Shown here: positions 1 through 64,000 of the stretch, in pieces
Layout of the letters: the number at the start of each line of letters is the position of its first letter
Position numbering within the stretch: position 1 is the stretch's first letter
Assembly: GCF_910592395.1 (NCBI RefSeq)
Contig: NC_088318.1
Span: 7,876,349-7,940,348 of the forward strand
Direction of reading: 5' to 3'
Source: Lineus longissimus
Lineage: Eukaryota > Nemertea > Pilidiophora > Heteronemertea > Lineidae
Length of the DNA stretch: 64,000 nucleotides
Made by a program: the position numbers and the translations under genes
The notes under the pieces: generated by a model
Databases searched by the model: none
What the model was told of the DNA's origin: nothing
Seen by the model: the letters and a program-made list of their open reading frames with translations, nothing else

Positions 1-425
1 AATTTACGCTACTTGACCCCTGTGACCTTGAAAAGTAGGTCAAATCAAAAACCCGGGTATTATGTGATGTAGTCTCATGAGTACTGTCCTCAGTAAAAAT
101 ATCACGATTCTAGCTAGCATAATTCATGAGATATAGCCAAAAGTATTTTTTTGCATGAAGCGCCCCCTGGGGCCAAGTGTAGGTCGAAAACCGTCAAAAC
201 TACCAAAAGGCACAATGGTACCATAAGACCTTCAAACCACCCGGAGATGAAATGCCCAGCATTTATGGTTACATATATATGCTCCGGAAATGAGATCAAC
301 GGACAGACGGACAGACAGATGGACAGACAGACGGCCCGACAGACAGACGGACAGACAGACAGACGGCAAACGCCTCGACAATACCCCTCTAGCCTTTATG
401 GGCTGAGGTGTAACAACCTTATTTG
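1..425. repeat. Dispersed repeat copy with GACA tract and hairpin tail
   Basis: Positions 14-43 hold a segment (TGACC..TGACCTTGA..AGGTCA) that recurs near 26,837, 33,516, 33,771, 34,088 and 35,359. A GACA/GACG microsatellite lies at 300-365, followed by a stem-loop at about 385-415 (CCCCTCTAGCC / GGGCTGAGG). The same order of unique sequence, GACG/GATG tract, hairpin and A-rich end is seen at 3.6, 10.0 and 32.6 kb, so I read this as one family. No gene is visible. Confidence 0.6.
300..365. repeat. GACA/GACG microsatellite
   Basis: Imperfect tandem GACA and GACG units (ggacagacgg, acagacagat and similar) run for about 65 bp. Open frames across it are low-complexity and not genes. Confidence 0.9.
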
Positions 426-3395
426 AGAACGACCGACTTGTTGGTCGGCGGTACTTGAGAGGTTTTAACCAGTAACCAGCCAGCTTAAAAGCTGGTTGGT
501 TACTGCATAGATTGCCTGATTCTTTGAAATTATGCTTTCCATTGGAGACTGAATGGGATGGGTAACTGTATCACCTTGCCGATCAAAGCTCTGCTCTGTG
601 GTCGAAGGCCTATTCAAGCTATGCTCTGCAACAAAAGGTCGATTGAACTGGGCGAACAAGAGGCCCAAGGGCCTGGCGCTCAGCTGAGTTAATATCATTA
701 ATATCTTCCCGGTGTTCAGTTCATTATGCATGAAAATGGCATGCTCCATGGTATTTGATATCCTTTTGCGTTCACTACGGTTCCAATGTTTTTGGTTGAC
801 ATAATTATGCCACTGTTCATTCCTCAATCCTGACCATAATTCGGGTGAAATCATCGTATGAAAATATTTACCGAAACATGAAGTTTATGCCATGAATGAG
901 GACACTCATTGTCATAGCCTCGTTTACAAGTACGAAGTATTTTCCCGCGAATATTCAAAACTGCTTGGCTCCTTGCCAGTTAAATAACATGTGACTATAC
1001 ACAAAATAGAAAACTTTGATGGAAATCATTTTTTTATCTATCAGGGGAAACAAGCTGATGATGATCAAATAAATCATTCATGAGAAATCGTTTTGTTGCT
1101 GAAGCTTGCATGACGAAGTTAATGCTAAACCTTTTCTTGTGCTCTACTGCGCCACCGTAGTTTTCTATTTAGACCAGCGATGACGTCATTTCTGGTGATT
1201 CCCTACGTTGTCCAATGAGCGCTTTTTAAAATGTGCCATTTGGTATTGTACAGTATGCAATGTATTTTTTCAGCGCTGACAGTTGCCGAACAGAATGCCG
1301 TAGCTCCCTCAATTTCCAATCAATTTTTATGGGAGTGACATTATTGTATTGCTTAGAATGTCTACTTTTTACTCATGAAAGAATCGTAGAACTGAAACTT
1401 AATAGGGAGCTCTTAAGCGAGCTTTATGGTTAAGGGTCGAATGTGTGCGTGTATACCGTCAACGAAAAAAACTTGACCCGCTTGACCGGAACCAGAAAAC
1501 CTCTGCACCCAGGTGACATTTTTGCACGCGAATCGTATACGCTAATGCACAGCAATTTACCTGGGGAGAGATTTTCTTTTTCCAAACAATTCAGCGGGAC
1601 GCTGCGATGTTTACGCGGAGAAGCCGCTGTTCGGTTGAAGATTTCGTCAAAACAGGGCCGAATCAAAGTGTGACGATACCCTGGGGCGAATCGAAATGCA
1701 TTAAACAACATCTGCATCGCTGCCAGAGATCATTTTTTTCTTTCCGCGAAGAAATCGTGCTTTGAACTGGCAAATTTCCGCAAAAGATTTTCCGTCTGCT
1801 AACTTTTCCGTAGTTTCAAGCGCACCAAAATGATCGGTCCGGGGCTGCCCGTTTCCGACGACGATTTCGTCAATATCATGGGGTGTGACAATATGTCAAC
1901 GGTCTGGTTCCATTAATAATGCAATAATCTTGAAAGCACATTGGTCTCAATGTCTATTTCCCCGTTTCCATGTCAAAATCCTACCGTGAAACCTGAAACC
2001 ACTCGTCCACAACACTGGCCATTTTAATTTTCCGTAGAAAGCGCATGCGCACTTAACTCAAACGCACGCGCTACCCTCAGGTCTCACAAGCCGGTGCGGA
2101 GGCCAGGCCTACCTGCCTCCAAAAATGACGCGACGTCATTTCATGCATACCCCTGTTCCAGCGGCTGTAGACTTGGCAGTACGTTACTCTCACACAAACC
2201 AATACATTTCTGAATAGCATGTCTCTTGTATTGTAGAATACATCTGACCAAGTTTGACCAAGTGATCAGGTGTTAATCTTGAAGTTATAAGGCATAGAGG
2301 TGAAATTTTTTCAAATTTGCGTTATACAGGGTGTCTCATGCATTGTGCTACATCAGTCTATGCATGACTGTATGTCTAGGCGACGTTGGTCTTTTTGAAT
2401 TAGAATATAAATCTTAATTACACTTGGGTCTTGGGATCATTATGCTTATCTCCGGGCAAAAATACCTATCCTTCTCCTGTTGTGTTTAGTTTCCCACATT
2501 CTCCCCACTTATTTTCTATACTGCGACAGCGTCTATTGGGTCAACTGCCATGATGGCATCATCCTAACTATATCCCCCCTCTCCCACCCACCAACTACTC
2601 GCCATCAATCATTGACATTGTGTGCTAGCCAACTGCTTCTTCGGTAAACTGCCATGATGGCATCATCCTAACTATATAACCCCCCCCCCCACCGAATCTT
2701 CTCGCTCACCAGCCCTATTAACGAAGAGCTCCCTATCAAGGCCTGAGCCTTCCTCATATTAGGCGAACAGAATCATGCCGATTCACTGCACATACTGTGG
2801 GAATTCTCCACTTCAAAATACATCGGCGATGTCATCGCGAACAGAGCATGTACTTCCGATATCGTTTTCACAGAAATGTGGCCAAATTTTCAAGAACTAA
2901 TTTCTGAAAGTAGTCTCTAAAGACCTTATGACTACCACTGAAACGAACTAGTGATAATATCGCCTACCAATACTACTTTTTAAGCAGAAAATTGGGTACT
3001 TGAGTGTCATTGAGCTCCAGGCGTAAACAACATGCCGCCATTTTGTCTCCGCTTCGGTATTTCGTACGCCGCTTATAATGCACCTTCTCAATTAAAACCA
3101 ACATAATAAGGCCTTACATCGTTGATTGAATAGGAACACCACACAAAACACAATAAAGTGGGGGTACAATCGATTACGAAGCTGAAGTGAACAGTGATTT
3201 ATTCCTGGAGCTACTGCTTTTGTTGTGTAGCTGCCATGTTTTGAGAACTGGCAAATAGGAGACTTCATTAATGGCTGACGTCATCGGGCGGGAATTTGAA
3301 TCGGCAGAAATAATTAAAAGGCAGGTAGCGCCCTCTCCTGTTAAAATTTTGAACTTTTTCTCAATAAAATAGATTTTCAAGAATTTTATCTTAAT
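426..3395. other. No gene seen; scattered regulatory-like motifs
   Basis: I find no coding sequence of recognisable family here. Visible motifs are a CRE palindrome TGACGTCA at 1181-1188 and an NRF1-like palindrome GCGCATGCGC at 2041-2050. A lone mariner-type end (ATACAGGGTGTCTCAT) lies near 2324, with no partner nearby. A 31-bp near-exact duplication (starting AACTGCCATGATGGCATC) occurs at about 2544 and 2648. The cluster of CpG-containing sites at 1.1-2.2 kb could be a decayed promoter, but no transcript structure supports that. Confidence 0.4.
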
Positions 3396-3592
3396 ATTAG
3401 AGCATATTTCGACTAATTCTGCTGCTCCTAGGCCGATATAGGCCAGTTTCCTTCATGCACTCTCGCTCGCAGGAAGTAGGTCGAATGGCGACAAATTTTG
3501 TTTTGAAAGTAGAGTTTGACCAGAAGTATCCAGAAATGCAAAATTGAAGTCTCCAGGTCTTACGGTTACAAAATGTGCACCATGGGTTTAAC

Positions 3593-3626
<34 letters not shown>

Positions 3627-3707
3627 ATGGATGGATGGATGGACAGACGGACGCCACTGAACAACTTATTTGACAAGCTCGGCTGACTTAGTCAGCTGAG
3701 CTAAAAA
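3396..3707. repeat. Dispersed repeat with GATG tract and 3' hairpin
   Basis: A (GGAT)n/(GATG)n microsatellite occupies about 3592-3650. It is followed by a GACGGACG segment and a 12-bp stem-loop at 3676-3702 (AGCTCgGCTGAC / GTCAGCtGAGCT) running into CTAAAAA. The same tail is at 32,693-32,724. A terminal hairpin followed by CTAA resembles the 3' end of Helitron/Helentron-type elements; that assignment is inference. Confidence 0.5.
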
Positions 3708-4062
3708 CTGATATGCTTATTTTATGGTGGTAATCATTGAGCTTAAAAAATACTTCCTCTAATTTCTCCCTGTATTCAAAAACCTGTTTCGATTCTCTAT
3801 CAATATTCACTCTAATGGTAACAACAGGCCTGCCAAACTCCTTTGCTACTTCAATTCCTTTAACTTTATTTATTTCAACAAGCTCCTCAGTCTCAAAGGA
3901 AAGCTTCTTATTTACACCTTTAGGGATTAGTGATGGAATAGAAGGTACTTGTACCATTAATTTATTTAAATGCCCCTTCGTCTTCCTGTGAGCTGACATA
4001 TTGCTGTTTGAAATGTATTTATTACACGTTGGACAGTTAACCTTTTGGTTTCTATCACTCAT
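3688..4062 (-). CDS. Small C2H2-type zinc-finger ORF of unknown role
   Basis: This ORF of 124 residues begins MSDRNQKVNCPTCNKYISN. A single finger, C-x2-C-x12-H-x5-H, covers residues about 10-31 with the spacing CPTC...H.KTKGH. The rest is charged, with a predicted alpha/beta tail (residues 60-120) that I do not recognise. The first ATG is the natural start because the finger is close to the N terminus. Codon use is AT-rich compared with the retroelements nearby. The 3' end runs into the hairpin repeat at 3676-3707, so the natural stop may have been lost. It could be an accessory ORF of a mobile element or virus-like integrant, or a gene fragment. No promoter is evident. Confidence 0.4.
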   Translation of the reverse strand: MSDRNQKVNCPTCNKYISNSNMSAHRKTKGHLNKLMVQVPSIPSLIPKGVNKKLSFETEELVEINKVKGIEVAKEFGRPVVTIRVNIDRESKQVFEYREKLEEVFFKLNDYHHKISISVFSSAD

Positions 4063-5425
4063 TATTTAGACTAGCATTTTACCCTTGGCGCGGGTTGTTT
4101 TAGGGTAATGGCTTACTGTGGGGTCGGGGCAATTTAGGTGAAATGAAATTATATGTCTGGGGGTTGTGATGTTGTCTTGATTTTGATATGCGTAAAATAG
4201 GTCGATGTGTGATGTGGAGCACTCCGCGCCGACCCAAGTGTTTACAAATCGAACATGATGATTTGGGGAGGATGATTTTCCTCAAAATTACTTACACTTA
4301 ACGCGGTTTTGGCCAAAACAACCGGAAAAATCAAACTCCACCACTCTTCAAAGTGGTCTTGACTTATTTTGACAAACTATTTCGCGAATGGTGAAGAGTT
4401 GGCGTGTTACGAACTTAGTACAACAAATGCCGCGAGCATAGTGGGTGGCAGCACCAGACGGAGGAAGTAGTTTGCCTAGGGTTTTTTCGACACCCTCCGC
4501 ACGGACTCCACTCGTTCCGGAACACTCACTTACTTGTTAATCCGCAGTGATTAGCCTGTTTTTATCGCGGTAAAGAAATGTTGATCGGGATTTTATATTG
4601 TATTTTATATTGTATTTTATATTTGCCCCGGGTATTCATATAGGGAGCTGTGCACTACTTTGTGCCCAGTGCTTGGGTCGGGTGAGGCGGTTTTGTTATG
4701 ATGAGACGTGTATCACGTGATGAATTCCCATATGGTACTTACAAAAATTAAGAGCGATTAACAACGTCAGGTGAAAGAGTACCACCAAAATAAAGGGGGA
4801 AAATTGCGGAAATGGATGAATGCTTTAAACATATAGTGGCCCCAATACTTTCCCGGCTTATTTTTGTATAATCCCACACTTTTGATTTAATAGATGGCCC
4901 CCATATGCAAATCAGACCTGCTGAAAAGGCACCTTATGTTAATGAGCATGCCCATATATACAAAGAACAAAAAATGTTATTTCTCCGAGATCGCTGCAAA
5001 GTTTACCCATTTAATCAGGCGAGGACCATCTCCATATCAACCACGACTTTCAGGAAAAGTTTCGAGGTCATCCGATCTGAACTGACGGAGGAGATGTGTG
5101 ACAAACTATTTCAGCTCTAAGCCCATTATAGTAGTGATTAATATTTTTTATCAAATTTGACTCACATGTACAACTGACATAATTCAAACAGTGTAAATGC
5201 TAGTTCGTAAAAATGACACGTCAAGCTTTTTAGTTCATCAAAATTACAACAGATCGTGCTTGCATAGGTTGCTCTTTGAATCTAGTCAAAAGGTTAGTTT
5301 TGTTCTTTAAGGATAAAATTGATCTATTCAGTCGAGTTTGTCACATGGACTGCATGAATCAGCTGTGTTGATGTTATTAAATACCAGTGTACAGACTTGA
5401 CAGGTTGTAGTAAAGTGCGTAAATT
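4063..5425. other. No recognisable gene
   Basis: Mostly AT-rich unique sequence with an internal TATTTTATATTG repetition at about 4595-4622. Short plus-strand frames at 4894-5120 share no motif that I recognise and could be chance. Confidence 0.4.
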
Positions 5426-5558
5426 AAAAGGATAATGCATACTAGGTTATTTCTGGTATTGGAAATAAGGCAACTTTAACTGGGAAAAACACTAGTTTAT
5501 AGGTTTTGGCCTTTTTTTCAACAGTAGTCGTAGAAATCGTAGATTGCATTATCCTTTT
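5426..5558. mobile_element. Tiny MITE-like element, copy 1
   Basis: Terminal inverted repeats AAAAGGATAATGCA (5426-5439) and TGCATTATCCTTTT (5545-5558) bound 133 bp of noncoding sequence. The interior and the left flank (caggttgtagta) resemble 7510-7634, so two related copies lie about 2 kb apart. No transposase is encoded. I cannot fix the target duplication or the superfamily. Confidence 0.5.
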
Positions 5559-5641
5559 ACTACTAAGAATAAGTAGGCCTATATGACGAATCGTGTTGTG
5601 GCGTTGCCAAGATGCACTATGTCTTGTGACCAAGCAACGCA

Positions 5642-5932
5642 GTGTTTTCAGAATGCATTGGTTTCTTAACGAGAGGGGTTCACCCCGACTTAAACGTTAC
5701 AACTATGCAGCAAGCGGCTGATACAATGGATACATCTTCTGCAGGTGAGTTTGTTAATTGGGAAGATTGGCAAAAAGCTATTTTAAACGAACACAGAGCG
5801 TACCATCACAAACTAGAAATATATAACGCAATTGGGGCAAATTGCGAATGTATGCCCCCGCTCACACCACAAAAGTTTGAAGTGTGTCAAACCTCTAGTT
5901 CTTCAGTTAACAATCGGAATACGAAAATCTAA
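5642..5932 (+). CDS. Short unassigned ORF entering the tandem array
   Basis: The first 70 codons lie in unique sequence and look protein-like (EFVNWEDWQKAILNEH..., amphipathic and acidic/aromatic). The last 25 codons are translated from the 145-bp tandem repeat that starts at about 5863. I do not recognise the family. It could be a truncated gene start whose body was replaced by the repeat, or a chance frame. No splice donor of good quality is evident before the repeat. Confidence 0.2.
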   Translation: MFSECIGFLTRGVHPDLNVTTMQQAADTMDTSSAGEFVNWEDWQKAILNEHRAYHHKLEIYNAIGANCECMPPLTPQKFEVCQTSSSSVNNRNTKI

Positions 5933-6780
5933 ATTGGCTGCTGGCAGCCATATTGGATTTTGGAACACGCCCAAAATTGATAGAGAGCATCCCCTGAATG
6001 ACCATTGCACCACAAAAGTTTGAAGTGTGTCAAACCTCTAGTTCTTCAGTTAACAATCGGAATACCAAAATCTAAGTTGGCTGCTGGCAGCCATATTGAA
6101 TTTTGGGTCAGGCAAAAAAATCGACAGGGAACCTCCCCTACACAACCTCATCACACCACATAAGTTTCAGGTCTGTCACTCACTTGGTTCTTGAGTTACA
6201 GGTCGGAATGCTAAAAAACCAAGTCGGGCCTGGTAGCCATCTTGGATTTCAGATCGGGCCCAAAATGGATAGGGAACCTCCCCTACACTAGGTAATAACA
6301 CCACATAAGTTTCAGGTCTGTCACTCACTCGGTTCTCAATTTACGGGGCGGAATACAAATCACCAAGTCGGGGACCTGGTGGCCATCTTTGATTTCGGGT
6401 CTGGCCCAAAATCGATAGGGAACCTCCCCTACCATAGACCATTACACCACAAAAGTTTGAAGACTGTTGGACCTCTGGTTCTCCAGTTAACGAGCGGAAT
6501 GCCAAAATCTAAGATTGTGGCTGGCGGCCAGCTTTGATTTCGGGTCGGGCCCAAAATTGATAGGGAACCTCCCCTACCATAGACCATTACGCCACAAAAG
6601 TTTGAAGACTGTTGGACCTCCGGTTCTCCAGTTAACGAGCGGAATGCGAAAATCTAAGATGGTGGCTGGCGGCCATCTTTGATTTCGGGTCGGGCCCAAA
6701 ATCGATAGGATTTTGGAAAAAACAATAGGGACCCTTTGACACACTAGGCCTACACCCCCTAAAAATTTCAAGTCAGCCGA
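5863..6780. repeat. Tandem array, about 145-bp units, six to seven copies
   Basis: The phrase caccacaaaagtttgaag (or its variant caccacataagtttcagg) recurs at about 5864, 6007, 6150, 6298, 6444, 6589 and, degraded, 6751, giving steps of 143-148 bp. Each unit also holds 'ggcggccatctttgatttcgg' and 'gatagggaacctcccct' type segments. The short frames called across it are translations of the repeat. The 9.4-10.07 kb array shares the gCCATaTTGA and ggaaccttcctct parts, so the two arrays are probably related. Confidence 0.9.
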
Positions 6781-6815
6781 GCAAGGGGTTCTTGAATTAT
6801 AGCCTGGAATTCAGT

Positions 6816-6850
6816 GCGGCGGACGCGGACGCGGACGCGGACGCGGCCGG
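6816..6850. repeat. GGACGC hexanucleotide microsatellite
   Basis: About five GGACGC units give a run of Arg/Thr codons in one frame. The surrounding frame has no other protein-like character. Confidence 0.85.
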
Positions 6851-7520
6851 AAACCACCCAAGTACACTTTAGCGGGGGCATAATGATTGGTTATTTAAAG
6901 CACCTGTTGGATTGGGGGGGGGGGTGTGTGTCCCAAACAGACATCACACCAGCTATTCTCGAAGGAGCTTTTCTTCAGTTGTGTCACCCTACAAACAGAT
7001 ATGGCTCCTATGTAATTACATATTGGAGAAGTTTTTTTAAAAACATTTAGACAACTTCAAAGCTTTATTTTTGGAAATTTATCCACTACACAAGGCCTAT
7101 TGGTCGTAAATTGTACGCTCCGTATTCACAAAATAGTTATTTCTCAATAGCCCAATTGCAAACTCATGGGCCTAATGGTTGTCAAATAAACATTGACACA
7201 ATGGAGTAAGGCAACGGCGGGAATGGCATGATCGCCGTCGTTAAGTTACATTGTGTCATTTGTTGATCATAGTAAGGCTCCCATTAATAGGACACATAGC
7301 AAAGAACCAATGCCCAAAATAAAAAAACCGCCTCAAACCCCAACTGCTGGCAAACCCCCAAACTACTTTGCAATAAAATAAACAGACCTCTGCCCAAATT
7401 TTCCCCAAAATAACACCCCTGGTGGCGAATTAGGAACTGCCGAATCATGTCATAACTCCTAAGTGCAAGTGTAGTTACTTCTTACAGACAGTACAGACTT
7501 TACAGACTGTACAGGTTGTA
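6851..7520. other. No gene seen
   Basis: AT-rich sequence with a G-run near 6917 and a C/A-rich patch near 7320-7440. I found no recognisable frame or mobile-element terminus. Confidence 0.4.
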
Positions 7521-7634
7521 GTATAAGTAAAGTGCATGCTAGATTATTTGGTTTTGTATTGGAATTAAGCCACTGATTTTGGCCCTCTTTTCTACAACAA
7601 TCGTAGATAATCGTATATGGCAGTTTACTTATAC
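7521..7634. mobile_element. Tiny MITE-like element, copy 2
   Basis: Inverted ends GTATAAGTAAA (7521-7531) and TTTACTTATAC (7624-7634) bound 114 bp that resemble the element at 5426-5558 (shared 'cctatttttcaacaatcgtagataatcgta'-like interior). It is noncoding. Confidence 0.45.
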
Positions 7635-7647
7635 TTTTGCGATTTAT

Positions 7648-8098
7648 CTACTTTTTGTAATAACTTGGATCGGTTACCATTGGATCAAAATCCGGTACAC
7701 TCCAGGAAGTCCATCCCCTATTACTTCGCACCACTGATAAATAATATTCATCATTTAGCTTAAACTCACTCAATAACTGTCCCAGTTTATTACGATTTAT
7801 GTTGTTGTTAACCTCGTTGAAAAGTGCTTCACCTTTTGCTGGTATCTCTAGGTTTTTCATGATTTGGCATATCTGATAATAAGCATGAAATCTGTAAAAT
7901 GATTTGATCATTGGATCAGTGTGGTTTAAATGGTCTTTAATTAAAATCCCTGACAAGTTGTTGCAAACCAAACAGCAAGATTAAATTGATTCTGGTAAAT
8001 CAATAGTGGGTTATTCATCAATCTCAGACAGTCCTTTCTATTTTTCAATCTTGATAACCCAAGAGTTATTTTATTTTTGACGTGGCAATGCGATGAGA
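7648..8098 (-). pseudogene. Frameshifted ORF of an unidentified, probably mobile-element, family
   Basis: Two minus-strand frames abut near 7960. The upstream one ends LIYQNQFNLAVWFATT; the downstream one continues GILIKDHLNHTDPMIKSFYR, then an acidic/aromatic tail ending at 7648. The phase change sits in the TT-rich stretch at about 7955-7965, which points to a one- or two-base indel in one protein of at least 145 residues. The 5' end is cut where the Penelope-like fragment begins (about 8100). The tryptophan- and tyrosine-rich composition (FHAYYQI, WTSWSVPDFDP) looks like a genuine conserved protein, but I cannot name the family. Confidence 0.4.
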
Positions 8099-8104
8099 TG
8101 CGAC

Positions 8105-9217
8105 CAGCCGTGACACACGAATTGGATCTCTTCATCCAACATCTCAATGATTGCCAATCAAATTCACGGCGGAAATCTCCAGCCAGTCAGTGAATTTTCT
8201 AGACACAGTAGTCAGCATCAATGAAGACCATAATATCATCACGTCCCTATACTGCAAACCTACTGACACGCACAACTACCTGCTGTTCTCCTCAGCACAC
8301 CCGAGGGATTGCTTCAAAAGCACACCCTACAGTCAATTTCTCAGAATCCGCCGGATCTGTAGCCTGGACACAGATTTCGAGGAAAATGCCGTCATGATCG
8401 GCCGCCACTTCATGCGACGTGGCTACCCTTCATCGCTTGTAGAGACAGCCCTCATCCGGGCCTACCGCACCTCTAGATCTGATCTCCTCAGAGATGAGGC
8501 CCCACTGGACACGGACGATCAACCAGGGACGACTGAGGACAATTTCTTCCTCATATCGACCTTTATCCCGGGCTTCCAAGCACTACAGCGCATTGTTAGC
8601 CACAACTGGCCCGTGCCCCTGAAATCCATTGCAACAGGTCAGCTACATGATTCTCGCATCACATTTGGCCACAGAAAACCTACCAATCTCAGGGATCTTC
8701 TGGTCAGAGCCAAATTCCCAGACAACGCAACACAATCAGGGGGACCTACAATCTCCACTGCCGGCGCAACCCGTTTGCCTCCGGGCTCCCGCAACGCATG
8801 CCCAAGAGCCAATACCTCTTGTGGTTACTGCCCTAAACTCAATCTGACGGGAAGGATCGGCAGCACAACTACCACGCGCTCATACACGGCCATGAAGCAC
8901 ATCACATGCAAAAGCAGTAACCTCATTTACTACATCACATGCAAAAGATGCAACCAACAATACGTTGGTCAAACCAAGCTCCGCCTCATGGAGAGATTTG
9001 TAAAACACTTTTACAATATCTCCAAGGGCAACAAAGATGACACCATCAGCCGGCACTTCACCAGCCATAACCATGCAGGCATTGATGATGTGTCCATATC
9101 AATCCTGTCCTTCATCCACACCCACCCAGAATCGCTGGACTCAGGGACACCATCGAAATCAGATGGATCCATAGATTGTGCACTGTAGCTCCGTTGGGAC
9201 TCAATGTCCTAGACTAG
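8105..9217 (+). pseudogene. Penelope-like element, 3' half: end of RT and GIY-YIG endonuclease
   Basis: The long frame (8151-9188) opens with the post-RT signature VNFLDTVVSI...LYCKPTDTHNYL and runs to a cysteine motif (CPRANTSCGYC, about 8798-8832). A GIY-YIG core follows (NLIYYITCKRCNQQYVGQT, about 8919-8975). Penelope-like retroelements carry this endonuclease C-terminal to the RT; it nicks the integration target. Two frameshifts are visible. Upstream of 8151 the matching residues (ELDLFIQHLNDC) are in another frame. After about 9140 the conserved end (WIHRL...PLGLNVLD) is in a third frame, stopping at 9215-9217. The RT catalytic part is missing, so this is a dead 5'-truncated copy. Confidence 0.85.
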
Positions 9218-9399
9218 TATGCACTGTACACATACATTGCCACGTCTTTTAATAACCCAGGAGTTACGTTAAATTCTTTAAGAGTGAAAAAAAGCATCGC
9301 AAAGCGAGCATAACCCCTCAGCCTATTAAGGTTGAAGGTGAGATAATGGTGAAGTTGGCTTAGTGGAGTGGCTAGTTTGCATATGGAAATTAAAATTGT

Positions 9400-10075
9400 G
9401 AAAACCTATTTTGAGGATGTGAGCGTGGCGGCCATATTGAATTTCAAATCGCGCTGATTTTTGAAAGAAACCTTCCCCTTACAAAACTGCATTAATAGGC
9501 CTACACCCACTAAAAATTGATTCCATCCTCCAAGCCGTTCTCCTCGAAATTGACGGAAACTGATTTCAAGCACGTTGCCCTGGTGACCATATTGAGAATC
9601 AGAACGAGCCGATTTTCGAAAGGAACCTTCCTCTAGTCACCCCCAACATACATGTCAAAAATGAATTTGATCGGACAAACGGTTCTCCACGAAATTGACG
9701 GAAAAAGATTTCAAGCACGCCGCCCTGGTGACCATATTGAGAATCAGAACGAGCCGGTTTTCGAAAGGAACCTTCCTCTGGTCACCCCCAACGTACATAC
9801 CAAAAATAAATTTGATCGAATGAACGGTTCTCCTTGATATTGACGGAAACCAATTTCAAACACGCCGCCCTGGTGGCCATATTGATAATCGAAACAAGCC
9901 CATTTTCGAAAGGAACCTTCCTCTAGTCACCCCCAATGTACATACTAAATATTGAATTGATTGTCAAGCCATTCTCCTGGAAATCGACGGAAACCAAGTA
10001 GCAGACGCCCGCCCGGACGGACGGCACACGTGACGACAGTACCCCTCTAGCCCATTTGGGCTGAGGGGTAAAAAG
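9400..10075. repeat. Tandem array, about 122-bp units, with terminal hairpin
   Basis: Units containing 'gaaaggaaccttcctctagtcaccccca' and 'attgacggaaaccgatttcaagcac' repeat at about 9530, 9660, 9785 and 9905 with steps near 122-125 bp. The array closes with GACGGACGG and a strong stem-loop at 10,041-10,069 (ACCCCTCTAGCCC / GGGCTGAGGGGT) followed by AAAAA. A single detached unit lies at 36,376-36,475. A central minisatellite plus a 3' hairpin is reminiscent of Helentron-type non-autonomous elements (inference). Confidence 0.8.
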
Positions 10076-12690
10076 TCATATGTAAAAATATCCTTGTGTT
10101 GTGTTGCTAATGGGTAATGAATTATTTATTTGCTGTTAATTTTACTTTTAGTAACATAAGCTTTACTAAATGTACATAGCGAGAATCGATATCGTGTGTT
10201 AGTAGCGTAACCCATTATTGTCGAGAATGTTGTTTACAAGGTGTTGAAATATGGGTGAAACGTGCCAATCATGTCCAACGACGGACGAAGGATACTACGT
10301 CATGGTAAAGGCTCACAGTTGAGCCAAAAACGAAGTTTTCTTAGGCTATTACGCAGATATTAATCGTTGAAATCGTACATCCATTACCCTTCTACTTGCC
10401 CGTGGTGGCGAATTTGACCTATGGCTCATTCTTTCATGTGGCTCACTCCTTTTAAAGTAGGGAGAGTGTGACACCCTGTATATGACTATTGTGGTGGTCG
10501 AGATAATGTTCGGCAAAATGAGAAAACACATGTTTACACGCTGTATCAGATTCAGACGAATATGAATTAAAAGAATGAAAAGAATAAGTATTGATTGATT
10601 TGATTTTATCTATGTGACAGTTATACATAGATAACAATATGACAGTTTTCCTTCGGATGCAGTAGTCAATGTAGGATGTAACTGTCTTCCTAAGGATGAC
10701 ATCGTACTTGAAGGATATGATCATCTCCCTGAGGACACTGTCGTCCATGTATATCAACATATATGACTGACATGACTATCTCTCTGAGGATGCCATCGCC
10801 TTGTCGATGGGATATCACTGTCTCTGTGAGGTCGTCGACTTTCTGGCATGTTGCAACTCCGCTACTTCATGGCAGTTCATCGGCGTCCTAAGTAAGACAG
10901 TCACATCCTACCAGAATGTCAAGGTCCTTAGGGACCCAGTATCATCATGCCATGATTTCATCAAAAGCTTTTTTCGGATTTCCCCTCTTCAGGACATCTC
11001 ACAAAAAACCTTTAAACCGGGGATATAGAGCATTTCAATTTCAACTACCAGCTGTGATTCATATATCTCCAGACACCATTAGACTATTATGATTGCGTAA
11101 TTTGAGATAAATGTATTGATGAAGCTGCATTCGTTTTGGAATAATGACCCATAATATTCTTCCTGTGAAAACCATTTGCACACCCGCACAACACCTACAA
11201 GTCAAGGACACCTTCCTTCAAATTTAAGACATGGCCTGCACTTCAATTTAAAAGTACTATATAGGCTTAGTTTCTACTTTTTGAGGCCCTTAAACCATCA
11301 GGCTTTCATAATTTGTGATCTATAAAGGAGTATTCATTTTGAATTGACTACCTCGAGAGCTTACAATTTCCTGTCCCCACTTGCACTCGTTAGTGCAGAA
11401 ATTAATGTGTCTCCGGTTTCTGAAGAGGGGATAAGGATTGTGCGACAGTCATGTGGCTTCAGTCAACAGGTATAAAACGGTTCTGGCTAAAATGTGCTTA
11501 TATCTATATCCAACCAATGAAATATACCAAGAATTCGATAGTTATAAATAAATAGTCTCATGAGAGTAAAAGTCTCCACTTGGCAGGTGGTGTGCATATG
11601 TCCCCAGTTGACGCCTTTGACAAGTTTGTGTGTGTGGGTGTGCGTGTAGTTTCAAGTTTCAAGTTTATAGTGTTAGCGTTAGACCCAGATCAAAATAATC
11701 CTTTTGTGACCATTTCAGAAGTTTTGTCTTGTTGACTGTACAAGTGGGATTCATTTTGCAACAAAATACCAAAAAAACCTAATTTCTCTTCAGATTTTAG
11801 AATGGAAAATTTGCAGATGCTTTTTAGTCAGACGAGTTGAATATACAATGTATTGAAGAAAGAAACTTTGAAATCGATGATTCGTAAAAAATTGTGAAAA
11901 AAATTGATTTCGTTAAATATAATTTTTTTCTTAATTCTTTCAATATATATGTGGAAAAAACACTATGGTTCTATGCCCAACATGTGGCTTGACATTGGGG
12001 GCTAATACTTTTGCTATAGCTCCAACGGTTTTTGAGATGTATAGGAAGATTTGGTGTCCTTTTACTTTCTTACAAGAGTGTACATGCCGAATGTAAAAAC
12101 TGGTACTTCTTGCCCGCACATTAATATTCACTTAATGGGACGCTCCATCATGTCCATCAAAAACTGTCCAATTTCTCAAAAGAATCCTGTCAAGTAGCTC
12201 ACATGGAACATATCTGCTTGCAATTGACAATATATGAGGGAAAAGTTTCAAATGGATGGTGCTTGAAGGTATTCACAACAGGTAGACAAGTTCTGACAAC
12301 TACATTGCATCACGGAGCACTTGGTCCAAGGTGAGAGACAACCGTGAAGTTCATCAGTAATTCCAAACCTAGAGTTGTTCTACTACTAGCTACTCCTCAA
12401 CATTTCCATCGGGAGATAAAATATAATGGCAGTGTCTTTATCTCTGTCTTGTGATACTAGCGTTGAGACTGTGGCTTTCCAATAATCGAAACTGATTCTC
12501 GAGCTCTGAAATGAAATGGAAGCCGTATTACTTCATAACGTTATGTAATTTCCAGTTGAAACTAAAGTTAAGTTATCAATTCCCTTGCCAAATTAGTTAA
12601 CAACTAAATTCGAAGCAGATTAGACACCAGTGTAAACACAATTCAATGATTCTGCGAAAAAGTTCATCTGATCGTGAGATGTACCGATAA
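10076..12690. other. No gene seen; minor repeat motifs
   Basis: A short hairpin tail (GGCTCacagttGAGCC then AAAAAC) lies at about 10,307-10,332. A lone mariner-type end in reverse (ACACCCTGTATA) is near 10,470. Degenerate 50-60 bp repetition of 'ctgaggatgacatcg'-like text occupies about 10,610-10,850. The rest is AT-rich unique sequence without a recognisable frame. Confidence 0.4.
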
Positions 12691-12990
12691 ATGAAAAGAC
12701 CAGGGGCCATTGTGCTCAGCGTATAGATATTTGGTGGTTAGGAATCCATGCTGGTTAGGAAACATGCTACATGTATAGTATATTGGTCAAATCAAAACCG
12801 GTATGACATGTATCCGTTCTTGGAGTACCTACCATAACAATATTATTGAAAACAAGGCACTTAGAAACTAGATATTGCACTTTTACCTTTTCAGTTTTTG
12901 CACTCTGCCGGCCAAGTCGAGAATCACATTGGACCGAAATTCAGTGTCAGGGGTTATGTGTCATAAGTTAAGCTGTCACTGACTTAAAAT
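12691..12990. repeat. Dispersed repeat copy (family of 26.7 and 35.4 kb)
   Basis: The segment with 'gccattgtgctcagc', 'ttttcagtttttg', 'gccaagtcgagaatc' and 'ggaccgaaattcagtgtcag' is shared with 26,690-26,960, 32,770-32,950 and 35,200-35,600. It is noncoding. Confidence 0.6.
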
Positions 12991-13240
12991 AGAGGTTGGC
13001 AGATACGAAAGGCCTGTTATTCGAAGAGTTGAACGGTGTTGCGACTTCTGTGATACTCTTTAAGATATACCACAGTCGTTTAGGACAAATTTCACTTTCT
13101 CTTGAATTGCCCTAAACATAGTATCGCAAGGAATGCTGTTGCATCCTTTAAAGACAAACTATCTGTCAATTGGCAAACTTTCTGACAAGGATATATTTAT
13201 ATTTTTCATGGTATTGTGGTGATCTCGGTCTTGATGGCAC

Positions 13241-13500
13241 CGTTGCTAACTGTTGCGAACTGTTGGTACGCAGGGTGACGTCATCACCGGGTTTGGCGCA
13301 TCCTCCTCATGTGACGTATGTCGATGAAGCCGACGTCTTCGGGCGACGTCGGGCGGTCAGGGCAGGGGATTGTTGCAAAATGTATGTACGTTGTTGGAAG
13401 AAAAAGGCGGAAGGAGAGCGCACGAAATAAAAAAGAGAGACACCGTATTTGAGCCGTTTTATTGCATTTATTACAAGAAGAGGAGCGGAAGATTATAACA
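13241..13500 (+). repeat. Gypsy 5' LTR
   Basis: 260 bp matching the 3' LTR. The first base is C where the 3' copy has T (canonical TG start); the end is ACA. It contains CRE-like TGACGTCA (about 13,277) and GACGTC motifs, and a polyadenylation signal AATAAA at 13,426-13,431. Confidence 0.9.
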
Positions 13501-13501
13501 C

Positions 13502-13518
13502 TGGTGGCAGCGGTAAGG
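13502..13518 (+). other. Primer binding site
   Basis: TGGTGGCAGCGGTAAGG starts one base after the LTR. A TGG start complementary to a tRNA CCA end, at this location, is the usual gypsy primer binding site. I have not identified the tRNA. Confidence 0.7.
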
Positions 13519-13540
13519 GATTGAATCTGCGTGAATAATT

Positions 13541-13546
13541 GTAAGT
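13541..13546 (+). promoter_or_regulatory. Candidate 5' splice donor in the leader
   Basis: GTAAGT, a perfect donor hexamer, lies 40 bp downstream of the 5' LTR and before the first gag ATG at 13,740. A weaker GTAAGG is at 13,513. The position parallels the major splice donor of retroviruses and could pair with the acceptor at 20,902. Confidence 0.45.
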
Positions 13547-13739
13547 TAAAACCCCCAAAAAGTTAGAATTCGCCCGTGAGTTGAGCGAACAAAGTCGGAG
13601 CGCACTGACACTGTGCCGAGTCAAAGAAGAAGGTTGAAGTCGGTGATTCCCCGTTTTGATAAATTTAAAATAGTGTGTTATACGCTTTGTGAGGCGCACT
13701 AAAGTACACGCTTTGTAGTACATCACGATTTTTAGAAAT

Positions 13740-14011
13740 ATGGATACGATTGTTGAAATTGATGCTGACACGGGCCGTGAAAGTGGAGATTTCCAATGTG
13801 AAGGAGGGATGGAAGTCGGCCGGGGTTTTAGGCGGGAACATGTTCAAAGTCCCGACGAAGAGACAACTGCTTCAAGCAGTGCACATCATATCAGTAATGA
13901 TGGGTTTGCTAGGCCTAAACAAACCAGTGCCAGTAAGCCTACACGAGATAGTGTTCATTCGTTAGGCATGGGTGAACCAAGTGCAAGCAGGGCTTCTTTG
14001 AGTCACTCTTA
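13740..14011 (+). pseudogene. Gag N-terminal segment, cut by a transposon
   Basis: This 90-codon frame starts MDTIVEIDADTGRESGDF and is Ser/Thr- and acid-rich, as gypsy gag N termini often are. It is interrupted at 14,009-14,011 (TTA) by the Harbinger-like insertion. Removing the insertion with one TTA does not bring this frame into phase with the gag body at 15,022, so there is also an older indel, or the gag start is downstream and this is leader. Confidence 0.45.
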
Positions 14012-15021
14012 GGGATCACTTCCAAAGTCCGCACGCGAATGGGGGCGGAAATTCGCCTGGTCGAATATCGCCACACTCATTCGCCTCCAAATCACTCCCT
14101 GCTTCGGCGATTCTATTATGATCAGGCGAAAATTCAGACTGAATAAAAATCGCAGTCGAAAATAATAATCGCGCCTAATTCGCTCTCACCAACCATCGGA
14201 ACGAAGCGAATATTTAAGAGGCCTACATGTGTTGTAGTATGCGTATTCCGATATCAGCTGATAGCAGACCGAACAAAAACACAAACTGGAATTCCCGGTC
14301 AACCTGACTGCAGTAATCATATACATCACATCTATCCACGAGGAGCTACACAAATTTGGCACAGAGGTTTGAGGTTCTTAGTATTATGGTATGGATTCCG
14401 AAGGATTGTGGCGGAATGTACCGAATCATACAGCTAATCATAGTTAGGCTTATGTTTCCGAGTCTCAGCCAACCAATCAAGATCGTTGTAGTATCCGGTT
14501 ATCCTAAACAGCATCCACCAGCGTTCACCAGGTTTAAAGTCGGGTATAAAGTCATCAAATAAAATTTTGTGGCCAAAACGTAATACGTACACCATAAAAA
14601 ATACATTTCCTGAAAATTTCATGCTTATTTCGTTTATGACCATTAGATTTTACTTTGATGGCTTTAATGTATGTATGTGTTTAAACCTGGTGGATGCTGT
14701 TTAGTATGACCCGATTTGTTTACGTGACTGCACTTTTCCGCCAATAAAACAAGACGAAAGTCGTTGCAAAATCGTTCCGAATATCGGACAAGCATGCAAG
14801 AGCCAGCAATTTCGTAAAATCGTTCCATTATTGCCTGGAGCGATTTTTTGGGCGAAATCGAAGAATAGGCGCGATTGTGGGCGAATTTCGCATCTGACAT
14901 TCCGGCGATTTCATATTATTGCTCACATTCGCCGGTCGATTTTCGGACAGATTTCGCAGGCGAAATACTGTAGGGTGAATTTCGCCGGCGAATATCGCGT
15001 GCGGACTTTGGACGTGATCCC
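14012..15021. mobile_element. PIF/Harbinger-like non-autonomous element, copy 1
   Basis: 1,010 bp with inverted ends GGGATCACNTCCAAAGTCC / GGACTTTGGACGTGATCCC extending about 30 bp. It is flanked by the 3-bp duplication TTA (14,009-14,011 and 15,022-15,024). TWA duplications are characteristic of PIF/Harbinger. A near-identical copy lies at 54,602-55,613, also flanked by TTA. Both ends are packed with GCGAAATTTCGC-like short palindromes. No transposase frame is present. It interrupts gypsy gag. Confidence 0.8.
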
Positions 15022-15687
15022 TTATATGCCGCCCTAGGCGTACAGGTACCAGATCAGATGTCTTCGTTTTTTGACTGCTTTGCTTCGTTGATGCAAAACA
15101 GATTAAAGCAGGAGCAGTCAAAACCGCCTACGTCTGCAAAGGTGCAGGCTCCAAAGAACTATGCGCCTAACCTTAACTTTAGAATTTGGTTAGAACGATT
15201 CAATTCATATGCGGATCTGGCTAGAATCCCAACATCACAGAGACAGCAACAATTACTGTCCAGACTTGAACATCAGGCCTATGTGGCAGTAGCCAATCTT
15301 AATCTTAGTGAGGAGATTTCTTATAAGGATTTTACGTCAGCCCTAGAACGGAGGTTCCACAACACAACCAGGGAGGATTACAAGCTACAGTTGAGAGCAC
15401 GTCAACAGGGGTCGACAGAGTCACGGGAAAGCTATTCTGATGCATTGCAGGAGTTAGCACTAAATGCATGTCCCAGCGGAGGTTTTGAACTGCAACAAGA
15501 AATGGCTTTGGACTAGTTTTTAATGGGCGTGAAATTGTCCGAGGCATTAAAACAGCAGCTTTTAATGAGTTCGCCAAAGACACTAGAGGAAGCCATAAGA
15601 AAGGTGCGACAGTTGGAGGCCGCCCAGCTACTTTTGAATCAGGGACACATCACACAGCACACAGCTCAAGAGAGACCAAGGCAGTGA
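15022..15687 (+). pseudogene. Gypsy Gag capsid region
   Basis: The frame encodes the retrotransposon gag fold: FRIWLERFNSYADLARIP, then YKDFTSALERRF, then ESYSDALQELA. A single in-frame TAG (15,514-15,516) is followed in the same frame by the conserved FLMGV...PKTLEEAIRKVRQLEAA end, terminating at TGA 15,685-15,687. No CCHC knuckle is present. The pol frame is open from about 15,513 in the -1 phase, so gag and pol overlap by up to 170 bp, the usual geometry for -1 frameshifting. I see no convincing slippery heptamer. The N-terminal part is cut off by the inserted transposon. Confidence 0.8.
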
Positions 15688-16742
15688 GTCAGTCAACACT
15701 TAACCCGGTTGCCAAAGTCTTTAAACCAGCGTCGAAATTGAGTTGTGGTAAAATTCCTTTGTCAATTGGTCACATCAAGTTTAAAGATACCAGTTTGTAT
15801 GTCAGTGGAGAAGTCGTGGGGGTGCCCACAAATATTCTTCTCGACACTGGGGCAGGACTTACCTTGGTTAGTAACAGCCCATGGAAGCAATCAAAGGGAA
15901 CAGATGAAAAGGAACTGAAGAAGGTCGATGGGTGTTTACAATCTGCTACTGGAGATAAACTGAAGATATTAGGCATGGTTGACATAACCTTCCAACTTGG
16001 ATCCATGGAATTTGAAATTCCGACAGTGGTTGTGGAGAATCTGACTCATGACTGCCTCTTAGGGAGCGATTTCTTTACAACCAATGATTGTGCAATCGAT
16101 TATAAAACAGCGACGCTGAGGATTGGTGAGAAGGAAGTACCACTCCGGAATCACCGTGAGGAGCCAAAGGTCTGCCGTGTTGTTCTGGGAAAACGAGTAA
16201 ATATTCCTGCCAATACGGAGATGATTATTCCGGGGAAACTAGCCAAATCACCATCAAAAAGTCATTTGGTACCAGGACTAGTTGAAACAGGATATAACCA
16301 GCAAAGATTCACAACAGGAAGATCTCTGGCGTCTTCGGACCATGGTAAGGTGCCAGTGAGAGTAGCCAATTTCTCGGACAAGCCAGTGACAATACAGTCA
16401 AATCGAACAATTGGATGGTTTCATCCAGTGGAGGTGATCAGTGCTGCTGAGGGACTGGAGCAGTATCGGCGAAAGGATCTGGACTTCAAGCCACCGAAGA
16501 AAATGAAACGATCAAGACGCCCGAAAAAACCAGAGAGTATTTCACTGGAAACTAAAGTGCCTGTCAGTGAGCAGAAAAAGCCACAGGTTAACATTGCGAA
16601 CATTAAGACAGTGGATAACTCTGAGTCTGACAATAATTGCAAGGATAAGTCTTCAATTTCCATTGAGGTTCCTGATAATGAGGCTGCACAAGCCCTGTTA
16701 GAAAAGCTTCTGGAAAAACTGGAGATAAAGGTCTTGACATAA
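15684..16742 (+). pseudogene. Gypsy Pol: aspartic protease and linker
   Basis: The protease active site appears as ILLDTGAGLTLVS (about 15,835-15,873), with the later conserved HDCLLGSDFF (about 16,047-16,077). Protease cleaves the Gag-Pol polyprotein. A lysine-rich linker (KKMKRSRRPKKPE) follows. The frame closes at 16,740-16,742, while the RT continues in another phase from about 16,700, so a one-base-type indel separates protease from RT. Confidence 0.85.
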
Positions 16743-16744
16743 CC

Positions 16745-16920
16745 GTGGAACAAAGAGAAGTAGTGACAGATCTTATCGCAAGACATCAATATGTTTTCTC
16801 TATGGGAGATTTCGACTTGGGAAAGACCACTGTCATACAGCATACCATCGACACAGAAGATGCGGTGCCGATCAAGCAGCGAGCAAGACGTGAACCTCCA
16901 CATAAGGAACACTTTGTTAA
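16745..16920 (+). pseudogene. Gypsy RT, N-terminal segment
   Basis: The text IARHQYVFSMGDFDLGKTT and HTIDTEDAVPIKQRARREPP is the standard start of a gypsy RT. It stops at the TTAA (16,917-16,920) where a DNA transposon sits. Taking out 16,921-17,838 (918 bp, a multiple of three) leaves the two RT parts in the same phase. Confidence 0.85.
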
Positions 16921-17834
16921 AGGATAGCTCCTGGAATAAATCGTTGGCAGCCTTTTTGAACGAAACCAATGGAAATATATTAAATGAGTATTTCTCTTTA
17001 CCACAAACCTTTTGAAAGTGGAAGAAATATTATAGTTCAGGGAGAAAAATTGATATTAATAGTCCCTATTTTACTGACATGGACAGCGCCATTTTGAGTC
17101 AAATTTCCCTCGGTGATGACGCGGTGTGTGCAATGGCAGTGATTGGCTGAAATTCCGAAGCACCTATTGTGCATATCGTGCGCAGTGAATATCCGTTTCT
17201 TCGCGATTCACATCTCTCTCGCATGTCTCAAGATTTCACGCAATTAAATCATTCTAATTTCGTTTTATTTGGACATTCGCGTAATATATGGATTGCTTGA
17301 ATGCAAAATGCCTCGGTCATGGTCCTCATTTTGGCCATCAACATCGGGTCCAGCTGCATCTTCAATAGCTTGAGCCATAGCGTCAATCTCCCCCTCTCTT
17401 CATATTCCGGCTCAAACTGGTAGCCCTGTACACCAACATTTCCCCCTACATCCAAATCTTCATAACTCCCGCTGCTCATGGAAGTGTCACTGCTGTCAAC
17501 GTAGCTTTCATCATCCGAAGCCCCCTTGATAACAATACAATAACACGATCTCAAAATATCAATCAGCTGACTGCTATTGTGACAATACTGACAATGTGAA
17601 TTGCACACGTGACGTCACGATTCTCCGGTTTTGGAGGAGAGATAGCGAAAAAAGTGAGAAAATGGCGCCCTACATAAACTCTGTGTTTAGTGGATTGAAA
17701 ACACCTTTATTGGTACAAACGCAAATTTTTGAGCGATATACAGTCCTATATTGGAATAATAATGATATACGGAATATGCAGGTGCGTTAGTTTTCCCGAT
17801 TATCGCTATAGCGATTTATTCCAGGAGCTATCCT
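16921..17834. mobile_element. TTAA-type (piggyBac-like) non-autonomous transposon, copy 1
   Basis: 914 bp with inverted ends AGGATAGCTCCTGGAATAAA / TTTATTCCAGGAGCTATCCT (at least 23 bp), flanked by TTAA on both sides (16,917-16,920 and 17,835-17,838). Copy 2 is at 34,123-35,085, also between TTAA. TTAA duplication is typical of piggyBac. No transposase is encoded. The interior is a promoter-like block plus a minus-strand exon-like ORF. The target identity is supported by the clean restoration of the RT reading phase. Confidence 0.8.
17249..17608 (-). pseudogene. Exon-like ORF carried by the TTAA transposon
   Basis: The conserved part starts MSSGSYEDLDVGGNVGVQGY and continues QFEPEYEER after an acidic Ser/Asp stretch. 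Such a Ser/Asp-rich start followed by Y-x-FEPE is how many uncharacterised invertebrate proteins related to the P2X7-like C-terminal domain begin; that link is from memory and tentative. Copy 2 (34,626-34,859) keeps the same residues to EERGR, then diverges. Immediately upstream on the coding side lies CACGTGACGTCAC (about 17,607-17,619), an E-box/CRE composite, and on the other side AAAATGGCG. It looks like a captured promoter with a first exon rather than transposase. Confidence 0.4.
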
Positions 17835-17838
17835 TTAA

Positions 17839-19009
17839 GGACACAGTCAAGGAACTATCCAATCGAGACCTGCTCAAGAAGTCAGATAGCCCTTGGAGCT
17901 CTCCGATCGTTCTGGCCAAGAAAGCTGATGGCTCATACAGATTATGTGTGGATTACCGGAAACTTAATTCAGTGACAGTCAAATCAGCACAGCCATTAGC
18001 CCGAATAGATGATACTCTGAACAAACTTTTGGGAGCCAAGTTCTTCTCTACTCTGGATTGCGCCAGTTGCTATTGGCAAGTGGGTATGTCACCTGGGGAT
18101 CAGGCCAAGACATCGTTTGTGACGGGAGTAGACCAATATGAATGGAAAATGATACCATTTGGTTTAACAGGAGCCCCTGCAACGTTCACATGCATGATGA
18201 ACACAGTCCTGGGAGGACTGGACTTCTGTTTGGTTTACCTCGATGATATCGTTGTTCATTCATCCAGTTTTGAAGAACACATGAGTCAGCTGGATCAAGT
18301 ATTCACACACCTGGAAGCAGCCAATCTGAAGTTAAAACCAAGCAAGTGTAAACTTTTCCGAGAGATGGTGAAATTTCTTGGCCGCATTGTGAACACTGGA
18401 GGCATATCAACAGATCCAGAGGAGGTTGAGAAAGTTAAAAATTGGCCTACTCCAACTTGTTTGTCAGAAATTTGTTCGTTCATGGGTCTTGCGACGTACT
18501 ATCAAAAGTTTGTCCCAGACTTCGCTCAAATTGCCTCTCCACTGCACAATTTGACAAAGAAGGGTGTGCAATTCGCGTGGTCAGAGCAGTGCGAGAAATC
18601 TTTTCAGACATTCAAAGAGAAGCTGATAACTTCACCGATACTGGCCTATCCAGATTTCAGCAAGGACGCCGGATCTTTCATTCTGGATACAGATGCAAGC
18701 GAGTTTGCCATAGGAGCAGTTTTGCCACAAAGGCAGAGAGATGGAACAGAGAAGGTCATAGCCTATGGGAGTAAAAGTCTACAAGGAGGTGAAATGAATT
18801 ACTGTATAACAAGGAGAGAAATGTTAGCATTTGTTACATTTGCAGAGCACTTCCGGTACTTTCTGCTTGGGAAGCAATTTCACGTGCGGATAGATAATAT
18901 GGCATTGAGATGGCTGTTGAACTTCAAGGAACCTTCAGGACAAATTGCGAGATGGCTAGAAAGGTTAGCAGAGTTTGACTACGTCATCGAACATCGGCCA
19001 GGAGTATAA
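17839..19009 (+). pseudogene. Gypsy Pol: RT and RNase H
   Basis: RT motifs run in order: SPWSSPIVLAKKADGSYRLCVDYRKLN, FSTLDCASCYWQ, the catalytic YLDD (about 18,236-18,247) and FLGRIV. RNase H follows with DTDASEFAIGAVL (about 18,680-18,720). The domain set makes and degrades the RNA-DNA hybrid. The frame ends at TAA 19,007-19,009 within the conserved HRPG..H.NADALSR motif, which continues in the same frame after the stop, so this is a point nonsense mutation. Confidence 0.9.
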
Positions 19010-20785
19010 CATGGTAATGCTGATGCATTGTCTAGGAGACCAAAGAAAGTTCGGCAACATGGAGATTGTCCATCCTGTGGACCCACAGACCGACCAGCAC
19101 CTCCAATGGTTAACATAGTGCAACTAAAAACTTCTCTAGACATCCCGGAACTAACGATTGATGAGATCAGGAAAGCTCAGAAGGAAGATCCAGATATTCG
19201 GGCCATTCGACAACATATTGCTGAGACGACGGAGAAACCATCACAGAAGGCACTACAGTCATGTACTCTCTAGCGAGCTATTTGGGCTCAGCATGGTCTA
19301 CTGGAAATAAAGGACGGAATCCTATACTTGAAAAGCCAGGGCAAACTCCGACTAGTTCTTCCTCAATCCTGCATTGCCACAGTCGTCAAGGAATTACACC
19401 AAGGTTATGCTGGTGCCCATCTTGGAGTACAAAAGACTGTCTGGAAAGTGAAACAGCGCTGTTGGCTCCAAGGACTGAAGAAAAATGTAATAAATTTCAT
19501 TCGTTCTTGTGAAACTTGTCAGAAGTGCAAATCCGGAAAGCGCACTTAAGCCGACTTACAGAGTATTCCAGTTGGTCGTAGAAACCAAAGAATTCACATT
19601 GACATCGTAGGACCAATCAACCCACCATCAAGGAAAGGAAACCGATACATTCTCGTGGCCCAGGATGCTTTCACAAAATGGCCCGAGGCGTGGCCTATCA
19701 GGAATCAGAAGGCTACAACATGTGCTAAGGTGCTGGTGAATGAATATGTTTGCAGATTTGTTACTCCAGAGAACCTTCACTCGGATCAGGGGACTAACTT
19801 TGAATCCAAAGTATTCAAGAAAATGTGCAAACTACTAAATATTCATAAATCCAGGACCACATCTTACCATCCGCAATGTAATGGACAGGTTGAACATTTC
19901 AATGGATCCTTGAAAAGAATGCTGACAACTTTGGTGGACGAGGAGGGTAGGGACTGGGATAACCACCTTCCAGCTTCCCTGATGGTCTTTCGTTCAGGAA
20001 TTCAAGCTTCGACCTTAGAGACCCCAGCTGCGATGACCTTTGGTGAAGAAATGAACCTTCCACTAGACCTCGTCCTTGGAACATCTAGTACATCAGACAA
20101 TGAGACTGAGTCAACGAAGTATGTTTCGGATCTCCGGAAAAAGATAGCGCGTGCAAACGGAAGGGTACGGGAAAATTTGAAGATAGCGCAGAGACGTCAA
20201 AGGACCCACTATGACAGAAATTCGAAGTCCTCATCTTTTAAACCGGGAGACCAGGTTCTAGTCAGAAACCATTATGTGAAAGTCGACGAGGTTTCCAAGT
20301 TCCATAAACCATGGAAGGGACCATTTGAGGTTTTGCAGAAGTTGTCCGAGGTTAACTTCAAGTTATTTCCACTGGGAGGATCCAAGACTCACTCCAAGGT
20401 AGTTCATCTCAACAATATGAAAGCATTTCATACGGGGAAAGATGGGGAGCAGCTGGATGAGATAGGATTAGTAGGGAAAACTTCAAAAGAAACTGCATTA
20501 GATTCTCACGAGGTGGAGTCCGATTTGGAATCTTCCCCTATTAAGTCTACTCAATTCACTGATAGTCCTTCTTCCGAGGATGGTTCGGACATCGACCATG
20601 AAGAGAAGCAGTCTACACGTACATTACGACCCCGCAAGAACATCTTGAAGCCGGCGCGATTTGGAATTGATTGCTGCAGCCTTCATCATATGCAACAGGA
20701 AATCATCAAGAAGAAGAAGAAACGTTGGATGAAGAAAGGCAGTAAACTACGCAGGTTTGGCTGTCAGGATAGCATCAATAGTTAG
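19010..20785 (+). pseudogene. Gypsy integrase with broken zinc-finger part
   Basis: The same frame as the RT continues to 20,785 with two further stops (TAG 19,271-19,273; TAA 19,547-19,549). The HHCC zinc domain is visible as H..H then CETCQKC (about 19,508-19,528). The DDE core is IHIDIVGP, HSDQGTNF and GQVEHFNGSLKRM. A basic/acidic C-terminal tail ends in a lysine run (KKKKKRWMKKGSKLRR), possibly nuclear-localising. Apart from the three stops the integrase is well preserved. Confidence 0.9.
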
Positions 20786-20861
20786 TCAAGATGGAACCCC
20801 TGGTCTCCTCTCAACGCTTTGTTAGAGATGGAGGCTTGTGCCGCTTTGGTCACAATGTAGG

Positions 20862-20902
20862 TTACTAATGAGGCCGTTTTCTTTCTTTTCCTATCGTTTC
20901 AG
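20862..20902 (+). promoter_or_regulatory. 3' splice acceptor with branch site before ORF3
   Basis: TTACTAAT (20,862-20,869) resembles the consensus branch-point TACTAAC. It is followed by a pyrimidine run (TTTTCTTTCTTTTCCTATCG) and TTTCAG ending at 20,902. The very next base starts the ATG of ORF3. Branch A to AG is about 34 nt, a normal distance. This suggests that ORF3 is made from a spliced subgenomic RNA, as env is in retroviruses. Confidence 0.65.
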
Positions 20903-21759
20903 ATGGAGTCCGTTATCAATCTAGATGGTTTGCCGCATGATGTGAAAGAGGCAAAGTCTGAAGTTACAAAGGCCCTATATTCGTTTGTTCATCGAAGACT
21001 CCGGTTTCGTCAGGAGGTGGACATCCCTTTTATTGAATTGGAGCGACTGATAGAAATATCCACATCAAATGTTGTCGACGTAAAACTCACTCTCACCAGT
21101 GCAGTGATCCAAACATTTATAATGCTGATTTTCCGGATCCGTCCTAGCTGGAATGTCCAGATGAAAGCTATTAATGAAGTGGTAACCCTTGTCATCACGT
21201 TTCTTAAAGAAAGAGGTGTCAGTGATTTGAAAATTAATGATGTTAGAGATCGAGTACGTGTGCTGCAAGATAGGGTTAGGGAGTACAATGCCGCTGGGAA
21301 GCAGCGCCCGCCGATTTTGCTTCTCGGGGACTCCATGTTTGTCAAGACCAAGCCATCGTCAGATCTGTTTCCATTAGCTTTTTCAGGGCAGACGGCAGAA
21401 GGGTTGAGAGTGATGTTGAAGAGCATTCAACCCAGACTAAATATCAGCGATGTTGTCATCACCCACGGGCTAACCACACTAACGACTATGGGGAGCCGGA
21501 AGAAGACATGATCATCATCAGAGATTTTCTTATACAACATTACCCCATGGCCCGCATTTTTCATCTTCAACTACCAGTGTCCCCAAAGGTGGCGAGAAGT
21601 GATGGTATGATGAGACGTGCACTGCGATTTAACGGAATGATGCAACGAGTTGGATTCCAGTCCATTCCTCATCCGATGCTGAATAGATACGGATTTGACC
21701 ATGACCAGTTCCACTACTCCAAGATCGGGAGGACCACAGTCGAGAGGCACTGTTGCTAA
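20903..21759 (+). pseudogene. Third ORF of the gypsy element: SGNH/GDSL hydrolase-like
   Basis: The frame starts MESVINLDGLPHDVKEAKSE and has a helical N-terminal part of about 130 residues (RDRVRVLQDRVREY coiled-coil-like). An SGNH-type core follows: block I PPILLLGDSM (about 21,312-21,338) with the nucleophile Ser, and block II FSGQTAEGL with its Gly. After a frame change at about 21,465-21,480 come block III HTNDYGEPEED (about 21,475-21,507) and block V D-x-x-H (DQFH, about 21,703-21,714). The ending overlaps the first 9 bp of the 3' LTR. SGNH enzymes are esterases or acyl-hydrolases. No signal peptide or membrane segment is obvious, so it is unlike a typical envelope protein. The frameshift makes this copy inactive. 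It could be a captured host gene; its position between integrase and LTR argues that it belongs to the element. Confidence 0.6.
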
Positions 21760-22010
21760 CTGTTGCGAACTGTTGCTACGCAGGGTGACGTCATCACCGG
21801 GTTTGGCGCATTCTCCTCATGTGACGTATGTCGATGAAGCCGACGTCTTTGGGCGACGTCGGGCGGTCACGGCAGGGGATTGTTGCAAAATGTATGTACG
21901 TTGTTGGAAGAAAAAGGCGGAAGGAGAGCGCACGAAATAAAAAAGAGAGACACCGTATTTGAGCCGTTTTATTGCATTTATTACAAGAAGAGGAGCGGAA
22001 TATTATTACA
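21751..22010 (+). repeat. Gypsy 3' LTR
   Basis: 260 bp, TGTTGC...TTACA, matching 13,241-13,500 with about seven differences. The same CRE-like motifs and AATAAA (about 21,936) are present. Confidence 0.9.
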
Positions 22011-22100
22011 GTATCTGAAGGACATATTTCTAGAAATGTATCCAAATTCTCTCTAGAAAGCCTTCCATAAAACACTTCATTGTCAATCCTCACTAGTATA

Positions 22101-23725
22101 CAGGGTGCCTCATCAAAAAGGTAATCCGGGTGAAATGGGTTAATGAGATGAGACTATGGATTTTACTGATGCCATTGTGATGTCCATGCTGCTATGCAGG
22201 ACTGAGCACCATGGCCTTGAAAAAGACATGAATATTTCACCATGTTCCAAGTTGGGAACTTCCATGCAGTTTATGTCACACATGGTTGAGGGTCAATTGT
22301 TCATTGAATGTAAGACTGTTTTGTCATAACTGGGAGGGGTAGATCTTGGCCTAATTCATTAAAAAAAGCATAGATATGCGAGTACTCAAGGCAGTGTGTG
22401 TGACAGATTTTGCGCTGATGGTGCAGCTAAGCACAGAGCAGAGAGTGTTCGTTGTGAAAAGATTTCAGGAAACAAGAAGTTTGCAAGCTATGCAAGATGC
22501 CTTCAGGGATACTTTTCAAGATCAAGATGCTCCTTCCAAAAATACCATTTGGGCAAATTTCAGGAAATACGACCAGCATACCACAAGTTTAAACAGGAAT
22601 AAGGGTCTAAGGGACCGAAGACAGTGCGATATGATCAAATCATCGAAGCAGTCCGTCGGCAACTCGAGACTCATCCTCGAAATGCAAGTGCTGGACGAAA
22701 TGGAAAAGGATTATCACACGCTTCATTCAATCGCACAACAAGGGTTGATCTTCATCAGCATCAATACCACATTCATCTTCGACATCAGCTACCACCGGGC
22801 GATTTTGCTCGACGAGAGGTCTTTTCCCGCTGGTTATTGGACAGATGTGAGGCTAATCCACGATTTCTGGAGAACCTTACAATCAGTGATGAAGCGGGCT
22901 TTGGGGTGAATGGGGAGGTAAATACGTACAATGTGATTCAGTATGCACCAAGAGGACCCTCCTGCTTCTGATTTTGAAAGGAGCATTGATCAAAACTAAG
23001 TTACTGTCTGGATCGGACTGATTGGAAATGGAGTTGTCATTGGACCTTTTATTTTTGACAGCAACGTCAATGGACAAATCTACCATCAAATGATCGACGA
23101 TGTTGTCCAATACCTGGAACAACACTTTGAACGGCAGATGTGGGTACTTTCAGGCAGCTATGTTGGGAACATGATGGTGCGTCACCACATTGTCTTTGCA
23201 CAGTTCAGGATACCTTCACAGCTTTATTCGGAGACCGCATAATTGCGCTGAACCGCCGAGTGGAATGGGCCCTGAGGTCACCAGATTTGACCCCCTGCGA
23301 TTTTTTTCTTTGGGGGCACCTTAAGAACAAAGTTTATGAGTCTCCAGTGCAGGACTTCGCAGACATCAGAGATCGCATCATTCGGGAGTTTGATGCTTTA
23401 AGGAATGATCCGGAGATGGTGCAACGGGCTATGCAGCAGCGTTGTCAATTGTGCATCAAAAGGGGAGGTGGGCACGTGGAGAGTGTTGGGGCTTAAATTG
23501 TAAAAATGTTGAATTCAAGTGGAATAAAATGCATCTGAAAGAAAAAGATGAATTATTGATCATTAAACATGCTTCATTCTCAGCCATGTAATGTGGCTTA
23601 ACGTCTAGCTGGAATTTCCCTACTTGGAACAAGATGATTTCTGCATGTCTTTCTCCAGACCATGGTGCTCAGTCATGCATAATAGGTTGGATGTTGCAAT
23701 GGTATCAACACAAAGCTCATAGCTT
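22101..23725 (+). mobile_element. Mariner-type transposon with long subterminal inverted repeats
   Basis: The left end is TA followed by CAGGGTGCCTCATCAAAAAGG at 22,101. The sequence at about 22,160-22,290 (actgagcaccatgg...cttgttccaag) matches the reverse complement of 23,590-23,720, so the inverted repeats were more than 150 bp long. The right terminus itself has decayed. The transposase lies between them. Confidence 0.75.
22415..23496 (+). pseudogene. Mariner-like transposase, DD41D spacing, frameshifted
   Basis: The N-terminal helix-turn-helix half (QRVFVVKRFQETRSLQAMQ...NTIWANFRKYDQH) is in one frame to about 22,600. The middle moves to another (22,624-22,971), with the first catalytic Asp in TISDEAGF. 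The end is in a third (23,140-23,496), with EHDGASPH and RSPDLTPCDFFLWG. Counting between the second and third Asp gives 41 residues, the spacing described for the VISITOR-type DD41D group. At least two indels make it dead. The enzyme would cut and paste at TA sites. Confidence 0.8.
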
Positions 23726-23804
23726 CTACTTTACTGTGCCTCGAAAGCGATTTGATGTTTAATGTCAGAAGAGATATTTGATAAGAATAAATTATGAATT
23801 CTTG

Positions 23805-23975
23805 AACAGAAATTGTCCACAGAAAAAAATGGGAAATTGCAAATGAACATTTTAAGGTGATTTTGTCCATGTGGAAGTTTGATTATAATATATTTTGAAA
23901 CAATCTTGAATTAAAATTGTTTACAGAAAAATTGATGAGATTTCAAGAAAGCACTTTATTGTCCACAGAGCATTT
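23805..23975. repeat. Degenerate minisatellite, left part
   Basis: The phrase TTGTCCACAGAGAAAT and variants recurs at about 23,814, 23,866 and 23,960, and again after the LINE at 25,284-25,590. The LINE was therefore inserted inside this array. Confidence 0.6.
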
Positions 23976-25292
23976 TGATAATATAATAATATGATAATAT
24001 AATATAATATTAGATGATTTATATAGCGCTCGATTATGCAAGGCATATTCTGGAGCGCTTTACAAAGCAAAGCACTCCCTAAAAAGATGACGCTTAAGGA
24101 GTGATTTGAACTGGCCAATGTTTGCTGCCAACCTAATACTCCTGGGGAGATTGTTCCAAAGCTTGGGGGCAGCCGAGCAAAAAGCCCGGTCCCAAAAAGT
24201 TACGCGCTGCGTAACCGGCCTCACAAGCAATTCTCAGAGTCAATCTATGTTGAGACAGTTGTTGCCTGACCTTGACCATATCAACCAGGTACTGAGGAGC
24301 ATTACCCTGGAGGGCCTTAAACACTAGAAGTAAGACCTTGAAAATTATCCTGGACTTAACAGGAAGCCAGTGTAGATGAACAAGTACCAGGGTGATATGG
24401 TCAAAGCGAAGCACAAGACATACAACCCTCGCAGCAGCATTCAAAACCCTCTGCATTGGACAACACTGCTTGTCAGTGATGCCATATAGAACAGCATTAC
24501 AGTAGTCGAGATGGGAAGTTACGAAAGCGTGAACCAGAATCTTGGTGGTGTCCTCAGTAAGAAATTTCCGAATTTGTCTGATGTTATAAAGTCCGCGAAA
24601 GGCCTTTGAGCACACTTTGCCTACATGGGTTTCCATATTCATATTGGAATCAAACCATACGCCGAGATTTCTCACTAATTTGTGAGGGCTCACATCAGTC
24701 ACATCAATTTTAATAGAGTCAATGTTAACTTTGAGCAATTGTTGGTGGGATCCAATGATGATAAATTCAGTTTTCACAACGTTAATCAACTGTTTTTTGG
24801 TGATAAGCCAAGCCCTCACATCACGAACGCAGTTCTCAGTCTCCTTCACCGCATCGCATTCAACTTAAGTCGAAAGTGGGCGAAAAGACAGATATAACTG
24901 ATTATCATCAGAATATCCATGAGCGTCAGGTAGATGTCAGGATATAACATGATAGAGGGGTGAAACGCAGAACAAGAATAAAATTGGCCCTAGGCAGCTG
25001 CCCTGAGGAACACCACATTTGAGGTCATAGTTAGTTGAGACTGAGTCATTGATAACAATCCGCTGTTTCCGACTGTTGAGATATGACTCCAGCCATTTGA
25101 GGCAAGATCCAAATATTCCGAAATCCATTTTCATGGTATCAAGGAGAATAGTGGTAACAACAGTATCAAGAGCCGCTCTAAGGTCAAGCATCACAAGCAA
25201 ACACACTTCTTGCTTATCCATCCTCATCAGAATGTCACTCTGCACTTTAACTAACCCTGTGAAATATTTTTGAGAAAAAAAGCTGTCCACAG
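23976..25292 (-). mobile_element. CR1/L2-like LINE, 5'-truncated
   Basis: On the minus strand the 3' end carries the typical 3'UTR text (GTAAAGCGCT...GAGCGCTATATAAAT) and an AT-rich simple tail (ATAATATAATATT units, about 23,976-24,015). It is cut at about 25,292 within the RT. Confidence 0.8.
24133..25290 (-). pseudogene. CR1/L2-like reverse transcriptase remnant
   Basis: Reading leftwards, the RT fingers/palm motif CGVPQGSCLGPILF (about 25,020-24,975) comes first, then the catalytic box as YSDD (about 24,910) in place of the usual YADD. The long conserved C-terminal half follows: RNLGVWFDSNMNMETHV, TSHLDYCNAVLYG, VLNAAARVV and LHWLPVKSRIIFKVLLLVF. Two frames and at least one stop separate these parts. 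No endonuclease domain is present because of 5' truncation. Confidence 0.85.
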
Positions 25293-25600
25293 AGAAATGA
25301 TTTCGAAAAGGAAGGGGGAAGGAGATTTAACGTCCACAAATAATTTCGATAATAGTAATATTGAGATATATTCCTAAGAGAAAAAACAGTCCACAGAAAA
25401 ATTTAGAAGATGATTTCGAAATGGAAGGAGAGATTGAGGTTAAAGCACTTCATTGTCCACAAAGAATGTTGATAATCATATGTTGTGAAATTTTAAAAAC
25501 AAACTGTCCACAGAGAAATAATGGCAATACATAGAAAAGGAAGGAGTGAAGGAGATTTCAACAAAGCATTATATTGTCCGCAGAGATTTTTGGTACTGAT
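25284..25600. repeat. Degenerate minisatellite, right part
   Basis: 'tgtccacagag' and variants recur at about 25,284, 25,333, 25,389, 25,452, 25,507 and 25,575, steps of 50-70 bp, with 'gatttcgaaatggaagg' between. It continues the array at 23.8-23.97 kb. Confidence 0.65.
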
Positions 25601-26645
25601 ATTATATTTTAAATCTAATATCATTTAAATAAAATTGTGAACATAATTTCGAAATGGAACAGAGATGAATTTGAAGATAATTTCGATATTTGTGAATATT
25701 ATTATAAACAGAAAAAATAAGTAGAATTAGCAATGTATTCCTTAAAAAAATAATATTCAATAATCGGTAAGAAAGTGTCCACCAAGGTGTGAACAACGGA
25801 TAAATGCAGGGTCGCCCAAACTTAAATCGTGACACTGATGAAATCATGAAATAAAATATTGTAGCACCCATCAGTAATTGGTAGGTTTCAAATTTAACCA
25901 TCAACATGTGGAAAATTTCGTCATCAAGTGCATTTTGGTCCTTTCTTTGTTGGTTATAGGTGACGTCATCATAACTTGTGATCTCAACATGTAACACGGT
26001 ACCTGAAAGCAGTAATACATCCTTACGGCCTATATAATGCATGCTACTTTGTGGTCTGTCTGCTGACACCGAGTCCCGCTACGAGGTTATGTACATTAAT
26101 GTATAGTGTCAATACAGCAATGATGTACAATGTATTCATGTTGTGTATGATGTACATCTATTTGGCCAATTTTATAGTCCTCATTTTACACAAGCACTCC
26201 CTAAAGCTTTCAAAAGTTTTGAATGGTATTTAATCTGTTCTAAACCAAATTTAATGACTGTTTCTTATGGCTGTGACAACTTAATCAATGAGTTGGAGTG
26301 TTTTTCCAAAAATGTCTTTTGGCATAAATTATGACGTCATGGTCACTGAAAAGTCTCCGTGGCGGGAGATTTGAAGTTCTTACACATAGCTTTGGGCTTT
26401 GAGAAGAAGGGGCATTATTTTGTCATGCTATAAAAATTGCTGTGAATTGTAGAAAGTTGCTAAATAATTTCCAAAACTAATCCATTTCCAACTTTGCTGA
26501 TGGGGAATCCCAGATACCTTGAATAACCGAAAAAGGACCAAAAAGGACCAACACGGAGGCAAATTGGTGCTGACTTCGGGACTTTTTAATTCAAATACCC
26601 CGTAGTGTATAAAGAATAAAATAAACTGGAAACAAAATTTCACGC
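25601..26645. other. No gene seen (AT-rich)
   Basis: A 155-codon minus-strand frame exists (25,602-26,069), but its composition follows the AT-rich DNA and it shows no motif. No element ends were found. Confidence 0.4.
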
Positions 26646-26649
26646 CCTA

Positions 26650-26965
26650 TGTTTTTTCAAAACACTTTTCATGTTAGTTTTAGCCCCCTTATGGCCAAGT
26701 CGAGAATCTGATCGGACCAAAATTCAGTGTCAGAGATTATGTGAAGTAGGGAGTAATGTGTGCCAAATTTCAAGTTCATAGCTTTAGCGTTAGGAAACGT
26801 GCCACAGTTACACTCTAATGACCAATTTACGCCACTGGACCTCTGTGACCTTGAAAATTAGGACAAATCAAAAACTCGTAGGATAGGTGATGTATCCTTG
26901 CTACGAGAACATACCATCAAAATGTTATCGAAAATGAGTCACTTCACCATGCATCAATAAAGGGC
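26650..26965. repeat. Dispersed repeat copy
   Basis: It contains 'gccaagtcgagaatctgatcggacc', 'ttcaagttcatagc' and the diverged half-site cluster at 26,837-26,866 (GGACCTctgTGACCTTGA). It is related to the copies at 12.7 and 33-35.6 kb. Confidence 0.65.
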
Positions 26966-27029
26966 GACAAGCATCTTAGTACTGCAGGAGGCACAACCTA
27001 CGATTGGCCTTATCATAGTCTTTGCTCCA

Positions 27030-30000
27030 ACCTGGACTTTTACCACTCGACGATGACATTCTCTATAACTGTTATAACTCTCCCCAATGGCCAATCACCT
27101 CTCACTGATCCAGGGTCCGCTACCAGTACAACGTCTCCAACTTCTAGATCATTCTTTACATCTCTCCACTTGTGATGCTGAGGCAACAGACATAGCCACT
27201 CCTTCAACCACCTGGACCAAAATTCGTTCAGCAGCTCCTGAACTCTTCTCCAACGTCGTCTTTGGTTGAAATCTGATCTCTCTATCTCCTCTGGGGAAAC
27301 TGTTCACCGCACTGACCAAAGAGGAAGTGGTTTGACATTATAGGGGAACATCCTTGGAATTGGCTGATTGGTAGGGAATTCAGCAGGGCTTCAGATCCAG
27401 TGAATGAAGTGTTTAGCTCTTCATCTGTGATGTCTACCTTCTGAAGTACAGCATAGATCGCCATCTTTGCACTCTTCACCCTTTACTAGACTTTTATGAA
27501 TTCCATCGAAGTGTGGTCCACGGAATGGATTAAACCTCCATTTTATTCCTCAAGCCACACCATCTCTTGTCACTCTCACTTGGTCCAGCTGGGTGACCAA
27601 TTCCATCAACGCTTGATCAGCCCCAACAAAATTTGTGCCATTATCCGAGGCAACTTCTACTGGGATTCCTCTGCAGTGAGTGAATCTGTTGAAGCCATTC
27701 AGAAACAAGTCGGTATCTAAAGCGTATGCCATATCCAAGTGTACCGCCCTTTAGGCGTGGCAGGTAAAGAGACATAGGTATCTCTTAGTTTGTACTCTCC
27801 CTCGTCCTTGTTTTGCAAGAAACCATCCAGCATAGTCAACAGAAGTAACTGAGAAGGCTCTCATAGGTGGCATCACTCTTGTCCTTGGCAGGGGGGCCAA
27901 TCATTGTGACGTTACTCTTGCCTTCTTACGTTCACAGGCTGTGCGCTTAACCTCCCAATCCCGAATTTCCTCCCGGCCTCTGATAATCCAATACTTGGCT
28001 GACATCTCTGACAGTATTTTATTTGTTTCGGCGACATGATTCTCAGTTTCATGGTAGAATCTCACCAATAACTGGGTCACTGTGTGTTTTCTTGGTAATA
28101 TTATCGGTTTCAGCATAGGTTAGGCGACCGTTGCTGCAAAGAATGAAGTCAGCTTCTAGTTTTGGAGTCGGGCCTGCTATCTGACTGGACTTGGTCAGCT
28201 CCCTTCCATGGCGTTGTACCCCTCTGTGAAGGCTTCTTTCTGGCACAGTCTGATCAATAATAATTCAGCTGCCTTCACTTCCTCAACTTCCAGCTCTCCT
28301 TTCTTCCTCTCAGTGGGGGGTTACCTGACAATTTCTGTTAAACCGCTGCACCCATGCATGAAGACCTGTCATTCTCTGCCAGCTGCAGAATCGGGAAGGG
28401 TCCAATCTTGTATGTGAAAGTTTCATGACTTGCTTCAGACTGCTATTTTCCTCTAAGGTGAGATAGCTGCCCCTTATTTTGCATTTGGTTCCACAACTGA
28501 TTTCTCTGCAGAAACTCCAGGCCGTCCCACGATAAGCTTGACTCAGCTAATTCCTTTGCTCTTACTCCCCTTGACGGCAGGTCTGCCGGGTTTTCCTTGG
28601 TTGGAACATATCTCCATTGTAGTGGGTCTGTATGTTGCTGTATCATGCCTACTTGATGTGTGATGAAAGGTTTCAGTTTTCTGCTAGATCGCTTTATCAA
28701 ACAGAGGACATTTTGGCTATCCCTCCAAAAAATCACCTCCTTGATTTTGCTGTCCAATGCTGCTACATTGCTCAAACTGAGTTGAAGCCAGTCCTAAAAC
28801 AGCCGCCATCATCTCAAGTCTTGGAATGCTCACAGAGGTTAATGGCGCTACCTTGGTCTTGGACGCTACAATCCTTGTGGCCACCATTCTATGGGCGTAG
28901 GTACTTCTTGCATACACTACAGTCCCGTACGCATCTTTTGAGGCAATGCCAAAGGTGTGAAGTTGGCAATCTGTCATCTCCTCAACCAGCTGCAGGCATC
29001 TGGGAGTCCTGGCTTAGTCTAACTCTGTGATTTGAACCATCCACTCCCAAGCTTTCTTCTCAATCTCTTCTGGCAACTGATCATTCCACTCCAAGCCACT
29101 CGTCCATATATCCTGCATGATTATTTTTCCTTGGATCACATATGACGACATCAGCCCGAGGGGGTCAAAAATGCTTGCTATTCTTCGCTGTAGGCTCCCC
29201 TTTGTAAGCTTGAGATCAGCAGCAGGGGGCGTCAGCTGATAACTGAAAGCACCTTATTCAGCCATCCACAGGACTCCAAGGGCCTTTGTTGATGGCAAGT
29301 ATCCCTCTTCCAAATTGATCTCTGATGCTTTATCTTCTTCTCGGACAATGGCTAAAACAATGGGTGAATCAGACAACCACTTTCTAGCATGCATCCCAGC
29401 TCCTTTCCACAAGGCAGATAAATCGCTGTACAGCTCTTGACCCTGTCCATCATTGTTCACAGAATCTAGACTGTCCTCCATGTAAGTTGACTTTATGATC
29501 GTCTCTGCTGCTCTAGGGTACTGCATCTGGTGGGCTCTTGCGTGCTCTTAGGAAACCAACTGTGCCAGGAATGGTGAGCGGTTTATTCATAACACCAGTC
29601 TCTGGAACTCAAACGTCTCTGCATCTCTGGTCCTGTCTAGGTCCCGCCATAGGAATCTGTGATAACTCTTATCTTGTTCCTACAAGGTAATCTGAAGGTA
29701 TGTTTCTGCTATGTCACACACTATGGCAACCGGGTATCTTCTGAATCGCAGTAATACATCGAAAAGCTCATTCTGAATCTTGGGTCCCATATTTATTTTG
29801 TCATTAAGGCTGGCTCAGTCAACTTCGGCTGATGCATCAAAAACTATCCCAGTTTTCGTTGTAGCCTTGTGCGAACCACCAGGAAATGTGGCAGATACCA
29901 GCAATGATATTTTTTCTTATTATCATTATCTTCATCCGTCTGCTCAATCCTCTTCTACTGCAACTGTGACTGGCAGTTTGTGCTACTGTGTGACGTGACA

Positions 30001-30250
30001 AAGCTCCTATCTTTTCACGGGTCTTTCCTGGAAAAATCCTTGACACCATTGATGGCATCCATGGCATTGACTTAAAACTCAATTTCTTCATTGACAAATT
30101 CTCTAAGGGACATCACAGTTTTCATTTTTGCTTTGTCATAGGCAAATCTGTTGTAGCGTGTAAGGAGACCCTCACTCAGTTTCCGCTGAATGGAAAAAAC
30201 AAACTGCCACCTGGGCAGATTCAGAATCCTGGTGCGCATCCATTCAAATA
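27030..30250 (-). pseudogene. BEL/Pao retrotransposon remnant, heavily decayed
   Basis: Fragments read leftwards in BEL order. A gag piece (LSEGLLTRYNRFAYDKAK, about 30,190) is followed directly by RT (FDASAEVD-like at about 29,840, then YMEDSLDS at about 29,480, where the catalytic YxDD has Glu). Next come SIFDPLGLMS (about 29,170), RNase H (PRLEMMAAVLGL, about 28,820; FWRDSQNVL; WRYVPTKENPADLPSRG, about 28,600), the integrase zinc region (about 28,000), the DDE part ([10 protein letters not shown], about 27,640) and the C-terminal GDVVLV...WPLGRV (about 27,120). Many stops and frame changes, and a gag-RT deletion, are present. No LTRs were recognised. Confidence 0.8.
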
Positions 30251-32600
30251 GTCAAACAGCTCCAAAATTGAAACATACTCAAAACTATAGCAGGAAACTA
30301 GGAGCAGTATGGTAGCAGCATACACACAAAATTTGCTCATAACAGAGTTGTCTTCGGAAGAGAGCTTAAAGCCAGCTCCTATTCTACATAAGTATATTGC
30401 ATCAACAAACAGCACCAAAAAAAGGAAATATTTGAAATTTGGCTGAATTATCACAACTTTCCAATGTTGATTCCGATTTAACCCAAGCAAGCTCTCCATG
30501 TGTTGATCCTTTCCACGGCGCACTAGTAAGGCGCTTCTAGAACCAAGGATCTATCCTGTGACATCTTGGTATAGATATTGATTTTTTCGACGTCACACTA
30601 GTGGTGCTTGATCACCCCGCTACTGCAACGATAGTGGAAATGATGATGCGTCCTAAAAGTGGGATGACATGAACTCGGATCGCGGCGTGCACTCAGGTGG
30701 CGTGAAAGGCCTTTTTTGCACCAGCGCCAGAACTTGTGCGTACCAAAGGTAACGAATAATGAAAAAAATCACAAGTTTATCTACTCTTTAAGAGCTGAAG
30801 CCAAATTAGAAAGGCATCAAGCACGGTCAGAAAAATAGTTTACTGATGAGCCAGAAGAAGAACAAACATACTGCAGTAAAAAAGCCGCCCATTCCTTCAA
30901 GTCCTAAAATCTCAGGATCTCAGGCCAAGGCATGTCATAAAATAAGTACTGTAAGCGGAAATATTTAATACATTCAATATTATATATCTTACGGAGGTGT
31001 TTGGATGGGTATCATGATCATGAAGTTTCATCACGATAGCTGCAAAAGTGTTCCATTCAGAGCACCCACAACATGTGGATACTGGAGATGCTGTGGTGTT
31101 GGACGACACTGCGACATGAAATTGCCTCCAACTCAAATTCGTTGAATGGGGCATAACAATCAATTAAGCAGACGTACCCTTTCAAGTGCACTACAATCCT
31201 TGTCCTTGTGCAGATAGTGATCCTGCCAGAAGATGAGCAAGCCCCTGCAAATGGAAATAACCCGAAACATGTCAATAAACCATGTCAAAAAGTAAATGTC
31301 ATTATATCTTTATACAGAATCACCATTAGTTTGTGAGGCATTGGGAGGTCGAGGACCTCATAACTAAGACTAGAACTAACTTTAAGGGCCTACGCCGTTC
31401 TTTAAAAATGTTGAATTTGTATTTGAATTTTAAAATGTCCAATTGCGGAAATATGTTTAAAGTATAAATTTCAACACTGGCGTTATGTAGACTGATATAC
31501 AAATACTATAAATAACAAGTTTAAACAAATTCGTATTCTTAATAACTGCACTACGGCATTGAGTATTAGTGGATTTCTATTCAACTGGACCTCAAGTATT
31601 TACGAACGGTCTACCCCTTTAAGTCTAGGACTACAGGGTGCCACATTCATCTAAAGTCAGACCCTAAAAATCTGCTACAGAGCATTTGGGGGCCTTCCCC
31701 CAGAAAATGTTGTAAAGGAGAATGCTTGAATACAATTTGGGAGCATCTGAGACCCAAGAATGACACTGTTCGAAGGGGCAAAATGAACGGTGACTTTCTA
31801 ACATGGAAGCTAGTGGCGGAGGATTTGGCGGGAGATCTTGTGTTTGAGAGTGTGCTTGCCTGCTGACCAGTATGATCACAAGATAGAAAAATGGCGACTG
31901 TTTTATTTCGACTGCATCTATATTATTATAAGAGAGAAGTCCGTTTCTTGCGCACGCTCCTTTGAGACTCTGGGATCATGTACTGTACCAATGTCGGTAC
32001 ATATGTAATGGATTAGTATCAATCTGGGTTCTTAGCATAAAAAAGCTGAAATATGTGTAGTAAATGGATGTTTTTGGAGGCATTTCATATGTGTGGGTGC
32101 TCCAATCTATTTTTAGATGCAATGGGATTTCCTGCTGTAATGTCATCATCAAGGGATTTCCTGTGAGATTCCAATGAGGCTCTTTCTTCTCTGTACTTGG
32201 AGGGCCTTTGGAATCTGGGGGAAATTCTGGTGTTTTATGGTAACATTACGTTGGAGCACACTCGGCAATAATGGCGTCCAATTCTAGCAGGTGTGTAAAT
32301 TTTTTTTTTTTTCGGGGCGGGAAATTCAAATCTTGAAAAAAACGTTGTCAAACGACATTTTGCTCACTACCGCCAACAGGTGATATAAATCGAAACTAAT
32401 CTATTTTATATCAAAACTTCTATATCATGTGGACTTCTTCAACTTTATTTCAATCTTTTATATGCTGGAATAAAGCTGCGAAAAAATGTTTTGTACTTTA
32501 CACGTTTTCCCCCCTGGTGGGCTGAATTTGAGTCGAATCGCACTGAATTTTTTGTAAACTGCTTAGGTCGTCTAGTTTTACTACCCAGCAAAATTTAAAG
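30251..32600. other. No gene seen
   Basis: Mixed unique sequence. A poly-T tract lies at about 32,299-32,312. A minus-strand frame at 30,221-30,523 has hydrophobic stretches but no recognisable family and overlaps the end of the BEL remnant. A segment at about 31,220-31,275 has a partial ribozyme-like look, discussed among the rejected items. Confidence 0.4.
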
Positions 32601-32724
32601 TGCCTAGGTCCTACGGTAACAAAATGCCCAACTTTGTCAACAGATGGATGGAAGGATGGAAGGACAGGCACCAATCAAATAGCTATAGGACTAGCTCCGC
32701 TGACTTTGTCAGCTGAGCTAAAAA
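32600..32724. repeat. Hairpin-tailed repeat end
   Basis: 'ctacggtaacaaaatgcccaac' is followed by a GGAT tract and a stem-loop at 32,693-32,719 (AGCTCcGCTGAC / GTCAGCtGAGCT), ending in CTAAAAAA. It closely matches 3,560-3,707. Confidence 0.6.
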
Positions 32725-34122
32725 ATTATCGAAAACCAGTCACTCATAACAGAAATACCACATTTTTTAGGTTTCCACTTCTGGCCCCCTGGTGGCCAAG
32801 TGAAGAATCAGATTGGACCGCAATTCATTGACAGAGGTCACCTGACCTGGGGGGTCCAGTATTCAAAGTTTTCAGTTGACATAGAAATGAAGACGCCAAG
32901 GGCCATTGTGCTCAGCCTATAGATATTTGTTTGTCAGATGAAATGGTCCGGGGACCATGTGCTGACCTCGGGTAATATAATGCATGTCATTTGCAGTGTA
33001 TATGGGAAGAACAGTTTATGGCTAGTTTCATCAGTCTTAATTCAATTGAATAATATTATTCTCCTTGGCTCAATGGCACAAAAGAAAATTACAGGTGCCA
33101 TCTAATTATAGCACTTTGGTTAAGTTGACTGAATTTCAGGGTTATTGAAGAGTGTACATGTCACATGGAAATTGGTTGATATCTGTTCAGCAGTTTAGGA
33201 GTAATAGGACTTCGTTGGATTTTCAAGATGGCGGTCTGGCGGGTATATTTGTCAGAGGATTTGACTGAAAATTAGGGATATTGATGAGAGTACATAGATA
33301 CATAATCACATGAAGATTGATTGCAATCCGATCATTAGTTTCGGGTTAATAGGACTTTGTTTAATTTTCAAAACGGCCGCCTGGCGATTTGAAGTCCGAG
33401 GGGACAAATTTTTAGGGTAGAATAGAGGGTCCCTAGATACATGTCCACACAAGTTTAGAACCTTTTAGCTCAAATAGAAACGAAACATGCCACAAGTCGG
33501 TGATTTAGTGAACTTTGACCTCTGTGACCTTGAAAAGTAGGTCAACCAAAACGCCGGGATAAGTCATTTAACCCTATTAGATACAACCATCATAAAAGTT
33601 TTGTCACTCTACGTTCAACCATTAGCTTCAATAAAATGGCCAGGGCCATTGTGCTCACCTCATAAGGAGAAAAGATGGATGAAGAGCATGGTATTGTGTC
33701 ATGTAGTGTAAGGTTTGATGTAGGTCCAGGCAATTACAATTTCCCCAAAATGGCCAATTTACAGTACATTTGACCTCTGTGACCTTGAAAAGTAGGTCAA
33801 ATCAAAAAAGACCCAGGTGACACATTGAATGGTTGTTAGAATTAGATGTTAGTATTAGATAATATAAAATTGGTGCTAATCGGGCAAGTAATTAAGGAAT
33901 AATAGCATTTTGAAGAATTTTGGATTTTGCCCCCTCCTTGGAGGCCAAAAGGCAAATCAGATCGGACCTAACTTCGGTACCTGAGATCACCTGACCAAGG
34001 GGTACATGTGTACTTAATTTGTGATCAATAGTCATTGCGGTTAAGAAACGTGCCATAGTTACCGCATGACGGCCTATTTATGCCATTTGACCTCTGTGAC
34101 CTTGAAAAGTAGATCAAATTAA

Positions 34123-35085
34123 AGGATAGCTCCTGGAATAAATCGTTGGCAGCCTTTTTGAACGAAACCAATGGAAATATATTAAATGAGTATTCCTCTT
34201 TACCACAAACCTTATGAAAGTGGAAGAAATATTATAGTTCAGGGAGAAAAATTGATATTAATAGTCCCTATTTTACTGACATGGACAGCGCCATTTTGAG
34301 TCAAATTTCCCTCGGTGATGACGCGGTGTGTGCAATGGCAGTGATTGGCTGAAATTCCGAAGCACCGATCGTGCATATTGTGGGCTTGTCACCGCTTTTC
34401 GCGCGTGCGCAGTGTGTGAATCCATGTCAATATCCGTTTCTTCGCGATCTCTCTCGCATGTCTCAAGATTTCACGCAATTAAATCATTCTAATTTCGTTT
34501 TATTTGGACATTCGCGTAATATATGGATTGCTTGAATGCAAAATGCCTCGGTGCATAGTCCAGTTTGGCCATCAACATCGGGTCCAGCTGCATCTTCAAT
34601 AGCTTGAGCCATAGCGTCATTGCCGTCAATGACTCAATCTCCCCCTCTCTTCATATTCCGGCTCAAACTGGTAGCCCTGTACACCAACATTTCCCCCTAC
34701 ATCCAAATCTTCATAACTCCCGCTGCTCATCGAAGTGTCACTGCTGTCAACGTAGCTTTCATCATCTGAAGCCCCTTTGATAACAATACAATAACACGAT
34801 CTCAAAATATCAATCGACTGACTGCTATTGTGACAATACTGACAATGTGAATTGCACACGTGACGTCACGATTCTCCGGTTTTGGAGGAGAGATCGCGAA
34901 AAAAGTGAGAAAATGGTGCCCTCCATGAACTCTGTGTTTAGTGGATTTAAAACACCTTTATTGGTACAAACGCAAATTTTTGAGTGATATACAGTCCTAT
35001 ATTGGAATAATAATGATATACGAAATATGCAGGTGCGTTAGTTTTCCCGATTATCGCTATAGCGATTTATTCCAGGAGCTATCCT
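34123..35085. mobile_element. TTAA-type (piggyBac-like) non-autonomous transposon, copy 2
   Basis: 963 bp with the same inverted ends as 16,921-17,834, between TTAA at 34,119-34,122 and 35,086-35,089. It is about 50 bp longer than copy 1, with an extra segment near 34,385-34,425 and another near 34,615. The promoter-like CACGTGACGTCAC and the minus-strand exon-like ORF are conserved. Confidence 0.8.
34626..34859 (-). pseudogene. Exon-like ORF in TTAA transposon copy 2
   Basis: It carries the same MSSGSYEDLDVGG...YQFEPEYEERGR segment as 17,249-17,608, then ends SH after an insertion. The conservation of the Ser/Asp-rich start and YxFEPE in two copies shows that the segment is part of the transposon consensus, not a chance frame. 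Confidence 0.4.
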
Positions 35086-35650
35086 TTAAAAACCTGTTTG
35101 ACATACACTGTATGGTGGTTAGATGTACCCATGATATCAAATTGGTGGCAATCGGGCAAGAAGTTAAGGAATAATCACATTTTTAAGGTTTTTGGATTTT
35201 GCCCCCTAGTGGTCAAGTGGTGAATCATATTGGACCGAACTTCAGTCCCTGAGATCACCTGACTAAGAAGTACATGTGTACCAAATTTGGGATCAATAGT
35301 CATTGCAGTTTAGAAACGTGCCATAGTTACATCCTCCTAATGGCCAATTTACGCCATTTGACCTCAGTGACCTTGAAAAGTAGGTCAAATCAAAGACCCG
35401 TACGAAATGTGATGTATCCTTGCTAGGAGTACCAACCATTAATTTTTTATTGAAAACGGATCATTGATGAGAGACATACAGTATCACACTTTTTATGTTT
35501 TCAGTTTTTGCCCCCTGGTGGCCAAGTCATGAACCAGACCAGACAGAAATTCAGTGTCAGAGTACCTCTGACCTAGGGGGTCATGTGTACAAAGTTTCAA
35601 GTTCATAGCACTAGCGGTTAAGAAACGTGCCACAGGATACGACAAACGAC

Positions 35651-36375
35651 GACGATGACGACGGACACAGGGCTCTTGTATAGACTCCCCTAACGGTGAG
35701 CCAAAAAGGCAAAAAGCCAATTTCCAAAAAAAGTAGATCATATCGCGTAAAAGAAAAAATGCATCTGGGCATATTGCCCAAAGCTACCATCGCACCAAGT
35801 TTTAGACATTTAGCCCTAGCAATGACGAAACATGCTCCGCTTACGGACGACGACGGACGCCACAGTGTCGTATAAGGTCGCCAAAGGTGAGCTAAAAACG
35901 TGCTACGGCCAGGTCCAGAATTACATACCGGTTTTGGAACATGATAAGGAACTGGCCAGAAACCAATAATCGCCTCATGTGTTGCACGGTTCATACCTCA
36001 AATCTATAACCGCAATGACCTAGGTTTTGCAGCACAGGAACCGAAATAAATCACGTTGGGGACATCAGGTCATTCAGAGTACTGACCGATCACCTGACTC
36101 AACGATAATAAGCGGAGGATGATACAAACTGGGGAAAAGATGACCGGTCATGTCCTCACCAATGACCTGATGCCAGGTGGGCGGCGCAAACATTTGTTTC
36201 ATTCAGAACCCAGGGATATTTTGGTCTTCATTGTACCTACATGATTAGCAGCAATTAACAACCTGTAAGATAATAATCCAAAGCTCCCAACATCATTAGA
36301 ATCCAATGCCCAATTTCGATTATGGCACTGGTCCAATCAGAATACGCAATAATAGAACAATAGTTAAAGAATGGT
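35651..36375. other. No gene; two more hairpin-tail-like ends
   Basis: GACGACGGAC-type runs followed by 'GTGAGCCAAAAA' (about 35,695-35,706) and 'GTGAGCTAAAAA' (about 35,887-35,898) look like tails of the same repeat superfamily. The rest is unique sequence. Confidence 0.4.
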
Positions 36376-36475
36376 ATGATGGTTCTCATTGCAATTGACG
36401 GAAACCGATTTCAAGCATGCCGCCCTGGTGGCCATATTGACAAACGGAACAAGCCTGTTTTCGAAAGGAACCTTA
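36376..36475. repeat. Detached unit of the 9.4-10.07 kb tandem repeat
   Basis: 'attgacggaaaccgatttcaagc', 'gccctggtggccatattga' and 'cgaaaggaacctt' match the 122-bp unit. It ends abruptly where the LINE tail begins, marking the LINE insertion point. Confidence 0.75.
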
Positions 36476-36505
36476 TTTTTATTTTTATTTATTTATTTAT
36501 TTATA
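36476..36505 (-). repeat. (TAAA)n tail of the minus-strand LINE
   Basis: ATTTTTATTTTTATTTATTT and further ATTT units on the plus strand read as a (TAAA)n tail on the minus strand. It sits directly left of the BEL target duplication. The LINE 3'UTR resumes right of the BEL at 56,312, so this is the split-off LINE tail. Confidence 0.65.
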
Positions 36506-36510
36506 TTAAG

Positions 36511-37142
36511 TGTTGGTGCCGCTTAACTTTGGCACAGTTAAATTTAAGTGTTAAGTTTGTTTCCATGAGCCTGGAAACCGATGAATAAGTTTCACTTTAA
36601 GCATTGTCTGTTTCTACAGCAACTTGCTATTTTTAGAGTCCATTGACGTCATAGCTATGTCAAATTTGCATAATAATTGGGTTTTCCCACCTGTTGTCGT
36701 GCTGGGGACGTGTCCTGACGCTATCGGTTTGGTATAAATACTAGGATTTCTCAGCACAGAGCACAAAACCTTCGGGAGTGACCAAGACTGCATGGAAGCA
36801 ACGAAGTTGAATGGCTAGAAGGGAAGAAGATTGCAGAACTCCAAGAGAAGAAGAAGAGAGAACTAACCTTTGCCGAGGGAACTTCTCTGTCGCTCAGGAA
36901 CCGATACACCACTGCTGGTAGAGTCAGGTCGCGGTCTACAGGCTATTTTGTCCCATTGAAACTCTAGTTCGGCTGGAGATTTCTGGGAGGTTTATGCACT
37001 GTTAGATCAAGATTGTCAAAACCAGAGTTGTGCAAAGGGTGCAATATACGAGTTTATTTCATCCCAAAAGTCATTTCGCCTTTTTTGTGGAAGTAGCAGT
37101 TTGGTTGCCTCCGGGTGCTAGGTGAAGGCTCGCACCGCAACA
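36511..37142 (+). repeat. BEL 5' LTR
   Basis: TGTTGG...CAACA, 632 bp. It has CRE TGACGTCA at 36,644-36,651 and a TATA box TATAAATA at 36,733-36,740, so transcription should start near 36,763-36,770. Confidence 0.9.
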
Positions 37143-37247
37143 CGATTCAACTTCGCTTCAAGATATTGAAGTAACTCTATATAAAGTACAGGATCCCAGT
37201 GAAGAAAGTCACATAAGTACAGAATATTCAACAATATAGTATCCACT

Positions 37248-38156
37248 ATGTCTGTCAACGCTGCAGAAACTAGGTCAGATGGCCGGTCAGATGCTGTTCG
37301 CAGAAGTACACGTTACCTCGCTCCCAAGGCAAACCCCGAGTCCTGAGAGATTGCGGTCGAGCAGACGATACATCTGGCAAGAAGTCGGGGCGGTTTCGCA
37401 GCACAAGTCACTGTCCGTAATAAAAGATTCATTGAGGCTGTAGAGCATGGCTCACCTACCAGCAAACTTCAGGCCCCTCTTGATGAACTGGAACTATCAT
37501 TCGAAAAGTTCTGTGAGGTTCATGAGCGGTACGTGAAGATGTTGACGGACCTAGACCCTGCTAAAGCCGATGAAGTACGAGAGCATTTTAATTATGTGCT
37601 CAGCCAAGTCCAAGTCTCACGCCTTAAGTTTATCCGGATCCAGGAACGTGAAGACATGATCCAACCGTCTGACAGCGTATCACATTGCGGAAGCAACACG
37701 TCCAGAGTCAGCAAAGCATCGAGCTATCTAGCGGTTGCCGCAGCGAAGAAGGCAGGCTTAGTCGAAAGAGCCCGTTTCTCAAAGGAACATCAGGCGTCGA
37801 AATTACAGCTCCAGGCCGAAATCGAAGAACAGAAAAGATGGGCCGAACATCAGAAGTTTGAAGCAGAACGACGCAAGTTGGAAGCTGAAGAACACGCTAA
37901 AATGTCCCAGATGGAGCTAGAAAGAAAGACTAAAGAGTTAGAACTACAGAACGAACGCTTACAGGTTGAGGCCGAGCTTCGAGCAGCAGACGCTGAAGAA
38001 CAGACACTGGTTAAATTCCTAGAGAAGAGGCCTGTCACACCCATGCCACCCATCCACGAAGAACCAGAGAAGTCACAACAAACTACTGAGAAGTCGCAGC
38101 TCAACCCCTTTGTAATTGAGTGGGGAAGATTGACTCTGACACCATGGGGACCCTAA
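37248..38156 (+). pseudogene. BEL Gag N-terminal, coiled-coil region
   Basis: From ATG 37,248 (MSVNAAETRSDGRSDAVRRS) the frame is interrupted by TGA at 37,344-37,346, then continues in the same phase to 38,153. A long charged heptad region (about 37,800-38,010; AEIEEQKRWAEHQKFEAERR) predicts a coiled coil, expected for BEL gag N termini. After 38,156 the protein continues in the -1 phase, so an indel lies near 38,120-38,150. Confidence 0.7.
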
Positions 38157-40912
38157 GAACAGAGTTTCACACAGCCACAGAGCCTGAAGTCAGCCCAATC
38201 AAGAAAGCCAACGTGTCTCTCAACCCATTCGCACCAGTGTGGAGACAGCCGGAATCGTTTATCCAACACTGTACAGATGGCGCTGCCACTCCAGCCAGAT
38301 GGTTTGAATTCGACACCGGCAAAAGGGCACTGTTTGACCCAGTCTCCTCCACCAGAATAATGCCAGAAAACCGATCGGGAGGTCACAACCCTTTCCTACC
38401 TGAACAAAATGCTGATTGGTATCCAAGATGCAGCGAGTTTAATACCTTCTAGCCGGTGCAAACAGAATTTGTCCCTGCCATGTGGATGTCACAACCACCT
38501 GTTATTAGGAAGACACCGCCGATTCTGCCAAGGATGACGTAGCCTGCACCTGTCACCATGACGCTGCCTGTCCCGATCATCAAGACGGCAGGTCCGACTT
38601 ATGTTCGTCCTCATGATACCCAGAGCAAGCCTGCTGAAGACAATCAAACCCTCATGAGCCAAGAGCCGACGACAGCCGTGCCCGCCGACTTACAGAGGCA
38701 GTTGATTGATGCGCTACGTCTCCCCAAGACAGGAATGATGAAATTTGGTGGCGATCCCATGGAGTATTGGGCATTTATCAACTCTTTCGACTGTATGGTC
38801 CACAGAACAAGCGTCTGCGATGGGGACAAGCTGAACTGCCTCCTTGAATATACGACTGGCAAAGCATCGAACGTCATCCGCCCGTGCGCCCTGATGAAGC
38901 CAAGTGAGGGATATCGACGTGCCAGGGAGCTGCTCAAAGAACGTTTCGGAGATGACCACACCATCCCCAGAGCCTGGATAAAGAAGGTAGTCGAAGGTCC
39001 GACCGTGCGCCCAAACTCCGGGGAATCCATTCAAGATTTCGCAGATGTTGTACGCATCTGTTTTGAGACACTAAGAGCAATGAGCAAGACGCGTGAAGTA
39101 AATTCTCAAGACCGTATGGTACAGATCGCGTCCCGTCTGCCACTGTATCTTCAATCGAGATGGCGAAAAGAAGCATACAGGACAAGACAGCGGACGAATA
39201 AATACCCCTCTTTTCAAGAATTCGTCAAGTTTCTGGACCTGGTTGCGGGAGAAACAAACGACCCGGTATTTGGCAAGATGGAGACAAGAGACAGCAAGCA
39301 GCACGACAAGACCAAGCGTCCTGCCACAGCACAGATGAAAAGTGTCAGCATGAACGTGCAAGCATTCACAAGCCAACAGAAATCCGAAACCACTGCTAAA
39401 AACCGACCATCACCGACTGCTGCGAAAGAAGACGCCAAGTGTCCCGCCTGCAGCAAGGAACACATGCTTTATACGTGTCCCGATTTCAAGTCGATGGAAC
39501 CGAGGAAGCGATTAGAGTTAGTTAAAGACAAAAGGCTCTGCTTTAACTGCCTGTCAAGCAACCATGGTTACCGAAAGTGCCAGAAGTCAAGCTACTGCAC
39601 CAAGGAGTGTAAATTTAAGCATTCCCGTCTACTCCATGCCGTGTTAGTGAAGGATGCCGAAACACCCAAGTCGTCATCATCGCCAGCCAAAGACAAAGAC
39701 CCTGAAAAGAGAACTGAGGCCAAGACGTTTGCCTGCGACAGTCTGAGTCAAGGTTCATCACGGATAGCACTGCCGATAGTACCAGTCTATGTGAGAGGTG
39801 CCGGTCAAGAAGACTTTATAAAGACCCATGCGCTGTTAGACACGGGGAGCAATAGGTCATTCTGCTCCATTGGTCTGCTGACGTCCCTCGGTATTGAAGG
39901 CACAAAGACTGAATTGGCATTAGAAACCCTTGGACAACGTTCAACTACGGGTGCCATGGAAGTTGTGCTGGAGGTTACATCGACGTCAAGAAAGGCCAAG
40001 AAAAGAAAAACCATTGAGCTGCCCAAGGTTTACGCTGTTGACAGGTTCCCGACAGGCCTGGCTGGAGTAGATCCTGAGAGTGTTACAAAGTGGAGCCATC
40101 TACCGGCGATCAATACAACTGATAAAGACAGACAAGTTAATCTACTGATTGGTCAAGATGTCCCGCGAGCTATGTCACACCTTGAAATTCGCCGAGGACA
40201 AGACATTGAGCCGTATGCAGTCAGGACCGCATTGGGCTGGACAATTAATGGTCCCATTGGTGGTTGTCCGAACGACATTGCAGCCTGCCATTTCATCGGA
40301 ACAGACCTACCTAAAAAAGATAGCAGTTTAGAAGCTCAAGTAGAAAGGTTCTGGAGACTCGACTCCAGCCAGTCGCTTGCCAGTGGTGTGCTGCAGATGT
40401 CACAAAATGACAGACGGGTGATTGATATCTGGGAAAGATCTACCAGTCTCGTTGATGGCCACTATCAACTGGAGATTCCATTCAAGACATCACCTCCTGA
40501 GCTTCCAGGCAACCGCACGATGGCAGCTGAAAGACTTCAGTCCCTGGGGAGAAGGTTGTTGCGTGACCCAGACCTGCGTCAGAAGTACAAGGCTGGAATA
40601 GAAGACCTCATTGACAAAGGATTCGCTGAGCAAGTCCCACCTGATCAGATGTCACATCCAGGCCACGAATGGTACCTCCCACATCATAATGTCGTAAATC
40701 CAAATAAGGCAGAGAAATTTCGGATTGTTTTCGACTGTGCCGCCGAATACGCTGGAACATCATTGAACAAGCAAGTACTACAGGGGCCTGATATGCTAAA
40801 CAGGCTGATAGGTGTCCTTGTTAGGTTCCGTGAACATCATGTTGCCATCATGGGGGATATCAAAGAAATGTCCATCAAGTCCAAGTCAAGCCAGAGCAGA
40901 GAGACGCCCTGA
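38120..40912 (+). pseudogene. BEL Gag (DUF1759-type), zinc knuckles, protease and start of RT
   Basis: The frame has stops at 38,450-38,452 and about 38,540, and is then open for 784 codons. The capsid-like segment is MKFGGDPMEYWAFINSFDCM...RRARELLKERFGDDH. The knuckles are CPACSKEHMLYTCPDF and CFNCLSSNHGYRKC. The protease site is HALLDTGSNRSFCS (about 39,827). The RT start is FRIVFDCAAEYAGTSLN and IMGDIKEM. The frame breaks at about 40,870-40,912 inside the RT. It is well preserved compared with the remnant at 27-30 kb. Confidence 0.85.
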
Positions 40913-41540
40913 GATTCCTTTGGTGGAAAAATGGAGACCCTGCCCAAGAACCTTAAGGCTTCCGACTGACCGTCGTCCACCTGTTCGGGGGAGTCTGGAG
41001 TCCGAGTGCAGCAAGCTATGCTCTACGTCGGACAGTTGATGACAACAAAGAGAAGTTCAACGCGAAGATAAGAGAGACAGTAAAGAGAGATTTTTACTGC
41101 GACGATTGCCTCAAGTCCGAACCAGACGTTGCCAGCGCGGGGGATTTAGTGGCCCAGCTGCGGCTACTACTGCTTCTAGGAGGATTCTGCCTAACCAAGT
41201 GGTCATCAAACAGTATAGAAGTCCTTCATCCATTCCCATTGAAGACCGAGCTAAGACAGTGAAAGACTTGGACCTGACGACAGACGCTTTGCCGGTAGAG
41301 AGGGCCCTTGGTGTACAGTGGGATACCAAGAAAGACAGCTTTAGCATCAAGATAAAGGAAAAGGAGCCAACCTTTACAAGACGCGGTCTTCTCCGAATCC
41401 TCAGCTCGATATATGATCCACTAGGTCTGGTCAGCCCATTCATCTTGGAAGCCAAGATCATATTCCAAGCCGAGTGCCGACTTGGGAAAGGTTGGGATGA
41501 CGTACTAACTCAAGAAAACGCCGCCAGATGGCAGAAGTAG
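40870..41540 (+). pseudogene. BEL RT palm and thumb, frameshifted
   Basis: After the break the RT continues in other phases: DALRFLWWKNGD, a TAA at about 40,950, HLFGGVWSPSAASYALRR, then the catalytic FYCDDCLKS (about 41,090-41,117). From 41,106 a further phase gives VKDLDLTTDALPVERALGVQWD and SSIYDPLGLVSPFILEAK. At least three indels make the RT inactive. Confidence 0.8.
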
Positions 41541-42328
41541 CTGGACGGTTTGCAGAAGCTCCAAGAATTTCAAGTCCCAGATGCGTCCAGAGACACAATT
41601 TCGGGAAGATCATTGAAGCGAAACTACACCACTTCTGCGATGGTTCGATCGCCGCTTACGGAGCCGTCAGTTTTCTACGTCTGAAGAATAGCCGGGGAGA
41701 AGTTTACTGCGCGCTGCTGATGTCAAAGTCAAGATTGGCGCCAATGACATCAATGACAGTCCCTCGTCTCGAGTTGTCCGCTGCTGTGGTCGCTGTGCAG
41801 CTTGATGCCCAGTTACAAAAGGAGATGACACTACCACTCTCAGAGTCAACGTTTTGGACAGACAGTACGATCGTCCTTCAATACATCAAGAACAAGACAA
41901 AGAGGTTCCAGACCTTTGTTGCGAACAGAGTTGCGCTGATTCATGAGTCCACACAGCCCAGCCAATGGAGATATATAAACACCAAGGACAATCCGGCAGA
42001 CGACACCTCGAGAGGGTTGACGGTCGAGCAGATGGTATCCTGTGATAGATGGCGCCACAGGCCACAGTTCCTAAGTCAAGATGAAGACAGCTGGCCAGAG
42101 CTTCCAGTCGGACAGCTCAACCTCCTCGAAAACGACAAAGAAGTGAAGAAATCGGTCAAGTCCTGCATTGCAAAAGCAGAGACATTCGCAGACGACGCCA
42201 TTACCGAGATGTTCAAGAGATATTCAAGCTGGCACCACCTGAAGAAAGCAGTGTCGTACATCCACAAGTTCATCGAATGGCTGCGCCTAAAGCGACCTGC
42301 ACAGTAAAAGCCCTTCACCGTACAAGAC
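41541..42328 (+). pseudogene. BEL RNase H region
   Basis: In order: HHFCDGSIAAYGAVSFLR, MTVPRLELSAAVVAVQ, STFWTDSTIVLQYI and WRYINTKDNPADDTSRG, all hallmarks of the BEL/Pao RNase H-like segment. A TAA at 42,305-42,307 separates it from the integrase, which stays in phase. Confidence 0.85.
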
Positions 42329-43716
42329 TTGGAGACAGCCGAGAAGTCTATCCTGCGCTATATCCAAGCCAAGAACTACAAAGAAGAGATACAGTCATTG
42401 AAAGCTGGCAGCCCCGTCGCAAGAAAGAGTCTGATTCGTGAATTAGAGCCATTCCTTGATCAGGACCAACTGCTGAGATTGAACGGTCGTCTGAAATATG
42501 CTGCAATACCGGACAGGACCAAGGATCCGATCATCGTCCCGACGAACGAACACGTCACAGAGCTGCTAATTCGAGACATCCACTGTAGGATCTCAAAGCA
42601 TTCCGGTCAAGAGCACGTCATGGCGAATCTTCGAGAGCGATACTGGGTCCCACAAGCAAGCACTGTGGTGAAACGAGTCCGGCGCACCTGCATCATCTGC
42701 AACCTACTCTACAAGAAGCTTTGTCAGCAAAGAATGTCCGACCTGCCCACCGACAGAGTCTCAGCGTCAGGCGCACCCTTCAAATTCGTTGGCGTAGATG
42801 TCTTCGGGCCATTTATGGTGAAGAGAGGACGCGCCCAGGAGAAACACTACGGTTGCATATTCACCTGCCTGTCGATGCGCGCTACACACATCGAGAAGCT
42901 TTCATCCATGGATGCTGATTCCTTCATCATTGCCTTGGTTCGATTCTCTGCCCGCAGAGGTGTGCCAACTCGAGTTAGAAGCGACAACGGCGGAAATTTC
43001 GTGAAAGGCTGCCGGGAATTGAGAGAGTCTACCACCAAGTGGAACGACAGCTACCGTCTCCAGCAGCACCTACAGCAGAATCAGGTAGAGTGGGTGTTCA
43101 ACACTCCGACGGCCTCGAACTGAGAGGAGTATGGGAAAGATGCATCCGATCAGTCCGAAGGGTGTTAAATGCCATCATCCTGAAGCAGTTATTGGATGAC
43201 GAACGTCTCGATACGATATTCGCAGAAGTCGAGTCCGTGATAAATAGCCGCCCGCTTACCGTGGTGTCAACAGATCCCAAGGACCAGCCGCCATTGACTC
43301 CAAACACCCTGCTGCGTCCATACGCCGAAGGATTTACGTCTCCACCGGGAAACTTCATTAAGGAAGACCAGTTCAGCTGCAGATGGAGACACGTACAATT
43401 TGTAGTAGACCAATTTTGGAAACGTTGGACTGCTGAATACTTGCCCACCTTGCAGTTACGCCCGAAATGGATTGAGCAGCAGAAGAATCTCAAAGTCGAC
43501 AACATCGTTTTGGTACTTGATAACACCCAGCCGAGGACACATTGGCCTATGGCTCGCGTGCAGAAAACGTTCCCAAGAAGAGATGGGCTGGTTCGGTCCT
43601 TGCAGCTGAAGATGTCATCAGGAGATACGCTGACAAGACCAATCAACAAGGTGGTGGCATTGGAGGCGTCATTGTCAGAAAGTGACGACGAGGACGACAC
43701 TCCGAATTCGGATTAA
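42329..43716 (+). pseudogene. BEL integrase
   Basis: The zinc part shows HCRISKHSGQEHV and CIICN. The DDE core shows FVGVDVFGP, RVRSDNGGNF and the Glu in GVWERCIRSV. The C-terminal part is LKVDNIVLVLDNTQPRTHWP, ending with an acidic tail at 43,714-43,716. One phase change lies at about 43,100 between the second Asp and the Glu. Apart from that it is complete. Confidence 0.85.
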
Positions 43717-44712
43717 CTTACGTTACTACGCGAGATTATAGACTATCGATTATTTCATTTTGGATTACATTTCGATGCGGAATAAAGACATTCGTATACT
43801 TATACAGGAATACGTTATTTTTTGGACTATCATTCCCAGACAGCAAGGATCGGTGGGCCACTAGTGGCATATGAGGGGAACGGGTGGCGAAGAGGCAATT
43901 TTAGTTTGATTAGTGCGTAAGTATGCGATTGATATCAAAGTATGTTGTGAAATAGTCAAACTTTCCCGGAAATTGTCATTAATGCTATATTTTAGGCTTT
44001 TGTGGTGGGTCAAATCATAGATTATCCACAGCCTGTGCATTCATTCATGGTCATGTACATGATGTACTGCTTATGTACAACATACATGTACAGAAGGTGT
44101 AGGCCTCGCCTGTGAATGTTTCTTACAGACACTTTGGTCACACTGTGTGTTGAGACTCGGATTTGTGTTTGCTCAGCAGGTTTTGGTCTGATGGATGATG
44201 CCTGTGTGACTGTGAGGCCTCTGCACTGCTGACTGTTGCATTGTTGAGATTTCTACGGTTTGTCAACGGTAAAACTAGCCTAAGCAGGCTAAATCTAGGA
44301 CAGGCTATAAATGTAGCATAGCGGCGATAGCCTACAGGGTGCCGTGAATTTTGATGTTGGCCTATTAGCATTTACATGTATTAAAGCCTGCACTGATAGG
44401 TCATTTTTAGGTGGGCAAATTTGATGGTGAGGCCTTGCTCCCTTGGCCTTGATTGATGGCATTGCACTGGCTTTGTCAAGAAATTTATCATTTGTCGTAG
44501 TGTGGGATAGAATAGGTGGTGTTTAGTGGGTAGATCGAGGTCTAGTACGTGTATGCTATTCAAAATCTGAGCCAAGGGCCTGTGAAAGTGTCCAGAATTT
44601 AGTAGGCCTATTTGGTTTGACTTGACTTCTTGAATTGACCTAGTCCTGGGCCTAAATTTGCATTTATTATATTCTTGCATGTCTTGAGGAACCTTCCCCA
44701 TTTCCATTGAAA

Positions 44713-46941
44713 ATGAACAATCTGGATGAAGATAGAAACAATCCGCAGCAAAGGAGGCAACGCCGTGCTTCACAGCAAAGAAAGAGACGACGCCTTGCCT
44801 CCTGTGTGCAAGCACACATGGATGCGATTCAAGAATCAGTGGCTGCTGCTTGTCATCAGGATGCAGATGATGATGATGAAGATGATCGTGAGGTCCACAA
44901 CAATAGTTCTATACCGGTGTCACAGATGTTGGGTTTTCATACTGGGATAGATCTGGATGTTTCACTTGACTCTGGCGGCGTACATGTTCCATCTAGTGCT
45001 GTCTTTCAAGATTCTCTTGAGGCCAATAACCCTGCAGATGTAATACCTTCAACATCAGATGTTGATGATCATGGAAGTATAGCTGATGTTTCTGACGGGG
45101 ACATGGGTTTTCCTGAGGACCCGGGCACAGACACAGTCACTGATACAGATTCTTGTGATAGTGACTGTGATGCAAGTAACGAAGTTAGTTTGAAGGATCG
45201 ATTGGCAGAATGGGGAGTGGATGTATATCAGTCTAAAGTTCTGTCTCTTCTGAAAATCCTGAAATCATATCACCCAGATTTACCCTCTGATGCAAGGACT
45301 CTGTTAGGAACACAGACTCAATACAATATCAAGGAAATAGCTGGTGGATCCTATTATCATTTTGGTATTGAGAAAGCAGTTCAGAGAGCCATCATTTGTG
45401 CTACTGTCAGTATTGAACTGCAAGAGGGTGCTACACTTTGGTTACAAGTGAACATTGATGGATTACCTTTATTCAAGAGTTCTAGAATTCAGTTTTGGCC
45501 CATTTTGGGTAAAGTTGTTCTCCCTTTTGAAACTAAGGTTTTTGCCATTGGCCTTTTTGCTGGTGCTGAAAAACCTGTAAATATTGATGAGTTTTTGCAC
45601 GATTTTGTTCAGAAAAAGGAGATAATTGAAGACAATGGCATTAGTGTCAATTCCTTGAGGTGTGATCTTAAAGTTCACTGTTTTATATGCGATGCCCCAG
45701 CCCGTGCATTTGTTAAACAAGTGAAAGGCCATGCCGGATACGATTGTTGTGAGAAGTGTGTTCAGAAAGGTGAATGGGAAGGAAAATTGACATTTCCTGT
45801 TCACCTTTCTTTACTTCAACGTGAAGATGTTCCATTGCGTGATGATGCCCGGTTCAAGGAGCAATTCTACAATGATACTCATCAGGTAGGTATCTCACCG
45901 TTGACCGATCTTTCACTTGGTGTCGTGTCCCAGTTCCCCTTAGATTATATGCATTTAGTATGCCTTGGAGTGATGAAGCGTCTTCTTTGGCTGTGGGCAC
46001 GTGCCCCTATAAAGAAACATGCATCAAAGTTGTCTGCTGAACACCTCAAGCAAATTTCAGAACATATACTTCTTTGTCAAGATAGTCTTCCCTCTGAATT
46101 TCAAAGAAAATGTCGTTCTCTATCTGAACTGGAGAGATGGAAGGCAACAGAATACAGGCAGTTCCTGTTGTACCTCGGTCCTGTTGTAGTCAAGGGGTGC
46201 ATGTCAGAGCAGTGTTACAAAAACTTCTTGTCCTTTCATGTGGCTATCTCTTGCCTAGCCAGCGAGGCTCTTTGGCAATCACACTGTGGGTATGCTTATG
46301 ACCTGATGGCGCATTTTGTGCATACATTTGAAAAGCTCTATGGGACTGGCCAAATGGTGTACAATGTCCACAACTGTATTCATTTGGCCGCAGACGTTCA
46401 AACATTTGGACCATTGGATTCTTTTTCTGCATTTGCATTTGAAAGTTTCTTAGGGAAGCTGAAGAAGAAAATTCGAAAACCAGAACGACCTTTAGCACAG
46501 ATAATAAGAAGGCTCTCTGAAATGGACAACTGTACTATCAACGAAGAAACCAAGAAGAAGACTGATTTACCTCGTCCGGGGACGGATCCTGGACACGTCC
46601 CACCAGGATATGATGATGCTACTCCTTTCAAATCGATCTACCACGATGGTGTGAAATTGTCAGCTGATACCGGTGACAACTGTTTACGCTTGGCCAACAA
46701 GATAGTCGTTATTCAGAATATCTCAGTGGAATGTGACGTAGGAAAGGTGGTTGTAGTTAAACATTTCAGAAGGAAAGAGGACTTCTTTACTCATCCTATG
46801 TCATCATCTCAGCTTGGTGTTTGGAAAGTTTCCCACTTGGCTCCTAACCATGAAGTCATCCCTTTGCCAAACCATGTCAAGAAATGTGTGCTGTTGCCGT
46901 ACAAGGATGGTTTTGTTGCTTTTCCATTACTTCATCAATAG
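44713..46941 (+). CDS. TNP2-like transposase (En/Spm type), intact ORF
   Basis: 742 residues from ATG 44,713 (MNNLDEDRNNPQQRRQRRAS); the in-frame TTG upstream is not needed. A basic N terminus and a long acidic Ser/Asp region (to about residue 160) precede the core. The family signatures are LQVNIDGLPLFKSSRIQFWP (about residue 240), a cysteine cluster in CDAPARAFVKQVKGHAGYDC...CEKC (about 320-360), FPLDYMHLVCLGVMKRLLWL (about 415) and HNCIHLAADV...GPLDSFSAFAFESFLGKL (about 555-585). The Asp in NIDGLP, the Asp in LDYMHL and the Glu in AFESF are plausible catalytic triad members (inference). There is no stop or frameshift. It would bind the element ends and catalyse excision and insertion. Confidence 0.75.
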   Translation: MNNLDEDRNNPQQRRQRRASQQRKRRRLASCVQAHMDAIQESVAAACHQDADDDDEDDREVHNNSSIPVSQMLGFHTGIDLDVSLDSGGVHVPSSAVFQDSLEANNPADVIPSTSDVDDHGSIADVSDGDMGFPEDPGTDTVTDTDSCDSDCDASNEVSLKDRLAEWGVDVYQSKVLSLLKILKSYHPDLPSDARTLLGTQTQYNIKEIAGGSYYHFGIEKAVQRAIICATVSIELQEGATLWLQVNIDGLPLFKSSRIQFWPILGKVVLPFETKVFAIGLFAGAEKPVNIDEFLHDFVQKKEIIEDNGISVNSLRCDLKVHCFICDAPARAFVKQVKGHAGYDCCEKCVQKGEWEGKLTFPVHLSLLQREDVPLRDDARFKEQFYNDTHQVGISPLTDLSLGVVSQFPLDYMHLVCLGVMKRLLWLWARAPIKKHASKLSAEHLKQISEHILLCQDSLPSEFQRKCRSLSELERWKATEYRQFLLYLGPVVVKGCMSEQCYKNFLSFHVAISCLASEALWQSHCGYAYDLMAHFVHTFEKLYGTGQMVYNVHNCIHLAADVQTFGPLDSFSAFAFESFLGKLKKKIRKPERPLAQIIRRLSEMDNCTINEETKKKTDLPRPGTDPGHVPPGYDDATPFKSIYHDGVKLSADTGDNCLRLANKIVVIQNISVECDVGKVVVVKHFRRKEDFFTHPMSSSQLGVWKVSHLAPNHEVIPLPNHVKKCVLLPYKDGFVAFPLLHQ

Positions 46942-47809
46942 GCCTACAAAATGTACTATCCAGTTGACAGATTCATTCATTCGCGTTGTTCTTCATGGGT
47001 GGGATGTTTTAGAGAATTCAAAACAATGCAGTCGTATTCTGTCTGATTGAAAACTGTCATGACTGTGGAAATTGAAGCTATCAAGCAAGTGAATACATGT
47101 AGTAGTATCTCTCAGTGAGTCAACTTCGGATTAGGGATGGCACTGGAAAGTGATCATTCATTGCAAGGCTCGAAATTAATTTTTTTGATTTCCAGCAGTT
47201 TTCATTTTAGATGAAGTTTTATGTCCCAAATCTACATGTACTAATTTAATTACTTTATGAATGATTTGAATTCTGTGGAAAAAGTTGCTAAGTTGTTGGT
47301 TCTTTGTGAAGCACTGCAATTCCTGGCGTAGCACACTGCGATGTGAAACGCTTATTTCGACCCTTGACTCGCCTCAAAAGTTAAAGCCTGTTGTGACATC
47401 ATGAGACTTTGTGACATTATGTGACAAGCAGTGGCAGACCAAGACTTTTTCAAGGCAGTGCTTAGAATAGTCTTAAAACATTTCTGTGGTCCTCTTCTTT
47501 TTGCAAAAATTTCCAGGGGGACGTCCAGAGACCCAACCTGACACACTCGTCACTTTGCCATCCATCTTTGGTGAAAATCCTTCTAGAAATAACTGAATTC
47601 ATCATTTTCACTGATAAAATCTGTTTGCCCTGCATGTGACAAAAGCACTGCTGATGTGACAAACTGGCAAAAAGCTGTGATGATCTAGAAATCTGTGCCT
47701 GTAACGTACATTTATTCAAAATTTGTATTTTTGCATGCTTTGTGTATAAATGATGTAAACAGTTTAAATGGATTGAATGCATTTCAGTATTCTTCGAAAA
47801 ACCGAAAGT

Positions 47810-50800
47810 ATGTCCACCTTGTACAGATTTAAAATAGTGCAGTTTACGAAAGAAAAAGGGGCTACCGAAGTTGTTCCCGAAGAATGGCTCATAAGGAATG
47901 AAACGCAAACGCTTTGGCCGCCTTACCCAACCGACGAACGCAATCGGCGAGCCGCTGAAAAGAGGGAGACTGTTCGGAAAGATTGGAAGTCATACGACAT
48001 CAAAATCCATGGCACACAAGGTATAGTACCAGTTAGGCTATCCCTAAGATGTTGTTTGTTTGATGTCATCCACCTCTCTCCAAAACATAGGGTTGGTACA
48101 TAATAGGCAGGGAATTTTCTTTCTTCAAAATTTGAAAGACGCATTTTTTAAGAAATCAATAAAATCAATAAAGTAGGGGCATAAGGCATTTTGTAAGGGG
48201 AGAGAAAAAAATCTTAATCATTATTTTTCCACCTCGTCTTCTCAGTGTTTGCCATGGCATTGGTTGGAAGGGTGACATCAAACAAAGATTTTTTTATGAT
48301 TCTTACATGTAGACTAAGTCTGAGATAGTGATTTTGATTTGAAATACCTGTGTCAAAAATGTTATCATATCTGTAACATTATAAACAACAGTGCACAACC
48401 ATAAGCAGGCACCGCAACGCAAGATGCATCTGCCAATTCATATACTTGTGCCTCCATACCACAACACGTCTCACATTATATTGTACATGTACATAGTACT
48501 ACTTCCACATCAAGATTGATCTGCATATTGACAAGACTCATTGTTTTCTCTACCCTTGCATGTCTTACTTTCATTATTTGACTGAAGGTTGTTGTCCATT
48601 TTATGGAAAGATGACTGCAAACAGATGACCAGATTTACTGGTTGGTTGGGTCAAGTTTGGAAGCAACAGTTGACAATAGTTTTGACTGTCCAGCTGCGTT
48701 CTATACAAGACTGTATGGCAGAGATGGCTCAGTGTCTTGTGCAGTTCAGTCTAAACCAAGTTTCAGTTTGGTTTGCTTCCACTAAAGCTATGTTTATCAT
48801 ATTTTGTACAGTTTTTTACACTGAGGCCATAAATGATTTGAATGCATTAATGGACCAGACCGTAACGGATGTCGATGACAGCCTTACTGAGGAGGAGCTT
48901 GGCCACAAAATGGATGGGAATGTACGGTCATCCACCAGGAAAGGATGGTGAGTTGGTTGTTGCTTGCAGTGGGGTTTGCGGTCTCCTGACCAAATCCTTG
49001 GATAGTCTGGTCACCGTGAAGGCGTGATAACAATTAACAATATTTGTGTACAGTCGAATGTAAAAAAGGATACACTCAACTCAAGTATGAACTTCAATTT
49101 AACTGGTATCATGCTCGTTTTTAAAAATATTTGTCACTGCATGTAGTTGGCAGGGATGGACTTGGTAGCAAGGTCAACTCGCAGTACCTGTCGGGCTTAT
49201 TTTAAGAATAGCGCAACTTGAATGTATATTGATTTTTAAAAAACTACCCATTTTCTTTCAATCCTCCTCCACGCTTTGACTTGTTTAATGAAGCCAATCA
49301 AGCTGCACAAGCTGAAGTAAGTGGAGGATCCAGCCCTTCACCAGATCACTCGTTGCCGCCACAGTCACTGCAATCTCCAGCCCCTGTTAACCGTCTTTCA
49401 CAACAGCAATCACAGCCGGTTCCAGCATCCACCCCTGTTATCCTCCCGCCACCACGACAGCGACTGCAAGTTCAAGCCTCAACATCTGCTTTCCGTCCAT
49501 TGACTCGTGTTCAGTTGCCCTCACCACCACTCCATAATAGTACACCTCATAGAGCAAGACCGAATAATGATGGTAAGTCTGAATGAAAAAAACGGGGGAA
49601 CTTTGAGGGGCAACCAGGTGTCTTCACTGGTCCTGCGCAGGCACCGCACATCACCCCATACTCGGAAGAGCAGAGTGACAACATTTGATGACATGATGTC
49701 ATACTCTGACATGGCTTGGGTCTCACTATCCCTAGCTGGACAGTGGTGTCATCTGGTTTTGGAATGCAGTTTACTCGGCATCCTGAAAAGTCCTCATTTG
49801 CATGGCATGGCATATGTCATTAATTGGAAGCACCAGTGAGTAAACATGAAGCTGTGGTTTTCAAGGTTCTGTGCTGCTGGACAACATAAGGCACTTCCAG
49901 TACCAGGGGTTGGACATTTCTGTAGAAATTCCCTAGAAATTTGGTACTACTAGGGTGAAAATACATGTATAACATAATAAAACATGAATACGGCATTTCT
50001 ATAGCGCCTGTGAATGTTCTTTTAAGCCTTTGGCCCTGAAGGTTCACAAATTTTTTTCTAACCAGTCTTTCTTACTTGCCTTCAGGATCTGAAAGAGATA
50101 AGCGGATGTTTGCGTTGTTGGAACGCATCTCCGAAGAGGTTCGCCTGGTTCATCAGAAGGTGGACCAGCTTACTGTCAGGCAGAACAATGGTGCTGACGA
50201 TTCTGTAGCTGTAGAGGAGGGTAACTGGCCGGAGGATATCATTCTACCAATTGAAATGGTGGAGGACATGAAAGCCTTCGAAAATCGTCTTGAGGGGGAC
50301 AAAGACCTTCGAAGACTCTTCGTTAGTATTCAGTACTTTTTCTCTTCCAATCCAATACTTATCTTGTGAATTCTTCATTCAATCATTATCAATAAGAGTT
50401 TGAATCGTTCACTAATGGTCCTAAATCAATGGGATCCAGTTTACTGGCATGCTAGTTCCAGTTTTCAATTCAAACATGTATTTTTTAGAGAAAGTGTACA
50501 TTGGACAAGTAGATATTACAGGATACCGATCAACCATCAACATGTTTCCTATTGCTTGTTAATTTTTTAAAAGAATGTCCAAGAAACAGGATACCTTATT
50601 TTAGCTTTTACATTCTGATGCATCATGGAGAGATCTCCCCCCCTTGTCAATTATGAAATTATATTATTCCACAAACAACCATTGGGCATGTTGCATAAAG
50701 AACTGTATATTGATGAACACTTGTTTTTCTGTCATTGTTATTGTATCGGGACTGCTAAAATTTAAGTTATTCCTTTATTCTTCTTCAGGTTCGAAAAATG

Positions 50801-51744
50801 ATGCTGAAGGGTGGCAACAACCCTGAGGATGCTGTCGCAAGGATGATGAGCCTGACGTGGGGGAAAGGTGTTTGCAAGGAATTTAGCTTCACAGGAAAAT
50901 CCTCAAAGGGGGTCAGAAGGGAGTCCTTCAGTGCCTTGAAGACCATGAAGACTCTCCTCATTAGTGAGTATACAGTAATCTATTTCCTCTGGAGACCCAT
51001 TATTCTAACTTGTCTTTGTTAAATTTTGCCAGTCTGGAGGAAAGACGACTAAACTCAAACGTCCGGTCCAAGATGGATGCCAAGGTTCAGCCATCCAATT
51101 CATGGTCAGTCATCTTGGGTCACAGTACTTGAGTGCTGTCAGGGCTAACCGTCCTCGTTTGGATCGTTAGCCATCCACTCTAAAAAGTTTGCTAGATTTG
51201 ATGATGATTCAGTAACTTTGGAACGTGAACTATTGACCAACATACTGGTACATGGATGGCTAGCCATTCTAATTGACTGGACAACTAGCCGTCTTCCTGC
51301 TAGGCCGTTTGCTGAACAACAGAGGATGTCAGAATGAAATGACCCTTGATTATTCATCTGATGCATGACTCACTCTAATGGTGGCATTAAATTCCCCGAA
51401 AACTCAAACCGGTTTTCCCTTTCCTTTAGCCACTTAGCCTGTATCCTTTTCTAACCCCTAGAAGTAGGAGCCCTCAGCTGAGCAGACTGGGACTACTGTT
51501 TGCACTAGGCCACAATTTTATAAAAAGTTATTCTACTGCTTCTTTCATTGACATCTTTTAAGTGGTATCTTACTCTCTTTTTCCAGAGGCTGTCCGTAAG
51601 AACCCAGCTTCAAGACATGCATCTGAAGCATTCATCGAAGAACGTGTCAGAAGTGTTCTGAAGAACTCCAATGATATGAACGGCGGCCGAAGGGAGAACA
51701 GAAGAACAAACAATGTACGGCAGGAGGAAGCTATGGCTGAGTAG
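47810..51744 (+). CDS. DUF4806-domain protein gene, about six exons
   Basis: Exons by eye: 47,810-48,020, 48,812-48,947, about 49,260-49,572, 50,086-50,321, 50,789-50,963 and 51,587-51,744. Donors are GTATAG, GTGAGT, GTAAGT, GTTAGT and GTGAGT; acceptors include TTCAG at 50,085, 50,788 and 51,586. Reading phase agrees across introns 1, 3, 4 and 5. The acceptor of exon 3 is not found, because no AG in the right phase precedes NPPPRFD. Exon 1 gives MSTLYRFKIVQFTKEKG...WPPYPTDERNRRA. Exons 4-6 give the DUF4806-like part (LEEL-type helix, then KMMLKGGNNPEDAVARMMSL...KTLLI, ending in a basic tail). It is probably the second, DNA-binding or regulatory, gene of the transposon; that role is inferred from position only. 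Confidence 0.6.
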
Positions 51745-51859
51745 TGGAATGCTAATATCCCAATTATCCACAATTCGCAAAAATATCCTGCTGTGAAATT
51801 ATCCTGTTTTACAGTATTTGTTTATAAGTGCACCTCGATTATAAGCGCATAAATATGGT

Positions 51860-52090
51860 AAGATTGTTCTGTTGAAAATCCATGATTGATGATACATGTA
51901 AAAAGCTAGCGAAATAATTCCATGGATGGAGGGGATCGAATTGTTCTGTTGAGAATCCATGATTGATGATACATTTAAAAATATTGTGGATTAATTTTTG
52001 AACCAATATGCAATTAAACGAAGAATTCGCCATATATTTTTGGAAGCATCCATTCGATCTCCTCCGTCCATGGAATTATTTTGCTAGCTT
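51860..52090. repeat. Direct and inverted repeats downstream of the DUF4806 gene
   Basis: 'gttgaaaatccatgattgatgatacat' recurs at about 51,872 and 51,950. A 37-bp inverted pair lies at 51,903-51,941 (AGCTAGCGAAATAATTCCAT) and 52,050-52,088. Both are inside the transposon and noncoding. Confidence 0.7.
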
Positions 52091-52449
52091 AGATGATCAG
52101 GAGGACCGTGTTAACATACAGAAGATTATGGTTGTTTTGCATTTAGCTTCGTCTGTTGCCATGATTTTTGTAAATTTTTGTACATACGGTATCATTTACA
52201 AGTTCCATAGCATTTGTGTCAAATATTCACTGCCAGTTCATTTTTACGCTGGTTTCGATGTACCGGTACGGTAAAACCGGAACATGACATTTTGCTTATT
52301 GGGCATTTAATTTTGTGGGTGTCTGTAACTCGCAAAACTATGAATTATAGGTGTTTAAACTGACAGTGCCTGGTAAGTTGGGCATAATCTAACTTTCCTC
52401 CAATTTTCAGAAATTGGCACAAATAACCAGCAGCAAATATTTCCCATGT

Positions 52450-52900
52450 TTAGAGAAAGTGTCATTCATACATGTTGCTTGAGCATTATTTGAAACAAAA
52501 TGGTAAAATATACAGGGTTTAAAATGAAATACGTATCCTGCATAGATGTTTTAAGTGTTGCACTGCTGGTTTTTCATTCATACATGTTGCTTGAGCATTT
52601 TAAAGTATCATAATTGTTTCTGAGCTCTACTATTCTTGTACCAGTCATGAGCATTATTTGAAACAAAATGCCAAATGGTAACATTACACTTTACAGCGTT
52701 TAAAATGAAATACGTATACTGCATAGATGTTTTAAGTGTTACACTGCTGGTTTTTCATTCATACATGTTGCTTGAGCATTTTAAAGTATCATAATTGTTT
52801 CTGAGCTCTACTATTCTTGTACTAATCATGAGCTTTATTTGAGACAAAATGGTAAAATTTACAGGGTTTAAAATGAAATATGTATCTTGTATAGATTTTT
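52450..52900. repeat. Tandem repeat, about 165-182-bp units, 2.5 copies
   Basis: 'cattcatacatgttgcttgagcatt' recurs at about 52,463, 52,577 and 52,757. 'tttaaaatgaaatacgtat' recurs at about 52,518, 52,700 and 52,866. It is noncoding and inside the transposon. Confidence 0.8.
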
Positions 52901-53119
52901 TTTGTACTTGAAACAAAACGATTCTTGCCAATCGGAGTGATTTTACATAATTGCATTTTACTGTTTACTGTTTACTGTTTCAATTTTAATTTTGTGTATG
53001 TACATATATATTTTTCGTTCTTGTACTTGTAATTTCAATAACAAAAGTCAATTTCAACTGTTACCTAATTCCAGTGTTCATGTTTGTGTTTGTGTATTGG
53101 AAATGGGGTGGGACTTATT

Positions 53120-53490
53120 TCTGTGAACATCACCTTGTCACCAGATTACCCTCACCAACATATCTCCCCCAAGGATTGATTCCTCCATCAGCACCCCCTG
53201 AAAAAGGGCTACATAAGCCTCCAGTGACCAGCTCTTCTACCTCTAATGGACCCCAAGTTTACCTCCAACCACCAGTGGAAAATGCCTCCAGTGGCCCTGC
53301 AGTATTGCCACCCATAAACCCCTAGTCTGCCTCTAGTGTTGCCACTAGTGGGCCTCTCATTTGCCTCCAAGAGGGCCACTGGTGGGCGATGTTACATTTC
53401 CACCAGCTTGCCACTAGTGGCAGCCACCAGTGGGCCACTAGTTTTGACATCAATGGGCCTCCAGTGGGCCACCAATTTTTGCTGTCTGGG
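53120..53490. repeat. Subterminal palindrome cluster of the two-gene transposon
   Basis: CCACTAGTGG, CCACTGGTGG, CCACCAGTGG and CCTCCAGTGG forms occur about ten times up to the right TIR; one CCACTAGTGG sits 16 bp inside the left TIR. Such clusters are where En/Spm accessory proteins bind. Confidence 0.65.
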
Positions 53491-53616
53491 TTGTGTGTGT
53501 TTGAACTTTCATATTCAAATTTTGGACTATAATCCAAGTAATCTTGGATTATGTGTTTGTTTCTTTCGGACTTTGAACTGTGAACTTCGAACAAGACAGA
53601 TGCAAGTCAACCCCAG

Positions 53617-53659
53617 CCACCCTGGTGATGCCTAGAGGGGCAGAAACGCGCGTCGGTGG
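53617..53659 (+). ncRNA. Type-I hammerhead ribozyme motif, copy 1 (core mutated)
   Basis: Stem I is CCACC / GGTGG. The core is CTGGTGA (A6 changed to G), stem II TGCC / GGCA, GAAAC, and stem III of two pairs closing loop GCGC, with GTC before the cleavage point (after 53,654). The A6 change should abolish activity. Confidence 0.65.
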
Positions 53660-53961
53660 AGCAACACAACAGCCCAACAATAGGGACCGATGGACATTGT
53701 TGTAAACTACAGTGACGGTATCCAGTTTTACTTCTACTATTCTGATTTTATTGTCTGGTCTGTGTGTATCATCGGTTGATCCTGTACTTCTCAACATATT
53801 GTGCCATTTGGACAGCCCACCTGCTTGACTACAACAGAATGTTTCAACAACAGAGTCGCAACAAAGTCTATTACGTCACAACGTCATTGAGAAACCACCC
53901 CTGAGTCATGATGTCATTCAAACTGTGAACTTCGAACAAGACAGATGCGAGTCAACCCCAG

Positions 53962-54004
53962 CCACCCTGATGAAGCCTAGAGGGGCAGAAACGTGCGTCG
54001 GTGG
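53962..54004 (+). ncRNA. Type-I hammerhead ribozyme motif, copy 2
   Basis: Stem I is CCACC / GGTGG. The intact core has CTGATGA and GAAAC, and stem III is AC/GT with loop GTGC. Cleavage is predicted after C 53,999. The first stem II position is A against A instead of a pair, which may weaken it. Confidence 0.75.
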
Positions 54005-54304
54005 AGCAACACAACAGCCCAACAACAGGGACCGATGGACATTGTTGTAAACTACAGTGACGGTATCCAGTTTTACTTCTACTATTCTGATTTTATTGTC
54101 TGGTCCGTGTGTATCATCGGTTGATCCTGTACTTCTCAACATATTTAGCCATTTGGACAGCCCACCTGCTTGACTACAACATAATGTTTCAACAACAGAG
54201 TCGCAACAAAGTCTATAACGTCACAACGTCATTGAGAAACCACCCGAGTCATGATGTCATTCAAACTGTGAACTTCGAACAAGACAGATGCGAGTCAACC
54301 CCAG

Positions 54305-54347
54305 CCACCCTGATGAAGCCTAGAGGGGCAGAAACGCGCGTCGGTGG
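54305..54347 (+). ncRNA. Type-I hammerhead ribozyme motif, copy 3
   Basis: As copy 2 with loop GCGC; cleavage is predicted after C 54,342. The distance between predicted cleavage points of copies 2 and 3 is 343 nt, the expected monomer size. Confidence 0.75.
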
Positions 54348-54601
54348 AGCAACACAACAGCCCAACAATAGGGACCGATGGACATTGTTGTAAACTACAG
54401 TGACGGTATCCAGTTTTACTTCTACTATTCTGTTTCTTTCGGACTTGCAATTCTTATTTTGGACTTACATTATCAGGTTCGATTCTTATTGGATTATTTG
54501 TTGTCGAAATTGGGCTATTCAGTTACTATATTCAGACTACTTTAAGGATTACTAATTGCTATTCGTTCGGAATATCGAATATTCAGATTGGACTATGTTT
54601 A

Positions 54602-55613
54602 GGGATCACGTCCAAAGTCCGCACGCGAATATTCGCTGCGCGAATCGGGGCGAAAATTCGCCTGGTCGAATATCGCCACACTCATTCGCCTCCAAATTGC
54701 TCCCTGCTTCGGCGATTCTATTATGATCAGGCGAAAATTCAGACTGAATAAAAATCGCAGGCGAAAATAATAATCGCGCCTAATTCGCTCTCACCAACCA
54801 TCGGAACGAAGGGAATATTAGAGGCCTATATGTGTTGTAGTATGCGTATTACGACATCAGCTGATAGCAGACCGAACAAAAACACAAACTGGAATTCGAA
54901 CAAAAACACAAACTGGAATTCCCGGTCAACCTGACTGCAGTAATCATATGCATCACATTTATCCACGAGGAGCTACACAAATTTGGCACAGAGGTTTGAG
55001 GTTCTTAGTATTATGGTATGTATTCCGAAGGATTGTGACGGAATGTACCGAATCATACAGCTAATCACAGTTAGGCTTATGTTTCCGAGTCTCAGCCAAC
55101 CAATCAAGATCGTTGTAGTATCCGGTTATCCTAAACAGCGTCCACCAGCGCCCACCAGCGTTCACCAGGTTTAAAGTCGGGTATAAAGTCATCAAAATAA
55201 AATTTTGTGGCCAAAACGTAATATGTACACCATAAAAAATAAATTTCCTGAAGATTTCATGCTTATTTCGTTTATGACCATTAGATTTTACTTTGATGGC
55301 TTTAATGTATGTATGTGTTTAAACCTGGTGGACGCTGTCTAGTATGACCCGATTTGTTTACGTGACTGCACTTTTCCGCCAAGCATGCAAGAGCCACCAA
55401 TTTCTTAAAATCGCTCCATTATCGCCTGGAGCGATTTTTGGGGCGAAATCGAAGAATTGGCGCGATTGTGGGCGAATTTCGCATCTGACATTCCGGCGAT
55501 TTCATATTATCGCCTCACATTCGCCGGTAGATTTTTCGGCAGATTTCGCAGGTGAAATACTGTAGGGTGAATTTCGCCGGCGAATATCGCGTGCGGACTT
55601 TGGACGTGATCCC
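54602..55613. mobile_element. PIF/Harbinger-like non-autonomous element, copy 2
   Basis: 1,012 bp, GGGATCACGTCCAAAGTCC...GGACTTTGGACGTGATCCC, flanked by TTA at 54,599-54,601 and 55,614-55,616. It is a near-identical sister of 14,012-15,021, with a small internal duplication at about 54,885-54,920 ('gaacaaaaacacaaactggaattc'). It is noncoding. Confidence 0.8.
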
Positions 55614-55660
55614 TTAGAACTTGGGTATTTGTGGTAAATGCTCCCTCCAAAGACGCATTT

Positions 55661-55671
55661 AAGGGGGGCCG
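55661..55671 (+). other. BEL polypurine tract
   Basis: AAGGGGGGCCG immediately precedes the 3' LTR, as expected for the plus-strand primer. This also shows that 55,672 is a true 3' LTR rather than a solo LTR. Confidence 0.7.
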
Positions 55672-56306
55672 TGTTGGTGCCGCTTAACTTTGGCACAGTT
55701 AAATTTAAGTGTTAAGTTTGTTTCCATGACCTTGGAAACCGCTGAATAAGTTTTACTTTAAGCATCGTCTGTTTCTACCGCAACTTGCTATTTTTAGAGT
55801 CCATTGACGTCATAGCTATGTCAAATTTGCATAATAGTTGGGTTTTCCAACCTGTTGTCGTGCTGGGGACGCGTCCTGTCGCTATCGGTTTGGTATAAAT
55901 ACTGGGATTTCTCAGCACAGAGCACAAAGCCTTCGGGAGTGACCAAGACTGCATGGAAGCAACGAAGTTGAATGGCTAGAAGGGAAGAAGATTTCAGAAC
56001 TCCAAGAGAAGAAGAAGAGAGAACTAACCTTTGCCGAGGGAACTTCTGCTCTGTCGCTCAGGAACCGATACACCACTGCTGGTAGAGTCAGGTCGCGGTC
56101 TACAGGCTATTTTGTCCCATTGAAATTCTAGTTCGGCTGGAGATTTCTGGGAGGTTTATGCACTGTTAGATCAAGATTGTCAAAACCAGAGTTGTACAAA
56201 GGGTGCAATATACGAGTTTATTTCATCCGAAAAGTCATCTCGCCTTTTTTGTGGAAGTAGCAGTTTAGTTGCCTCCTGGCGCTAGCTGAAGGCTCGCACC
56301 GCAACA
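55672..56306 (+). repeat. BEL 3' LTR
   Basis: 635 bp matching 36,511-37,142 with about two dozen substitutions and one 3-bp indel (near 56,047). The TATA box is at 55,894-55,901. TTAAG follows. Confidence 0.9.
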
Positions 56307-56483
56307 TTAAGAAATGGGCGCCATCGCTGTTGCTTTTTGGCTGCCCACTACATACAGAAGTAAAAAAGTTTTACTTTACAACAAAATGGCAACACATAAC
56401 AATAATAACAATGTGCACAGAAGAGTGAGTGTAGCGACGAAGTTGAACCGTTGTGGGAAGAAAAAAAGAAAAGCGATTTAATT

Positions 56484-57988
56484 CTATTGCGGTCGGAGGG
56501 AGAAACGATTAGTAGCATTTATGAAAGTATGAATAGCAGGAAACAGGGCGTTATTGTATCTTTTATGGGGTGAAGAGAATCCAAACATCAGTATATTCAA
56601 TAGTAAGTTGGGATGAATATCTTGTAAACTCTGATTGTTATTCATAAGCCTGGTTGAACGGAAATATGGGGTTATTTCAAGAAAGAGTTCATTACGTTTA
56701 TTTGTATAAAGAGGACAAGAAAGGAAATAGTGGACATATGTTTCATGGAAAGTTTTGTCACATCGACATGCTGGAAATGGTAGGATGGATCTAAGATAGA
56801 GATCATGATTGAGAGTAGTGAAATTTAATCGAAAACGTGCGTGTACTATATTCAGGTGTCGGTCACCTAGAGTGTATACCGGATCTCTATGGTTATGGAG
56901 GTAAGCACGCTTAAATCTATATTTGAATGGGTCGATTGATATTGCTAATTTAAGATCAGGTGTTAGATTATTCCATATAGTCACAGCAGCTGGAACAAAT
57001 GACCGCGAGTAGCGTTGTGTTTGGTGAGCTGGTGCAATTAACTCATGACGATTTCTGAGATTATAAACTTGGTCATTTCTATGAAGTCGATTTAGTATGT
57101 AGGTTGAGAAGTACTGACTCAGGTTACCATTGATGACTTTATATAATAATGTTGAACGCTGGAGTTTAACCCTGCCAGATAATGGTTCCCAACCTAACTC
57201 AATAAGAGTTCTGTTACAGCTTGTGTTTTTGAGGGCGCCAGTTATCAGTTCCCCTGCTTGGTACTGAACATTTTCTAGAAGTGAAGCCAGTTCTGATCCC
57301 TCTTCGTAATAGACCACACAGCCATACTCAATTTTTGGACGAATTGTACTGTAATAAAGTGTATTTAGTGTTTCTCTTGGGAGTCTCAATTTCAGTGACT
57401 TGAGAATATTAATTTTTTTGTAACACGAGTTGATTATGTCACTAACATGAGTTTGCAACTTTAATCTGTTTTGGTAAATTATTCCAAGGTGTCTGTGAGA
57501 AGTAACCTGTTGGAGTAGGGTGTTGAAAAACTTCAGATTGGCATCATCTGGCAATTGTTGTTTTGCGGAAAAAGTTATGCACACAGTTTTGGTTGGGTTG
57601 AAATTGACTAACCATAAGTTTGCCCACTTTTCAATATTGTTCAAGTCATTTTGTAAACGAATGTCAGACAATGCAGCATCGTCAAAGACGTCTGATATGG
57701 TGGCATCATCAGCAAAAAGCGATATATCAGTTTGTAGGTTTTTGACGATGTTGTTGACATATACAAGAAACAATATCGGTCCAAGGACCGAACCTTGCGA
57801 TACGCCTGCTTTTGTTGGGAGGGAACTAGATTTTACGCCATTTAAAACCACTCTCTGAGATTTATCTGACAGATAAGAAGTGAACCATTCTAATACACTG
57901 CCGTTTACCCCAAAGCACTTCAATTTATGCAGGAGGCCAAGGTGCCATACCCTGTCAAATGCACGACTCATGTCCAAGAAGATTACTC
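56484..57988 (-). pseudogene. LINE reverse transcriptase, C-terminal three quarters
   Basis: It opens with IFLDMSRAFDRVWH, then GVSQGSVLGPILFLVYVNNI and the catalytic FADDATISD. The thumb region follows, with a C-terminal zinc-knuckle-like CRCDKTFHETYVHYFLSC. The stop is at 56,484. The 497 codons are uninterrupted, so the copy was intact before the nested insertion. The domain order and C-terminal CCHC fit Jockey-superfamily LINEs; the exact clade is uncertain. Confidence 0.8.
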
Positions 57989-57991
57989 CTA

Positions 57992-58783
57992 AGGCCGATA
58001 CACACGCAGCAAACTTTTACAGGCGATCTCTAGCAACCAGCAATCTGTGGCAACCTACCTGTGACGTTCAGACGTGGCAAACTTCAGCAACCTCTCAGGT
58101 AGTAGGTTGAAGAAGGTTGAAGAAGGTTGCCAATAATTTTTGGAGGGAAAAGCTAATTTTGGGGGGGAAATGCTAAGTAAAATGGTGGCGATGGAAGCAG
58201 AGAGTGCTGCTGTTGCAGCACTAGTCATTATTTTAGTGAATAAAAGACGACGACAGGCCAGACAGAAGAAGAAGAGGTTGTGGAGGAAGGACTGGGTTGG
58301 TAGGAGGCATGAACTTGGAGCATACCATACCCTTTGATCGTTTATTCCTATCTTTATAGGAAGAATCCTTGACATTGTACAGACAAGCATAATTTTCTAA
58401 ATTTGCCACTAAAATGTCTTCACATTCAGTAGTCCAAGATGCCACCCATTTGCCCTTTGCTTTGTTCATTTCCTCTCCAGCTATTTCACCTTCAGCCATT
58501 TTTACAGTCAAGTCATGTGATGGCATACAAAGCATTCTGGCATCTGATTGGTCAGATGCTAAAAATGTAACTGATACTCTGTTCGACCTGGTTGCCAAGA
58601 ACCAACACGTCAGTTCCAGATTGCTGTTTGCTACAGGTTGCTACAGGTTGCCAGATGGAGGTTGCTATAGTTTGCTTGACCTATTCACACGCAGCAACCT
58701 CAGGTTGCCAGTATCAAATTCAGGGTCTTTCAACCAGGTTGCTAGAGATCGCCTGTAAAAGTTTGCTGCGTGTGTATCGGCCT
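57992..58783. mobile_element. PIF/Harbinger-like element with 47-bp TIRs
   Basis: The inverted ends AGGCCGATACACACGCAGCA... and their complement at 58,737-58,783 are about 47 bp long. The flanks are CTA (57,989-57,991) and TTA (58,784-58,786), i.e. a TWA-type 3-bp duplication with one substitution. Removing the element and one copy keeps the LINE RT in phase. 'ggttgc' motifs crowd both subterminal regions. It carries a Myb/MADF-like ORF but no transposase. Confidence 0.7.
58233..58503 (-). pseudogene. MADF/Myb-SANT-like ORF of the Harbinger element
   Basis: From M at about 58,503 (MAEGEIAGEEMNKAKGKWVA) it reads WTTECEDILVANLENYACLYNVKDSSYKDRNKRS. A Trp, acidic helix, LYNV and YKDRNKR pattern is that of MADF/Myb-SANT DNA-binding domains. 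PIF/Harbinger elements encode a Myb-like partner needed for transposase function, so this is probably the first part of that gene. It then runs into a Pro/Leu-rich end at 58,233 without the rest of the domain. The start could also be upstream at 58,598. Confidence 0.5.
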
Positions 58784-58786
58784 TTA

Positions 58787-59030
58787 CATCTTTACCATCC
58801 TCCATAGCCTGAAGGATCTTATCAGAAAAAATAATCAGTTGATTGACCGTAGAATCGCCCTTCTGAAAACCAGCTTGTTTATCATAAAGCATGTTATTGT
58901 GATGAAAATAGGATACCAGTTGGTTTGCTGTTAATCGTTCATAAACTTTTGATACGCATAGTAATGAAATTGGCCGGTAGTTACTGACATCAGTGTGGGG
59001 ACGTGATTGTAAAATAGGGGCAGACAAGAC
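58787..59030 (-). pseudogene. LINE RT N-terminal segment
   Basis: VSNYRPISLLCVSKVYERL, then AGFQKGDSTVNQLIIFSDKI, the RT block upstream of the FLDMSRAFD block on the far side of the nested element. It is truncated at about 59,030 where the BEL LTR starts. Confidence 0.8.
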
Positions 59031-59031
59031 A

Positions 59032-59305
59032 TGTGTTTCGTATCGCTACAAGACTAATTCTGATTTATTACTAAAAATATCACATATCAAACAAGTAAAG
59101 ATTACAACAATAGTATGCGGTGATTGGTTAATCTAAATAAGGTATTAATAATGCCATGTCTTATAAGTCCTTGAGTAAACAAGATTAAATGAACTAAACT
59201 TGAAGAGTATAGAGTCCTATTTCAACCTAGCTAGCACAAGTATAGAGTGCATGATTATACGAGTCCGTTAGAGATGAAGTGTCTTGCATCACTGAGAATA
59301 CAGCA
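59032..59305 (-). repeat. Putative 3' LTR of minus-strand BEL
   Basis: The segment lies between the end of integrase (59,316) and the LINE junction. It starts TGTG and ends AGCA on the plus strand (TG...CA on both strands). It carries a minus-strand AATAAA at 59,064-59,069. No clear polypurine tract precedes it and the partner LTR is outside the window, so the boundaries are tentative. Confidence 0.4.
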
Positions 59306-59315
59306 TCTGAATGAA

Positions 59316-60530
59316 TTATTCGTCTTGATTGTTCAAAACATTTGCCCATTTGGTGATTTTGGTGCGGGCAATTTTGCTAGCATTGCGGGTTGGCGGCCGG
59401 TTAACAGTAGCAATAGGCTTCACTTGTGGTTGCGTTGTGTTTGGGTTTTCATTGTTTTTCTGAGTGTCTTCAGCGGTGACTTCTAACGGATAGAGGCGCG
59501 CGATTTGCCGATTGGTGACACCTGATGCAGTTTTAATCTGTGCGGCGCGTGCGATCCCATCCTGACCATAGATCAAATGTGTCGTTCTCTGAGCGCGGGT
59601 ATATACTCCGTGGACCACTTTTGCCAAAAGTGATCAAGTAGTGACAAAAAGTCTTTTCGTGCGTTTAGTGAGACTGCTTGCGTCCATGAAGTTCGGGTCT
59701 GCTATTTCATTGAGGTCGACAGCTTCATGCGGTAATCCCGTGATTTGTCATCTATTGAGGAGGTGTGCTGGGGTCAGCGGGGCGGCGGTATCCGTTTCTC
59801 CGATGTATGTGAGCAGGCGATCGTTTAGGATTGCTTCTACTTCAGTTGACAGGGTGGTCAACTCGTCTAGCGTTGCTCGGGCTCTTCGCAGTGTCTTGAT
59901 AATTGCTGTCTTCGTCATGCCGATCATACATTCGAAGAATCCTCCCCACCAGGGAGCGCATTTAGGGTTGAAGGACAAAGTGCATCCATGATCAGCCATG
60001 TGAGCTTGAACGTCCGGTTATTCCATCAGTTGCTTGATCTCATTGGCGGCGGCGATGAAAGTTGTACCATTATCCGATATCATTTTAGCTGGAGTGGAGC
60101 TTCTGGTGCAGAAACGTCAAAAAGGCGTTGAGAAATTTTTGTGTTGTCATATACGTGACAAGTTCGAGGTGGACAGCGCGTGTTATAGCACAAGTGAATA
60201 GTGCTATGTAGACTTTAGACTCGGGACCACCTCCCTTGGGTATGACGTAAAGTGCGCCTGTGAAATTGCACCCGGAAACAGAGAACGGAGGCGTGTCTTG
60301 GATGCGGCTGGCTTGAAGGGGTGGAGCTTCTGGCTTGACATATGGCTTGCCGATGATCAATTTGCAGGTGACGCATCGTCTAAGTCGGCAGTTGACTGTT
60401 TCCCTGATTCGCGGCTGGCTTAAAGGGGTGGAGCTGCTGGCTTGACATATGGCTTGCCGATGATCAGTTTGCAGGTGACACATCATCTAAGTCGGCAGTT
60501 GACTGTTTCCCTGATTCGTGGGATCCAATA
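59316..60530 (-). pseudogene. BEL integrase (minus strand), with internal duplication
   Basis: From the right: the zinc-binding part RLRRCVTCKLIIGKPYVKP is present twice because of a 107-bp direct duplication (60,306-60,412 and 60,413-60,519). Next come GCNFTGALYV and LFTCAITRAVHLELV, the second Asp region near 60,070, APWWGGFFECMIGMTKTAI with the catalytic Glu (about 59,945), and the C-terminal LIYGQDGIARAAQIKT...GVTNRQIARLYPLEV, ending at 59,316. Several phase changes occur (at about 60,085, 59,999 and 59,700). Confidence 0.8.
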
Positions 60531-60752
60531 TCGGAGGCGGAGCCAGGCGACTGTTGATCTCATTCCCTGGTGCAGCTGCGCGGCATCGGCCCTGTCGATC
60601 AGGAGGCTGGTGAAGTGATGTTTACGGGGCAGCAGGTACGGGAACTTGGTGTCGTTATCAATGCGGGCGTCGTTTAGTCCTGATTCATCAAAGTAGAGGC
60701 GAAGTTGATTGATCAGGGTTCTACTCCTGCCAGCGTGGGGTCCGGTAGCGGT

Positions 60753-61650
60753 TTAGCCCTGGAGGACTGTTATCTCATTTGCGTAACATTCAGACTGGAT
60801 GGCTCTGATCCACAGAGTTTTAGCGTGGGAAAGTTCGGTCGCCGAGGGGCGGGTCAAAGTTTCTAGACTGAGTGGTGTCGTCCCGAGGCCTGGTTTATTC
60901 GCGAGCCAGGTTTTCGCAAGTTTTTGGACCAGGGCCGTGGCTCGAAGTAGTTTCCTATACAATCCGAAGCGTGTGACGTCTATGACGTTGTGAATACCCT
61001 TGGCTGGCAACGGCAGGGCGGCGTGGTGAAGGGTGTGGTCCTTGTGATCATCCGGGGTGTGATCTCTGGGGTTGTTGTCTCCGTCGGTAACATCAGCGGC
61101 TTGTTGTAGAAGCACCGGGGTTTGCATAGTAGAAATTTCTTTCGGTGTGGACGGATATATCCCTGAACTCAGCCAAGTGGGACCAGACCACCACAGCGGG
61201 GATTCTCTCAATTCCTGAGCTGAGATACCACGTGTGAGGAGGTCAGCGGGGTTGTCCTTTGATTGTACTCATCGGAATTCGCCTGGGAACGCTCTGAGCT
61301 CTGTAATCCGATTTTGAACAAATACAGGGAGTTTCTTATCACTTGCAATCCAAGGTAGGACGAGCTGTGAGTCGATCCAGATGACTTGTTTGTTGATGGA
61401 GATTAACCCATGGAGTGCGTCGAGGGTATACTTCGCCAGTCTGTATGCTATAATGGCTCCAAGTAATTCCATCCGTGGGATCGTTGTTGACTTCAATGGT
61501 TTGACTCAGGTTTTCGCGAGTAGCAGTGACACATGGGGCCACTCTTGAGGTATATGGCGCATCCGCATGCTGCTGGGCTGGCATCGCTGAATGCATGTAG
61601 CTCACAGTCGCGGGGGTTGATCTCATCCAATATCTTCCGGGCACGGTGAT
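60753..61650 (-). pseudogene. BEL RNase H region (minus strand)
   Basis: PRMELLGAIIAYRLAKYT and QVIWIDSQLVLPWI (about 61,480-61,370), then KDNPADLLTRGISAQELRES (about 61,255-61,195) in a second phase, then a linker to 60,753. One phase change at about 61,265 and one upstream at about 61,500 indicate indels. Confidence 0.8.
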
Positions 61651-61653
61651 GTT

Positions 61654-62688
61654 CTATGCTTGGTCAAGTTCGATGGTGATCTTTGACCATTCTGCAGCTA
61701 GTTCAGTAGTAAGGGGCTCATCCCATTGTAATCCGTGTTGCCATAGTTCCTGTAGAAAGGACTTTGCTTTGATGTGCGTAGGCGCGATGTATCCCAGTGG
61801 GTCGAAGACGCTTGAAGACTGGCTGATTACTTCCTGTTTGGTAGGGGGAAGATCAGACGAGGGCGTGGCTGCTTTCTTCGCATATGATAGACGATAACTG
61901 TCCATGTCCCAGCGCATCCCTAGCACACTGAGATTTGTTTTAGCTTCATTGAGGCCATCTTCAAGGGCTTGCGCGCGTAATGTGGGGTCATTGGAGGTCC
62001 ATGCGCAAAGTTTGAACCCACAGTCAGTTGTAATAGCGTTCGCGGTTTTGTAATACTGCATGGCATGATCTGTGTGGCTGACACCTGTCACGACATTGTC
62101 TACATAAATGTTCCTTTTGACGTCGGCGGCGATGTCTGAGGAGTCAGCGGCATCTAGATGTGTTTGAAGAACAGCTTGCAAGATGAACGGGGATGAAACT
62201 GTTCCAAAGAGTACATCTTCGAACTGGTATGTGACGAATGGACTCTCGGGGTCTGTGGGGTCGCTGAGCCATAGAAACTTGGTGAAACGTCGATCTTGTT
62301 CGTTAAGCCTGATGTTCAAGAAAGCCTTCTTGATGTCTGACGACAGACCGACGGAGTGCATTCTAAATCGGAGTAGAATGGCGTTGAGTTCGTTGAGGCA
62401 GTTGGGTCCAGGGTCCAGGGTCCAGGGTCCAGGGTCCAGGTAGTCATTTAGGCTTGGGTGATCCTTGGACTTCTTACAGGATGCATCATATACAACTCGG
62501 ATGGGGGTGCTGGCTGACGAATCTTTCAAGACCGCATGGCGGGGCAAGTAGTGTCCATCGCTGATGTCGTCGTTGATCACTCTACTTACGAATTGGTGTT
62601 GTACTTGATTCATGATGATGTCGTTGTACTTGCTGAGAAGATCTGGGGTTGACCTGCGTACCATCGATCTTGTCCTTGCCTGGGCCAC
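61654..62688 (-). pseudogene. BEL reverse transcriptase (minus strand)
   Basis: The 344-codon frame contains HYLPRHAVLKDSSASTPIRV, VYDASCKKSKDHPSLNDYL, SSDIKKAFLNIRLNEQDRRF, the catalytic box IYVDNVVTGV (YVDN) and SVFDPLGYIAP. YVDN, with Asn in the third catalytic position, is common in this branch as I recall it. A run of 7-bp GGGTCCA units (62,403-62,440) adds about seven residues (DPGPWTL) in frame between DYL and GPNCLNEL. Confidence 0.85.
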
Positions 62689-62931
62689 GTGGTAGTTTGT
62701 TGGGAGTCGGGCAACGTATCGTCCATTGACGTCACGGTCGAGGCATGTTTCTCAGTATTGGCATAAAAAATCGCTTTCTTCGTCTGCGGGTTGATTTTTG
62801 ATTCCGATGGCTTCGAGGTCCCAGTATGACTGTGCTATCTTGTCTTCTAGGGCGTGGCTTTCCAAGGCTGGAGAACTGTTGTCAAGAGTGCTGGTGTGCA
62901 GTCTGCGGGCTTTTCATTTGCGAGGGTTGGT

Positions 62932-64000
62932 TCACTCTAGCAGAACGTGTCTCTGATTTGCGGTTGCGACTGCTGATTTGAGAATGGCTGGGCCTAAAGT
63001 CAATGGTTTGGAGCTTACCAGTATTTGATGGATCGTCTTTGCGTCTGCTGCGGTTCCGGCGTTTTCTGTGTGGCCTGCGTTTCCTACGTCTCCTGTGTTT
63101 CTTGCGATTCCTGTATTTCCACTGGATGAGTGTGCGGTACGGTTGGCGAAAGTAGAACTATGATCAGAGATTTTGGATGGATAGCACAATGCCGTATGAT
63201 GAGGCTGTTTACATTTGCGACACGTATGCGAAGATTTACATAATTTGTCTATGGTTGCCGAGGCCAGTTGTAACACAAATTAGCGCTTTTCACCATATCC
63301 CACCTGCATTGGGGATCTTTGACATTAGAACAGTGGACACTAGAATGATTATCCTTAGAACATAATACACATCGAGCACGTTTTCTATCACTGTTATTCC
63401 TGGGAGCAGAATGATTATTGCGGCGGTTGTATATCCGGTGGAATCCTCGTTTATATCCAGAATAGAGTCTCCTTGAGTAGAGACGTCAATTTCCCTCTTG
63501 ATGGCTATGCAGACTTCGGGTAGCTTCCAGTCTCTGGCGCCGTGGTCTCGGTTGATAAGTTGTCTCAATCTCCTTGGTAGCTCCTCAATGATGAGTGGAA
63601 CCAGTAGGTCCCTGTATGTACTCTCATCCATGCCTACGGCTTGTAGGCCACGAATGTAACTCTCAAACTTGTCGTAAAAGTTCTTTACGCTGTCAATTTG
63701 CTCACTTGGCTTCAGAAGGTCCAGAGGGCCTTCATAAGCGCATTTTTTAGCTTGTGTGATTGTCCGTATCTGTCTTTGAGCAGTTTGACTGCACTAGCGT
63801 AATTAGCATATGTTAGTTGTAGTCCAGCAATGGCGAGAGACGCTTCCCCCAGTAGTTGGGCGCGTAGGTATTGAAACTTTTGTACGTTTCCAAGTTGGGC
63901 GTTGTTGTGAATGGCAGCTGTAAAGCCATCAAAGAAAGGTGTCCATTCTAGAATGTTACCTGAGAAGGTGAGGAGTTGCAATTTCGGTAGATGTATGGTT
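62932..64000 (-). pseudogene. BEL Gag (DUF1759-type, minus strand), partial
   Basis: It begins before the right edge with LLTFSGNILEWTPFFDGFTA and KFQYLRAQLLGEASLAIAGL, the DUF1759 core. It continues in a second frame (63,631-63,290; LVPLIIEELPRRLRQLI) and a third (63,276-62,932) with a zinc knuckle CRKCKQPHHTALC and an Asn/Gly/Ala-rich repeat region. The frame breaks at about 63,710 and 63,285 make it non-functional. No protease motif is recognised between 62,932 and 62,690. Confidence 0.8.

What the first reader, a model, noticed from the sequence alone, without database searches (positions are those of the whole stretch)
20903..21759. A gypsy LTR element with an SGNH/GDSL hydrolase-like ORF in the env position
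Between integrase and the 3' LTR lies about 285 codons with GDS (block I), a Gly block, TND (block III, after a frameshift) and a terminal D-x-x-H, the four landmarks of SGNH hydrolases. Env-type proteins are known in this slot; an esterase-like protein with no signal peptide or membrane anchor is not something I know from gypsy elements, although esterase domains occur in ORF1 of some CR1-type LINEs. It could remodel lipid or glycan, protect particles, or be a recently captured host gene.
Basis: partly seen in the sequence, partly recalled or inferred. Interest (0 to 1): 0.9.

Follow-up and report, generated by a model that had tools for sequence, protein, structure and literature searches.

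The report
Esterase-like gene in a gypsy retrotransposon
A gypsy-type jumping gene carries, where retroviruses keep their envelope gene, a gene for a likely SGNH/GDSL esterase; the copy looked at is broken, but intact relatives exist in the same genome, and similar genes have been reported in rotifer elements.

The parts
13211..13214 (.). target-site duplication GTAT, left copy (right copy 22011-22014)
   Evidence: flanks printed; read by eye
13215..13500 (+). 5' LTR, 286 bp, TG..CA
13502..13520 (+). putative primer-binding site (TGGTGGCAGCGG) running into a donor-like GCG|GTAAGG; the donor letters are also in sister L011, the primer-site letters differ there
   Evidence: function inferred
14974..15516 (+). 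gag part (weak PNMA and Retrotrans_gag matches, below cut-off)
15489..16742 (+). protease frame
   Evidence: Asp_protease_2 E 9.5e-08
16917..17838 (.). nested insertion with 27-nt inverted ends that include TTAA; interrupts pol
17840..19009 (+). reverse transcriptase and RNase H
   Evidence: RVT_1 E 3.6e-32
19274..20785 (+). integrase (H2C2 zinc binding and core; one stop inside, at 19547-19549)
20878..20902 (+). pyrimidine tract and CAG directly before the ORF3 ATG: predicted splice acceptor
   Evidence: splicing inferred
20903..21511 (+). ORF3, first frame: N domain and SGNH blocks I (GDS near 21330) and II (SGQ); leaves the sisters' reading inside block III
21487..21749 (+). ORF3, second frame: rest of the SGNH domain with the DQFH block; the last few residues are lost in this copy
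21746..22010 (+). 3' LTR without its first 21 bp, because of a deletion with 4-bp overlap

Best explanation
ORF3 is the remnant of an old accessory gene of one gypsy lineage, coding a two-domain protein: a five-helix N domain and an SGNH/GDSL hydrolase domain (confidence in this about 0.95). It is probably made from a spliced messenger that joins a 5' leader to an acceptor close to the ORF3 start, as env is (about 0.7; inferred from sequence). The mechanism I hold most likely (about 0.4) is an env-like accessory task: the enzyme cleaves an ester on a lipid or glycan of the cell membrane and so helps particles leave, enter or travel between cells or hosts, while copying inside one genome does without it. 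Shown: predicted fold, kept S-G-N-H, slot, co-divergence with pol, constraint between families, an ORF3-less subfamily present in several places. Inferred: splicing, catalysis, substrate, membrane role.
Against: No membrane-spanning-like stretch, unlike a true env. Within families there is no clear constraint: mean pN/pS 0.61 in the first family, with 6 of 21 pairs undefined for lack of silent changes, and 0.92-3.30 in 5 of 5 other within-family pairs. The D or E three residues before the His is missing in 3 of 16 loci. Pfam matches are all below the cut-off, and 3 of 6 proteins have none of the GDSL models. pTM of the whole model is 0.58. 3 of 10 rows lack the acceptor-like site at the threshold. 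26 of 55 RT loci show no ORF3 match, and 22 of these were not read. No activity data.
Confidence: 0.45

Rival explanations
1. Membrane-targeting or assembly factor: like the esterase of CR1-type LINE ORF1 proteins, ORF3 binds membranes and helps particle or RNP assembly inside the cell, with slow or no turnover.
For: The LINE ZfL2-1 esterase binds acidic phospholipids and liposomes (PMC3905857, passages). A 531-codon SGNH frame of the same genome (L032) aligns with the ORF3 SGNH domain from block I to block V (hhalign E 7e-4, but probability only 26%). Net positive charge in 8 of 9 proteins.
Against: An ORF3-less form exists in at least four places, so assembly in cis does not need it; ORF3 is a separate 3' gene, not fused to gag. 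One protein (L018) has net charge -5.
Confidence: 0.25
2. Regulator of the host: the enzyme removes an acyl or acetyl group from a host protein, glycan or lipid messenger and so blunts silencing or signalling.
For: PMC3905857 lists deacetylation and depalmitoylation as options for transposon SGNH enzymes (passages). No membrane anchor seen.
Against: No direct evidence either way.
Confidence: 0.2
3. Non-enzymatic SGNH derivative, used as a binding fold (as Drosophila Oskar).
For: Oskar's OSK domain is among the Foldseek matches (5a4a, E 5.7e-03); D or E before the His is missing in 3 of 16 loci.
Against: Ser, Gly, Asn and His kept in 16 of 16 loci.
Confidence: 0.1
4. Recently captured host gene carried along by chance.
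For: The genome holds many SGNH-coding places, host or mobile (50 PF13472 matches).
Against: Co-divergence with pol, saturated silent sites, active site kept over families at 27-41% identity.
Confidence: 0.03

Closest known systems
GDSL esterase ORF3 of bdelloid rotifer Vesta LTR retrotransposons (PMC5408684; outline and parts 1-3 of 5 of the text read)
   Same: SGNH/GDSL enzyme as ORF3 behind pol, no transmembrane or coiled-coil domain, ORF3 reported as spliced, patchy by family
   Different: Here a gypsy lineage in another genome, with ORF3 divergence that tracks pol across families (the authors offer recent acquisition or later loss for the bdelloid pattern); a five-helix N domain and block III HGLNH; an ORF3-less subfamily by one shared deletion. 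Vesta sequences were not compared here
SGNH esterase of CR1/RTEX/L2-type LINE ORF1 proteins (PMC3905857, passages)
   Same: SGNH hydrolase in a retroelement
   Different: 5' ORF1 position, with coiled coil; a LINE-like frame with RNase H, PHD and SGNH in the same genome (L053) did not align with ORF3 in its SGNH part
SGNH ORF of Ngaro elements (PMC9210276, passages)
   Same: extra SGNH ORF behind the core genes
   Different: tyrosine-recombinase elements, no LTR-gypsy integrase
PAF acetylhydrolase Ib catalytic subunits (PDB 1wab, 1bwq, 1es9)
   Different: 16% identity; cellular enzyme; the helical N domain of ORF3 is not part of the match
env of errantiviruses and retroviruses (recalled)
   Same: position, likely spliced expression, loss in subfamilies that go on copying
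   Different: predicted fold, no membrane anchor seen

Membership tests
SGNH/GDSL hydrolase superfamily | Ser in block I (GDS-like) | tested here: met
   DS in 9 of 9 rows and 16 of 16 loci; the residue before is G, A or S
SGNH/GDSL hydrolase superfamily | Gly in block II | tested here: met
   SG in 9 of 9 rows; G in 16 of 16 loci
SGNH/GDSL hydrolase superfamily | Asn in block III (GxN, usually GxND) | tested here: met
   HGLNH; N in 16 of 16 loci, G two before it in 15 of 16; the usual D is H
SGNH/GDSL hydrolase superfamily | DxxH in block V | tested here: inconclusive
   H in 16 of 16; three residues before it D or E in 13 of 16 (D in 10), N or K in 3
SGNH/GDSL hydrolase superfamily | alpha/beta/alpha SGNH fold | tested here: met
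   predicted: five strands alternating with helices, residues 138-290; SGNH enzymes dominate the matches
SGNH/GDSL hydrolase superfamily | Ser-Asp-His geometry | not testable with these tools
   no model coordinates are given out
SGNH/GDSL hydrolase superfamily | curated profile match above cut-off | tested here: not met
   Lipase_GDSL_2 18.0-19.9 bits against cut-off 32.9 in 3 of 6 proteins, none in the other 3; none for P0001, P0002. Pfam's cut-off is a tool of annotation; the family is claimed from residues and predicted fold
SGNH/GDSL hydrolase superfamily | hydrolytic activity | not testable with these tools
   no assay
Ty3/gypsy LTR retrotransposon | LTRs, TSD, order protease, RT, RNase H, integrase | tested here: met
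GDSL-ORF3 of bdelloid Vesta elements | SGNH ORF between integrase and 3' LTR | tested here: met
   window and 7 of 7 fetched first-family sisters have the LTR behind ORF3; in diverged loci ORF3 lies behind integrase in 15 of 15, with a terminal repeat pair around it seen in 2 (L012, L024)
GDSL-ORF3 of bdelloid Vesta elements | common descent of ORF and pol with Vesta | not tested
   no Vesta sequence was fetched; Vesta has a dUTPase between protease and RT (PMC5408684), none was listed
viral envelope glycoprotein | membrane anchor | tested here: not met
   simple hydropathy only, highest 19-residue mean 1.26 in 9 proteins
viral envelope glycoprotein | signal peptide | tested here: inconclusive
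   first 30 residues reach at most 0.57, but an upstream exon could add residues
CR1-type LINE ORF1 esterase | same SGNH subfamily | tested here: inconclusive
   L053: SGNH parts not aligned; L032, element type not determined: E 7e-4 at probability 26%

The most novel reading that the evidence does not exclude
The enzyme takes the place of env: a soluble SGNH esterase packed with or released alongside gypsy particles acts on a membrane lipid or an acetylated surface glycan and lets the element pass between cells or hosts. It is kept over long times by selection at that step, and lost in subfamilies that turn to copying within one genome. SGNH-fold esterases are known as receptor-destroying enzymes of some RNA viruses (recalled), and sialate O-acetylesterases are among the fold matches.
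Probability: 0.15. Interest if true: 0.85.

Novelty: new variant of a known kind. Interest (0 to 1): 0.55.

Why it matters
It extends enzymatic ORF3s from bdelloid rotifers to a gypsy lineage of another genome, and shows the ORF as an old part of the lineage that diverged with pol, not a fresh capture. The natural contrast between ORF3-bearing families and an ORF3-less subfamily that was still copied makes the question 'what does an enzyme do in the env slot' testable by comparison across species.

Full report
What is there. The window carries one gypsy LTR element on the + strand. The LTRs were found as a 265-nt direct repeat; comparison with sister copies extends the 5' LTR to 13215-13500 (286 bp, TG..CA), and GTAT stands on both sides of the element. 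[quoted passage not shown] The copy is broken in several ways: an insertion with 27-nt inverted ends including TTAA splits pol, there are stops in pol, the ORF3 frame is broken, and a deletion joins 21749 of ORF3 to the LTR with 4 bp of overlap. In sister L003 about 580 bp lie between those points. The two LTRs differ at 7 of 265 positions; in one sister (L011/L004) at 1 of 286.

ORF3 in sisters. A search of the window's own genome (391 Mb, 30 contigs, unnamed) with the first ORF3 frame gave 42 matches. Besides the window copy, 10 show 93-96% identity; 7 of the 10 were fetched, and 7 of 7 have an open frame of 305 codons, 291 from the first Met. The other three have open frames of 296, 278 and 168 codons. 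Of 15 diverged loci read, several have full-length frames of 291-334 codons and others are cut or broken. Nine intact proteins align with identities of 27-41% to the first between families and 98% within the first family. Invariant positions include D143 S144, S161 G162, H188 G189 L190 N191 H192 and H271 Y272 S273 G276. Over 16 loci, L011-L026, S144, D143, G162, N191, H188 and H271 are 16 of 16, G189 15 of 16, and the acid three residues before the His (D or E) 13 of 16. These 16 loci are about ten families, with two to four copies of some; L001-L010, all of the first family, were left out of that count. Two relatives from outside, P0001 (287 aa, 44% identity) and P0002 (170 aa, 49% over 57% of the query), keep the same blocks.

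Position and expression. Integrase matches end before the ORF3 frame in 15 of 15 diverged loci. The LTR behind ORF3 was seen in the window and in 7 of 7 fetched first-family sisters, and a terminal repeat pair around ORF3 in L012 and L024; the other diverged loci were not read far enough or show no pair. Before the ORF3 start stands a pyrimidine tract with YAG in the window and in several families; at a threshold of 11 pyrimidines of 15, 7 of 10 rows have such a site within 30 nt of the start, against 8.2% of random places upstream in the same loci. In L013, L021 and L019 the conserved reading goes on at the acceptor without an ATG, so a start codon from an upstream exon is likely there (inference). 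A donor-like GTAAGG lies just behind the 5' LTR in the window and in L011, the one sister in which I read that place.

Age and selection. With one row per family, ORF3 distances correlate with RT distances (9 families, r 0.71) and integrase distances (10 families, r 0.74), 0 of 5000 permutations reaching either. Between families pS is 0.735-0.82 and pN 0.29-0.48 in 6 of 6 pairs: protein changes were held back while silent sites saturated. The SGNH domain is more alike (45.3%) than the N domain (22.8%) over 15 pairs. Within families the picture is different: mean pN/pS 0.61 over 21 pairs of the first family, 6 of them without silent changes, and 0.92-3.30 in 5 of 5 other pairs. That is expected if inserted copies drift, and PMC5408684 reports mostly neutral ORF3 variation within genomes too.

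ORF3-less copies. The RT search listed 108 matches, with a gap between 60% and 52% identity; only 106 of 1761 candidates were scored, so counts are lower bounds. Of 55 loci at 60% or more, 29 have an ORF3 match within 9 kb downstream and 26 do not. I read the place in 4 of the 26, all at 71-72% RT identity: the copies on C5, C14, C10 and C7 share the same junction, where about 850 bp with nearly all of ORF3 and its acceptor are missing relative to L013, with 9 bp of overlap. The RT-bearing frames of these four are open over 1519, 1519, 1519 and 1186 codons. The same deletion in four places means that the deleted form was copied (segmental duplication was not tested). So ORF3 is not needed in cis; help in trans from ORF3-bearing copies is possible.

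Reading. These facts fit an accessory gene that matters at a step other than copying within one genome, as env does. What the step is cannot be told from sequence. A membrane or surface ester as substrate is my first choice because the env slot, the fold matches and the LINE esterase work (PMC3905857, passages) point that way; it stays an inference.

Print. PMC5408684 (outline and parts 1-3 of 5 of the text) describes GDSL esterase ORF3s in bdelloid Vesta elements. Passages only: PMC9210276, SGNH in Ngaro; PMC4021074, SGNH genes moved by Helitrons, with relatives in amphioxus; PMC3905857, the LINE esterase; PMC6431247, GDSL in Terminons; PMC12440569 on Troyka, where the passages for env, hydrolase and ORF3 show no such ORF. 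In the listings, in open-licence papers only, I saw no further gypsy case; the papers listed there and not named above were not opened.

Noticed in passing
L046:1471-2085, 2443-3402 and L052:1422-4745: A second gypsy lineage of the same genome has an SGNH ORF (Lipase_GDSL_2 E 4.8e-08) about 0.4 kb upstream of a gag-like ORF (no Pfam match), with RT, RNase H and integrase behind. L030, L035, L037, L041 and L047 show a similar SGNH ORF before another long ORF.
   Followed up: partly
L053:1-2649: LINE-like element: the first ORF holds RNase H, PHD and an SGNH domain (Pfam); the next ORF looks like an endonuclease by eye.
   Followed up: partly
L031, L038, L042: Near-identical copies with an SGNH ORF (E 1.2e-08 in L038) followed by an ORF of about 320 codons without a Pfam match in L038; element type not determined.
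   Followed up: no
window 16917-17838: Insertion with perfect 27-nt inverted ends that include TTAA; by its look a non-autonomous DNA transposon.
   Followed up: partly
window 22167-23707: Inverted repeats of 98 nt at 79% complementarity around broken frames; mariner-like by eye, one frame had no Pfam match.
   Followed up: no
window 8151-9188: Frame with a weak GIY-YIG match (E 0.00029, below cut-off), as in Penelope-like elements (recalled).
   Followed up: no
window 37347-43716: Probable BEL/Pao element: DUF1759 in 38543-40909 (E 2.7e-09); the frames behind look like pol by eye.
   Followed up: no
window 44656-46941: Open frame of 761 codons without a Pfam match at E 0.001.
   Followed up: no
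window 56484-58016, minus strand: Reverse transcriptase fragment (RVT_1 E 6.7e-21), LINE-like by eye.
   Followed up: no
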